64,000 bases of DNA from positions 47,076,342 to 47,140,341 of the forward strand of contig NC_133101.1 in NCBI RefSeq assembly GCF_022965805.1, in the 5' to 3' direction. The notes below the pieces were generated by a model, which searched no databases, was not told where the DNA came from, and saw only the letters and a list, made by a program, of their open reading frames with translations. This document shows positions 1-64,000 of this stretch, piece after piece (the stretch's first letter is position 1; every line of letters begins with the position of its first letter). A program made the translations under genes and the position numbers. The stretch comes from Primulina eburnea (lineage: Eukaryota; Streptophyta; Magnoliopsida; Lamiales; Gesneriaceae).

Positions 1-182
1 GCAACTAGAATATCCCTTAAAAATACATTTTAATGCAATCATATAGAAAAATATATTTTAAACATGCAATTATGCACCACATAATCAATTAATGCAATTA
101 AAACATTTAATTAAAATACAAAGGAATTTAATAATTGCATGCGTGTGGTTCGCGTTGACCTGCAAATTTTCGGGGCGTTACA
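1..182 (-). mobile_element. Partial 3' LTR of a gypsy LARD-like element
   Basis: This stretch is a near-identical direct repeat of 4619-4800, the terminal 182 bases of the long LTR on the right. Both copies end in GCGTTACA on the plus strand, so the minus-strand LTR begins TGTAACGC, a common plant gypsy LTR start. It is cut by the window edge. A C-run complementary to a polypurine tract (185-195) follows directly, which marks this copy as the 3' LTR of a minus-strand element. Confidence 0.75.
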
Positions 183-1402
183 ATCTTCCCCCCTTAATTG
201 AATTTCGTCCTCGAAATTCGCTTATCCTTAATAACCCAAAGTTCAAACTTAGTTCTAGTATCCCAAAAATCCACGCTTCCGCTGCGCTTACTCTGATAAA
301 ACTTAAAGTCTAGAATGTCCTTACGTCTCTTTATCCCAATTAAATTTTCTTTCTTAAATCCTTATTTTCAAATCGCAACTTAAAAAGACCCAAATACTTA
401 GTGTTATTACTATTATAACCTCGAATTTAAATTTTTCTTACGATTCCCAATATTAAAAGATGGAGTGCCATACTTATCGTATATTATTTTCCTTATTTTA
501 TACCCAAAATATTCATCAACTTATCAAATTTCAATCTTAAAATCCCAAGCTCACCTTCAAATTCTTAGATTTTTCAAGCTTAGTATTGATTCATCCTTAA
601 AAACCCATGATCAACATTCCTTATAACAGTATAACCAAGATATCCCAAGGTTTTAAATATTCTTAAAAGTCTAAATCATCAAAAACTCTTATCATTTAAA
701 CCATCCAATTATCACTTATTGCTAAACTAGTTCCCAAATTCCTTAAAGATATCAAAGTTAATTCTTAATTTTCGCAAAAATTATCTTAATTGGTCCTTAA
801 TTTCGAAAATTCCTTAATTATCCCATAAATTATTGGCATTCTTAATTTCCTTCTACGGGTTTTCCATAACATAATTTCGATAATTTTAAACTTATTTACC
901 CAAAAATCAATTCTCATAATCAATCTTATCTTTCATCAAAACTTAAAATCTCAATTTATACATTTTCTTACTCCCAAAGTCGTTGCAAATCCTTAAATCA
1001 TTATTCCTTACGTCTAATTCCGAAAAATTAATTCGACTAGTAACCATGAATCATAAAAATTGTCTTAGAAAATCTGTCCCAAAACATTCATAAAATTTGG
1101 GATTATCTTATAGCCCAAAAATAGAACGTCAACACTGAAAGCCAAATATCAAGATAGTCCAATTCCACCACAAAACCAACATGCGTTGAAAAATAATTTT
1201 TCATTTCATAACGTATCACGTATAAAAATTCAAAGCTTATAAAAAAAACATGTGACATAAACATATAAGTCATGTACTCATGCAGGTAACATCATAAAAT
1301 CATATAGAGCATGTAAAACTTACAACTTTGAAGCTTGACGTCTGATCTTTCCGGCGCTGATGGTGCCACAACCCTTTACAGGAACCTGGCTCTGATACCA
1401 AC
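183..1402 (-). mobile_element. Non-coding internal region of LARD-like gypsy derivative
   Basis: The region between the two LTR copies is only 1.2 kb and has no gag or pol reading frame on either strand. Its right end holds the primer-binding site (1389-1400) and its left end the polypurine tract complement (185-195). Just inside that tract lies the plus-strand complement of a 'TTTCGAGGACGAAATT' motif, typical of the pol-to-LTR junction of Tekay-type elements. Such an element would need gag and pol supplied by a relative. The sequence is T/C-rich and repetitive in texture. Confidence 0.65.
1389..1400 (-). other. Primer-binding site (initiator tRNA-Met type)
   Basis: GCTCTGATACCA is the exact complement of the plant retroelement site TGGTATCAGAGC that pairs with the 3' end of initiator tRNA-Met. 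It lies two bases from the LTR that starts at 1403, and it fixes the element's orientation as minus. Confidence 0.85.
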
Positions 1403-4400
1403 TGAAACCTCCTGCCCTTTTTATCGGTTAAGAGTACTAGAAATTTTTTTTTTTTAAAACCTCACATAGCATTCGGCCGAACCATAAAACTTCATAAAAT
1501 ATTTTTGACATCATTTTAAAATAAATAACCAACTAACATTTTTCTAAATCTAAAAATAACATTTGAAAAGTATAGCCCATGCTATAACCTCTCAAAAACC
1601 ACTCATACTCATGATAAAAGTTATAAAATCTTTTAATATAAATCATAACATATATGCGGAAATTAGCGTCGGTCCTCGGGTCATGTGCACCTTCAGTCCA
1701 GTCGGATCAACCATCAAGACCTCCATTAGCATTATCATGATAACCTGCATCCACCACACCTAGTGAGTCTAAAGACTCAACACACCATAATCTTTATAAC
1801 GAGTAATACGTAATACAGTCAACATATAACGGTGAAAAATACTTGTACTTAAAATATCGTTTTCATGAAGATCCATAAACATAAACATTTTCGTAAACAT
1901 TTTCATGATGCATAAAACTTTAAACATAAACATTTTCATGACATGCAAACATGAATTTCCTTTTCCTCAACATGACATGACATAAAACCTGAAACATAAT
2001 CATGAACATTTCCTTTTTTTTTCCTTTGTTGAATTCAGATCGTTAATTGTGACTTTCCTGACATGACATGACGATGGATCCATCTACGTGAAACCTCAGT
2101 ACTGGGCAGTGGGGGACACCAGCAACATTCTCACCGGTCAACTGGGCCCTGGCCTATCATGATCGAATAGAAATACGCTCGTCGGGGTTTTCTCTGAGGT
2201 CTTTTCCCATAAATGGGTTCTCTCTGGGGCCTTTTCCCCTCACGACATTCTCATTCTTACCGTTACCACATATTCGCAATGATGGAAACACGATCGTCGG
2301 ACTCCCACTAGGACCATAACCCTCACGACGTCGCCAACATTAACGAATTAGTCACAATCACTTCATATCCTTCAACATTTTACATTCACATCACTTAGAA
2401 AAATCATGAGTAATATTTACATTTTTCATTTTTGAAACCAAGCATGCAACATGTATTTTAAATGTCTTCTAAAATCATAAAAATCATTTAGACATTCAAA
2501 AATATTATTTTAATCATCAACAATTCATAAACATTTAAAAATAATCGTAATTTCATAAAAACAGCATTTAGGTCACTGCCATGACCTTTACTAATTTCTA
2601 GATGTAAAAAGACCGTTTTACCCCTAGACTCGACATTTTACGTTTTCGGCTTTTATCTTGATTTCACGACTCTAATATGTCCCAAATAATTATTTAAGCC
2701 TACATGAATTTTTTCATATTTTTATTTAGCCTAAATCGAGAACTTTTAAATTAATCTTTAAATGTGAGGTATTAATGCGTTTTAATCTCGAATTAAACCA
2801 AAACCTTAATATAAAATTCCCAGATTCAAAACTTAGACTTATAATAATTATTTAGCTTAAACCTAATTTTTCATAATTTTATAAGGCTTCAAACTAGGCG
2901 TTTCAATTAACTCGTTAGTTAGCGTTTCATGCGGCGATTAAATTACGAATAAATCCAAAACTCGTTATTTTGATCCCAAATTTTTAACGTAACATTTTTA
3001 AGATTTATTCTACCCTTCCAAGTCGTGAGCCACCCCCGTGGACCCTTGGTTTTAATTTTAGCTTTATTATTTTCGTTTTTGACCCTTCGACGAACACACC
3101 GAGCCATCTCCTAATTTTCTCGAGCCACGCCCGAGCCGACTTGAACCAAAACCTAGCCAACCCATCTAGAGACACTACTGAGCAAGCCCAGCCCCAAAAC
3201 ATGAATCTAACCCGCTCAAAATCTTGCTGGAAGTCGACCCATGTTCCTGCATGCGTGTGTGTAGTGTCCTTGAACAAAGAAGCTCCTATCAAGTCTAGGA
3301 CTCCTCCCAACCTTTAACCACAGAACCCACCTAACCCTGACCATCCCTAGACCAAGCCTAGACCAAGCCCAGACCAACCCAGACCATATAACCCGCGCGC
3401 GAGCCACCTGGTTCAGGAACCCAGCAGCTGCGCAACTCATGTTCCTCTCACGATTTATGCTTCTAGGGCCCCTACCCACGACTCCAACCACTGAACCAAC
3501 GTATCAAGCACTTACCTAGGACCCTAAGGTCACCCCCTGGCCCAGCCTGCAGTCCCCAGATCAAGCCCCTAAGCCCTGGACAAGCGCTACACCTGCGCGC
3601 GCTGCTTTCCCATTCTCGTGTGAGAGTCCTTGTCAACAAGGACTCTTCCCAGCCTATCTAGCTCGAGTCCTAGCATGGCTAGGACTCGACCCCTGACTCC
3701 CCCACGGCCCTGGCTATCCCTTGGACCCAGCCACAGCCAAGCCAAACCGTGAAGAACCAACAACCGCACTCTAGATCACACATGACAGCCCCATGCCTCC
3801 AGCTTACGTTTTTTTTTCTTTTCCTTTTCGTTGTGCAGGGTTTTAGGTGATGATTTAAGACTTTAAATTCATGTAAAACAATGCTTGATCAATACCTATA
3901 TCATGGCAGCCCTCTTAAACATATAGAACATGATTTTGTTGAAAGAAAATACAAGCCAAAACTTGACATATGACATAAATCCGAAAATAACACAAAGTGC
4001 CACTTGATTTCCATTCTTTTCATGAATAAAAATATACTATGGTAGGATGATGAGTAAAAGGAGAATATGGCGTGCTTTTGCATTTTAAACGCACGAATAT
4101 CCGTTGACGAAGCGAAGAACGGCGACGAGAAACCTTGGGTGAATTTTCCTTCAATTTCAAAACTTCCCTTATGCTTGTTTTGGTGTGTGCCGTGGGTTTG
4201 TGGGGGTTGGGGGAGAGTTTTTCAGAACAAAAATTGAGTGGCCGTGAGATTGGTTTGCAAGGTGAAGGGTTTTTGGTGTTTTAATATATTAAATACACTA
4301 ATTAAATAGCTAATTAGGCTTTAGGCCTATTAAGCCAATCAAATTAGGCCCATTAGTCTCAATTAGGATTTAATAAAGTATTATCAAAGTTTTTGTTTAA

Positions 4401-4800
4401 ATAATTTGTGAATTTATTAGCCGGGTTGCGAAAACGTTCGTATTTTTGTTGAAAAACCAATACCGATAAAATTTACGTCCCGACGTATAAAATCATTGCA
4501 AAAACACCATATTTTCAAAAATAAGAAAAAGCATCACCCTTAATTTAAAAGAATTAAAAACAATTATTTAATAAAAACATTTTACAATTTTTCAGCCCTC
4601 GGTCTCCGTTCCTCGATCGCAACTAGAATATCCCTTAAAAATACATTTTAATGCAATCATGTAGAAAAATGTATTTTAAACATGCAATTATGTACCACAT
4701 AATCAACTAATGCAATTAAAACATTTAATTAAAATACAAAGGAATTTAATAATTGCATGCGTGTGGTTCGTGTGGACCTTCAAATTTTCGGAGCGTTACA
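1403..4800 (-). mobile_element. 5' LTR (3.4 kb) of LARD-like gypsy element
   Basis: The LTR runs TG(AAACCTCC)...(GCGTTA)CA on the plus strand. It is bounded on the left by the primer-binding site and on the right by an unrelated Tekay pol fragment. Related LTRs ('family L') recur at 36836-39440 (minus) and 41076-42904 (plus), recognised by shared blocks such as 'GATGGATCCATCTA' and 'ACTCAACACACC'. A GC-rich block (about 3000-3800) gives several spurious open frames that I do not regard as genes. Confidence 0.7.
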
Positions 4801-4942
4801 GTTATGCTGACAAGAGAAGAATAGATCTCGAGTTTGCCGCAGGTGATCACGTTTTTATAAAGATAGCACCTATGAAGGGTATTATGAGATTTGAGAAAAG
4901 AGGCAATCTTAGTCCGAGATTTATAGGACCATTCTAGATTCT
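4801..4942 (+). pseudogene. Tekay-type pol fragment (integrase C-terminal part), left piece
   Basis: The plus strand reads an integrase C-terminal segment of gypsy chromovirus type (ADKRR..LEF..GDHVFIKIAPMKG..RF..RGNLSPRFIGPF), with a stop near the end. It is cut on the left by the LARD LTR and on the right by the Athila insertion. The same protein resumes at 16282 after the Athila element, so this is one old pol gene split by two later insertions. Confidence 0.8.
4938..4942. repeat. Target-site duplication of Athila insertion, left copy (ATTCT)
   Basis: ATTCT immediately precedes the LTR and is repeated at 16282-16286 immediately after the other LTR. A 5-bp duplication is the usual Ty3/gypsy integrase footprint. 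Confidence 0.85.
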
Positions 4943-6493
4943 TGTTGCGACTCTGATTGTTGCCCTCCCAAGAGTAGGTTGTCCACAAGTAGTATAATTC
5001 GGTGAGTCTGATATCGTATCCACAGGGAAGCTAAGGTAATTACAAGTCCACTATAATGTCTTTTTGTTTTGTTTTTGTTTTTGTTTCTTTTTAATTTTAA
5101 TTGTTTGAATCTTTAATGAGTAAATTTTAATTGTTCAAATTTTAATTTAAGTAGTTGAGATTAAAGGATCCACTCTTGGTATTTTAATAAAGTTAACATT
5201 AACGAACAATATTGAAATCCAATTAATAAAATGGTTCCAATATATTAAATAATCATATTTATATTATGTTATATATTATTATCTTATAAGTATATAATAT
5301 ATACTAAAACTTAAATGTGGTCAAATATTTATTGTGCTATATATATTTGTAAACACTAAATCAAGATTCTCAGTTTAAATGTTTGATAAAACCAAACTAA
5401 CATTTAAATGTTACCAAGAAATTAATATTATGATATATTTATATATAGTAAATCAAGGTTTCCACTTTAAATGGTTGGTAAAACCAAATTAACATTTAAA
5501 TGGTACCAAGAAATTAATATTATAATATATTAATATATAATAAATCAAGGCATCCACTTTAAATGGTTGGTAATACCAAACTAACATTTAAATGGTTCCA
5601 AGAATTTAGTGTAACATATAGCAACAATAAATCAAAACTCCCACTTATAAGTAGGGTATAAAAATACTTAAAGAAATAAATAAAACATAAACAATAAATA
5701 TTGATTAAATAATATAAAACATAGATTATTACCTTTTAGTAACTTTATTATCATGCCAAGAGTTTCACCTTTTCTTCTCAACTTTAGGAAGTTAGCTATT
5801 CATTATTCAAAGTTTAAAACTTTGAATATGAAATTAACATGCTAATTATATTTAAATGAAGAAATAAAGGAAAAATATAGAGAGAAATATTATGAACTCA
5901 AAGGTTTGTTCATAGAATGAGGGATATCTCAATGCATTACAATGCACCCCTATTTATAGCCAAATTTGGGGAGACAACCACAAATAAAATATTATTTTTT
6001 TACACATTAGTCTTCATTGGTGTTCCAAGATATTACATTATATTACACATCACTTCTTTTTCACATAAAAGAAACATGTGGATAATTGAGTTGTCTAGTT
6101 GTGGTATTTTTTTCAAACCATTTGACCAAGTAATTTGAGAGATATGGTCAAAATACTAGAGCATGGTAAAACTGCCACTCCTTTGGTAACTTTATTTGTT
6201 GCTTAATTTGATACCAATTGTGAGAGGATTTTTATCTCATGCTTGCCATCAATATTGTAGATATTAACATCAACTTTCTACAGGTCCAAGAATCATCTTA
6301 ATCCCATTTGCAACGCCAAGTTTATTCTTGTTTTATCGAACCTGTAAAAAATAGTAAAAACTTGTAATTACACAACAACTTATATTTTATACAATTTATT
6401 ATAAAACATATAATATTAAAACATTTAATAAAACAAAAAATATATATGTATATTATAAAATATTTAATTAATGTACAATTTTTATGTTTATCA
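4943..6493 (-). mobile_element. 3' LTR of Athila element
   Basis: The LTR is TGTTGCGA...TTTATCA on the plus strand and matches 14703-16281 nearly throughout, with scattered substitutions and an indel of about 22 bases near 6050/15820. Within it (about 5350-5640) a unit of 90-100 bp beginning TAAATCAAG is repeated in tandem about four times. The minus-strand TATA box TATAAATA lies at 5951-5958. Confidence 0.9.
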
Positions 6494-6504
6494 CACCTCC
6501 CAAC
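6494..6504 (-). other. Polypurine tract of Athila element
   Basis: On the minus strand GTTGGGAGGTG directly precedes the LTR start TGATAAACAT. Its position next to the 3' LTR is that expected of the plus-strand DNA primer. Confidence 0.7.
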
Positions 6505-7698
6505 CAGCTTATTGCTAGTCCCTAGCAATTTAAGCGTTAATAGCAATACAAAACATATTGATTAATTTAAATAGAAATGTAATCAGAACTATCTAAGTGT
6601 TTAAATTAAATTTGAAAACCGTCAAATTTATATCAAGATCATCATAATTATAATTTATCAAATAATTTGAGATGATCAATTCAAAGCTTATTTCAGGTAG
6701 TTAAATGTACACGGCCTTCAGAAATTCCTAGTAAGAGTTTCAACTCCATATCCTCACAGGTTAATAAATGTTTCAATTTATGGCAACGATTTCTCTCATT
6801 GAGTTAGAATACAGATAAATGCTCAGAAAAATGGTTTACGGAATGCAGACAGACAAACGAGCCAAACTAATCAAAAGATAGATAATCCATTGATTCAAAA
6901 TCTAGTTGTTCTTATTATATATTTTTTTCCTGATATAATTTTTTTTTTCATAACATCATGGAATCAGACTAAGTTTATGCTTCTTGACCACATATTTATT
7001 TAATTTGTACAATAAATTTCTCTCTTTCTTTTTTTATTTTATTTTTTTTATGAGAGATATATGGGTCGTAGCATATAACTTAAAAATTACATACATCTTC
7101 AATATCTTTCTTTTTGTATTTTTCTTTTTTTTCAGGAAATATCAATTTTTTTTTCAAAATAAGAACTCAAGATCTAAACAATAGATAGTCTCTCTCATTA
7201 TCAATAAAGGCTCGAAAGCTATTTTCTCAGTCCTCTCCACTCACTCACAAAATATGTGTGAGTTTAAAATTTTAGGCACTCTTATAAGGTATATCTTGGG
7301 CCATATACTTTAATACATGATTTTATCACAATGGTTAATCACTCAAAAGGATTTCATAAATCATATTTTTATAGTGATTAGAATATAAAAATTGACTTTT
7401 TTTTACCAAATAAAAATTAAACATCCTTAGATAGATTAATACATTTTCTAATTTAAACCTTTCAAATATGTAATGTATGATATTTTTGCAAAAATTACAA
7501 AGATACAAACAATAAACATGATTTTATTATAAAATATATATAATTTTTTTAATTTTTTCTCCCCCCAATCAGAATATGACATTGTCCCTAATGTCAAAAT
7601 AACTATTAATAAATAGTACATAATAAAAGAGATATCACCTGGAATTTTATTGAAGATAACAAACCGAAACAAACGCAAACCAATCCACGACTTTTGAA
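6505..7698 (-). other. Non-coding 3' region of Athila element
   Basis: There are 1.2 kb between the stop of the LOG-like gene and the polypurine tract. The region is very AT-rich with long poly-T tracts (around 6920-7150 and 7550) and has no convincing reading frame. A second G-rich run on the minus strand (CCCCCC at about 7561 on the plus strand) could be an internal polypurine tract. Confidence 0.5.
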
Positions 7699-8336
7699 TC
7701 AATGATCCAACTTTCTTTTCTTACTGCTTGATTGCGACCAATTGATCTTTTTTATCATCGGATCAGGCTTATGAACAAAAGCTTCCAAATCATTAATTAA
7801 TTGGTCGACAGTCGAAGCACAGATGAGCATCCGTCGTGAATTTTCTGAAATGAAATTCTGTTCCACAGCTTTATCAAGAAATGTCAACAAACTGTCATAA
7901 TAAATATTGATATTCAACAAGCCCACAGGTTTATTATGGATATTAACTTGTGCCCAAGAAACAGTGTGAAAAATTTCTTCTAATGTACCAAAACCACCTG
8001 GTAGTGTGATAAAAACATCAGAATTTTCAATCATTTGAGTTATTCTTTCATACATAGAAGAAACTTTTAATTCCTCCCCAATCGTAACACATGTAATATT
8101 TCCTTCAGCTAAAGCTGTAGGAATAATACCCAAAATCTGACTACATCCAAGATGAGCAGATATTGAAACAGATCCCATTAACCCAATATTACCTCCCCCA
8201 TATACCAAGTGAATTTTCTCTCAGCCAATATCTTTCCAAGATTATTCGCTGCTTGTACAAACACTTCATTTTTTCCAGTACTCGACCCACAAAATACACA
8301 AATATTTTTCAATGTTTGTGTAGAGGATCTAGCCAT
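7699..8336 (-). pseudogene. LOG-like: Captured LOG-like cytokinin riboside 5'-monophosphate phosphoribohydrolase, one frameshift
   Basis: LOG enzymes release active cytokinin bases from their nucleotide forms in cytosol and nucleus. The frame from 8208 down to 7699 contains the family signature PGGFGTLEE, the preceding 'VYGGGNIGLMG' block, an arginine in the SMYER segment, and the conserved tail 'NKPVGLLN..YYDSLLTFLDKAV'. The N-terminal part (ATG at 8336-8334; NICVFCGSSTGK motif) is also present but in another frame; one missing base in an A-run near 8213-8220 explains the shift. Total length of about 212 codons matches plant LOG proteins. Plant LOG genes have several introns and this copy has none, so it came from an mRNA. 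The tail ends in a basic SSKKRKLDH, possibly a nuclear signal. It lies inside the Athila element in the same orientation. Confidence 0.9.
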
Positions 8337-8547
8337 GTTTTTACTTTCTTTTTTTCGGTCTGCGAAAATAGAGAGAAAGATAATAGATTTTATCAGGGTA
8401 ATATGTTATCATAACAAAACTATGGGTCACAGCTGTAAACAGAATAAATAGTAAAAACGATAATGACACACATGCATATAAACAGTAGTGTGATTGTGGC
8501 TCACAATTTTCCTCTGGTTTTACGTCCAGAAACGGCTTCAACGCCTT

Positions 8548-9093
8548 CTATGAGTCGAGGATATGCTTCCCATCCAATTTTCTTATAAATTGGCAAACAT
8601 GGTCTTTTTTAGTCGGATTCCCAAGACTATGACGCTCATCTTGGAATTGTTTCCATAAACGGAAAAGTTCAATATACACATGTCCACTAGAATGCGTCTC
8701 AAGAGTCAAAAAGATGTTATCTAAAGACTCCTTACTCAGCCCATTCTTAATGAAATCAATTTTATCTTCTCTGCTATTGGAAACACATCCCAAAGATCTG
8801 CATCGTTTGTCACAAGTCCATCTTGCACACTTATGACAAACCCCTAAACTTTTGGCCCTTCGTTTTTTCGAATAAGTACTTTTTCCTAATCTAGGAAAAT
8901 ACCGAATGAGCAATGATTGTGGAACTTCTCCTCCTAATCGGACCTTAGCTTCTATTACAAGACGAATATCTTCTGGAATTTCTTTTTGCATTAGAAATCT
9001 CAATCTTTCACACCTTCCTGCATAAATATTTCTTAGAACATTTTCAGAAACAGAGGGAAAATATTTACAAATTTTTGACATAATTTCATCCAT
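8548..9093 (-). CDS. Cysteine-rich basic protein, resembles carlavirus nucleic-acid-binding protein (tentative)
   Basis: This is an intact 181-codon frame with a true ATG, between Athila integrase and the LOG-like gene, in the same orientation as both. The middle holds a basic stretch (KSTYSKKRRAKSLG, residues 71-84) leading straight into CHKCARWTCDKRC and a fifth cysteine (Cys86, 89, 94, 98, 103), which could bind zinc. A basic run followed by G-x-C-x2-C is the hallmark I associate with the small cysteine-rich nucleic-acid-binding proteins of carlaviruses, whose reported roles are RNA-silencing suppression and transcription-factor-like activity. The N-terminal third (PQSLLIRYFPRLGKS) may be part of the same domain. 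The C-terminal third (residues 105-181) is unrecognised. It is not the usual Athila envelope-like protein. An unrelated zinc-binding cargo protein is the alternative. Confidence 0.5.
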   Translation of the reverse strand: MDEIMSKICKYFPSVSENVLRNIYAGRCERLRFLMQKEIPEDIRLVIEAKVRLGGEVPQSLLIRYFPRLGKSTYSKKRRAKSLGVCHKCARWTCDKRCRSLGCVSNSREDKIDFIKNGLSKESLDNIFLTLETHSSGHVYIELFRLWKQFQDERHSLGNPTKKDHVCQFIRKLDGKHILDS

Positions 9094-9263
9094 TTTGAAA
9101 AGAAAAGAAATGATTTTTTTTATTTTTGTATCACCAATTGTGGGAAACTGATTTAGCCGACTATGAGAGTCACGAAATACCGTTATCCTCCATTTAACCG
9201 GAAAATAAAAAGATTAAAGAAAACTGAAATAAAAACAAACAAAATTAAATGCAACATAAAAAT

Positions 9264-10602
9264 TTAAGGATCAGAAAGGGAAATAAACTCTTCTTGAAAG
9301 ATTTCATTTTCCAAAAATGGTTTAAGCCTTTGTTCATTCAATTTAAAAACATCACCATTTTTAGGATTTTCAATATCCACAGCTCCATAAGGATATACAT
9401 GCTTTACAACATATGGGCATGTCCATCTTGATCGTAATTTTCCTGGGAATATGTGAAGTCGAGAATTATAAAGCAAAACTTTTTTACCGATCTCAAAAGA
9501 TTTTCTAAGAATTGTTTTATCATGAAATGAATTGATTTTTGCTTTATAAATCTTTGAATTCTCATACGCGTCATTTCTGAGTTCATCAAGTTCATTAAGT
9601 TGCAATTTACGCAATTTTTGGGCATCATCCATGCTTGAATTTAAAGTTTTGATCGCCCAATAAGCTTTATGTTCCAATTCCACAGGCAAATGATAATGTT
9701 TTCCATAAATCAACCTATAGGGAGACATATTCAATGATGTTTTAAAAGCTGTTCGATATGCTCAAAGTGCATCACTAAGTCGCAGAGACCAATATTTTCT
9801 ATTTGAGTTAACAGTTTTTTCCAAAATTTTCTTTATCTCCCTATTAGCTAATTCAACTTGTCCATTTGTTTGAGGATGATAAGGAGTAGTTACTTTATGA
9901 GTAATACCATATTTTTTCATTAATGAAGCAAATGGTTTATTAACAAAGTGAGTTCCCCCATCACTTATCATGGCTCGAGAAATTCCAAATCTACTAAAAA
10001 TATTTTCTTTTAAAAATTGATGACGATTTTATGATCATTTGTTCGACATGGAATTGCCTCTATCCATTTGGAAACATAATCAACTACAACTAAAATATAC
10101 AATTATCCAAACGACGGTGGAAAAGGTCCCATAAAATCAATTCCCCAACAGTCAAAGATTTCAATTTCAATGATAGGATTCAAAGGCATCATGTTCTTTT
10201 TGAAATCGCACCCAATTTTTGACAATTTTCACAGATCTTGCAGATTTCGTGGGTGTCTTTAAACAAAGTGGGCCAATAAAATCCACATTGCAAGATTTTT
10301 GCAGCCGTTTTCTTTGAAGAAAAATGTCCTCCGCATGCTTCTGAATGACAAAATTTAATGACACTACTTACCTCATTGTTGGGTATGCAACGTCGAAAAA
10401 TTTGATCTGGACAATACTTGAACAGATACGGATCATCCCAATAAAAGTTTTTTACCTCATTCAAAAATTTTCTTTTATCTTGGGAACTCCATTGCGGTGG
10501 CATTTTTCCTGTCACAAGAAAATTTACTATGTTAGCAAACCAAGGTGTAGTAGTAACTGAAAATAGATGTTCACCAGGAAATTTATCGTTAATTGGTGTC
10601 AT
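9264..10602 (-). pseudogene. Athila integrase, broken into three frames
   Basis: The N-terminal zinc-binding part lies in 10189-10602 (HSEACGGHFSSKKTAAKIL followed by [12 protein letters not shown]). The catalytic core follows in 9762-9971 with the second aspartate in ISDGGTHF and the glutamate region [14 protein letters not shown]. The C-terminal part (9264-9734) begins at a conserved [10 protein letters not shown] block and includes [20 protein letters not shown]. Frame changes and stops separate the three blocks, so no full enzyme can be made. It inserts element cDNA into the genome. Between about 9972 and 10188 the sequence still resembles core integrase but is interrupted. Confidence 0.88.
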
Positions 10603-10688
10603 TTCACAAGATGATACTGTTACTAGTCTCGATAAATGATCGGCTACGACATTCTCGGTTCTTTTTTATCTTTGATCACAATGTCAAA

Positions 10689-11745
10689 TTATTGGAGCAA
10701 CAAAATCCGTCGTATCAGTCGTGGCTTTGCATCCTGTTTGGTCAACAAATATCTAATAGCAGAATGATCAGTAAACACAATAGTCGTTGATCCAATCAAA
10801 TAAGAACGAAATTTATCTAATGCAAATATTACAGCAAGTAGTTCTTTTTCAGTTGTGGAGTAATTCATTTGAGCATTGTTTAAAGTTCTACTTGCATAAT
10901 ATATAACACAAGGCTTACCGTTTCTTCTTTGACCCAATACTGCACCGACTGCATAATCACTCGCATCGCACATGATTTCAAATGGTAAAGACCAATCAGG
11001 AGGTTGCATGATAGGAGCTGATGTTAAATGTCGAATGATTTTATCAAAAGCATTTTGACATTCTTGAGTCCACTCAAATGCAGTGTCTTTTCTTAAGAGG
11101 TTACAAATGGGTTTAGAGATTAAACTAAATTCCTTTATAAACCTCCTATAAAATCCAGCATGTCCCAAAAATGAGCGAATTTCTTTAATGGTTTTTGGAG
11201 GGGTTAAATTGGCAATGACATCAACTTTTGCTTTATCAAATTCAATTCCATGAGATGACACGACATGTTCCAAAACAATTCCAGAAGTAATCATGTAATG
11301 ACATTTTTCCCAATTTAAAATAAGACTTTTTCCTCGCATCTTTTTAAAACTTTTTTAAATTTTCAAGACAATTATCAAATGTATTCCCAAAGACAGTTAA
11401 ATCATCCATGAAAATCTCCAAACAATTTTCAACCATGTCGCTAAAAATGCTTAGCATACATCTTTGAAATGTTGCTGGGGCATTGCATAATCCAAATGAC
11501 ATCCTTCTAAATGCAAATGTTCCAAAAGGACATGTGAATGTAGTTTTTTCTTGATCTTCGAGTGCAATGGGAATTTGATAATAACCTGAATATCCATCAA
11601 GAAAACAGTAGTATGGATGACCTGCTACTCTCTCTAAAATTTGATCCAAAAATGGTAACGAGAAATGATCTTTTCTAGTATCGTCATTTAATTTTCTGTA
11701 ATCAATACACATCCCCCAACTAGATGGGACTTGAATTGTTAACAA
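10689..11745 (-). pseudogene. Athila reverse transcriptase and RNase H
   Basis: 11344-11745 carries the RT fingers/palm: WGMCIDYRKLN, YCFLDGYSGYYQI and the catalytic FMDDLTVFG box (FMDD is the Athila form). A stop/frame change after LENLKKF separates this from 10689-11339, which holds the thumb ([12 protein letters not shown]) and the RNase H domain ([26 protein letters not shown]). The catalytic aspartates are retained in both blocks, so damage is mainly by indels. It sits between protease and integrase as in all gypsy elements. Confidence 0.9.
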
Positions 11746-11934
11746 TTCACCTTTTTAAATTTTTATCAATGTGATGTCAGATTTTTTTGGAACTACTTGT
11801 GTTGGGCTTACCCACTTACTATCAGAAATAGGGTAGATAATCCCAACATCAAGTAGTTTGAGAACTTCAGTTTTCACAACATCTTTCATGTGTGGATTTA
11901 ATCTCCTTCGTGGTTGTTGAGATGTTTTTGCATT

Positions 11935-12981
11935 TTATTCTAAGTGAATTTTGTGAGTGCAAATTATTGGATTAATGCCCTTGAGATCTTTTAGTGTCCA
12001 ACCAATTGCATTTTTATGTCTTTTAAGCATATCAACTAATTTACCTTCTTCATCACTTGCTAGTTTGGAAGAAATTACCACCGGATATGTTTCATCTTCT
12101 CCAAGAAATGCATACTTCAATTCTTCTGGCAAGGGTTTTAACTCCAATATTTGTGGTTCGTCTTTGTTCTCATATTTTGCATCAATTTCTTTCTCTGATC
12201 CTGGTAACGAGTGATACCTGATAAAATCATCAAGATCAATTTCAATATTTTCTTTAATAATTTCAATTGAACAAATATCTAATTGATCACGAGTACTCCC
12301 TTCTTGAATTTTTTCTTCCACAAGAGTTTCAATAATATTTTCATCTTCACTTTCATCTCCTTTGTCATGTGGTTGCTTACAAAGATTAAACACATTAAGC
12401 TCCAAGGTCGTGTTACCAAATGACAACTTCATTATTCAATTCCTGCAATTTATAAGAGCATTAGAAGTTGCTAAAAATGGACGACCTAAAATTACAGGAA
12501 TTTCATTACAAGCTTCGATAGGTTGTGTATCTAAAACTATGAAATCGACAGGATATACAAAGTTATCAACTTGGACCAATACGTCTTCTACCATACCTCT
12601 TGTCACTTTAACAGATCTATCGTCAAGTAAAAGTGTTACGGAAGTAGATTTTAACTCGCCTAGATTGAGTTCTTGATAAACTGAATATGGAAGTAAATTC
12701 ACACTAGCTCCAAGATCAAGCAAGGCTTTTTTAATCTTTCGTTCTCCAATAATACATGAAATAGTAGGACAACCAGGGTCTTTGTATTTCAAAGTATTAT
12801 TATTTTGAATGATTGCACTTACTTGTTCGGCTAAAAATGTTTTCTTTTTCATATTCAATTTTCTTTTCACAGTGCACAAGTCTTTCAAAAACTTGGCATA
12901 TGATGGTACCTGTTTTATTGCATCTAATAAAGGTATATTAACATTTACTTGTTTAAAAATATCATATATATAAGAATTCAA
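11935..12981 (-). pseudogene. Athila protease and protease-RT linker
   Basis: 12436-12981 has the retropepsin-like segment with active-site motif LLDLGASVNLLP (DLGA rather than DTGA or DSGA is usual in Athila), then TSVTLLLDDRSVKVTRGMVE and the ILGRPFLA block near the C-terminus. 11935-12432 is an acidic linker leading toward the RT. The two are separated by an in-frame stop just after NCRN, close to the end of the protease fold. Confidence 0.8.
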
Positions 12982-14506
12982 ATTTTATTTTTTTTGTATT
13001 TTTCAATGCATGAGGGAATGGTGGTGACACGGTCTGTTGAACCTCCTCTTCGCAAGTTATGGGTTCCACTTCCTTACCCTTTGGAGTTGATTTATAATCA
13101 TCTTCAGAAGGTTCAAGAATGGGTTTTTCAACAACCTTACCACTTCGAAGGGTAATAACAGATTTCACCTGATCCATCGGTTGAGTTCCAGAAGTTCCAG
13201 TTTGTGAATGATGATCCTTGGGATTAGGCAGAGGTTGTGAAGGAAATTTACCTTTTTCATGAACATTAAGTGCAGATGCAAATTTAGCAAGAGTATTTTT
13301 CAAATCTGTCATTGGTTGAGCAGTTTGAGTATTGATAGACTCTTGCTTTGCAATGAAAGAATTCAATAAATCTTCCAAATTCTTTTTAGGTGGAGGAACG
13401 TAAGGTGCATAATTTTGAAAATTTTGTTGATTTTGAAAATGTGGTTGCGGAAATTGTGTAGCATTATCATTCCTCCAACTAAAATTTGGATGATTTCGCC
13501 AACCTGGATTGTAATTTTGAGAAAATGGTTCAAAATTTGGCCTTTTGAAATTGTTCAAAACATTGGCTTGTTCATGGAGACATTCTTTAAAAGAGGGCAA
13601 AGTGGGACAATCTTTTGTAGAATGATCACTTGTATCACAGATGTGACATGCAATTTGTTGAACAGATTTTAATTGACCATTTTTTTCAATTCAAGTGCCT
13701 CAACTTTTCTTACCAAAGAAGTAAATCTGGCATGGAGATCATGTTCATCCTTGAGAGTGTACATACCTCCACCAGATGTGGGAGATTGAATCTTGTTTGA
13801 TGGTTCTTGTACCTATCGTGTCCCAATTTTGAGCATTTTCAGCTAATGAATCGAGATACTCAATTGCCTCGTTTGGATCTTTATCTTCAAATGTTCCATT
13901 ACACATAAATTCAACCATTTGCCTATCTTTAGGTGTTAAGCCTTCATAAAATTGAGAAACAACTCTCCAAATTTCAAAACCATGATGTGGACAAAGATTA
14001 AGCAATTCTTTGTATCTATCCCAATACTGATAAAAAGTTTCTCCTTGTTTTTGAGTGAAAGTGATGATTTTCCTTTTGAAAGAATTTGTTCTATGCGATG
14101 GAAAAAACTTTTTCAAAAATTGTTGCTGCAATTCATCCCAAGTTCGAATGGATCCCGATCTAAGATTTTGTAGCCAAGTTTTAGCTTTATCTTTTAAAGA
14201 AAAAGGAAAAAGCTTAAGTCGAATGGTGTTCATGCTACAATTTAGATCATTATATGTGTTGCACACTTCTTTAAACTCTCGTAAATTCATGTATGGATTT
14301 TCAGAATCTACGCCATGAAAGTTGGGTAAAAGTTGGATAATACCAGACTTAAAATTGAAATGAGATGCATCAGGGGGAAAAACTAGACATGAAGGTGCAC
14401 TAATACGTGTAGGATTCATGTGATCTCCTACGTGTTCTTCTTCTATCATGATCATGTTGAGATTGAATTTCATCTTCATTTTCTTGGATGGGTGTTCTTC
14501 CGCCAT
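12962..14506 (-). pseudogene. Athila Gag, two frames
   Basis: The likely start is the ATG at 14506 (MAEEHPSKK), although the frame is open further upstream. The first block (13745-14506) contains the retrotransposon Gag core with LKLFPFSLKDKAKTWLQNL and FLKKFFPSHRT. The second block contains a CCHC knuckle in 13600-13650 (CHICDTSDHSTKDC), then NYNPGWRNHPNFSWRN and VITLRSGKVVEKP, sequence marks common in Athila Gag. A frame change near 13745 separates the blocks. The protein would form the virus-like particle that packages element RNA. Confidence 0.88.
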
Positions 14507-14680
14507 GTTTTGTAAAAATAAAGGGTTATTTCGAATGAGTCGACCACTAAGTGTACGTGACCAAATGCTCATGCAAATGCAAATGCAAAAGAATAAAAAC
14601 ACACAAAAGCAATAAAAATTCAAATAAAGGAAAATAAACTATAAAGGAAATTAAATAGACTTGAAATTAAATTATACTTT

Positions 14681-14696
14681 CCCGGCAACGGCGCCA
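14681..14696 (-). other. Athila primer-binding site
   Basis: The minus strand reads TGGCGCCGTTGCCGGG, the primer-binding site characteristic of Athila elements, six bases inside the 5' LTR boundary at 14703. Confidence 0.9.
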
Positions 14697-14702
14697 AAAA
14701 CT

Positions 14703-16281
14703 TGTTGCGACTCTGATTGTTGCACTCCCAAGAGCAGGTTGTCCACAAGTAGTATAATTCGGTGAGTTCGATATTATATCCACAGGGAAGCTAAGGTAAT
14801 TACAAGCCCACTATAATGTCATTTTGTTTTGTTTTTGTTTTTGTTTCTTTTTAATTTTAATTGTTTGAATCTTTAATGAGTAAATTTTAATTGTTCAAAT
14901 TTTAATTTAAGTAGTTGAGATTAAAGGATCCACTCTTGGTATTTTAATAAAGTTAAAATTAATGAACAATATTGAAATCCACTTAATAAAATGGTTCCAA
15001 TATATTAAATAATCATATTTATATTATGTTATATATTATTATCTTATAAGTATATAATATATAGTAAAACTTATAAATGTGGTCAAGTATTTATTGTGCT
15101 ATATATATTTGTAAACACTAAATCAAGGTTTCCACTTTAAATGGTTGGTAAAACCAAACTAACATTTAAATTTTACCAAGAAATTAATATTATGATATAT
15201 TTATATATAGTAAATCAAGGTTCCCACTTTAAATGGTTGGTAAAACCAAACTAACATTTAAATGGTACCAAGAAATTAGTATTATAATATATTCATATAT
15301 AATAAATCAAGGCATCCACTTTAAATGGTTGGTAATACCAAACTAACATTTAAATGGTTCCAAGAATTTAGTGTAACATATAGCAACAATAAATCAAAAC
15401 TCCCACTTATAAGTAGGGTATAAAAATGCTTAAAGAAATAAATATAACATAAACAATAAATAATGATTAAATAATATAAAACATAGATTCTTACCTTTTA
15501 GTAACTTTATTATCATGCCAAGAGTTTCACCTTTTCATTTCAACTTTAGGAAGTTAGCTATTCATTATTCAAAGTTTAAAACTTTGAATATGAAATTAAT
15601 ATGCTAATTATATTTAAATGAAGAAATAAAGGAAAAATATAGAGAGAAATATTATGAACTCAAATGTTTGTTCATAGAATGAGGGATATCTCAATGCATT
15701 ACAATGCACCCCTATTTATAGCCAAATTTGGGGAGACAACCACAAATAAAATATTATTTTTTTACACATTAGTCTTCATTGGTGTTCCAAGATATTACAT
15801 TATATTACACATCACTTTTGAAAATCATCTTCTCCGAATTTGCTTCTTCACATAAAAAGAAACATGTGGATAATTGAGTTTTCTAGTTGTGGTATTTTTT
15901 TCAAACCATTTGACCAAGTAATTTGAGAGATATGGTCAAAATACTAGAGCATGGTAAAACTGCCACTCCTTTGGTAACTTTATTTGTTGCTTAATTTGAT
16001 CCCAATTGTGAGAGGATTTTTATCTCATGTTTTCCATCAATATTGTAGATATTAACATCAACTTTCTACAGGTCCAAGAATCATCTTAATCCCATTTGCA
16101 ACGCTATGTTTATTCTTGTTTTATCGAACCTGTAAAAAATAGTAAAAACTTGTAATTACACAACAACTTATATTTTATACAATTTATTATAAAACATATA
16201 ATATTTAAACATTTAATAAAACAAAAAATATATATTTATATTATAAACCATTTAATTAATGTACAATTTTTATGTTTATTA
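14703..16281 (-). mobile_element. 5' LTR of Athila element
   Basis: This LTR matches 4943-6493 and includes the same tandem 90-100 bp units (about 15117-15400). It ends TTTATTA, against TTTATCA in the other LTR, a single transition at the terminal dinucleotide region. The divergence between LTRs is visible but small, which indicates a moderately old insertion. Confidence 0.9.
15713..15720 (-). promoter_or_regulatory. TATA box of Athila 5' LTR
   Basis: The plus strand TATTTATA is TATAAATA on the minus strand, followed by GGGGTGCATTG. It lies in the middle of the LTR and would direct transcription of the element RNA leftward. Confidence 0.65.
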
Positions 16282-16286
16282 ATTCT
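16282..16286. repeat. Target-site duplication of Athila insertion, right copy (ATTCT)
   Basis: This is identical to 4938-4942. Removing one copy together with the Athila element rejoins the chromodomain-bearing pol gene in frame. Confidence 0.85.
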
Positions 16287-16617
16287 TGACAGAGATGGGA
16301 CACTAGCTTATCGTGTAGCCTTACCGCCGAATCTGGCTGGAGTACATAATGTGTACCACATCTTGATGACGAGGAAGTACCTAGCGAATCCTTCGCATGT
16401 TTTGAGCTATGAGCCGTTGCAGCTTGCTCCAGATCTGTCGTATGAGGAAAGACCTGTCCATATCCTAGACAGACAGAAGCGCAGACTTCGGAACAAGGTG
16501 ACCAAGTTGGTCAAAGTCCGATGGCTGAATCAAGCAGTGGAGGAGGCCACTTGGGAGACAAAAGCAGATATGAGAAACCACTACTCAAAGTTGTTTTGTA
16601 AGATTTAATTTCAGGGA
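16287..16617 (+). pseudogene. Tekay-type pol end with chromodomain, right piece
   Basis: The frame continues the integrase C-terminus interrupted at 4942 (LAYRVALPPNLAGVHNVYH) and ends in a chromodomain-like segment (PVHILDRQKRRLRNKVTKLV, then KVRWLNQ..EEATWET). In chromoviruses this domain steers integration to particular chromatin. The stop is followed by a G-rich polypurine tract (AGTGGGGAAGGAA, about 16631-16643) and then the LTR at 16645. The 5' part of this element lies left of the window. Confidence 0.88.
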
Positions 16618-16644
16618 CAAAATTTATATAAGTGGGGAAGGAAC

Positions 16645-19467
16645 TGTAGAGCCCAAAATCAGTACACGTAAATTCCATGCATCTATTTTATTGTTAAATA
16701 ATTTATTTAATTTTAAAATGATTTTAGCGACACATGATTTTTTTAATTGCATTATTTCAAATCATTTATGCTTATGTGATGCACGTTAAATGTTTTCTCA
16801 AGTTTCATGTTTCAGGCGATATTCGATGCAAGATCGAGGAAAAGAGACCAGCGACGATTTTGTCAATTTTAAAATGTTTTATTTATTTTATTTAAGAATG
16901 GGGCATTTAAATGATGTATTTAGTTTAATCATTTTAAAGCCTAATTTATTTATTTAGTCAGTTTAGGAGTTTAAAACTTTTAAAGTTTGCAATTGTGCAT
17001 TTTATTTTAAATTAGAGGATTTTATTATAGTGGGTATTCGTTTACCATTTTGAATGACTTGTTATTTGGGTTAGTATTTTAATTAGCATGATAATTAGCT
17101 AATTAAGAAATTTTTATACCCTTAATTATCACACAAAACGCACGCACACACCCATTTTTACACACACCACACACGGCACACACACACAATTCATTTCATC
17201 ATATCTCATTTCATTCTTTTTGAGTAATACTTAGGGTTCTTAGATCTAGAGAGCGGCCTCCCCTCCTCTTACTTTTCCAGTAAGTTTTCGTTGATTTCAT
17301 TTCAAGAAAATTGTTCCACGATCGTCCCTCATCAACTCTCGCACCATTCTCGCTTCGATATCATCCGTTCGGTAATTTTAATATCAAAATGCATGTATAT
17401 TTTGTTTTTCCTGCGTCGATCTAGTCATATTATGTGTGGTGATGTTTTTATGCGTAAAAATCCTTGTATGTTGAGAAAAAGTTTGAGCAACAACGTTTGA
17501 AATGATTTTTGGATCGAAACTTTTAGATCTAGGAATGTGTCTGCTGTCATTTCGATTGTTGTGAATGTTCGGTCGATTTCTGGAAAAACTTTCAACACAT
17601 AAAACATAGAACCGTACGTGTCCTACTAGCGCTTGCAACAAGAAACTCCTGGAAGTTGTGGCATATGGACGTGAAGAATGCTTTCTTACATAAAGAATTA
17701 GATCGAGAAATTTACACTTTTCGATATCTTCGATTTGACAGTAAATTCGAAATATTTGGATAACAACTGAGTGAGTTATGATGGTTTTTGTAGAACTGCT
17801 CAAATTGCATTTTTTTTTGAAAATGTGTTCTTGATGAATTCTTGAAGTTTAGTTGTTGCAGGCTTCATTGGGAACCATTGGTTGATCACTGATGTGTTTA
17901 AGCATAGTATGATATTGGAATGAATTTTGGTGCTTCGTCTTGTGTCGATAGGCACTTGGTTGCATTAGAGGTATTAGGAAACATTTTGGTGTCGAAATAT
18001 CGTGTTCACAGTTTGAGTGTGTTGTATGACTTGCATCGTGTTTTGGGCCATTTGTGAGTTTGAATTACTACCATAGCGTCATAGGATGGTTCTCGAGGTG
18101 TTAATTCAAGTCGATAATGCGTGGGTTAGAGTTTGCAACGAATTTGTGCATTTGGTGTCGAGTTTGAGCAGGGTTAGCGCCGCAGTGCTCAATGGGGAGC
18201 GCCGCAGCGCCCGAGTCTCGCATGCCTGGCACTGCCCTTGTTGCGCCGCAGTGCTAAGGCTACGGCAGTGCCAGTGCCCCGGTGCTAGTACCTGGCGCCT
18301 AGGTGCTAGGTAGCGTCGCAGCGCTGCCATGCCCAGCGCCTAGGTGCCTGAACATGACTTTTTAAATCACTATTTACGTTAATGTCTCCTATGTTTTGGA
18401 AAATGTTCACACATCATATTAGGATTTGTTCCGGGGGTCGATGTCATAGTTTAGTACATTGATTAAACGAGGTCAAGTCACGTGTGATTTTAGAATTTTC
18501 ATAAGAAATTGTCATTCGGGTGGTGAGCACCACGATTACGTCTAGGCTATGAAATATTAAGTGCATGTAATCATGTTAGTATTTGCAGCAGTGGCCCCAA
18601 GCGAGATCCAACGAATCCCTCAATGCCAAGTAAGTATGTTCGATGTGCAAAATAAAATAATTTTAAGTTTTTGGAGGTATGCTAAATGTCTTGTGACCAT
18701 ATCATGTATGGGATTGGGAAGTGGTAAAGCATGAACAGGGACCAATCTACCCTGGTAAATCATGATCGGGTTTAGATCAGGATTTGAAAGCCGTAAAACA
18801 TGACCAGGGACCAATCCACCCGTTAAAGCATGAACGGGGATCTCATGTATGTGACAGTGGATTTTCCATGTCAGCCCAGTACTTTGGTTTAGTCTGATCA
18901 GACACTTTTATGTATGAGTAACTTTCTTTGAAACATATCTCTACGCAAAATGATGTTATGTATGCTCAAGTATTTATGATGCAAGTATATTTAAGAAAAT
19001 TCTTATGATGATGGCACGTCTATGTTATGCTATTACGTTCAAGTTTCAAGTATGTACGATCTATTTTAAAGATGCGTGTGATTTTATTATGTAGTACTTG
19101 CTATCTCCAGTTTATACATCCTGAGTCTTTAGACTCACCTAGACTTGATCGATGTAGATGAGGATGAATCTAAGGAGGCAAGGGGTGGGGACCAGTGAGC
19201 CGGCTCGGACTAAGCGGGAGGTTAAACCCGAGGACCGCCCATGTTTTAAGTTTTTATGTCATGTTTCAACTATTCCGATTTCACGTTTCGTTTACAATGA
19301 TTAAACAAGTATTGTTCTTTAGCAAATTTTATTGGTGATCTTTTTTAATGCAAATATTTTTGGATGAACAATTTATTTACAAACGAGAATTGAAGGTTTA
19401 TTTGGTATTTAAGAAAATTTTTATTTTTCCGCAAATTTCAAGTAGCTTAAAAATACGGTACGTTACT
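16645..19467 (+). mobile_element. 3' LTR of Tekay-type element (2.8 kb)
   Basis: It begins TGTAGAGCCC right after the polypurine tract and ends at CGGTACGTTAC(T). Homologous copies occur inverted at 43438-45142 and 46958-48630 and directly at 54518-56857. A GC-rich island at about 18170-18345, built from repeated GCGCC/GGCGC and CGCAGCGC pieces, interrupts otherwise AT-rich sequence. Open frames in this region (for example around 18086-18330) come from this island and are not genes. Confidence 0.8.
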
Positions 19468-19875
19468 CAAATTGTCTCCAAGATGTTAATCCTCTATGGG
19501 GCGATGCCAGAACAAAGTTTTATACCCACTGATGGGGTCAGACATAAAACAGTTTATACCCACTAATGGAGGCCAGAACACAGTTTTATACCGACTGATG
19601 GGGGCCAGAACACAGTTTTTTACCCATTGATGGGGGCCAGACATAATTACAATTATCGTTCCATATTTAATTCGATTTGTAACAGTGTATTACAGAATTC
19701 AGATCTATCGAACAGAACTTATCTGAATTTTGAACGAACACAGCGAAATCAAATAATATTGAAAACCAGAAAGAACAAACCACAAATAACATATTTTCGA
19801 TCAAAATTTTAAAAAGAAAGACTGTAATTTTGGAAAGTAGTGGTCACACACACATGGGCTTTTTTTTAAAAATAT
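19468..19875. other. Unassigned sequence with a minisatellite
   Basis: About 19493-19641 holds four imperfect tandem units of about 36 bp (core GATGGGGGCCAGAACACAG followed by TTTTATACC). The rest (to 19875) shows no gene and no clear element signature. Confidence 0.6.
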
Positions 19876-20443
19876 TGTAAATTAATTAATCCGTTATAAT
19901 AATGTGGCAAAGTGTGGAGATTTACAAAAATATTGTAATCCGGGACTCACTGTCCCGGATTCTGACATTTTTTTTAAAAAAAATTAAAAAAACTAAAAAA
20001 AAAGAAAAAGCAGTGTCACGGATTCTTACTAATAATCTGTGACAGTCTGCCACGGATTCAGAATCCGTGGCAGACTGTCACGGATTCCATGAATCCGTGA
20101 CTTTGGTCACGGATTCTAATAATCTGTGGCTTTAAATTGAGCACCTTCGACCATTTTTTTTTTCATTCAGCGGCTTCGCACCTCATAATTTTTTTCCTTC
20201 TCCTAGCTTTCGTTCAGCTAATTCCGATTTTTCGAGAATTTCGTTCGGCGACTTCAGTGCATTTAGCGTACGTAAGTCTTTGGATTTTTTTTGTTTATTA
20301 TATTTATTATTGTCAGTTAATTATAGTAATTTTAAGTAATCACAATAGTTATATTATTAATTGTATTATTGTATTTATTGGATACCGAGAACTTTATGAC
20401 CGCATCGTAATAGTTTTACGTAATAATAATAACTATACTTAAT
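19876..20443 (+). repeat. Left terminal inverted repeat of MULE
   Basis: It starts TGTAAATTAATTAATCCG and includes the palindrome CCGGGACTCACTGTCCCGG and the GTCACGGATT-rich hairpin region. Its inner half has a GTAAGT splice donor (20272). Homology with the right copy ends at CTTAAT (20443). A 101-codon open frame within it (20137-20442) is repeated in the right copy but is best explained as untranslated leader. Confidence 0.88.
20034..20101. repeat. Subterminal palindromes of CACGGATT motifs
   Basis: 20044-20076 is a perfect inverted repeat with 16-bp arms and a one-base centre; the arms extend outward to about 26 bp with one mismatch. It is followed by a second palindrome, 20077-20101 (GTCACGGATTC, 3-base loop, GAATCCGTGAC). 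The same unit recurs singly on both sides and in the right repeat (about 34000-34110). Arrays of short subterminal motifs are typical transposase-binding sites. Confidence 0.75.
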
Positions 20444-20639
20444 GTAAATATTAATTTTTTCGGTTATATTTTATGTTTTATTAATGTAAATATTATTTTA
20501 CAATATCGTTATTTTGTAATTCGTTATACTTTATGTTGTATTAATGTAAATATTATTTTTTTCGGTTGTATTATACTATTTTATAAAATTTTGTTACTAA
20601 TGACTCTTTATAATTATTTCAAAGTTGCATGTCTCGACA

Positions 20640-20687
<48 letters not shown>

Positions 20688-21055
20688 TTAATAATAATAA
20701 TAATAATATATTTTTATTCAATAATAATAATATTATTAATTTACTTAAAAGTCTTATTTTAGTAATCAAATTAAGTTTTAAGGTAACAAAAATTTTATAT
20801 GTAGTAAAAATATTTTGAAAAATATGAATTTATCTTGTAAATTGTTCATTTGTTTCTGTTTATTATATTTTTTTTATTAATTTTAAAATTTTATACACTT
20901 AATTAATTGTTAAAATTGTTAATATAAGAAATTAATATATTTGAAAATTATAATTACACACGTTTAAAAATCTAAATTTTAAATCTAAGTCATAACAATT
21001 TTTTGTATTAAATTTTGTTATGATTGTACACATTTTGTCATTTTTTTTTGTGCAG
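20272..21055 (+). other. Probable 5' leader intron of the MURA gene
   Basis: A strong donor (ACGTAC/GTAAGT at 20272) lies in the left inverted repeat. A good acceptor (pyrimidine tract, TGTGCAG at 21055) lies three bases before the MURA ATG at 21058. The intervening 0.8 kb is extremely AT-rich, includes a TA microsatellite (about 20643-20683) and has no gene. Confidence 0.6.
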
Positions 21056-21057
21056 AC

Positions 21058-22624
21058 ATGGATACTGTGAGAGGCATACTGTATGTAGGTGGCTATGTCA
21101 TTATTGAAGATGGTAGGGTTGGGTATAGTATCCCCGCGACAAGGCCCATTAAAATCTCTCGGTCTATTACATTTTCTCAATTGGTGAATTATGTGCATCG
21201 CAAGCTGGATATCGACCCATCAAAATTCTGCATCAAGTTGTCAACGAAATATTGTTATAGCTCGTTGGCTCGTTACACTGAAGATCATGTCTATATCACG
21301 GATGATGATAGTCTACAATTTATGTTTGATTTGCCGATACTGGATTGCATGTACTTGTATGTTGATTCATCTCCAGTGTTACAGAACGTAAGTGATTATG
21401 ATTTTGATGCAGTCATGCCAGTAATAACGCAAGGTTTGGGAACGGTAGGTTTGAATGAAGCGGGACCTTCTATGTATAACATCGATGAACAGTCAGGGCT
21501 TACATACTCTGGGATCGACACTGGTCCTTGGGATCACCATATCACGGCTGACACTGAAGAGGACTATGCATGGGGGATGAATACAACACGAGAATGAGAT
21601 TTTACTTCAAGAGGTTGGGATCATCATATCACGGGTCCATCAGGAGTTGATGTCGCATGGGGTTCTAGTAGAACATGTCAATTGGATGCAAATATTCCCG
21701 CCCCAATTACAGAACACATGCCTGAGCAAGATGATTTATTCGGGGACAGTTCGCATCATGTCATGAATAGAGATGATGATTTGTATGCTACATCAAGTGA
21801 CGGAGAAGATGATCATCATGTTGACAATGAAAATGAAGGGACATCGGCGCGTGTGTTAATGTCTGGAGCAACAATGACAGAGAACATTCCTATTGCACCG
21901 GAGCAACAGTTACGTGAAATTCCTCAATTTTTCAATGAAGTCTATCATGAACAAATTCCAGATTCATTTGGTATTCCTTCTGCATCCCGAACAAACTTTT
22001 ACAAACTTTCAATTTTGCTCTAATTTCAACAGCAGGTTCAAAAACATTCATTTAAAAGACTTATGTTGGGAAGCAGGGATACAACACCAAGTTGAAAAAT
22101 TTAATGCGACAATGGAGGCAATTAAAACAAATAATGCAGCAGCTTTCACGTATTTGTCCAACATTCCAAAAGAAAAATGGTCATTGGCTCATGATGGTGG
22201 ATGGCGCCGAGGGATAATGACGACGAACATGTCGGAGTGTATTAATGGTGTGTTGAAAGGGGCGCGACGTCTTGCAATAACTGCGATAGTCGAGATGAGC
22301 TTTCAGCGTTGCGTGCATTATTTCATTCAACGGCGAGCTCGAAGTGATAAGATGCTGGAAAAAAATCAACCATGGACCGACTATGCATACTCTAAATTTG
22401 ATATGTGGTCAAAAAAGTCAATTGAACATCGAGTTGTAAGATTTGACCAAAGGGATAAAACAGCATCTGTCGCGACAGGAGGAAGACCAGGTCGTCAACA
22501 TCACGTACAAGCTGTGAACATTTCTACGCGTGATTGCACCTGTGGTAAATTCAAAATATTTGGAATACCTTGTTCACATGTTACATGTTATATGTTCAGC
22601 GAAACAGTATTAAAAAGTCAATAA
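21058..22624 (+). pseudogene. MURA-type transposase, central catalytic region deleted
   Basis: The N-terminal block (21058-21597) has the small domain seen at the start of MuDR-type transposases. It ends at an in-frame TGA (21595-21597) after which the same frame continues (to 22023). A different frame from about 22024 carries the C-terminal region: FNSRFKNIHLKDLCWEAG, the MTTNMSECINGVLKGAR block and a SWIM zinc finger (CTCGKFKIFGIPCSHV). The DDE catalytic domain that should lie between LREIPQFFNEVYHEQ and FNSRF is absent, and the protein ends soon after SWIM. The transposase would bind the subterminal motifs and mobilise the element; this copy cannot. Confidence 0.85.
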
Positions 22625-22746
22625 TACAAAAATAGTTTACGAATGTCGCAAAAAATATGTTGCAGCAACAACTTGTAATTAAAATAAAAAAATTGCTAAA
22701 CATACAACAATACGATGTAAGTAATTGTGTATATCTAAATAAATAG

Positions 22747-24916
22747 TTAATGTCGATGGTAACGATGCCCCCCAGTGCCACACGGTGGTCTCCTGATTAC
22801 TCTACTTCCACGACCTAACATCTGTTCATCATCTCCATGAGTACTTGTTTGTCCTGCAGATGTACTGGTATCGGAAATGTTCCCACCAACCTCAAACCCT
22901 TCTGGATCAGAATATTGTGGAAATGGTATGGGCGACGGGTTAAAAGTAGGGCGACTCTCATTCATACCCGGTCGAAAGTCACTTTGTAGAAATTGTGTAA
23001 AACTACCAACAATTGGAGTGTAGTAACCAGCGTCATATGATAGAAAGCTTGAAACCACTGGCGGAGTAGTGTACGCCATATTTGAAGATGATGGTCCGGG
23101 TTCAAACTCATTTCATGTCCACATCGGTGGATATTGCACATGAGCTGGGCGTGCCTGTGACGTAGATGCATATGATATGTAACACATATTTAATACAACA
23201 AATTAAATTCCCGTACATATGTAGATAAATAAAACATTTCTTACGATAAATTGTCGGTAGTTTGCATCAACAGGATGATAGCCCATGATGTTCGAAGGTA
23301 CCACTGGCGGCGAGAGCACTATCTATGAAATGCGATAATACCAACCAATATAGTCCACTGTGATGGCGGGCATACCAGGGGTATGACATAGTGTCCACCA
23401 ATCACAAAATTATATCTATCATTCCACATTTGTACAAAATCCGCGTGATATGTCGCCCAATCGAAGTTGTTCCGCCCTTGTCGAGTCAGCTTATGGAAAT
23501 TGTCGAAGTTAGTAGCAGGTGGCGGAATACCCTGACGCATTCCGAACTGTCGGAGACACCGCTCTGGTCTATGCATCTCAACGATATGAAAATTAATCAA
23601 TGTGTATGCCGACCGACATAGATGAATGCTATTTTCATCCAGAATTCTGCCAACCTCCGGAGACTCCATATCATAAACTGTCCATAGAAACTGAAGCAAA
23701 TAAAATGAAAAAAAGATTAGCAATTTCATAATATATAAATAAGATTAAAATTGTAAAAAAATTTCAAACTCTAAACAAATAATTTATATATCTAGCTGCC
23801 ATTCTACCATCCTGTCAAGCATATCTCTCATTATACGGACCGAATGCTGGGCCGTGTGTGTCAAAGAAAATCCGCGTCTCCACCTGTAATTTAAAAAAGT
23901 ACACAATATTTTCATTTTAAAAAATAAGAAATAATAATATTAAATTTTAACTATTTTTTATTAGTACCGTGCGCCGTACGGTGGGAATGATAGTCCCTGC
24001 ATCACATCCGCAGCCTGCTCTTCTGAAATAGATACTTGTTCAGCTCTATCAGGGCAAAGAAGAATAATCCTAGACCACACCCAAATCTGCAATAACATAC
24101 AACAGAAATAGTCAAATCTTAAGAAAAAAAAGTACAAAAAACATAATGACCGTATAAATGTACAAATACCTGCAATATCTGAACTGGGCCACACAAATCG
24201 CCCTTCAAACTCATTGATGTGTCGCACAACTCTCTATAAAGATATGCCAACACAGAAGAACCCCAGCTGTACGTATTCACTAATTCTATGTGCTCAAGGA
24301 ACTGCAAATACATAAGTTTCACAGCAGCACCTTCCGAGTCCGGAAACATACATCCACCAATGATCATTAATGCAACACAACGAGAATATTGTGTCACCTC
24401 CTCTTCAGTGCTTTCGTCATTAACCATATTATTTAGGCAATGATCTAGCAAAGCGGTCAGATAAAGATGTGCACCTTTAATCTGAGAAGATGTGGGCGTA
24501 AAACCCAACCAGGTAGCGCAGCGCTGTTGTAAAGTATGTTTATTGTACGCGGTATCTACACCAGTGATGAGAATGCCATCAATATTCAACCCCCAAATAA
24601 TGGCAACGTCCTGCAGGGTGATTGTTGCCTCGCCCACGGTTAGGTGAAATGTGTGTGTCTCACGACGCCATCTCTCAACAATGGCTGTAACCAAATGATT
24701 ATCATAATATTTAATAGGACCACACTGAATGACACCATAGAAGCCCATGCGTGCAAGACATAGGCGGACACGGAGGTGAATACCAGCATTATGTAATCTC
24801 CAAAGACATTTGTCTGACCGGCGTGGCGAAATTATTGCATCCATATTTTCAGCGTTGATATTAGTTGATATGTGTCTATCCCGCAAATACAACATATTCT
24901 CCGTATTTTCAGCCAT
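22747..24916 (-). pseudogene. Plant mobile domain (MAIN/PP7-long-form-like) gene carried by the MULE
   Basis: Exon 1 (24170-24916) encodes the plant mobile domain start (LWRLHNAGIHLRVRLCLARM; TITLQDVAIIWGLNIDG). A GT donor and AG acceptor join it in frame to exon 2 (23968-24086; IWVWSRIILL..., FPPYGAR). A third exon from 23883 continues in frame (WRRGFSLTHTAQHSVRIM). Its expected donor at 23795 reads CT instead of GT. Exon 4 from 23690 (FLWTVYD, HRPERCLRQFG) has a frameshift near 23370. The last exon (22747 to about 23079) ends in a Gly/Arg/His-rich tail (RRPPCGTGGHRYHRH). Cellular relatives (MAIN, MAIL1) act in silencing and meristem maintenance; plant transposons often carry such genes. It looks recently inactivated. 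Confidence 0.82.
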
Positions 24917-24918
24917 CT

Positions 24919-25408
24919 TGCAAACAATAAATCATTAGTTAATAGTTATTTGTTATAAAATATATACATTAGCAATAGTTATTTATTATAAAAAATATAA
25001 CATGTAATTACAATAAATAAATTAGTAATACTTATTTATTATAATAAATACATTAGTAATAGTTATAAAACGTATACATTTATTGTAATTAAATTAAGTA
25101 TACTTATTATTATATAATTAATATTATAAGTATTTGAATAAAAAAATTACTTCATGGAATTAATATATAGGTATTAATGTTATACAATTAATATTTTAAT
25201 TATTCAGTATTAATATTTTAATACGTGATGCAATTAAAAATATAAGTAATAACAAAATTGCGTGAGTCAATTAATATTAATATATAAGTATTAAAATTAT
25301 ACAATATAAAAGTATTAATATATACGTATTAATATTATTTTATAATTATAAATATATAAGTATCAAAATAGTTATTATTATACAATTAATATATAATAAT
25401 TTAAATAA
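24919..25408. other. AT-rich interior of MULE left of the viral insertion
   Basis: This stretch is almost only A and T, with repeated ATTAATAT/TTATTATA patterns. It corresponds to the upstream part of the leader intron of the minus-strand mobile-domain gene, whose acceptor CAAG directly precedes the ATG (24917-24918). No gene is visible. Confidence 0.55.
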
Positions 25409-25454
25409 AGAGCCATGGAAATAGTCTGGTTAATAATTTAGCACTTTTATTCAA

Positions 25455-26510
25455 ATGAATACTTTCAGTATGAAAGAAACTGTTCATAACAGTTTAAATG
25501 AAGAATATGATTTACCTGAAAATTTAGATTTATTGAATAAATGGACTATTCCTAAGATAGAATCTAAAATGATCTATAAGTTAGGAACTTTTGAAAGAAT
25601 TGGTTTTAAACAAGTAGTTAAAACTACAGAATCATCTGTACCTCTTCATAATAATGAAATGGTTATAAGATTGTTAAACAATAAAGATATTATGTCTTAT
25701 ATGAAAAATTATAAATTTATTCATATAGGATTAATTCAAATTGCTTTTAGACCTTTAACATTAGAAGGTTTACCAGAAAGCTTTATAGCAGCTTTAAGAG
25801 ATGGTAGAAATTTAAATTGGAAACAATCCCTTATGGGAATAATTCAATCTAGTCTGGCACATGGTCCAGTATATTTTGATGTTTATCCAAATTTATCTTT
25901 ATCTTTGTTTGATCCAAATATATTAGACGCTTTAACATTAAAGGTTAAAACTCATGGTTATAATTATACTCCTGGAACAGAAATTATATGTATCTGTTAT
26001 CGTATTTATTATAAACCATTATTTACACTGAATCCTATGTGTAAAAAAATAGATAAAAAATTAAATGAAACTATTCTAATAGAAACTAATTTTAATAGAT
26101 CTAACATTACAACTCGTAGATCTATAAAATGGGAAGAAATAGAATTTCCAGAAAACTGGATAATTGAACAAGCTGTTCCTAGAAATTCTATAATAAATAG
26201 AAATTTAGAACAAGTCATACAAACTAATGAAGGAACTGTTCAAATACAGTTTAATAATGAACAAAGAAGATTATTACCCTCTTCTGTTTATGCTAGATCA
26301 AAATCTAGTCATTCTTTTATTTCTCCTCTAGATTATATGGTTGATATACCACAAACTTCTAGAGAATCTACTTCTCAAGTTAGAGAAGAATTAGAATCTA
26401 CTAATACAGTAGATGATTTAATTATAAATCAAAACAATATTGTTCATAAAAGTAACTTTCAAAAAGTTAGAGAAACTGATACAGTTTCAGAAATGAATTT
26501 TAGTATTTAA
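25455..26510 (+). CDS. Pararetrovirus movement protein (30K superfamily)
   Basis: This intact 351-codon frame has the conserved core of caulimovirid movement proteins at residues 95-175 (IHIGLIQIAFRPLT..GLPESF..ALRDGR, then HGPVYFDVYPNLSLSL). These proteins enlarge plasmodesmata to let virus pass between cells. The stop overlaps the next start as TAATG at 26508-26512, so the next ORF could be reached by reinitiation. The sequence is very A/T-rich like the rest of the virus. The start is the first ATG about 40 bases after the viral left end. Confidence 0.85.
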   Translation: MNTFSMKETVHNSLNEEYDLPENLDLLNKWTIPKIESKMIYKLGTFERIGFKQVVKTTESSVPLHNNEMVIRLLNNKDIMSYMKNYKFIHIGLIQIAFRPLTLEGLPESFIAALRDGRNLNWKQSLMGIIQSSLAHGPVYFDVYPNLSLSLFDPNILDALTLKVKTHGYNYTPGTEIICICYRIYYKPLFTLNPMCKKIDKKLNETILIETNFNRSNITTRRSIKWEEIEFPENWIIEQAVPRNSIINRNLEQVIQTNEGTVQIQFNNEQRRLLPSSVYARSKSSHSFISPLDYMVDIPQTSRESTSQVREELESTNTVDDLIINQNNIVHKSNFQKVRETDTVSEMNFSI

Positions 26511-29317
26511 TGGATAGTAAATCAAAGATTGATTTTACTAAAGGATCTTCTGCTAGAGCAAAGATCAATGCAGAATTTTATTTACCAAAATGGGAATCTT
26601 TCAGAAATTGGTACTTTAAAAGTTTTTCTGAAGAAGAGTTTGAATATATAGTTTCAACATTTTATAAATATTGTGAAAACCAGAATAAATTAATACATTT
26701 TGTTCCTTGGTTTTTTAAAACATTTATTATAGATTATATTTCTATTCTTGAAAGAAATTATAAACTTTCTTCGGAACAGATTCAAAAATCTGTTTATCCT
26801 CCTCAACAATCTTTTATAATAGAAAAAAATAATAAAATTTTAAATTTTACTGCTTTTTCAAAATTATTTGAAAATGATATGTTACAAATTACTGTTAAAC
26901 ATATTAATCAGATAATTGAAAAACAGAATTATACAAATTTATACCTTACGATTATAGGAGAAGAGATTAATTCTCTTAAAGATCGTATTGATAAAATTAT
27001 TTTAACTATTAATAAAATTAAACCAGATGTTCACATAGAAGAAACAGAAAATAATATTGTTTCTGTTGCTACTTCTTCTATACAATCCCCTCCTGATATT
27101 AAAGATTTTAAATTTAAATCTTCTATTTCTGATATAGAAAAATTATTAGAAGAAAAATTTAGAAATCTTAATTTAAACACTCTTAATGAAGAGTTTGAAG
27201 AATTAGAAAAAATAAATAATTCTGAAGATGAGATTAATAAAATTAAATGGGCTGATAGACCTACTACATCTAAATATTATTATAATAAACCTACTCCCAT
27301 GGATGTTCTTATTGAAGAAAATGAATATATTTTTGCTAATAGCTATAATGAGAAAAATATTTATGAATGGAATATTGATGGTTTTAGTGATAGGCAAATC
27401 TATAATACTGCTCACAGAATGCTAATGTATAGTACTGTGTGTAAATCATCAGGTAATACTGATAAAAATATTGCTAAAATGATAACAGCAGGATTCACTG
27501 GCCAACTTAAAGGTTGGTGGGATAATTATTTATATTATTCTCAAAAAGATGAAATCTTTAATTCCATAAAAATGGAAAATAATATTCAATCAGAAAATGT
27601 AGTTTATACATTAATACTAACTATGATTGAACATTTCACAGGAAAATTCACTGATAATAGTGAACAAATTAGAACTTTATTAAGTAATCTAAAATGTAAA
27701 ACACTTACTGATTTTAGATGGTATAAAGATACTTTCTTATCTCGTATTTATGAGATTCCAGACTGTAATAATAGTCTTTGGAAAGCTAAATTCATAGATG
27801 GCTTACCTTTCTTATTTGCAGAAAAGGTTAGAAAAGTATTAAGAAAAGATGATATAAATATCTCTTATGATAATTATACTTATGGTAATTTAATTAATAC
27901 TTGTATTCAAGAGGGTTTAGCTCTCTGTAATGAATTAAAATTAAATAATCAAATTAAAAGACAGAATTTACTAGAAAAAAAACAGTTAGGTAAATTTTGT
28001 GATCAATTTGGTATGGACTTACCTAATAAAGGTAAGAAAAAAATTAAAGATAATGATGATAAGATTTATAAGAAAAGACATTTGTCTGAAAGACAAAAAG
28101 ATAGAAAAAAGAAAAGAAAAGAAATTCGTGAATCAGCTAAAGCTGATAGGAAAAAAGATAACAAAAATAAATTAATAATTTGTAGAAAATGTAAAAAGCC
28201 AGGACATTATGCTAATCAATGTTGGGCTAAAAACAAAATTAATAATTTAGATATAGATGAAAATCTAAAAGAAAAATTATTTAAAATAATAATGGATTCA
28301 AATAATAATTCTGACAGTGAAACTGAGAATTCTTCAGAATCCTATAATTCAGAAGAAATTGTTGATAATGAATCTGATATTTCAGATTTAGAAGAATGCA
28401 ATAATTGTATACAAGGAAAATCTTGTATTAATCCTATAGAGGATAATAATAAGAATGATGAGTTTTATAAACTTATGTCTCAATTTCAAGATTTAAATAT
28501 TAATGTTTTAACTAACAATAATATTTTAGAATTCCTTAAAATGATTAAGGATCCAATATTAAAATCCACTATCATAGATCAAATGGAGAATACTGCTTCA
28601 ACAAGTAATAATAATATTCTTGTTAAACAAGAACAAGCTTATTCTATGAAAGAGATTAAAAATCTTTTACAGAAAAAATATAGTCAACAAAATCCAGTTA
28701 CTATACAGGATTTAGTTAAAGAGATTGATAATCTTAAACAACAAGTAAAATTTTTACATGATAACAATAATAGTTTAAATTATCGTATTTCAGTCATTGA
28801 GAATAATAATAATTCAATTTCTGAAAGTTTTGAAAATATTCAGGATATTTCATTTCCTAATAATAATCAAAAACATTTATCTGTTTTGAGTATGATTATA
28901 TCTCAAAAATGGTATACTAATATTACTTTATTAATTGATAATTCTTATAAAAAGAATTTCATTGCTATGATAAATAGTGGTGCAGATTTAAACGTAATAC
29001 AGGAAGGATTAATTCCTACAAAATATTTTCATAAAACTACTCATTCTCTTTCTCATGCAGGAGGAGAACCTTTAGAAATAAATTACAAATTACCTAAAGC
29101 TTATATTTGCAAAGATAAAAACTGTATTCAAACCAGTTTTTTATTAGCGAAAGATATTTCTAGCCAACTTATACTTGGTCTTCCTTTTATATATCAAATT
29201 TATCCTTTAACTCATGTTGATGATAAAGGTATAATAGGAACTTATCAAGGTAATCCTATTTCTTTTCAGTTTATAACTAAACCTGTTCATAGAATCTTAA
29301 ATGAATTACAAGAATAG
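26510..29317 (+). CDS. Pararetrovirus capsid, zinc knuckle and aspartic protease (protease site altered)
   Basis: The 935-codon frame has an N-terminal unrecognised region, a probable coiled coil (around residues 205-245), a capsid-like core (about 285-480; WWDNYLYYSQ, LPFLFAEKVRKVL), a long basic stretch and a CCHC knuckle (CRKCKKPGHYANQC, about residues 559-572). An acidic Ser/Asn-rich region and a second coiled-coil segment follow. The protease region near residue 824 reads INSGADLN where a catalytic aspartate (D-S/T-G) is expected, a GAT to AAT type change. The frame stops at TAG 29315-29317, before the RT; related viruses continue as one polyprotein, so this stop is probably a mutation. 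Confidence 0.85.
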   Translation: MDSKSKIDFTKGSSARAKINAEFYLPKWESFRNWYFKSFSEEEFEYIVSTFYKYCENQNKLIHFVPWFFKTFIIDYISILERNYKLSSEQIQKSVYPPQQSFIIEKNNKILNFTAFSKLFENDMLQITVKHINQIIEKQNYTNLYLTIIGEEINSLKDRIDKIILTINKIKPDVHIEETENNIVSVATSSIQSPPDIKDFKFKSSISDIEKLLEEKFRNLNLNTLNEEFEELEKINNSEDEINKIKWADRPTTSKYYYNKPTPMDVLIEENEYIFANSYNEKNIYEWNIDGFSDRQIYNTAHRMLMYSTVCKSSGNTDKNIAKMITAGFTGQLKGWWDNYLYYSQKDEIFNSIKMENNIQSENVVYTLILTMIEHFTGKFTDNSEQIRTLLSNLKCKTLTDFRWYKDTFLSRIYEIPDCNNSLWKAKFIDGLPFLFAEKVRKVLRKDDINISYDNYTYGNLINTCIQEGLALCNELKLNNQIKRQNLLEKKQLGKFCDQFGMDLPNKGKKKIKDNDDKIYKKRHLSERQKDRKKKRKEIRESAKADRKKDNKNKLIICRKCKKPGHYANQCWAKNKINNLDIDENLKEKLFKIIMDSNNNSDSETENSSESYNSEEIVDNESDISDLEECNNCIQGKSCINPIEDNNKNDEFYKLMSQFQDLNINVLTNNNILEFLKMIKDPILKSTIIDQMENTASTSNNNILVKQEQAYSMKEIKNLLQKKYSQQNPVTIQDLVKEIDNLKQQVKFLHDNNNSLNYRISVIENNNNSISESFENIQDISFPNNNQKHLSVLSMIISQKWYTNITLLIDNSYKKNFIAMINSGADLNVIQEGLIPTKYFHKTTHSLSHAGGEPLEINYKLPKAYICKDKNCIQTSFLLAKDISSQLILGLPFIYQIYPLTHVDDKGIIGTYQGNPISFQFITKPVHRILNELQE

Positions 29318-30826
29318 ATTGAAAGAAAAACCTTTCAAATAAATTCTTTAAAAGAAGAAATAAAATTTCTTACAATTGATGAAAAATTACAGAATCCTAA
29401 ATTACAGGAAAAAATAAAAACTATTTATAATAAATTTTCATTAGAAATATGTAATGATTTACCAAATGCTTTTTTTGGAATCGTAAGAAGCATATTATTT
29501 CTCTTCCATATGAAGAGAATTTTGATGAGAGAAATATTCCTAGCAAGGCTCGTCCTTGTCAAATGAATTCTGAATATCTAGAATTATGTAAGAATGAAAT
29601 TCATTCTTTATTAGATAAAGGTTTAATAAAACCTTCTCAATCTCCTTGGTCATGTACTGCTTTCTATGTTAATAAACATTCTGAACAAGAAAGAGGTGTT
29701 CCAAGATTAGTAATAAATTATAAACTCCTTAATAAGGTTTTAAAATGGATTAGGCATCCTATTCCTAATAAAAAAAGATTTATTAGATAGATTAGTGCAT
29801 GCAATTATATTTTCAAAATTTGATTTAAAATCAGGATTTTGGCAGATTCAAGTAAAAGAATCTGATAGGTATAAAACTGCTTTTAATGTTCCTATAGGAC
29901 ATTATGAATGGACAGTAATGCCATTTGGCCTTAAAAATGCCCCTTCAGAATTTCAACAAATAATGAATGATATTTTTTATAACTATAGCAATTTTATAAT
30001 TGTTTATATAGATGATATCTTAGTGTTTTCCAATGATATTGAAACACATTTTAAACATTTAGAAATGTTTAAAAATATTGTTGTTCAAAATGGTCTTGTT
30101 ATTTCAAAATCTAAAATGATTTTATTTCAAACTAATATTAGATTTCTTGGTCATATGATTGAAAAAGGAAAAATAATTCCTATTCAAAGAAGTATTGAAT
30201 TTGGTTCAAAATTTCCTGATATAATTACTGATAAAACTCAGTTGCAAAGATTTTTAGGAATTTTAAATTATATTTCTCCTTATATTCAAAATCTTATTAA
30301 AGATTCTGCTATCTTATATGATAGACTGAAGAAAAATCCTTTACCTTGGACAGAAAAGCATACTAAAGCTGTTCAGATTATTAAAGATAAAGTTAAAAAT
30401 CTTCCTTGTCTTATGCTGGCAAATCCTTTATGGGATAAAATTGTAGAAACTGATGCCTCGGATATAGGTTTTGGAGGAATTTTAAAACAAAAAGATCCTC
30501 AAACAAAACAAGAATATCTTATAAGATTTTATTCTGGGAAGTGGAATAATGCTCAGAAAAATTACTCCACAGTAGCAAAAGAAATCTTAGCTATTGTTAG
30601 ATGTATTTTAAAATTTCAAGATGGTTTATATAATCAAAAGTTTATTATAAAAACTGACTGCAAATCTGCAAAATTTATGTTTAATAAAGATTTTAAACAT
30701 GATGTTTCTAAGCAAATGTTTGCTAGATGGCAGGCTCATTTAGCTCCTTTTGATTTTGAGATCATTTATAAAAAAGGTGAAGATAATCATCTACCAGATT
30801 TCTTAACTCGAGAATATTTATCTTAA
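29318..30826 (+). pseudogene. Pararetrovirus reverse transcriptase and RNase H, broken at its 5' end
   Basis: After the TAG at 29317 the sequence stays coding-like, but a frame change lies near 29480 and a second one in an A-run near 29770. The main intact block (29795-30826) carries the RT palm with YIDDILVFS, the connection region, and an RNase H domain (ETDASDIGFGGIL; IKTDCKSAKFM). It ends at TAA overlapping the next ATG (TAATG, 30824-30828). The enzyme would copy pregenomic RNA into DNA. Catalytic aspartates are present, so inactivation is by the upstream breaks. Confidence 0.88.
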
Positions 30827-32229
30827 TGTTTTCATCTACAGATATGTACTCTCGAGGCAGAGGAGAGTCCTCTTATAGAGGGCGAGGTGGTAGGGGAAAA
30901 CCCCCTAATATTATAGCACAACATGGAAAACAGAGGCTAATAGCCCAAAACTTATCAAGTTCATCAGCCAGTAATACTGAGCAGAATGAGTTATACAATG
31001 AATTTCAAGAATTCTTGAAACAAAAGCAGAAAAATAATTCTGATTCTCAGTCTTCAGCATCATATGCTAATATCATCAAAGAAGATGATAATGATACAGC
31101 TCTTTATACAGAGACTAAACATCGTGAATTAATTCTTCTTATAGAAGAAAAAGATCTCCAATGGGAAAAGACTCCATGGACTATCATGGACAGATACTTT
31201 ACCAATACATCATATGTATATGGTGCTTATAAGCAAAGAGGATTTTATGAAAATCTTCTCATTTCTACAAAAAGTGTTGATATAACTCACTTTTTCAGTA
31301 ATACTCAGCAGAAAGGAAGTTATAACTTCTCAAAATTCATTATCAAAAAGATTATATCTATTGAAGAATGGGGTATATCTCCATTAGTGGAAAAAGAATT
31401 TTATTCTGAACCTCATAAAATGAGTTTTAAATTCAATTTTTGGGATTACGTTGAGAGTTTTAATAAAACTCTATTTTATGAAAATGAAAAGAAGAAACAT
31501 ACATGGTTTCTGAAAATTTGCGAAAATATTTTTCACCATCCTATTCCAAATTGGTTCTACATTTGGTGGAAAATATTTGGTCCATCTGCAAAAATTTTGC
31601 CAGAGGTTTTTATAAAACCTATGAATACATGGTTAAACGTGGCTCCATGCATAAAGAAATCCTTTTCTGATCATTGGATTGATGGCAAGACCTTATGTCT
31701 ATTCTTCATGGAATTTGGAATTCCATGGATCTGGAGATGGCAACCAGAATGTGATTATACTGAGGAAGGTATCCCTTGCTTAAAAAGAGTTAGTTATACT
31801 AAATTTTGGGATAAAATGTTAAGAGAAGATCCAGCAACTGGAAAACTTCATGGTCATGAAACTCTTCTAACTATGGAGGAAAAAATTTCTTTATATCAGA
31901 AAGAAGTCCATCATCAGCAAGAAAAAGAAAAAGACTCTATGAGTCCCTTCAAAATTCTGACTCAGAAATATTCTGACATCTATTCCAAAGAGAAGATGAT
32001 GGAAGTATATATTGAAGAAATGAAAAAGGATTTATATTCCAACATTGGATGTTCCGATTCAAAATCAGACAAATCAATGGCTTCTGAATCAAGTGCAAAT
32101 CAATTCATTCATTTAATGAATATGCAGGATGCTCAAGACCCGGAGGATGATATTCCTCAATTTTCTCAAATAAATGATATTTTTGAGAATTTGAAGAATT
32201 CTTTGAAAGAAAATATTAAAGAAGATTGA
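30826..32229 (+). CDS. Pararetrovirus last ORF, function unknown (florendovirus ORF2-like)
   Basis: This intact 467-codon frame starts inside the preceding stop (TAATG). It opens with an Arg/Gly-rich segment (YSRGRGESSYRGRGGRGKPP, residues 7-26) that could bind nucleic acid. A Trp/Phe-rich central domain follows (NWFYIWWKIFG; FGIPWIWRWQPECDY; TKFWDKMLREDPATGKLHG), then a charged helical tail with coiled-coil character. It does not look like the transactivator of caulimoviruses. A conserved last ORF of unknown role is typical of florendoviruses, to which I tentatively assign it. Confidence 0.7.
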   Translation: MFSSTDMYSRGRGESSYRGRGGRGKPPNIIAQHGKQRLIAQNLSSSSASNTEQNELYNEFQEFLKQKQKNNSDSQSSASYANIIKEDDNDTALYTETKHRELILLIEEKDLQWEKTPWTIMDRYFTNTSYVYGAYKQRGFYENLLISTKSVDITHFFSNTQQKGSYNFSKFIIKKIISIEEWGISPLVEKEFYSEPHKMSFKFNFWDYVESFNKTLFYENEKKKHTWFLKICENIFHHPIPNWFYIWWKIFGPSAKILPEVFIKPMNTWLNVAPCIKKSFSDHWIDGKTLCLFFMEFGIPWIWRWQPECDYTEEGIPCLKRVSYTKFWDKMLREDPATGKLHGHETLLTMEEKISLYQKEVHHQQEKEKDSMSPFKILTQKYSDIYSKEKMMEVYIEEMKKDLYSNIGCSDSKSDKSMASESSANQFIHLMNMQDAQDPEDDIPQFSQINDIFENLKNSLKENIKED

Positions 32230-32337
32230 ATTTGTCAGAAAAAGAATATGAAGCTGGTGGAATATCACATATTATCATGGCATATCGTGAAAAAAGTGGG
32301 TGGAATAACACTGTAGACTTTTTGAATTTATAACATG

Positions 32338-32450
32338 GTACTATTTGCTTTAATAAAGCTTGTACTATTTACTTTAATAAAGTATTGTACTATTTTTATT
32401 TTCAGATGGAATCCGGGGTTTGATGTCCGGCTCTTCTATCTATATATAGG
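32338..32450 (+). promoter_or_regulatory. Pararetrovirus pregenomic RNA promoter
   Basis: A TATA box (TATATATAGG, 32441-32450) follows a tandem repeat of a 24-25 bp unit beginning GTACTATTTGCTTTAATAAA (32338-32361, 32362-32386, third partial copy from 32387). The place, after the last ORF and before the leader and primer-binding site, is that of the large-RNA promoter in this family. A CT-rich stretch typical of plant leaders follows at about 32485-32515. Confidence 0.7.
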
Positions 32451-32535
32451 TTACTTCTGTGTTCTTAGAAGGACACGGTCGAGTTTGCTCCCCTCTCTCT
32501 ACTCTCTCTTGTATACAACCCTTCTGAAGTAAATC

Positions 32536-32541
32536 AATAAA
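32536..32541 (+). terminator. Pararetrovirus polyadenylation signal
   Basis: AATAAA lies about 90 bases downstream of the TATA box. In this family the signal sits just after the transcription start and is skipped on the first pass, giving terminally redundant RNA. Confidence 0.6.
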
Positions 32542-33180
32542 AGTTTGAAGTTCTGCTTACAACCTTGTAAGTTTATTGTTTTTATTTTTTGTTTTTAATT
32601 TAAATATTTCAGAGATTAGCCTGAATGACAGGCTAAAGCATTCGTGCTAAATTATTTTCCTTACTATGACATGATCTATATTTATTTGTTCTTGGAATCA
32701 GATTGATATAATAAAAGATTTATTTAAATTTCTGGAATTTAATGTAATATAAGAGTCTTTGGTTAGAACATAAGGTAAGAAGATGAACCAGGAAATAGTA
32801 AACACAAGGTTCGAGTTTATCCGGGAAAAATAAATTCATGTTGTAGCCCTTTAGCCTGCTTAGCCGAGAAATGGCGTTTAAGGCGTTTATGGGTGATTTT
32901 TTATGAATTTATGATTCTTTGAGCCCTCGATAAATCCTCTGTTGTTTAATTTCTTTGGTATATCTTTCGTAAATCCTTTTATGTTTCGTAAAATTCCAAA
33001 TAAGAATCTTATATTCATTATTATTCTGGAGTTTAAATTTCTCTTTTTCTTAGCTCAATTTGAGTTGAAGATGGTATATAGGCTGGAAACCAATAACCTC
33101 CATGTGTGCGAAAGCCACTAAGGAAAAGTTTGGTAAAACAATGCCACGTATCAGATTCCTCTTTGATTCCAAGCCTCAGA
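32542..33180 (+). other. Pararetrovirus long leader
   Basis: About 640 bases without a substantial frame lie between the polyadenylation signal and the primer-binding site. They contain only short ATG-started frames, as in the structured leaders of caulimovirids. Confidence 0.55.
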
Positions 33181-33190
33181 TGGTATCAGA
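33181..33190 (+). other. Partial tRNA-Met primer-binding site at viral right end
   Basis: TGGTATCAGA matches the first ten bases of the consensus, and the missing bases are at the viral left end (25409-25414). Confidence 0.75.
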
Positions 33191-33689
33191 TTATAATAAT
33201 ACAATTAATACAGAGTTATTATTTATAATTTATGTAAATAAATTAAGTATAGTTATTATTATTACTTAAAACTAAAATTTCAACTTAGTTAAATAAACCT
33301 ATAATTTGTCCAACAACAACAACGGAGCACTAGGGATTTTTTCTCAACAAAACCATAGCAGTATTTATATATTTTATCGAAAATTTTGTTGGTACTAAAC
33401 GGTATTATTCATGTATTGTCAAAGCTTTATTTTCAATCGATGGATTTTTTTTCTTCTAGATAATAATTAGAATAGAAATATTGACAGTATTTTTTTTTCG
33501 CCCAAATATTGTGCTTCTAATTTCTATGTTGTCAAATTTAGCAATGTATCCCTTTTCTACTTAAATTTTTGTGTATAAATATATAACATAATCTAATTAA
33601 CTTAGCTCTAATTATTTAAGATCTATGTGGAATAATACTTATTTATAACATGTAATTCCAATAATATAATTTATAATTATTGTAATAAA
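33191..33689. other. MULE interior right of the viral insertion
   Basis: There is no gene. 33243-33273 repeats the innermost 31 bases of the right inverted repeat (33691-33721), so a small duplication lies close to the viral junction. Confidence 0.55.
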
Positions 33690-34252
33690 ATTAAGTATAG
33701 TTATTATTATTACTTAAAACTATTACGATGCGGTTATAAAGTTCTCGGTATCCAATAAGTACAATAATACAATTAATAATATAACTATTGTGATTACTTA
33801 AAATTACTATAATTAACTGACAAAAATAAATATAATAAACAAAAAAAAATCCAAAGACTTACGTACGCTAAATGCACTGAAGTCGCCGAACGAAATTCTC
33901 GAAAAATCGGAATTAGATGAACGAAAGCGAGGAGAAGGAAAAAAATTATAAGGTGCGAAGCCGCTGAATGAAAAAAAAAATGGTCGAAGGTGCTCAATTT
34001 AAAGTCACGGATTCTAATAATCCGTGACAGTCTGCCACGGATTTCAGAATCCCTGGCAGACTGTCACGGATTCCATGAATCCGTGACTTTGGTCACGGAT
34101 TCTTTGAATCCGTGACACTGCTTTTCCTTTTTTTTTTTTAGTTTTTTAATTTTTTTTTAAAAAATGTCGGAATCCAGGACAGTGAGTCCCGGATTACAAT
34201 ATTTTTGTAAATCTCCCCACTTTGCCACATTATTATAACGGATTAATTAATT

Positions 34253-34255
<3 letters not shown>
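33690..34255 (-). repeat. Right terminal inverted repeat of MULE
   Basis: It is the reverse complement of 19876-20443 with scattered substitutions. It carries the same palindromes (about 34000-34110) and, on the minus strand, the same GTAAGT donor (33857-33862). It would promote the mobile-domain gene, from which the viral insertion now separates it. Confidence 0.88.
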
Positions 34256-34293
<38 letters not shown>

Positions 34294-35520
34294 AAGTTTA
34301 AAATTACAAATAAATACGTAACAAAAACTTACCTTACCGAATTCGAAGTTGCGATCTGAAATATCCAGAACTTGGTTGAACGAAACTTTCTGAATTTCGG
34401 CCAAGTGATGACCGAACCTGGACAAGATCTTCACGACAGTGTACGCAACACTTTAACAAGCAAAGCAGCCGGAACAACTTCCCTTCTTCCTCCTTTTCCT
34501 TGCGGCGGCAGAGAGCTTCTTGGTGAGGGGAAGATTGAATTCTTTGTGTGTTTTTGGGTGCATTTCTGCAGCCCTTGAGTGCTATTTATAGATGGATTTT
34601 TAGTCCCTTGAGCTCCCCATTGCCATCCACTTGATGGCCAAGAAAGGAATTAAATGTAGTCAAATTTCCATCCAAGCATCAAGAGTCACCTTGGTTTTCT
34701 AAATGGACATTTCTTGCACAATAAATTTGTTCATTCCCCTGCACAATAAATTTGTCCATTTCCTTAGCTCCTCCTTTAGCTCCTTTTTTGGTCCTTTTAG
34801 GACAAGTATGGTTGAGCTTCATTGAGCTAAAAGATTGAGACCTTGAGCTGGGGTTTTACTCCTCGGATGATGACTCTTCCATTGTTACATATTCTTATAG
34901 TATAGATCCATTTCTTAGCTAGTCTTCGAGCTTTAAAGTTACTTTCTCGAGCAATGTTAGCTCGAAAATTTAAGCTTATTGTTGAGTTTTATAACTAAGC
35001 TTAAAGTTTTGAACTTCATTTTAAGTTTTAATACTTACATGATTTGCTTCGAAATTCCGTATCCTCACAAATAACCGCTAAGTCTCGAAAATTACTCCGA
35101 TAAATGCTTAAAAGTTCCGAATTACACAGAATGACCCTCATAATTTTGCATAATTGTATTTAGGTCCTTGAATTTCTCGAATTAATCGCAAAGCTCCCCT
35201 CAAAAGTTTCGAGCAATAGCAAACAAGCACTTATAAATTTTGGTTTTTTTTGTCCTAGAGGCCATGAACTTTTCGGATTTGCAACTTAGTCCCTGCATTT
35301 TCGGTTATTGCATTCTAATCACTTAAGTTTTCGGATTATTCAATTCCACCCTCAATTATTCTTAAATTAATACAATTCAACTCTTTTACAAAATAAAGTT
35401 GACATATCAAGTCTATATTTTCGAAAATTCACTGTCATCCTTTAAATCCACTTAATTAGAGCACGCATCCTAATTTTCTTCTATGTTCTTGATTCCCAAA
35501 CAACTCTATTTATCAATTTA
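34256..35520 (-). mobile_element. LTR-like sequence, family not identified
   Basis: It begins with a TA microsatellite (34257-34290). A minus-strand TATA box (plus TATTTATA, 34583-34590) lies downstream of repeated TTAGCTC/TTGAGCT blocks. The texture is that of a gypsy LTR with its transcription start pointing left, but I found neither a partner LTR nor clear ends. No gene is supported. Confidence 0.4.
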
Positions 35521-35524
35521 CATT

Positions 35525-36555
35525 TCATGTGAATAAAGCAATGTAAAAATGTTTAGAAAATAGGTTACCAGTGACCAATTTCGTGTCTGGCTCAGCTTCT
35601 GCTTCCTCAGCATGCATAACATAAGCCCTGCCGGTAGTGGGTCCTTTGTTCCTTGGGCAATCAGCAACCTTGTGACACTCTTCTTCGTAGATGAAGCATT
35701 TGAAAGTTCCCCTCATGCATTTACCGTAATGGAAATGATTGTATCGTTTCAAGGTCTATCTCGTCTATCTCTCCTCCTGCTTCGGGGCACCTATGTACTG
35801 AGGGGGCTTCTGCTGCCCTGGCTTCTTAAAGTGACCCTGGGGCTGGGTTCTGTTGCCCTTAATTTCTAGGAGGTCCTGTGAATTGCTTCTTATGGGGCTG
35901 TGAACTCTGCTGAGCCTGGTGCCTCTTCCTCTGCATCTCCACATCTATGTCTCTCAAAACCTGTTCTTCCTGAAATGCACAAGCAGTGGCATCATCATAA
36001 CTCGTCGGCCTCATCAGCATAACATCACGGCGAATGGTAGGTCTGAGATCATCCATGAAGTGCCTCAACTTCTCTGCAGCGTCCCTACCAATAATGGGCA
36101 CAAAGTGACAACTCATGTAAAACTTCCTGATGACCTCTGCAATAGACGAGTCTCCCTGTCGGAGACTCATGAACTCCCTATTTAGACTCCCCCTGGCGTC
36201 TATAGGGAAATACTTGCAATATAAAGGTCTTTAAACTGATTCCAAGTGAGAGTAGCTACATTAACCCTGTAAGAATCCCCCATAGTGAATTATCAAAAGT
36301 GTAACTACAGGGACCTGATCCAACCCTCAGCCATTGAAGGGTCGGTAGTGCCACTGAATGCCTTTGGGTTCAGCCTCTTGAACTTCATAAATGTCCTGCG
36401 GAGGCCTAGGAGCCTGCTGGGCTTGCTCCATCAATCGATCTATGCCCTCGAAAACTCAGGTATCGGGTTCTCCAGTTGGTGGTGGTGGAAAACCTCTGCC
36501 ATCTCCAGTATTACCATCTTGCATGTCAGAGCTAGGAGCTCATCCGTGAGGCATA
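35525..36555 (-). pseudogene. Gypsy Gag remnant (Tekay/family L)
   Basis: The minus strand encodes a Gag with several stops: start region around 36550, the retrotransposon Gag core in 35859-36170 (FMSLRQGDSSIAEVIRKFYM; KLRHFMDDLRPTIRRDV) and a damaged zinc knuckle near 35700 (CFIYEEECHKVADC). It ends at the LVTGNLF segment that marks the Gag-protease junction in the related copy near 58150. It belongs to the LTR and primer-binding site immediately to its right. Confidence 0.82.
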
Positions 36556-36823
36556 ATATCTGAATACAGTTCAAATTCCAAACGTAACAAACATGCAATT
36601 CAATCTAGAATAACCAACATGAAATTCAATATAGCTTTTAAATCTTTTAATGTAAACACATATAATCATATCAACATGTAATGAAACACGTAAATCATGT
36701 AAATATGCAGGTGATACATTAAAAATATTGAAAACATTTAAAGCATGTAATCTTACAGACTCGAGGCTTGACGGCTGAGCTTCTGAAGTTGACAGTGGCA
36801 CAACCCTCTGCAAGGATCCTCTT

Positions 36824-36833
36824 TCTGATACCA
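36824..36833 (-). other. tRNA-Met primer-binding site of family L element
   Basis: TCTGATACCA is the complement of TGGTATCAGA, with the LTR end (TGAAACGTC) two bases to the right, the same arrangement as at 1391-1404. Confidence 0.75.
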
Positions 36834-36835
36834 AC

Positions 36836-39440
36836 TGAAACGTCTACAACTAAAATACTGCTAATTATTTTAAAAAAAACCAGCCTTGGCCGAAATTCAC
36901 ACGCCTAACTATATATATACAGTTCAAACCACGAACTAACATAAAACCAACTCCTGTGTAAAATTGATTGCAGTTCAAATCTTGAAAATGTGATTTACGA
37001 AAACGTTTTCTGTTAAAAAATAAAACATCAACGTAATACTCAAAATCTACCAATGCACAAGCATAAAATTACAAACGTGTAAATTAAAATTTTTTAACCA
37101 ATATCCTCGTAAAAATCATAATTTACGGAAAATGAAAGGTCCTCGGGTTTCAGTGCGCCACCAGCTCAGTCCACTCAGTCCTCAGTACCTCCAGTCTCCT
37201 CATCAATATGATCACCTATATCAATCACACCTACTGAGTCAAAGACTCAACACACCTGAACTGTAATAGCAAGGTACATATACATATCAAGAAACAGTGA
37301 AATTTACTATAATTAAAATAACTTTCATGATATTCGAAAGCATGAACTTAAATATAACCATAATATAAACATACACATATTCAAAACATGTCATCATAAA
37401 CGTATTCGTTTTTCTCTTACTGAATTCAGATAATTAGTTGTGATTTTTGCATCAGCTGTTGTTCGATGGATCCATCTATGTATAACCATGGTACCAGACG
37501 GCGGGGAGATCAGCGACATTCTCACCCGTCAACTGAGCCTTGGAATTACATGTTTCGTGTTTTTGTTCATGTTCGTATTAGTCATAACCAAGTCACCTCC
37601 TTCAAACATGTTATCGTATTCATCACATAATAAAAGTTCATGCATATACATAAATTTGCTTGAAAACAAGCATGCAACGTATTTAAACATTTTCATAAAA
37701 AATCCATATTCATGTCAAATAAACATTTTAAACAAGCATTACCAGATGTCAGGGCACTTCCAGGACTGCTAACTCAATTCTAGTGCAAAATGATCATTTT
37801 GCCCCTAAAACCCTAGTTTGACCATTTTACCCCTGGATCTTAAATTTCGACCCGAATCCATCCAAAGTTATTAAGACACCTTAAAACATTCTTATAATCA
37901 TTTTTTAGACGTAAACTCGAGCTCATTCATTACATTCAAAAATTAGTTCTAAAACTTGGACCAGAGTCTCGGTTTTAACCGAATCAACCTGGAACGCAAC
38001 CAAACTTTCCCAAACTTAAACCATGACTTAAAGAAACCTAACCATGCCTAAAACACCCATTTACAGACCATACAAGACCCTCAAAATCCCCCTGCAACCC
38101 GTTGGAATTTCTGCACCTAAGGACCGAAGCACTATCTCCAAGCCAAGCCCATATCTCAACTCTAGCCCAAACCACGTCGGATCATCCTCAAACCAGACAC
38201 CCTAGGACTTAACCGAACCCTCCTGGATAACCAAGCCCGTGGCTACAACTCTTGCTCGCTAGATCACTCGAAAGCCACAAGCATTACCCTCATGCGGATC
38301 ACCCCTTTCGAACCAAGCCACACGCTACAACCAGCCATCCACGGGCCATCCCGAGCATTTTTCCAGACCCAAAAGGATCTAAACCATGACTCAAGTCAGT
38401 CCCATGCACACTACCCCTCAACCCTTTAGCCGATCGAGACAAAGAACGAGGAAAACCAAGAAGATCCAATTGGCCACCTACAAGAACGTGTTCCAGATAT
38501 GATGTTCCACCTAAAACCATTATAAACCTGCTGTAAATGACCTTGAAAATTAGATCCAGGCAGCCCCTTCCAACAATACACAAAAATCGTGAGGTGCATG
38601 TACATAAAACCATTATTTTCATGATAAAGCTCGTGTAAACCGTTTCAAATAAGTAAACCCAATTTGAGGCAAGCAAGATCAATTAAAATGTGTTCTATGA
38701 TGTGAAGAATGAGAAAGATAAAGGATGATGGTGTGCTTTTTCGTGTATATGCTCGAAAACAACACAAATGGTACGAGGGACGAACACCGGAAGGACGGGA
38801 CAACTTTTCTTTGAAATATTCTTGCAAAACTGATCCAAATGTGTTGTGTTTTCTCATGTGGGGTGTGGTCGAGAGGAGTGGGGAGGGAGGCTAGGGTTTG
38901 AGTGAATATTTGATAATAAAATGAGTGAATATTTGGGACTAGGTTTTTAAAATATTGAGGTGTAGTGATCTTGGGCCAAAAATCTACTAAAACAAGCCCA
39001 TTAGGCACAATAACACACACACAAAATATTTCGTTTTTGTACGTTTTCAAAAATATTACCGAACCCTCAAAAAGTCATCTGTTTTGCTTCAAATTTACTA
39101 CTGGTTTAAAATATGGCTCGACGTGTAAAAATATCATAAAATCTCTATTTTCGAAAATCACCTATTAAATACATCTTATATTAAAAAATTAAAAATAATT
39201 ATTTAATAAAAACATTTTCCTTAAATTGTCCCCGGTCTTCATTCCTCGTTCGAGCATCGAATACTGCCAAAAGCCCTATATTATGCAATTCTAGTAAACC
39301 ATGCCTTATAATCATAAAATCATGTCATAACCATGCATTAAAGGCATTTAAAACATATAATTAAGCATTTTTAATAATACCCTAGATTTGCATGCAGTCA
39401 GGTTACGTCACTTGAATTTCTAGACCATACAGCATCGGTT
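36836..39440 (-). mobile_element. Family L gypsy LTR
   Basis: It shares blocks with 1403-4800 (GATGGATCCATCTA, AGTCAAAGACTCAACACACC, CATTCTCACC). The left end is fixed by the primer-binding site; the right end is approximate, since pol sequence of another copy abuts it. Frames on the minus strand at 38299-39050 fall in the GC-richer part and look non-coding. Confidence 0.65.
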
Positions 39441-41075
39441 ATCTATACTTCCTCTCATAAAGTGCCTCATAAGGAGCGATACCTATAGACTATTTGTAGC
39501 TATTATTATAGGTGAAATCCACAACAGGTAATTCCGGTTCCCAACTTCCTTGGAAATCGATCACACAAGCTCGGAGTAGATCCTCCAAAATTTGAATCAC
39601 CCTTTCGGACTGACCATCGTTTTGAAGATGAAACACTATGTTGAACACAACTTCGTTCCCATCACTGCATGCATAATTTTCTAGAAAGACGATGTGAACC
39701 TCATATCTTTTTCTGAAACAATAGACACTCGAATTTCGTGCAATCGGAAAATCTCTTGGATGTACAGCTCTGCATACTGCATCAAGGTGAATGTTGTCTT
39801 AATAGGTAGAAAGTTCGCTGATTTCTTAAGACTATCAACTATCACCCAAATGGATTTGAATCCCCTTATTGTCCTTGGAAGTCCCACTACAAAATCCATA
39901 GTAATATTTTCCTATTTCAACTTGTGAATAAGAATTGGTTTAAGTTTCCTTGCTGGCCTCTGATATTCTACCTTAACTTTCGGAACACTCGAACACAAAA
40001 CGCAAAATATCTCATTTCATTCCTGGCCACCAATACAATGACTACGACTCCTTATACATCTTCGGACTTTCAGGATAAATGGAGTGCGGAGTATTGTGAT
40101 CTTCTTTCATAAAAACCACTCCCAGTGAATCAACAATAGGAACCGAAAGTCGATCTCGATATCGAACTATGTCATCCTCCTCATAATACAGCTTCTGGCC
40201 TTTAGATTCATCTCTCAGTGTCAATTTTTGTAACTGCTCATCAGAAGACTGACTTCACAGATTCTATCCCTCAAAGTCGACTGTACTGTCATAGTAGAAA
40301 GATTAGGGGCCTCACCCCTAGCATACACTGCAAGCTCGAATCGATGAATCTCTGCTTGCAATGGTCTCTGAACTGACAATTGAGTAATAACTGTTGTCTT
40401 TCTACTCAAAAGCATCCGCGACTACATTAGCCTTCCCCGATGGTAGCTAATATCGCAGTCGTAGTCTTTCATCAATTCTAACCATATTCGTTGCCTCATA
40501 TTCAACTCTTTTTGGGTGATGAAGTACTTCAAGATTTTATGATCAGTGAAAATCTTGCAACTCTCCCCATATAAGTAATGTCTCCAAATCTTTAATTCAA
40601 ATACTACTGCTGAAAGCTTAAGGTCGTGAGTCGGGCAATTCTTCTGATGAACCTTCAACTCTCTAGACTCATAAGCTTTCACTCGATCATTCTGCATCAT
40701 GACTGTGCTTAAACCAAGCTTTGAAGCGCCTGTATAGAGAACATACTATCCTTTCCCTGATGGTATCGATAGAACTAGCTCTGAAGTCAAAGCTTGCTTC
40801 AGCTTCTAGAAATTCTCTTGGCAGTTTGATCCCCAAATAAACTTTGCAATTTTCTTTGTCAAGGAGGTCAGGGTACTGCAATAGATGAGAAACCTTGAAT
40901 GAACTTCCCGTAGTATTCAGCTAGACCCAAGAAACTACAGATCTCGGTCACGCTTTTAGGTACTGGACACTCTCTAACTGCCTCGACCATGCTGGGATCG
41001 ACCTCAACTCCATCTCTAGAGACAATGTGGCCTAAGAATTCCACTCTCTCGAGCCAAAACTCGCACTTGATAACG
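39441..41075 (-). pseudogene. Gypsy pol remnant: RT thumb, RNase H, integrase
   Basis: On the minus strand from right to left: the RT C-terminal part ([37 protein letters not shown]), RNase H (40422-40700, [20 protein letters not shown]) and integrase pieces (40042-40415; 39681-39899 with MDFVVGLPRTIRG). Stops and frame changes are frequent. It is truncated on both sides: the RT active site is missing at the right junction with a plus-strand LTR (about 41075), and the integrase end and polypurine tract are missing at the left. Confidence 0.82.
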
Positions 41076-42904
41076 ATATGTGGGATGGAACCGAGCTTTG
41101 CAAGGGAAGCAACCAACCTAGGGTTTTCTAGGGTTTCTCGTTGGGGAGGAGGCTATGGCTTGAAGGAACTCACCAGGGCTCAGTCGAGGCTTGGTTAGGG
41201 GCCTAGACTGGAAGTGACTTGAAGCTATGAGGAGTCCTAGCAGGGCTAGACTCGGCGGCTCTAGCGAAGGGAGAGTCCACGCACACAAAGACTCTCACCC
41301 GTGCATGCGGCGGCTGGATTATTCAAGGGGGGTGTGCGGCTTGGGTAGTGGTGGTCTAGGCTCGTCCAGTAGGGTCTAGGGATAATGGTCTGGGGTCAGG
41401 GCTTGGGCTTGGGCTTGGGCTTGGGCTTGTGCAACTTGGTCCATGGTGGCTCGATGAAAGAGGGCCGCGGCTAGTTATTGTTGCACAGGGACTTCTCGCA
41501 TGGGCTGGGGCTGGTGCATTTGTCCAGGGATGGTCCAAGTGGGGTCCAGGAGAGTTAGGGTCAGGTATGGTCGATGGTGGCTCGTGGTTTAGGTGAAGCC
41601 AAGAGTCCTAGAGAGCTTAGGGTTCGAACATGGCTTGGTGAAGAGAGCGGCTCGAACCCTGGATCCACGGGGTCGGTTCATGGTTCACGAGGGTAATTTA
41701 GATATGAAAAGTTCATAGTTAAAGTTTGGGATTTAAAATATTTAAGTTGAATTAGTTTGAGATTAAAACGCTTTAAGAGTAATTAAGAAAACAATTCAAA
41801 AGTCTCGAGTTTACGTTAAATAAAAATAATTGAAGGAAAATATAAGCTTAAATAATTATGTGGGATAGGTTCGAGTCAATAAAAGTGAGAAAAAGTCAAA
41901 TCAATGACTTTTTAGTCCAGGGACAAAACAGTCAATTTACACCTGAGTAGTACAAAAAGGTTTGGCAGTGTCCCGAAGAATCGTAACACATTCTAAATGA
42001 ATTTTAAAATGTTTACGATGAAAATATGGGATTTTATGATTTATGATAAAGCTGTACAATTTTTACTGTTAAAATGACATTTTACGAATTTGGAAAGGAC
42101 GCGATATTTTATGATTAAAAAGAAAAAAAAAATATTTTGAAGGATGTGAATTGATTGTGACAAAAAAATATGATATATGATTATCGGGAATATCGTGAGG
42201 GAGAAGGCCCAGAGGGAGTCCTTTTACGGGAGAAGGCCTAGAGGGAGCCCAACGATCGAATTTCCATTTACGTCGGTGCCTAGTGCACGTCCCCATGCGC
42301 AACGGTAAGCTAAGACTGATCAGTCGACCACATGATACAGCTAGTCACTTGCAATGATCAAAATTCACCCAAAACGATAAATGATGGAAAGCTTTATGAT
42401 TTGACGATTTATGACTAAATTATGCTAACAAATTTATGTTAGCTTATTTTGAATAAAAGTATGATTTTAATGCACGTGCTTGTATATGTATTATTTGTTA
42501 CTCATGTTTAGAACGTGTTGAGTCATTAAACTCAGTAGGTTTGAATGTTGCAGGTGAGGATGAGATTGAGGGAGGTGCTGACGCTTGAATGGATCGAGTC
42601 CGGCAGTACACTCCCAAGGGACATTATTTTCCGCATTAGCTTGATAGTCAAAGTTTTTAAAAATTTGTAAATGATTTAAATAAATATTTTTATGCTTTAT
42701 TTTGAAGTTAGTGTTGATCTTGTTAATGGTTAACGTAGGATTTTTGTTAATTGACGAGTTAGGGATTTTATGAACTTTAAATGTTTTTAGATATTAAATT
42801 ATTTTTTGATGTTTAAATGTTAATTCATTTTAAATATGAATTTCGAAATTTATGTTCAAAATTTATTTTTAGGAATTTAAGGTTTAAAATTAGAGGACGT
42901 TTCA
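41076..42904 (+). mobile_element. Family L gypsy LTR fragment, plus orientation
   Basis: It is the reverse complement of the other family L LTRs (for instance GAGAAGGCCTAGAGGGAGCC blocks near 42180-42250, and GTGTTGAGTCATTAAACTCAG near 42520). It ends in GACGTTTCA at 42904, followed by a degenerate primer-binding site (42907-42918, 10 of 12 bases). A short run of repeated GGGCTT units lies at 41405-41430. From 41627 onward it belongs to the tandem duplication. Confidence 0.65.
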
Positions 42905-43191
42905 GTTTATATCAGAGCAAAGGATCCCTAAAGGTTGTGTTACTGTCACTCGGAGATGATCAAGAACTCACGCATCAAGTCTGTGAGTTTTTTATGCTTT
43001 AGATTTTATATGTTAAACTTTAATCGCTTTTATGATAAATGATATAGAGATTAGATGCATGTTTTAATTAAAATGTTAAATGCATTTTGGTTACGTTGAC
43101 GGGTTCTTTGTAGTGATAATAAGGATAGCCAGAGGAGGAGATTCTACAGACTCCACTTAATCATGATTCTAGTGCCCGTGTACTAGCCGGT

Positions 43192-43437
43192 ATGGCTCGT
43201 TTACTAGAGCAGCACATGGGACATGGTGCGAAGGTCCGACTGCAAGCTGTCTATGAGCGATTTATGAGAATGGATCCCGCGGATTTTTCTAGAACTAATG
43301 ATCCATTCGTGGCTGAGGGATGTATTAGATCTTTAGAGGTGATCTTTAAGTATATGGATATGGTGGACACTGACCGAGTTCATTGTACTATCTATCTGCT
43401 GAAAGACGACGCTTCTTATGGTGGGAGGGAGCAGAGT
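43192..43437 (+). pseudogene. Truncated gypsy Gag fragment (unit A)
   Basis: The N-terminal part of a Tekay-type Gag (YERFMRMDPADFSRTNDPFV; GCIRSLEVIFKYMDM) is cut at 43437, where an inverted Tekay LTR begins (TGTAATGTACTGTAC). It matches the equivalent part of the Gag at 57270-57420. Confidence 0.75.
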
Positions 43438-45142
43438 TGTAATGTACTGTACTTTTAAACTATTTGAAATTTGCGGAAAAATAAAAAATTTCGTAGATAA
43501 ATAATAATATTTCAAGTTGCAATATAAATAAACTGCTCGTCTAAAAATATTTGAAATAAAACAATTACCAACAAATTTTACAAAAAGGTAAACTTTTAAC
43601 CATCGTAACCAATCTCGTAGAAAATCAAAGTATTTGAATCAACATGCATAAATTCTTAAAACATAGGCGGTCATCTGGTTTAGCCTCCTGCACAAACCGA
43701 GCCGGCTCATTGGTCCCCACCTCTCGTCTTCTCATACTCGTCCTCACCTGCATCGATCAAGTCTAGTGAGTCTAAATACTCTATACGTATAAACTGGGAA
43801 TAACAAGTAATACGTAATAAAATGACATGCACCTTTAAAATAGAACGTATATACTTAAACTTGAACGTAATATCATAAACATTGACGTGACATCAACATA
43901 AAACTTTTCATAAACATACTTGCATCATACATACTTGAACATTCATAAACTTCATCATTTTGCATTGAAATATGTTTCAAAGCAAGTGACCCATACATAA
44001 ATACTCCTGATCAGACTCAACCACGGTACTAGGCTGGCAGGGAAAATCCACAACCACATACATGAGATCCCCAGTCATGCTTTACCGGGTGGATTGGTCC
44101 CTGGTCATGCTTTATCGCTTTCCAATCCTGATCTAAACCCGGTCATACTTTACCGGGGTGGAGAGGTCCCCGGCCATGTTCACCGGCTTCCAAACCCGTT
44201 CATAGTTGGTCACAAGACATTTACCATACCTCAAAAACATAAAAGATTTCTTTTGCACGTCGGACATACTTACATGGTGTTGAGGGATTCGTTGGATCTC
44301 GCTTGGGGGCCACTGTTGCACATACTAGTACGATTACATGCACCTAAATTTTCATAACTTGGACGTAAAAATCATGCTCACCACCCAAAATGACAATTTA
44401 CTTATGAAGCTCTAAATTACTCGAGACTTGACCTCGTTTAATCGTCGTACTATACCATGACATCGAACCCCAAAACAATATCTATATGAAGTATGAACTT
44501 TCACCAAACATGGAAGACATGGACATAAAAATATTGGTTTAAATGTCATGGACAAGCGCCTAGGCGCTGGACAGTGCTGCGCTGCGGCACTAGGCGCTAG
44601 CAAAGCCGCAGGTCTAGCGCTCTAGCGCCAGAAGGGCAGCGCCGCGACGCTAGACTTGCGCAGATCGGGCCCTGCGGCGCTCCCTGGTGAGCGCTACGGC
44701 GCTAACCCTACGCACAATCAACCAAAAGAACACATTTTTATGCAATTTTAAAAGTCACGCTCAAACGACTCAAACTGATGCAACAAGACTCATCCTAGCA
44801 CGCTATGGCAATGATTCAAACTCACACGACGCCCCAAAACAACGACATAAATCATACAACGCAACACAACCCGTGAACACGAACTTTCGACCCCAAAATG
44901 TTTCCTACAACTTCTAATGCGACCAAGTGTCTATCAACACCGAAACACAAAATATCGTCCAAACATCATACTTAACATACCTAAACGCAGCAGCGATCAC
45001 CCAACGGTTCCAACAACGCCTGCAACAAATAAACTTCAAGAACACGTCAAGAACACATTTTCATAAAATCGCAGTTTGAGCAGTCCCACGAAAACGATCA
45101 TAGCTCACTCATTTCTTGTCCAAAAATTACGAATTTACTGCC
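43438..45142 (-). mobile_element. Inverted Tekay LTR fragment (unit A)
   Basis: This is the reverse complement of the 3' 1.7 kb of the LTR at 16645-19467, including the GC-rich GCGCC/GGCGC island (about 44545-44705). The open frames here are LTR sequence. Confidence 0.8.
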
Positions 45143-46711
45143 AACATGGCTTGGTGAAGAGAGCGGCTCGAACCCTGGATCCACGGGGTCGGTTCATGGT
45201 TCACGAGGGTAATTTAGATATGAAAAGTTCATAGTTAAAGTTTGGGATTTAAAATATTTAAGTTGAATTAGTTTGAGATTAAAACGCTTTAAGATTTAGT
45301 AATTAAGAAAATAATTCAAAAGTCTCGAGTTTACGTTAAATAAAAATAATTGAAGGAAAATATAAGCTTAAATAATTATGTGGGATATGTTCGAGTCAAT
45401 AAAAGTGAGAAAAAGTCAAATCAATGACTTTTTAGTCCAGGGACAAAACAGTCAATTTACACCTGAGTAGTACAAAAAGGTTTGGCAGTGTCCCGAAGAA
45501 TCGTAACACATTCTAAATGAATTTTAAAATGTTTACGATGAAAATATGGGATTTTATGATTTATGATAAAGCTGTACAATTTTTACTGTTAAAATGACAT
45601 TTTACGAATTTGGAAAGGACGCGATATTTTATGATTAAAAAGAAAAAAAAAATATTTTGAAGGATGTGAATTGATTGTGACAAAAAAATATGATATATGA
45701 TTATCGGGAATATCGTGAGGGAGAAGGCCCAGAGGGAGTCCTTTTACGGGAGAAGGCCTAGAGGGAGCCCAACGATCGAATTTCCATTTACGTCGGTGCC
45801 TAGTGCACGTCCCCATGTGCAACGGTAAGCTAAGACTGATCAGTCGACCACATGATACAGCTAGTCACTTGCAATGATCAAAATTCACCCAAAACGATAA
45901 ATGATGGAAAGCTTTATGATTTGACGATTTATGACTAAATTATGCTAACAAATTTATGTTAGCTTATTTTGAATAAAAGTATGATTTTAATGCACGTGCT
46001 TGTATATGTATTATTTGTTACTCATGTTTAGAACGTGTTGAGTCATTAAACTCAGTAGGTTTGAATGTTGCAGGTGAGGATGAGATTGAGGGAGGTGCTG
46101 ACGCTTGAATGGATCGAGTCCGGCAGTACACTCCCAAGGGACATTATTTTCCGCATTAGCTTGATAGTCAAAGTTTTTAAAAATTTGTAAATGATTTAAA
46201 TAAATATTTTTATGCTTTATTTTGAAGTTAGTGTTGATCTTGTTAATGGTTAACGTAGGATTTTTGTTAATTGACGAGTTAGGGATTTTATGAACTTTAA
46301 ATTTTTTTAGATATTAAATTATTTTTTGATGTTTAAATGTTAATTCATTTTAAATATGAATTTTGAAATTTATGTTCAAAATTTATTTTTAGGAATTTAA
46401 GGTTTAAAATTAGAGGACGTTTCAGTTTATATCAGAGCAAAGGATCCCTAAAGGTTGTGTTACTGTCACTCGGAGATGATCAAGAACTCACGCATCAAGT
46501 CTGTGAGTTTTTTATGCTTTAGATTTTATATGTTAAACTTTAATCGCTTTTATGATAAATGATATAGAGATTAGATGCATGTTTTAATTAAAATGTTAAA
46601 TGCATTTTGGTTACGTTGACGGGTTCTTTGTAGTGATAATAAGGATAGCCAGAGGAGGAGATTCTACAGACTCCACTTAATCATGATTCTAGTGCCCGTG
46701 TACTAGCCGGT

Positions 46712-46957
46712 ATGGCTCGTTTACTAGAGCAGCACATGGGACATGGTGCGAAGGTCCGACTGCAAGCTGTCTATGAGCGATTTATGAGAATGGATCCCGC
46801 GGATTTTTCTAGAACTAATGATCCATTCGTGGCTGAGGGATGTATTAGATCTTTAGAGGTGATCTTTAAGTATATGGATATGGTGGACACTGACCGAGTT
46901 CATTGTACTATCTATCTGCTGAAAGGCGACGCTTCTTATGGTGGGACGGAGCAGAGT
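46712..46957 (+). pseudogene. Truncated gypsy Gag fragment (unit B)
   Basis: This is the duplicate of the fragment at 43192-43437 with two substitutions near its end (GGCGAC for GACGAC, GGGACGG for GGGAGGG). It is likewise cut by the inverted Tekay LTR at 46958. Confidence 0.75.
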
Positions 46958-48630
46958 TGTAATGTACTGTACTTTTAAACTATTTGAAATTTGCGGAAAA
47001 ATAAAAAATTTCGTAGATAAATAATAATATTTCAAGTTGCGATATAAATAAACTGCTCGTCTAAAAATATTTGAAATAAAACAATTACCAACAAATTTTA
47101 CAAAAAGGTAAACTTTTAACCATCGTAACCAATCTCGTAGAAAATCAAAGTATTTGAATCAACATGCATAAATTCTTAAAACATAGGCGGTCATCTGGTT
47201 TAGCCTCCTGCACAAACCGAGCCGGCTCATTGGTCCCCACCTCTCGTCTTCTCATACTCGTCCTCACCTGCATCGATCAAGTCTAGTGAGTCTAAATACT
47301 CTATACGTATAAACTGGGAATAACAAGTAATACGTAATAAAATGACATGCACCTTTAAAATAGAACGTATATACTTAAACTTGAACGTAATATCATAAAC
47401 ATTGACGTGACATCAACATAAAACTTTTCATAAACATACTTGCATCATACATACTTGAACATTCATAAACTTCATCATTTTGCATTGAAATATGTTTCAA
47501 AGCAAGTGACCCATACATAAATACTCCTGATCAGACTCAACCACGGTACTAGGCTGGCAGGAAAAATCCACAACCACATACATGAGATCCCCAGTCATGC
47601 TTTACCGGGTGGATTGGTCCCTGGTCATGCTTTATCGCTTTCCAATCCTGATCTAAACCCGGTCATACTTTACCGGGGTGGAGAGGTCCCCGGCCATGTT
47701 CACCGGCTTCCAAACCCGTTCATAGTTGGTCACAAGACATTTACCATACCTCAAAAACATAAAAGATTTCTTTTGCACGTCGGACATACTTACATGGTGT
47801 TGAGGGATTCGTTGGATCTCGCTTGGGGGCCACTGTTGCACATACTAGTACGATTACATGCACCTAAATTTTCATAACTTGGACGTAAAAATCATGCTCA
47901 CCACCCAAAATGACAATTTACTTATGAAGCTCTAAATTACTCGAGACTTGACCTCGTTTAATCGTCGTACTATACCATGACATCGAACCCCAAAACAATA
48001 TCTATATGAAGTATGAACTTTCACCAAACATGGAAGACATGGACATAAAAATATTGGTTTAAATGTCATGGACAAGCGCCTAGGCGCTGGACAGTGCTGC
48101 GCTGCGGCACTAGGCGCTAGCAAAGCCGCAGGTCTAGCGCTCTAGCGCCAGAAGGGCAGCGCCGCGACGCTAGACTTGCGCAGATCGGGCCCTGCGGCGC
48201 TCCCTGGTGAGCGCTACGGCGCTAACCCTACGCACAATCAACCAAAAGAACACATTTTTATGCAATTTTAAAAGTCACGCTCAAACGACTCAAACTGATG
48301 CAACAAGACTCATCCTAGCACGCTATGGCAATGATTCAAACTCACACGACGCCCCAAAACAACGACATAAATCATACAACGCAACACAACCCGTGAACAC
48401 GAACTTTCGACCCCAAAATGTTTCCTACAACTTTTAATGCGACCAAGTGTCTATCAACACCGAAACACAAAATATCGTCCAAACATCATACTTAACATAC
48501 CTAAACGCAGCAGCGATCACCCAACGGTTCCAACAATGCCTGCAACAAATAAACTTCAAGAACACGTCAAGAACACATTTTCATAAAATCGCAGTTTGAG
48601 CAGTCCCACGAAAACGATCATAGCTCACTC
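46958..48630 (-). mobile_element. Inverted Tekay LTR fragment (unit B)
   Basis: This is the duplicate of 43438-45110, including the GC-rich island (about 48065-48225). Confidence 0.8.
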
Positions 48631-48639
48631 ACACATTTT

Positions 48640-51281
48640 CATAAATGTTGATGACAACATTCTTTGGCATAGACGACTTGGTCATGCTGGGATGAGCACC
48701 ATAGAAAAACTTTTAAAACTTGACCTAGTTTCCGGAATGCCAAAGCTGAATTTAAAATTAGATTCTTTTTGTGATGCTTGTCAACTTGGTAAACACACAA
48801 AGGAATCTTTCAAAAATAAAAATTTTGTATCCACTTCTATGCCCCTTGAATTACTTCACCTGCGGTCCCTCGAGGACAACTAGTCTAGGAGGTAAATCCT
48901 ATGCTTTTGTCATTGTGGATGATTTTTCACGTTTTACTTGGACATTGTTTTTAGCCCACAAAAGTGATGCCTTTGATCATTTCAAAATTTTTGTCAAAAA
49001 GGTTGAAAATGAGAAAAATCTTTTGATCAAACAAATCCGTAGTGACCACGGAACGGAATTTCAAAATGAAAATTTTTCAATTTTTTGTCAAAGCAAAGGC
49101 ATTGGTCACAACTTTTCTTGTCCTAGAACTCCTCAACAAAACGGTGTCGTTGAGAGGAAGAATAGGACCCTAGTAGAGATTGCAAGGACCATGCTATGTG
49201 AGCATTCTCTACCAAAATATTTTTGGGCTGAAGCGATGAGTTCTGCTTGTTACATCATCAATCGCGTATCAATAAGGCCAATTCTCAAGAAAACTCCATA
49301 CGAACTATGGAGAGGGAGAAAGCCTAACATTTCTTACTTCCGCGCTTTTGGATCAAAATGCTTCATCCACAACAATGGTAAGGACAACCTGGGTAAGTTC
49401 GATGCTAAATCAGACAAAGGTATCTTTCTTGGTTACTCTACTTCTAGCAAAGCATATAGAGTCTTTAATAAACGCACTTTACTAGTTGAAGAATCTATTC
49501 ATGTCATATTTGATGAAACTAACCCTTGCTTGCCTAGACCTGTTGTTTCTGATGATGATGATATAGATATCCTTGGCGAAGAGTTGGAGTCCACAAGCCT
49601 AGATGATGTTCCTAAAGATCAAGAGGACGCACCTCTTCCGAAGGAGTGGACTACGCACAAGGATCATCCCATGGACCTCATCATTGGTAGCCCATCGAAG
49701 GGAGTATCTACTCGCTCTTCTAATATGTGCAATTATCTTGCTTTTCTTTCTCACATAGAGCCTAAGAACATAGAAGAAGCTTTACTTGATGATTCTTGGA
49801 TTATTGCTATGCAAGATGAACTAAATGAATTTAGAAGGAATAAAGTTTGGAATCTTATACCTAGACCCACTGATAGACCTGTCATAGGAACTAAATGGGT
49901 ATTTAGGAACAAGTTAGATGAGCATGGTACAATCACTAGAAATAAAGCTAGGCTAGTAGCTAAAGGATATAGTCAAGAAGAGGGAATTGATTATGATGAG
50001 ACTTATGCCCCTGTTGCTAGACTAGAATCCATTCGCATGCTACTTGCTTTTGCTTGCTCTAGAGACTTTAAATTGTTTCAAATGGATGTTAAAAGTGCTT
50101 TTCTTAATGGTGATTTGAAAGAAGAAGTGTATGTTGAGCAACCTGTTGGTTTTGAAGATGTGCACTTATCTGATTATGTGTATAAACTTGATAAGGCTTT
50201 GTATGGTTTGAAACAAGCTCCTAGAGCTTGGTATGAGAAATTGTCTACTTTCTTGCTGTCTAATGGTTTTTGTAGGGGTAAAGTTGATATTACCTTGTTT
50301 ACCTTGACTAAAGATAATGATTTGCTGATAGTACAAATATATGTAGATGATATTATTTTTGGTGCTACTAATGAACACTTGTGTAGAGATTTTTCTAAGC
50401 TTATGCAGGATCACTTTGAGATGAGCATGATGGGCGAGCTCAACTACTTCCTTGGTCTCCAAATCAAGCAATGCAAGGATGGTTTCTTTGTCAACCAAGG
50501 GAAGTACATCAAGGAGATGCTCAAAAAGTTTGGAATGGAGTCTTCCAAAGCCTCATCCACACCTATGAGCACGACAGTCAGACTCGACAAAGATGAGGGA
50601 GGTAAACCTGTTGACCAAAAGTTATTTCGTAGCATGATTGGCTCCCTACTCTATGCGACTGCTAGTAGACCTGACATTATGTTTAGTGTTTGCTTGTGTG
50701 CACGATTTCAATCATGTCCAAAGGAATCACACTTATTCGCCTTAAAACGCATTTTCAAATATCTTTCAAATACTCCAAATCTCGGATTATGGTATTCTAA
50801 GAACTCATTTTTCGATTTAAAAGCTTACTGTGATGCCGACTTTGGAGGATATAAGGTGGATAGAAAGAGCACTAGTGGTACTTGTTTCTTTTTGGGAAAT
50901 TGCTTGGTGTCATGGTTTTCTAAAAAGCAAAACTGTGTTGCACTTTCAACGACCGAGGCCGAGTATATGGCTGCCGGTAGTTGTTGTGCACAAATTCTTT
51001 GGATGAAGTATCAATTACTCGACTATGGTGTTACTTTTTCAAAAATTCCAATCTTTTGTGATAATACAAGCACCATATGTCTAACAAAGAATCCAGTTCA
51101 ACATTCTCGTACAAAACATATTGACATTCGACATCATTTTATTCGTGATCACATTGAGCAAAATGATGTTGAACTTCACTATGTTGACACCAAGAATCAA
51201 ATTGCTGATATTTTTACAAAACCACTAGATGAATATACTTTTACTCGTTTGCGTGGTGAACTTGGCATGATTGAGTTGTAA
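48640..51281 (+). pseudogene. Sirevirus integrase, reverse transcriptase and RNase H
   Basis: The left part (to about 48880) carries the pre-integrase zinc region ([33 protein letters not shown]). A small deletion near 48865 shifts the frame, after which a long open frame runs to the stop at 51281. It contains integrase ([29 protein letters not shown]), RT ([19 protein letters not shown]) and RNase H ([18 protein letters not shown]), ending [20 protein letters not shown]. The intact 800-codon stretch makes this one of the least decayed retroelement genes in the window. Confidence 0.9.
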
Positions 51282-51320
51282 ACATTAGTCAAATACTCTC
51301 GTACATATTTGTTAAATTGA

Positions 51321-51327
51321 GGGGGAG
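51321..51327 (+). other. Polypurine tract just after pol
   Basis: A GAGGGGGAGTATT-type run follows the pol stop by about 40 bases, at the place where simple copia elements have the polypurine tract next to their 3' LTR. Here 2.1 kb of extra sequence follows before the LTR. Confidence 0.6.
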
Positions 51328-51489
51328 TATTATTAATGTGAGCATTATAATGTCGGATAATACAAATTAATTGTATTTATCCATAATTATGGCTCAAAAT
51401 TCTTTTATGTGCTAAATATTTTAAATTTTAGGTGTTCCTCATCTTGGCTACTTCGGAATCACCGTTCCTTATTCAGATGCTTCGTTTCA

Positions 51490-51805
51490 CTTCGGATCCA
51501 CCGAACGTGTTCGGATCGTCCGAACCTGACCATAGGTTCCAGAACCTCCGATTCACTCTTCGGACCATCCGAACACACATCGGATCGTCCGAACCTCCTT
51601 CCGATGTCATTTAATGTTCGCGCCTTCCCAATGCCTGACTGTCGAACTTCGGACCCTCCGTTTACTCCTCGTAGCCTCCGTTCTAGGATCGGAATGTCCG
51701 ACTGTTAATCGGATCGTCCGAACGTCTTGTCAGATAACCGATCTGTTCGCATTCCGGACCTTCCGAACTCATGTTCGGACCGTCCGAACATGGCCTATAA
51801 ATAGG
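51490..51805 (+). promoter_or_regulatory. Internal promoter-like block upstream of the extra ORF
   Basis: At least eight TTCGGA-N(3-4)-TCCGAA type half-palindromes lie between 51491 and 51790 (for example GTTCGGATCGTCCGAAC near 51509 and GTTCGGACCGTCCGAAC near 51773). They are followed by TATAAATAGG at 51796-51805, about 72 bases before the ORF's ATG. The 3' LTR has the same arrangement (53590-54023). Confidence 0.65.
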
Positions 51806-51877
51806 CGTTCGGATCCTTTGATTCATTTGCTAATTCACATCCTTCTTTCTTTCCCCACAAAACACCCGCTACTCACT

Positions 51878-53149
51878 ATGCCTCCGCGCCGTAACACAGC
51901 TGGCCGAAATGTTCGCCCTCGTCACGGTGCCTTTCACCATGATCTTACCCAACCACCCAACCCTCGTCCTATCCCACCTGAATTCGAAACACGTAACATT
52001 CTGCCTGGTCGTACCCTTCACACCGAATACCTCCGTGCGAATTCCTTTACGTTGATTACTTTTATTGAGTCTCAACGTTGGGGGAATTTTTTCCTACCTT
52101 CCGTACCCGATGTCATCTACCCCTCTCTCATGCATCAGTTCTATGCGAACTTTTCCTTAGTTCTTGGTGGTGATGACACTCGTGTTGTTACCATTGTTCA
52201 GGGTCGGTTCATTTCTTTTTCTACCACCGACCTCTCTACTTGGTTCGATCTTCCTCGAGACGGACCGAGTGAGTTCTTTTCTCAGTCTTGGACTGAGAAT
52301 GACCCCACTTTTGATCGAGTCACTGCCTTGACCACCATCTTCGGTCGTCCGCCTACTCCTGCCGATGACCGTCCTCATGCGAAGGACCTTCCTCCTCAGC
52401 TTCAGCTTGTTCTAAAGCTTATCACTTCTTCCATTGTTCCTCGCAGTGGAGACCTCTCCACTTGCAAGTATCTCGATCTGTACATTCTCTATTACTTAGT
52501 CTCCCAGCGCTCTTTTAACCTTCCCCGTTTTCTTATGTACGCCATGCAGTACGCGGCTACTTCTAATCGCGTCTCTTTTCCGTTTGGCCGGTTCATTAAC
52601 CGGATTCTAGCCCATTTGGACATTGATTTTGCAGATGAAGAATCCGTGTCTATTTCTCCCCGCGAGACTATCGACCATGATACCGTTGTTAAGATGGGAC
52701 TCTCTTGGAATCCCGTCTTATCCTCTTGGGTCGTCGACAAGGATCGCATCTTTGCGTCCTATCGTCCGACCGAACACTTTCATGTTCCCTTCGGTCTTCT
52801 TCCTCCTCACGTTCAGACGAGAGGATTTCCCGCTGGTCCTCCTACTACGGGTACCACTCCTACCCCTTCGTCTGATATTCCCTCTACATCCCAGCAGCGT
52901 GGTCCCGACCCTATTAGCACTCCTTTGATGACCATGGATGACCTTCCTCATGGCTTCACTCCGCCTGCTCCCTCTGGACCCTACGATCGGATTTTCGAGT
53001 ATCTCGAGCGATTGGAGACTCGTTTCGACACTCGTTTCTCTCTTTTGGAGTCTACCTTAGAGCGCCATCATACTGAGACTTCCTCGCGTCTTGATTCCAT
53101 CGAGGCTGAGATGAGGAGCCATAGAGAGTCGCGGGATGCGGATTCTTAG
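51878..53149 (+). CDS. Sirevirus extra ORF in envelope position
   Basis: This intact frame starts at the ATG at 51878 (MPPRRNTAGRN), about 72 bases after a TATA box; the frame is open upstream through the palindromes, but those codons look non-coding. It encodes 423 residues: a Pro/Arg-rich start, a globular domain of the type found in plant retroelement-associated proteins (SQRWGNFFLPSVPDVIYPSL; VTIVQGRFISFS..LSTWFDLPRDGP), a Pro/Thr/Ser-rich linker (about 300-350) and a C-terminal coiled coil (RIFEYLERLETRFDTRFSLL). I see no signal peptide or membrane segment, so an envelope role is unsupported. Sireviruses often carry such an ORF, function unknown. Confidence 0.78.
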   Translation: MPPRRNTAGRNVRPRHGAFHHDLTQPPNPRPIPPEFETRNILPGRTLHTEYLRANSFTLITFIESQRWGNFFLPSVPDVIYPSLMHQFYANFSLVLGGDDTRVVTIVQGRFISFSTTDLSTWFDLPRDGPSEFFSQSWTENDPTFDRVTALTTIFGRPPTPADDRPHAKDLPPQLQLVLKLITSSIVPRSGDLSTCKYLDLYILYYLVSQRSFNLPRFLMYAMQYAATSNRVSFPFGRFINRILAHLDIDFADEESVSISPRETIDHDTVVKMGLSWNPVLSSWVVDKDRIFASYRPTEHFHVPFGLLPPHVQTRGFPAGPPTTGTTPTPSSDIPSTSQQRGPDPISTPLMTMDDLPHGFTPPAPSGPYDRIFEYLERLETRFDTRFSLLESTLERHHTETSSRLDSIEAEMRSHRESRDADS

Positions 53150-53275
53150 CTTATGTTTTTGTTATTTTTGTTTATTTTATCTTTATGCATCATTGTATAA
53201 AAGACTTGCATTTATTAGTGGATATTTTACCTGTTTATTTGTCTCTCTTTATGCTTATGTCTTTTTGATTATCGC

Positions 53276-53430
53276 AAAAAGGGGGAGAATTTATTTGGTT
53301 AAAATTGCTATTAATTCAACCTCTTAGACTTGTTATTTGATTAAGGGGGAGTTATTTAATAACCATTAGATTATGTTGATTATTGTTTCTCAATTTTTAA
53401 CCAAGTTTTGTGATCATCAAAAAGGGGGAG
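53276..53430 (+). other. Multiple polypurine tracts before the 3' LTR
   Basis: AAAAAGGGGGAGAA at 53276-53289, AAGGGGGAG near 53343 and AAAAAGGGGGAG at 53419-53430. The last abuts the LTR start TGTTACGCC. Repeated polypurine tracts are a reported Sirevirus feature. Confidence 0.75.
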
Positions 53431-53432
53431 AT

Positions 53433-54517
53433 TGTTACGCCTTAAACGCATACAAATCTCGAGGATGAGATTAATGTTTTTTATGCTGTAACATATCCCA
53501 AAGTTTTTGTTTTGATGATACCAAAACTTGGATTAAAAATGTACTAATGTTTTATATTGAGGCATGCAGGAAATTAAGAACAAGGTTACGTTCGGAAGAT
53601 CCGAAATTTGGTTCGGACGTTCCGAAGACTGGATCGGACGTTCCGAACACAAGCAATCAAATCACTTCAATCCGGAGACAAATTGATCTGACTGTTGATT
53701 GAGTAGATTTCGGACGCTACGATGGACATGATCGGAAGCTACGAAGTGTTGAAGATTTCAAATCTCCGGAAACGCGGGAATGTTCGGACGGTACGAACTG
53801 GAGTTCGGACCTTCCGAAGTTGTTCATACACTGTCTAAAAGAACTGTTCAGAAGAAACGAAGTTTGATCGGTCCCTCCGAAGCATATGTTCGGACCCTAC
53901 GAAGTCAAGAACGGAAGATCCGAAGTCATTCCAGAATTACGCAAATTGATTTCAATCACATCGGACGTTCCGAAGTATAAACAGAAGATCCGAACCTTGG
54001 CGTCCAAGACTAGTATAAATAGGCCTTTGAGGATGCATTCTCAATCATCCCACTCCATTCTCTCTTGTCTCTTACAAAGCTTTCTACTATCTCTTGTGTG
54101 CGTTGATTAAAAGAGTTGTAATATCAAAAGAGTTGTAGAAAAAGAGTGAAAGTAATACTCTCGAGTGGGTTGTAAAGTTCGTGGCTATCCTTGGAGCCCT
54201 CAAGGCCAAGTAGACGCATCGAGGCGTGGTTGTAAAAGCTAGCTTGGAGCTCCTAAAGCCAAGTCGTCATAGTGATACCTCGATCCTCATCGAGAAGGGG
54301 AGACGTAGACGATTCTTCGTCGAACTTCCATAAACATCTCTATCCCTCTTTACTTTACGCATTTACTTTACTACGCATTTATTTTACGCACTTACTTTAC
54401 GCATTCATTTTTATTTGTGATTGTCCCTCAAGTCTTCCGCTTGCAATTTTTGCAAACTCGTTTTAAAAACGCTAAAGGGCCTTAAATAACCTATTCACCC
54501 CCCCTTTAGGTTCTTCA
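53433..54517 (+). mobile_element. Sirevirus 3' LTR
   Basis: The LTR is TGTTACGCCTTAAACG...CACCCCCCCTTTAGGTTCTTCA, 1085 bases. It contains about ten TTCGGA/TCCGAA palindromes (53590-53995) followed by TATAAATAGG (54014-54023). The CACCCCCC end is typical of this group. Confidence 0.8.
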
Positions 54518-56857
54518 GTTAGAATTTTAAAGCCTAATTTATTTAAATAGTGGTTTTAGGATTGTTAAACTTTTAAAGTTATCAATTGTATATTTTATTT
54601 TAATTATGGGATTTATTTTGTAAAGTTAGTGTGGATTAAAATTTTATTTAACATCTTAAATATTAATTAATTAGTAAATTCTAATCCCCTAATTAACCAA
54701 ACTCCCGCACACACACTACAACACACGCACACACACACATACATGGTACACAACACACACATACACATTTAATTTTTTATTTTATTTTGTTTTTTAGAGA
54801 GAAATTAGGGTTCTTGAGTCTTTCAGCACCCATCACCATTCCTTGCTTTTTCCTTGAGATTCACGACCATTTTCGAGAAGAAATCGCGTCGAAAACGTCT
54901 CCCAGTCATCCCCCGTGATCCACCGCGTCGGTATTCGTTATCTTCGAGTGTTTAGATGCAAAGGTATGTATAATCTATTGTTTCTGCATCGATCTCGTTA
55001 TATTATGTGTTGTCTTGTTTATTATGCGTAAAAAACCATGTATGTTGTGAAAGGTTTTGAGCAAAAAACGTTTGAAATAATTTTTGAATAAAAAATTTTA
55101 GATCTGAAAATGTGTCTGCTGTCATTTCAATTTCTAAAAAAAATCGGTTGGTTTTCTAAAAAACTTTCAACAAGTAAAACGTATTACTCTTCGATACCTT
55201 CGATTTGACAGCAAATTCATAATTTTTGGACAAGAAATGAGTGATTTATGAATATTTTTGTGGGACTGCTCAAACTGCACTTTTCTGAAAATGTGTTCTT
55301 GCCGTGTTCTTGAATTTTAATTGTTGCAGGCTTCGTTGGGAACCGTTGGGTTATCGCTGCTGTATTCAAGTATTGTGAGTATGATGTTGGGACGATTTTT
55401 GGTGCTTTGTTTTGTGTCGATAGGCACTTGTTTGCATTAAAATTCGTAGGAAGCAGTTTGGTTTCAAAATGTCGTGTTCACGGTTTGAGTTGCGTTTTAT
55501 GATTTGTATCGTTGTTTTGAGGCGTCATGGGAGTTTGAATCATTTCCATTACATCCTAGGATGGGTCTCGAGGTGTTGGTCCACGGTACACATGACTGAG
55601 TTAGGAGGATTAATCCACCAGTGTAGTGAGTTCCGTTGGTTTACAATTCTAGAGCCTACACGGACCCGGACCCGGACCCGGACCCTGACACAAGGTCTGT
55701 GCCCTTGTTTCATTCGTGGTGTGAGTTTTCAGATTCTACACGAACCCGGAGCCGGACCCTGACATGGGGTCCGTGTCTTTGTTAATTTCTTAGGTTGAGT
55801 GTGCTGAGGCTACATGGACCCAAACCCGGATGTATACACGGGGTCCGTGTCTTCCATGTTGGGGAAAAGTTCACACTTCATATAGGTATTGTTTCGAGGT
55901 TCGATGTCATGGTTTATTACGATGATTAAATGAGGTCGAGTCCCGAGAGATTTAGAACGTCATAAAAAAAATTGTCATTTTTGGGTGTGAGCATGACTAA
56001 TACGTCTAAGTTATAAAAGATAAGTGTTTTAATTCATGTTAGTATGTGTAGCAGTGGCCCCAAACGATATCCAACGAATCCCTCAATGCCATGTAGGTGT
56101 GTTCGACGTGCAAAGGAAAATATTTTATGTTTTTGAGATATACTAAATGTCTTGTGACCAATTATGAACGGGTTTGGAAGTCGGTGAACGTAGACGAGGA
56201 CCTCTCCTCCCCGGTAAAGCATGACAGGGGATCTTATGTATGTGGTAGTGGATTTTCCCTGCCAGCCCAGTACTGTGGTTTAGTCTGATCAGCACATTTA
56301 TGTATGGTTCACTTGCTTTGAAACATATCTCTACGCAAAAGGATGACTTTTATGCATGTTCAAGTATGTATGATGCAAGTATGTTTATAAAAAGTTTTAT
56401 GATGATGGCACGTCTATGTTTATGATGTTACGTTCAAGTTTTAAGTATGTAAGCTCTATTTTAAAGATGCATGTGGTTTTATTATGTATTATTTGTTATC
56501 TCCAGTTTATACATGTTGAGTTTTTAGATTCACTAGACTTGATCGATGCAGGTGAGGACGAGTGTGAGGAGACGAGGGGTGTGGACCAAGGAGCCGGCTT
56601 GGACTAAGTAGGAGGCTAAACCCGAGGACCGCTAATGTTTTAAGATTTTTAGTCCTAATGTTTTTAACTATGATTTCAAGAGATGTGTTTACATTGATTA
56701 AACCAGTACTTTTAGAAAATTTATTCGTTATATTTTTATTGCAAAAATTTGGATGAACAACTTATTTTAAATAGGAATTTGAAGGTTTATTTTTTATCTA
56801 AGAAAAATTTTATTTTTCCACAAATTTTAAAGTAGTATAAAAGTACGGTACGTTACA
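54518..56857 (+). mobile_element. 5' LTR of Tekay-type element, left-truncated
   Basis: It matches 16925-19467 and ends CGGTACGTTACA, directly before the primer-binding site. Where the other copies have a GCGCC/GGCGC island, this copy has a block of ACCCGG repeats (about 55655-55830) between the same flanking sequences. Confidence 0.8.
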
Positions 56858-56859
56858 GT

Positions 56860-56873
56860 TGGTATCAGAGCGG
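56860..56873 (+). other. tRNA-Met primer-binding site of Tekay element
   Basis: TGGTATCAGAGCGG lies two bases after the LTR end. The first twelve bases match the consensus exactly. Confidence 0.9.
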
Positions 56874-57089
56874 TGTTCTTGTAAAGGGTTATGCCTATTG
56901 CCAGTTGCGAGAAGCTCACAAAGTCACACATCAAATCTGTAAGTTTTAAAGTTTTAAATTCTTTCATGTATTAAGCACCCAGTCTTGATTTCATCATGTG
57001 CATATTTAAATTCAAATTACGTACTCTTATGATATTAATATTATGTTCATGCATATTGGGTTTACGTGTTGGGTAATTGTTGGAACAGC

Positions 57090-58150
57090 ATGCCTCCTAG
57101 ACGTATGGTTGCCCCTGGAGCAAGGGAGGAGGGCAAAGAAACTCGGGATGGGGAGAGGGCCACTCCTCCTCGTCCACCCCCAGATATGCAGGCTCAGATG
57201 CTTCCAGGGATGACCCAGTTCGCACAGTTTGTGGGGAACCAGACTGCAGTATACACTGGGGCGAGGACCAGACCGAAATCAGTCTACGAGATGTTTAAGA
57301 GGATGGATCCAAAGGAGTTCTCGGGGACTACTGACCCGATGATAGCTGAAGGATGGATTAATTCCATTGAAGTAATCTTTGCATTTATGAAGCTTCAAGA
57401 CGCAGACATGGTCAGGAGTGCCACATTCCTTCTGACAGGGGACGCCAGGCTGTGGTGGGAGAGCGCGTCTGTGTCGGTGAATCTGCAGACTCTGTAAAGA
57501 TGCAGATGTTCATAAAACAGCTTTAAGGAGGTCTTTTACTCCAAGTACATCACTGAGGAAGTACGATCCAGATTGACCAGGGAGTTTATGACGCTACGAC
57601 AGGGAGACATCAGTGTAGCAGATTTTTTCAGAAAGTTTGAGAGGGGTGTCACTCTATACCCCTGATTGCAAATGATAGGCAATTTATGGATGGTTTGCGG
57701 CCGATCTTGCGCCGTGATGTTCGAGTTTTTGATCCTAGTACTTATGCAGTTGCCGGTGTCGAGAGCCTTGAAAGCAGAGCAGGAAAAGAGGGACATTAAG
57801 AACGATAGGCAGGGCAAGAGGCCCTATCAAGCACCTCAGCAGCAGCAGCAACAGCAACGACCCCAGTTCAAGAGGCTTTTCCAAGGACAGCAGGGGAAGA
57901 AGACATTCCAAGGACCGCCGAATGGCAAGGGTCCTATTCCTAAACAGAAGGCTCCCAGAGGCCGGAAGAGCATCCAGTATGCCCGAAGTGCCACCGCCAG
58001 CATCCGGGACAGTGTTTATGGGGATCGGGCAAATGCTTCAAATGCGGAGCCAGCGATCACATGTTGAAGGATTGCCCACAGTGGAGGCAGCCGACCCAGG
58101 TTAGAGTGTGCGCCATGCAGGCAGAGGAGGCGAACCCAGACACGACTCTG
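57090..58150 (+). pseudogene. Tekay Gag, interrupted
   Basis: The start is the ATG at 57090 (MPPRRMVAPG). The capsid core follows (EMFKRMDPKEFSGTTDPMIA; FLLTGDARLWWES) and breaks at a stop near 57495. The Gag sequence resumes at about 57525 in another frame (TREFMTLRQGDISVADFFRK), runs through a Gln-rich stretch (57838-57860) and ends with a CCHC knuckle (CFKCGASDHMLKDC, about 58030-58068). The break coincides with a short patch that matches the RT region. Confidence 0.85.
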
Positions 58151-58311
58151 CTCACTGGTAACTTATTTAATCCATCACCGCATTATTTTTGTTGTGCATG
58201 TTTCAAATTTTTTGGATTATTACTGTGCTAGTTATTATTTTTGGTGACTTGTGTAGAGGTTTTTCTACTATGCATGAGGTTAAGATTAGAATTTTGGGGA
58301 TATAAGTTTTT

Positions 58312-58686
58312 GTGTTGTACCAACGTCTCTCAGGAAATATTTTCATTAAGAGGGTAGCCTTGAAGGCCTTGATAGATTCAAGGGCCACACACTCTTTTAT
58401 TTCGGAGACGTTCGCTAATCATATGGATGTGAAGTCCGTTGGACTCGACGTGAGCTATTCAATGACAGTCCCATCAGGGGAAGAATTATTAGCTACTAGC
58501 GTGGTCAGAGGCATTGATCTTGAACTGCAAGGCCACCTAGTTTATGCCAATCTATTCTCGTTGCTGATGCCAGAATTTGATATTATCTTGGGAATGGACT
58601 GGTTGACAAAGAACATAGTTCTTATTTACTTTCAGAAAAAGATCAGTGTTGGTAAAACCATTGGGCATGGAGCAGTTTCTCTTTGA
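58312..58686 (+). pseudogene. Tekay protease with altered active site
   Basis: The frame contains a retropepsin-like segment whose active site reads LIDSRATHSFIS where DSGATHSFIS is the family form, a glycine to arginine change that should inactivate it. The C-terminal block (MPEFDIILGMDWL) is conserved. Confidence 0.85.
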
Positions 58687-58899
58687 GCCGGATAGATGGA
58701 GGAGTTTCCCTCGCATGATCTCTTGCATGCAGGCACATAGACTTCTTCATAAGGGTTGTCAGGCTTTCTTGACCAGAATTGTTTTCAGCGCCTGACCTAC
58801 CCAATACATCGATATCAGATGTATCAGTAGTCCGAGATTTTCCTGACGTCTTTCCAGATGACGTCACAGGCCTTCCACCAGAGAGAGATGTGGATTTTT

Positions 58900-60771
58900 C
58901 CATTGACCTTGTGCCAGGCACCGTACCGTTTAGCTCCAGCTGAGATGTTAGAACTCAAACAATAGATTCAGGTGCTTCTAGATAAATAATTCATCCACCC
59001 TAGTTTCTCACCATGGGGCGCACCAGTACTCTTCGTAAACAAGAAGGATGGGAGCATGAGGTTGTGTATCGATTATCGAGAAATAAACAAGGTAACGATC
59101 AAGAATAAATACCCACTTCCAAAGATCGAGGATTTGTTCGATCAGTTGCAGGGAGCCACAATGTTCTCTAAGATAGATCTATGATATGGGTATCATCATC
59201 TGAAGGTAAAGGATTCAGATGTTCATAAAACAGCTTTCAGGACCAAATATGGGCACTACGAGTTCTTAATAATTCTTTTTGGACTGACAAATGCTTCAGC
59301 GATATTTATGGACCTCATGAATCGAGTATTTCAGCCCTACCTTGATCAGTTCGTCATAGTGTTCATTGAAGACATTCTTATCTACTCGAAGAGCCACGAG
59401 GAGCACCGTCAACACTTGGGTACAGTTTTGCAGATATTGCAGAGTCACAAGTTGTTTGCAAAATTAAGTAAGTGTGAATTCTGGTTGGAGAGGGTAGCGT
59501 TTTTGGGGCATATAATATCTAGCAGTGGTGTTGAGGTGGATCCAGCTAAGGTGGCAATAGTTAATGAGTGGGTTGACCTAAAGAATGCGTCAGAGATCTG
59601 CAGTTTCCTAGGCTTAGCAGGCTACTACAAGAAATTCATTCAGGGATTTTCTTCGATAGCAGTGCTACTCAACTCATTGACTAAAAAGTATGCTAAATTC
59701 ATATGGAGTGATAAATGTAATAAGAGCTTTGATACTTTGAAGCAAGCTCTTATTTCAGCGCCGCTGTTAGCCATGCCAGCACGGCAAGGAAATTTTATCC
59801 TATACACCAATGCTTCTAAGCTCGGTTTAGATGCAATTTTGATGCAGCATGATCGGGTTATAGCTTATGCCTCCAGACAGTTGAATGTGCATGAGAACAA
59901 CTATCCGACTCATGATCTTGAGTTAGCTGTTGTTGTCTTTGCGTTGAAGATATGGAGACATTATTTGTATGGCGAGAAATGCCAGATATTCGCTGATCAC
60001 AAGAGTCTCAAGTATTTCTCACGCAGAAAGAACTGAATATGAAACAAAAATGGTGGTTAGAGTTAGTTAAAAACTACGATTGCGAGATTAACTACCATTC
60101 AAGGAAGGCTAATTTGGTGGCAGATGCTTTGAGCAGAAAAGTTTCAGTCATAGCAAAGCTGTCAGCGCAGAGATCTCTTCATTCAGAGATTCAAAGATTT
60201 GATTTAGAGGTGTATCCTAAGGGCAGAGCTCCTAAGTTCTCTAATCTGGTGGTCTAGTCTTCCTTGCTAGATCGAATCTTAGAGGTTAGTCTTCGGATGA
60301 TCAGTTACAGAAATGAAAACTGAAGGATGAAGCCAAGGATAGTGTACTCTTTACAGTGTCTGATGGCATTGTGAGATACAGAGGAAGGATGTGGGTGCCT
60401 AGTGTTGATTCGATCAGAGAGGATATTTTGATAGAGGCACATGCATCTCCGTATTCTATCCATCCAGGAGGTACTAAGATGTACAAGGATGTGCAGATTT
60501 TATATTGGTGGCCAGGTATGAAGCGAGACGTCCCCTGATTTGTGTTTGAATGCCTCACTTGTCAGCAAGTGAAAGCAGAGAATCAGAGGCCAGCAGTATT
60601 GCTTAAGCCGCTCCCTATCCCCGAGTGGAAATGGGAGAATATCACCATGGACTTCATGGTCGGTTTTCCGAGGTTAGTCAGAGGATCTAATGCCATTTGG
60701 GTTATAGTGGATCGACTTTCTAAGTCAGCGTACTTCTTACCCGTGAAGATGACTTTCTACATGACTCACTA
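58900..60771 (+). pseudogene. Tekay RT, RNase H and partial integrase
   Basis: RT begins near 58920 ([10 protein letters not shown]), with several stops, then [20 protein letters not shown], and the catalytic box reads FIEDILIYS instead of FIDD. The long frame 59308-60036 continues through the thumb ([20 protein letters not shown]) to RNase H ([15 protein letters not shown], aspartate to asparagine at the first catalytic position). Integrase fragments follow (60356-60538 zinc region; 60542-60770, [20 protein letters not shown]) and end abruptly at 60771. Changes at catalytic codons are mostly G to A, as from decay of methylated cytosines. Confidence 0.88.
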
Positions 60772-62133
60772 TGTGGGGACCCGGACGCTAATTCATTTCT
60801 TAATCGTTCTTGGGAATAATTCAATCAATTAAGATAAACATAGCTATATTTTTTTTAAAAATACAAATGCGGAACGTAAATGAATCGGTCTAATATAGAC
60901 ATCAATATAAAGTACAAGTCTTGTACAATTATATTACAAACAAACTAGGGTTCAACTACTATGTATCAAGTACTGAATCCTAATCTACTTCTGATCCGGA
61001 TCTCCATGCTAACTTGTCCTCTCTCATCCTCTTCTTGACCCTGATCCTGTCCCACCTGTTGTCATGCACACATACAAACACGACAACAGCCGGATAACTC
61101 CGGTGAGACTATAATCCCAGTATAAACAATGAATAAATGCAATCATATAAAAACATATAAGAAAGCATAAACAGTCATCAATAACATGTATCAAATCTGA
61201 AAACATGAATCGATACAGAACTGTAACTCAACTAGTGACTCATCATCTCCGACTTGACTCATTTCTAATCTAGGGATCTCGGTTCGTGGACATTAGCACA
61301 TATATCGAATCTCCACGATAGGAGTCGATCTACTCCTAAGCAACATCGATATAAATCAAACATCCAGTGTCTTGGCATATCCGTCAATGACTAGGCATCT
61401 CCGCCCATGACTCAATACAAGCTTTGCTATAAATCTATAGACTAAGCATATCAATCTCATAAATTGCAAACATCAATGCAATAAAGTAAAGTATGTGATT
61501 TTTGGGAAACTCAAGTCCAATCTGACTCAAGTCCATCTCCCAGTTAACATTGATTTATACCTTTCTCTCTGTTGATCTGACTCTGTCGAAGTCTCGGATT
61601 CAAATCCTGCCAATATCAATCTGGCAATGAAAATATCAAATATACTGTATCAATATACCATTCAAATCAAGACATCTCAGTCTTATCAAATTCTGACAGC
61701 ACGACAGTATAATTCCAAAGTACCGGTAATACAGATCAGTATATACCAATCCCAAAAACTCATAATCAATCATAGTACAAATCGGATATCAAATCTCAAT
61801 CAATTTTATTCCAAAAATCATAACAATTCCATATGGTATCTGTTCTTCAATCCGGTTTCGATTATACGATGTCTAACATATCAAGAACACCATAAATGAA
61901 TCATATCTGATTCCTTTAATGTCATAATTTCAAATCATATCAAAACGTAGTAAAACTTACGTCTTGTCGAAGCCTTTGTCGAGAGGATCACAGTACTGAA
62001 CTCGGATCAAAATTTTGACGGGCGGATCTTTCACAATCACAAATCTAAAATATAAAAAGGCTTAATGATTTTTCAAAACTTTCTCCGGAAGCTTTTTTCT
62101 CGTTCCTTGTCTGAGTTCTGAAGGAATTAGAAC

Positions 62134-62136
<3 letters not shown>
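60772..62136 (-). mobile_element. Gypsy LTR-like fragment, minus orientation
   Basis: The plus strand starts TGTGGGGACCCGGACGC exactly where Tekay integrase stops. A block near 61030-61130 (CATGCACACATACAAACACG, GGATAACTCCGGTGAGAC) is of the kind found in minus-oriented plant gypsy LTRs. I see no primer-binding site or coding part. The right end is lost near the TA microsatellite. Confidence 0.45.
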
Positions 62137-62202
<66 letters not shown>

Positions 62203-62219
62203 ATATAAATATATATATC
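62137..62219. repeat. TA microsatellite
   Basis: About 27 uninterrupted TA units (62137-62190) continue as imperfect TATATTTATA sequence. Similar tracts occur at about 20643-20683 and 34257-34290. Confidence 0.9.
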
Positions 62220-62223
62220 ATGC

Positions 62224-64000
62224 TGTTATAATATATGCCCTGCAAGCCAACGGTTGGCTAGGAAATTTATTGACTCAAGTGAAATAAACAATCTTTATTT
62301 AATATAATTTAATTTTTTATGGTCTTGCTATAATTTATCTGTATACATATGCAAACAGCATAGATAAAGTCTTTTGTTATGCTTTAATACAAATGAATCG
62401 TAATTCGATGTTGAAACTCATTTGTAAACACTGCATATTCTAAATTTGTTCCTAGTCGATTCAGCCGCCTAAAACAGGGATAAAGGCCGCTTGAGCTCGA
62501 GACTAGCATCTGTGATGTTGTGTACTGCGTTTCTTGATAAGGACATAGAGATGTCCAAACATGCAGATGGGTAGTCATATGATGATTATACCGAACAACC
62601 CTCCCTCGGACTTTCCAAGTGTTTATCATTCATCGAGAGGTTAAGTCCGTGGTTATGATTGTACACCATTAGTCCTTACGACCCGGGACAACACTGAGGC
62701 TCTATATGCTAGGGCTGTGCTTTGACTCGTTTACCGGCTCCAGGAGAGTCATCAGCTGGCGAGGTTGGGTACAATTGCGAAACATATAGGAGCCAGTGCA
62801 TTGTAGTCAGGGATTCACCGCTCACCTACGGGTGTGGATATCCTATGTGATCTGATAAAATAATAGTGTGTGGAATCTGGCCAGAGTATGAGATGTACTT
62901 TAGAGAAGGAGTTCTCTAACAGTACATGCGATGCCACTATTTATAGTTATCACATAGTTATCAAATTATTATGCAACCCTCGATGAACCAATAGTTGCAG
63001 ATTTGATCGGGATATATGAGATGAAGGGACCGTACTGTACGTTAATCATAATCGACTGGTTCTTGCAGGCACTATCAGTGATACGTAGGGGATCATGAGG
63101 CAATGCTACTAGATGCTCTTACCATGATTCGATGGGTGTAATCAGAAATGAGTTCTGACATTTTTACTCAAGGTTTTGATGAAAAGAATGGGGCTAACTA
63201 GGGTAAGCCCGAATAAGAATAAATATTATTCTGAATCACAAAGAGTTGTGAACCCACGGCTAGCTGTATCCCTGAACTATTGACGGTCACACAAGCACTG
63301 GATTATTTGTTCCCGTTGAGAGAATAAATTCAAGGAGTTGGATTTAGATTATGATATAGTAAATTCAAAGGAGTTGAATTTATGATAACTAAAGTTTGAG
63401 AAAATAAATTCAAGTAGTTGAATTTATGATATATTAAATTCAAGAAGTTGAATTTATGAAATTCAACTCCTTGAATTTATATAATTGATAATTTAATTTA
63501 TTAAACTCAAAAGTTGAGTTTATTAAATATTAAATTTTGGAAGTGATAAATTCAAGGAGTTGAATTTAAAATTTAAATATTAAATTCAGATGTTGAATTT
63601 ATAATCGATTTAATTTATTAAACTCAAAAGTTGAGTTTATTAAAAATTAAATTAAATATAGTGGGAAGTATGTTTAATGGGATTGTAGGAGTACAAGTCC
63701 AACGTACTAAATAATTAAAGTTCTTAATGTACTTTAATTAATTAATTAAACTAGTTGAACTAGACCAATTAATTAATCAAACCCATTAATATTAATTATG
63801 GTAATTAGGTCATGGATTTTTTTTTAAATTTTGACCTAAAATCATAGCCTCCACTAATTTGGATTGTGAGATTTTTGAGAATCAAATTGATTTGTTGAAA
63901 TCTAATTACTTAATTAATGTGATTAATTAAAGGTAACAAACATTAGTTAAAATAATAAAATATTTTATTACTTTGGTTCGCCGAATCTTTAAAACAAAGA
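62224..64000 (+). other. LTR-like sequence running off the window
   Basis: TGTTATAATATATGCCCTGC at 62224 looks like a retrotransposon LTR start, followed by mixed-composition sequence without a gene. 63300-63660 contains many copies of AATTCAAGGAGTTGAATTTA-like units in direct and inverted orientation. The element, if real, continues past the window. Confidence 0.35.

Follow-up and report, generated by a model that had tools for sequence, protein, structure and literature searches.

The function of extra genes in plant retrotransposons is an old question, and most of these genes have no known relatives. The closest described systems are plant Ty3/gypsy elements that carry a LOG-domain ORF. 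A LOG (YgdH) domain occurs in LTR-element consensuses of Citrus sinensis and C. clementina and, when no filter is applied, of Populus (P. trichocarpa), a finding that the available part of the paper describes as agreeing with Steinbauerova 2011 (PMC9289625). A LOG gene in such an element is therefore of a known kind. A Phalaenopsis Ty3/gypsy element with an AlkB m6A demethylase offers a second parallel, as both it and the element described here keep a captured host enzyme as an extra ORF and counter-defence has been proposed for both; the Phalaenopsis enzyme is a different one with activity shown in vitro, whereas LOG is known here from sequence and a model (PMC9289625, available part).

Other properties of the present locus go beyond these accounts. 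The Citrus/Populus report shares with it the LOG-domain ORF in a plant Ty3/gypsy element, but its available text contains no nucleic-acid-binding protein (NABP) neighbor, changed pocket, EAR-type tail, LOG selection, or LOG mobility (PMC9289625). Likewise, LOG goes unmentioned in the available parts of two surveys of extra ORFs, where the phrase "silencing suppressor" (PMC7264820) and the word "suppressor" (PMC6317226) are also absent. Among the matches listed in the open-access literature, there is no report of NABP or PF01623/PF05515 together with retrotransposons, nor of LOG with EAR and retrotransposons. The NABP-LOG pairing, the lost pocket residues, and the EAR-type tail thus appear to be unreported among those matches.

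The window, a stretch of 64,000 nucleotides of Primulina eburnea, holds an Athila-type element with the following features.

4938..4942, no strand: target-site duplication ATTCT, left copy
4943-16281, minus strand: Athila-type Ty3/gypsy element, one element flanked by the 5-bp ATTCT duplication
4943..6493, minus strand: 3' LTR, 1551 nt, TGATAAAC...GTCGCAACA in element sense
6494..6505, minus strand: polypurine tract adjoining the 3' LTR, GGTTGGGAGGTG in element sense
7699..8336, minus strand: LOG-type phosphoribohydrolase gene, intronless, ATG at 8336, stop 7701-7699
8360..8382, minus strand: splice-acceptor-like site before LOG, TTTCTCTCTATTTTCGCAG; first exon base 8359, 23 nt ahead of the LOG ATG
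8548..9093, minus strand: carlavirus-type NABP gene, 181 aa, frame intact, between integrase and LOG
9224..9246, minus strand: splice-acceptor-like site before NABP, TTTTTATTTCAG; first exon base 9223, 130 nt ahead of the NABP ATG
9264..10665, minus strand: integrase in three broken pieces (zinc-binding H2C2 10192-10665; core 9765-10028; C-terminal part 9267-9761)
10689..11754, minus strand: reverse transcriptase and RNase H, two pieces (PF00078, PF17919, PF17917)
12436..12984, minus strand: aspartic protease (PF13650)
13745..14638, minus strand: gag (PF03732, 2.7e-23)
14681..14696, minus strand: primer-binding site, TGGCGCCGTTGCCGGG, resembling the 3' end of tRNA-Asp
14703..16281, minus strand: 5' LTR
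16282..16286, no strand: target-site duplication ATTCT, right copy

The gag-protease-RT-RNaseH-integrase order between LTRs is present, as are TG...CA ends, the 5-bp duplication, and extra coding-strand ORFs between integrase and the 3' LTR. The 5' LTR of the window copy departs from the TG...CA pattern in that it starts TA. The original prediction had bounded the element by ATTCT duplications, and both the duplications and the LTR pair are found at the coordinates above. Joining the flanks at one ATTCT gives a single unbroken frame with one TAG codon, the integrase end of another element. The LTR pair differs by a K2P distance of 0.0283 over 1548 columns, with ends placed a few bases off. The integrase core scores slightly below the Pfam cut-off, and the C-terminal part has no credible Pfam match and is homologous to the long integrase frame of a related element, L001. 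Domain order, primer site, and 3' ORFs fit the label Athila, a probable assignment made from these features. Steinbauerova 2011 reportedly places the LOG ORF in Athila and names LOGL4.

As had been predicted, the LOG gene is intronless and on the coding strand between integrase and the 3' LTR; the polypurine tract also lies downstream of it. The predicted motifs PGGFGTLEE, VYGGGNIGLMG, and NKPVGLLN are all found in the minus-strand translation of 7702-8220. The gene matches Pfam PF03641 (E 1.5e-33), and among solved structures Arabidopsis LOG3 (2a33) is the closest to it in sequence. The encoded protein ends in KKRKLDH, without an LxLxL tail. The frame shifts once, between 8196 and 8220, so the gene is not intact here; with the LOG frame broken and pol in fragments, the window copy is dead. 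The original prediction had further placed LOG in the slot of the usual envelope-like ORF. LOG does lie there, but the slot holds two genes, and the virus-type NABP adjoining integrase had been overlooked.

Copies of both genes are abundant in the 812-Mb genome of the same plant. The LOG query gave 1331 first-look candidates, and all 150 that were scored match at 91-100% identity, 148 of them free of a stop in the matched stretch; a single-copy origin, named beforehand as fatal to the prediction, is excluded by these matches. The NABP query gave 1417 candidates, with 150 of 150 scored matching at 90-100% and 147 lacking a stop. Loci were fetched from each list, 30 picked by LOG and 30 by NABP, the window copy included in both. 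Among the LOG-picked loci, 29 have the LTR end, 28 the polypurine tract region, and 27 the integrase end; a full 212-aa LOG ORF is present in 28 (all but the window copy and L009), and NABP is 181 aa long in 22. LOG lies downstream of NABP on the same strand in 30/30 NABP-picked loci and is a full 212-aa ORF in 20 of them. At one of these loci, L049, the element's own LOG is broken and the full LOG upstream is a neighbor's, counted under L042. The tblastn check that had been proposed thus finds many LOG copies between integrase and LTR. These directly observed pairs replace an early hint of linkage from the LOG and NABP lists, which shared four same-source contig-length coincidences, three of them >2 kb against 0.1 expected.

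Two of these loci form a cluster on C15 of the same genome. L042 and L049 (~11.054-11.061 Mb) contain three NABP matches in 7 kb, and LOG copies flank NABP on both sides in two loci of the cluster, a tandem of element 3' ends.

The family has moved recently, and LOG and NABP moved with it. Ten other copies were fetched with both LTRs, chosen non-randomly from the best LOG matches. All ten have perfect 5-bp duplications that differ from one another and from that of the window copy. Their LTR pairs lie at K2P 0-0.007, two being identical over 1570 columns and one being compared over 440 columns only. The genome also harbors a second LOG subfamily, represented by 80 of the 150 rows scored (82-100% to P0005, a P. 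eburnea sequence found there at 100%). Both of its stretches that were examined have the integrase-NABP-LOG order, with the NABP frame broken in one (L083).

The pairing is not obligatory, because L001, the related element, has NABP without LOG in the next 980 bases. This locus (DAIEQH010000041.1, 3330 bases), the sole one from a scan of genome contigs, contains integrase and NABP; no LOG was found in the 980 bases after NABP with the window LOG and seven others, five element-type and two host, as queries (E 0.01). LOG may have joined an NABP that was already in place; alternatively, L001 may have lost it. The contig is filed under a Candidatus Nomurabacteria MAG, yet its content is a plant-type retrotransposon, a case of contamination in a public genome record.

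We propose, with moderate confidence, that this Athila-type family carries NABP and LOG as a counter-defence module in the env slot. The 3' slot would hold NABP followed by LOG, with a splice-acceptor-like site ahead of each gene, and both would be expressed from spliced RNA in the manner of retroviral env and accessory genes. NABP, a putative nuclear or cytoplasmic nucleic-acid binder, would dampen RNA silencing directed at the element, an activity that its carlavirus and mandarivirus relatives have. LOG would be a captured plant enzyme in which the phosphoribohydrolase residues are kept, the base/prenyl pocket is reshaped, and a basic tail is present, followed in most relatives by an EAR motif. 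Probably nuclear, it might act on another nucleotide or serve as a docking platform for TOPLESS-type corepressors, and the two proteins together would help the element multiply. If so, endogenous plant elements keep virus-like accessory genes, and a hormone-activating enzyme has been put to another use. Recognizable relatives, linkage, recent mobility in many copies, and measurable selection make the function of both genes directly testable.

The positions of the acceptor-like sites fit env-like spliced messages. Sites were defined by CAG, preceding 14 bases without AG, and at least 14 pyrimidines in 18, a threshold set after looking. Only two sites on the element coding strand reach this quality, each before one extra gene. 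Both strands of the window contain 35 in 128 kb, so two in 11 kb is no more than chance, and their positions alone are telling. Upstream of LOG, TTTCGCAG is found in the five commonest upstream strings, which represent 18 of 28 full copies, and by eye an acceptor-like TTTCTCTGCAG lies near the matching place in L001.

The viral likeness of NABP comes from two curated Pfam families, PF01623 and PF05515, both matched with modest scores that lie above their gathering thresholds (Carla_C4, 28.0 bits against 20.9; Viral_NABP, 23.6 bits against 23). There are 219 NABP relatives at E <= 0.001, and precomputed annotation assigns PF01623 to all of the best 120 of these, which form our NABP set. Of 23 aligned members, 19 reach E <= 0.001 with the first viral family and 18 with the second; 4 and 5, respectively, miss. 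Conservation covers a basic stretch, four cysteines, and a C-terminal part beyond the viral match. The predicted structure is poor (pLDDT 56) and unfit for structure search. No NABP or LOG relatives were found in IMG/VR viral contigs, and tblastn of NABP against plasmids gave no match.

The families matched by NABP are those of the cysteine-rich proteins CVB p12 and CYVCV CRP, which likewise combine a basic stretch with a four-cysteine finger. According to the available parts of the reports, the mandarivirus CRP (PMC12172455) and CVB p12 (PMC7588395) are both suppressors of RNA silencing, with nuclear signals or a role in the nucleus. Unlike these proteins, the element NABP is retrotransposon-borne, 181 aa long, linked to LOG, and extended by the long conserved C-terminal part. 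NABP might be an old Athila 3' protein later taken up by flexiviruses, or its basic stretch and four-cysteine finger might be a convergent likeness; the large plant family of ~180-aa proteins, with conservation outside the viral match, and the occurrence of NABP without LOG in L001 agree with a non-viral origin. Scores above threshold for two curated viral families argue the other way, and we regard a non-viral origin as a serious possibility that falls short of an even chance. A strawberry Ty3 family (FRESCO) is said to carry a flexivirus-type silencing suppressor, which, if right, would be a precedent for the NABP half of the proposed module.

For LOG, element-type sequences (the best 120 of 4021 matches) were compared with host LOGs (the best 120 of 8000 scored with a LOG3/LOG8 profile, so that LOG2/5/6/7/9 types are hardly represented); counts out of 120 below refer to these sets. 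Arg99 and Glu122 are catalytic in LOG, and Met96, His97, Lys100, Glu125, and Trp129 form the prenyl site (C. glutamicum LOG numbering; PMC4979012, available part). The catalytic pair is mostly kept in element-type LOGs (Arg99 in 113/120, Glu122 in 119/120), as are Trp129 (119/120), Met96 (112/120), and most of the PGGxGTxxE motif. His97 is kept in 42/120, and Lys100 and Glu125 are kept in one and changed in 119. In host LOGs, by comparison, each named residue is kept in 119 or 120 sequences, and Lys100 and Glu125 in 120/120. The prenyl/adenine pocket Met96-His97-Lys100-Glu125-Trp129, expected of a LOG acting on cytokinin nucleotides, is thus altered in the element type. PF03641, the PGGxGTxxE motif, and the fold are found for the window piece together with one relative, P0003. 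The P0003 model (pLDDT 89) has a LOG fold with a disordered tail, and its best match is Arabidopsis LOG3, 2a33 (Foldseek E 1.2e-24, TM 0.92 to target), with which the element LOGs share fold, catalytic Arg and Glu, and PGGxGTxxE.

Element-type LOGs also have an added tail. A basic stretch near the C-terminus is present in 115/120 element-type (best 120 of 4021) and 1/120 host LOGs (best 120 of 8000). LxLxL occurs within the last 12 residues in 106/120 of the former and 0/120 of the latter, and shuffled tails give 23 on average. All but one of these 106 have [DN]LxLxL at the very end. LxLxL EAR motifs bind TOPLESS (PMC10942257, available part). LxLxL is missing from the window subfamily and its closest relatives, which retain the basic stretch. 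The full copies listed for the window subfamily end in KKRKLDH, so EAR docking cannot be the function in that subfamily. Compared with plant LONELY GUY enzymes, then, the element LOG has Lys100, Glu125, and often His97 changed, bears a basic tail and mostly LxLxL, and is intronless and multicopy.

These features bear on the function that had been predicted, namely that LOG is an ordinary cytokinin-activating enzyme through which the element raises cytokinin and cell division in the tissue where it multiplies. As stated, this is unsupported: Lys100 and Glu125, invariant in the host set, are changed in all but one of the 120 element-type LOGs, and His97 is lost from the majority. We consider the cytokinin reading unlikely, although it keeps some probability because the catalytic pair is mostly intact, and the retained PGGxGTxxE motif, the LOG fold, and the maintenance of the protein by selection also agree with it. 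The two lost pocket residues and the EAR-type tail make a counter-defence pair the likelier explanation. The broadest form of the counter-defence reading would extend across eudicots: an Athila lineage with NABP as a silencing damper and an ex-cytokinin LOG whose remade pocket and EAR tail would dock or titrate TOPLESS in the nucleus. A plant transposon would then have assembled accessory genes like those of retroviruses and RNA viruses, one of them through conversion of a hormone enzyme into a transcriptional or chromatin effector. This extension is tentative and, on balance, doubtful.

The tree with host LOG genes that the original prediction had called for separates element LOGs from the sampled host LOGs. 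It comprises 29 LOGs of the element type, 26 from hosts, and 2 from bacteria. Of these, 28 were picked by hand from the element-type set of 120 and 26 from the host set of 120, the latter a narrow sample. The element type forms one clade with support of 98/91, the bootstrap not having settled. The clade contains a Populus protein. The 120 LOGs are element genes in Primulina and probably elsewhere, as suggested by the clade, by clusters with multiple copies, and by the Citrus and Populus cases in print; some "LOG-like" genes in plant annotations are thus likely to be element genes. Parsimony places 8 changes of the EAR tail on a quick tree of 113 element-type LOGs, 10 host LOGs, and the window piece, from which seven shorter LOGs were left out. 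We read this, short of proof, as a single gain that was probably followed by several losses.

Two further observations concern individual species. P0107 from Xanthoceras sorbifolium combines a host-type pocket, with Lys and Glu, with a basic tail that lacks LxLxL, and it is sister to all other sampled element-type LOGs; it is possibly a link between the host gene and the element gene. Of the LOG clusters listed (best 120 of 4021), 28 carry the name Reevesia pubescens; they are spread over many chromosomes and represent another amplified family, in Malvaceae.

LOG is clearly under purifying selection, and NABP less strongly so. The dN/dS check had been part of the original prediction, and both the ratio within the family and the ratio between subfamilies are low. 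Full LOGs of the NABP-picked loci (16 distinct) have a pN/pS of 0.37, with 23 synonymous and 33 nonsynonymous distinct single changes, counted from the commonest observed copy, against a neutral expectation of 78% nonsynonymous (P 0.0009, one-sided). In the LOG-picked set the ratio is 0.24, but there it is biased by the choice of loci. Between subfamilies, LOG of L006 and L031 compared with L082 has dN 0.24-0.25, dS 1.17-1.28, and dN/dS 0.19-0.21 over 209 codons. NABP in the LOG-picked loci (21 copies, 11 distinct) has a pN/pS of 0.34, from 8 synonymous and 12 nonsynonymous distinct changes (P 0.046). The comparison of the window copy with L001 gives ratios of 0.30 for NABP and 0.19 for the integrase end.

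Selection also bears on whether LOG could be inert cargo, copied since it lies between the LTRs. The window copy is decaying, with pN/pS against other copies of 0.66 for LOG and 1.02 for NABP, as expected of a dead copy, and LOG falls short of a full ORF in 10 of the 30 NABP-picked loci. Against neutrality stand the selection figures, the intact LOG in 28/30 LOG-picked and 20/30 NABP-picked loci, and the correlation of site variability between element and host LOGs (Spearman 0.44 over 211 columns). Neutral cargo holds for the window copy and is largely refuted for the family, for which we judge it very improbable.

That one processed host-LOG pseudogene landed in one dead Athila copy has next to no probability, for although LOG is intronless and flanked by an 11-nt direct repeat, the copy number, the same gene order in many copies, linkage to NABP, and distinct target duplications rule out a single accident or an insertion of LOG on its own, and a flanking repeat of at least that length occurs at 6% of random places. 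The 11-nt repeat is the longest direct repeat flanking LOG, and no target duplication of its own was seen there; nor was a poly-A tail seen next to LOG, as runs of six and seven A residues first occur ~140 nt past the LOG stop. Capture of an mRNA into the element by template switching, as originally suggested, is consistent with these findings. With a host LOG (P0359) as query against the same genome, all 150 scored places were single-frame matches with 51-53% identity, and many of them coincided with element-LOG coordinates.

The remainder of the window holds other mobile sequences. Repeats at 1-182 and 4619-4800, 96% identical and ending GCGTTACA, bracket a 4.4-kb stretch beside the integrase hit by the Athila element; this stretch probably represents another insertion nested in that integrase-bearing element. 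By eye, a MULE transposase-like ORF (20989-22624, plus strand) and a plant-mobile-domain-like ORF (24119-24931, minus strand) occupy the region 20989-24931. Four ORFs at 25437-32229 on the plus strand, also assigned by eye, follow a caulimovirid-like order of 357, 937 (with a CCHC knuckle), 360 (RT/RNase H), and 480 aa, and the set looks like an endogenous pararetrovirus. Farther along, a stretch of ~3.52 kb at 41627-48700 is apparently doubled in tandem, the blocks 41627-42077 and 45143-45597 being in register and 98-99% alike. A long Copia integrase/RT frame of 839 aa, again recognized by eye, follows on the plus strand at 48762-51281.
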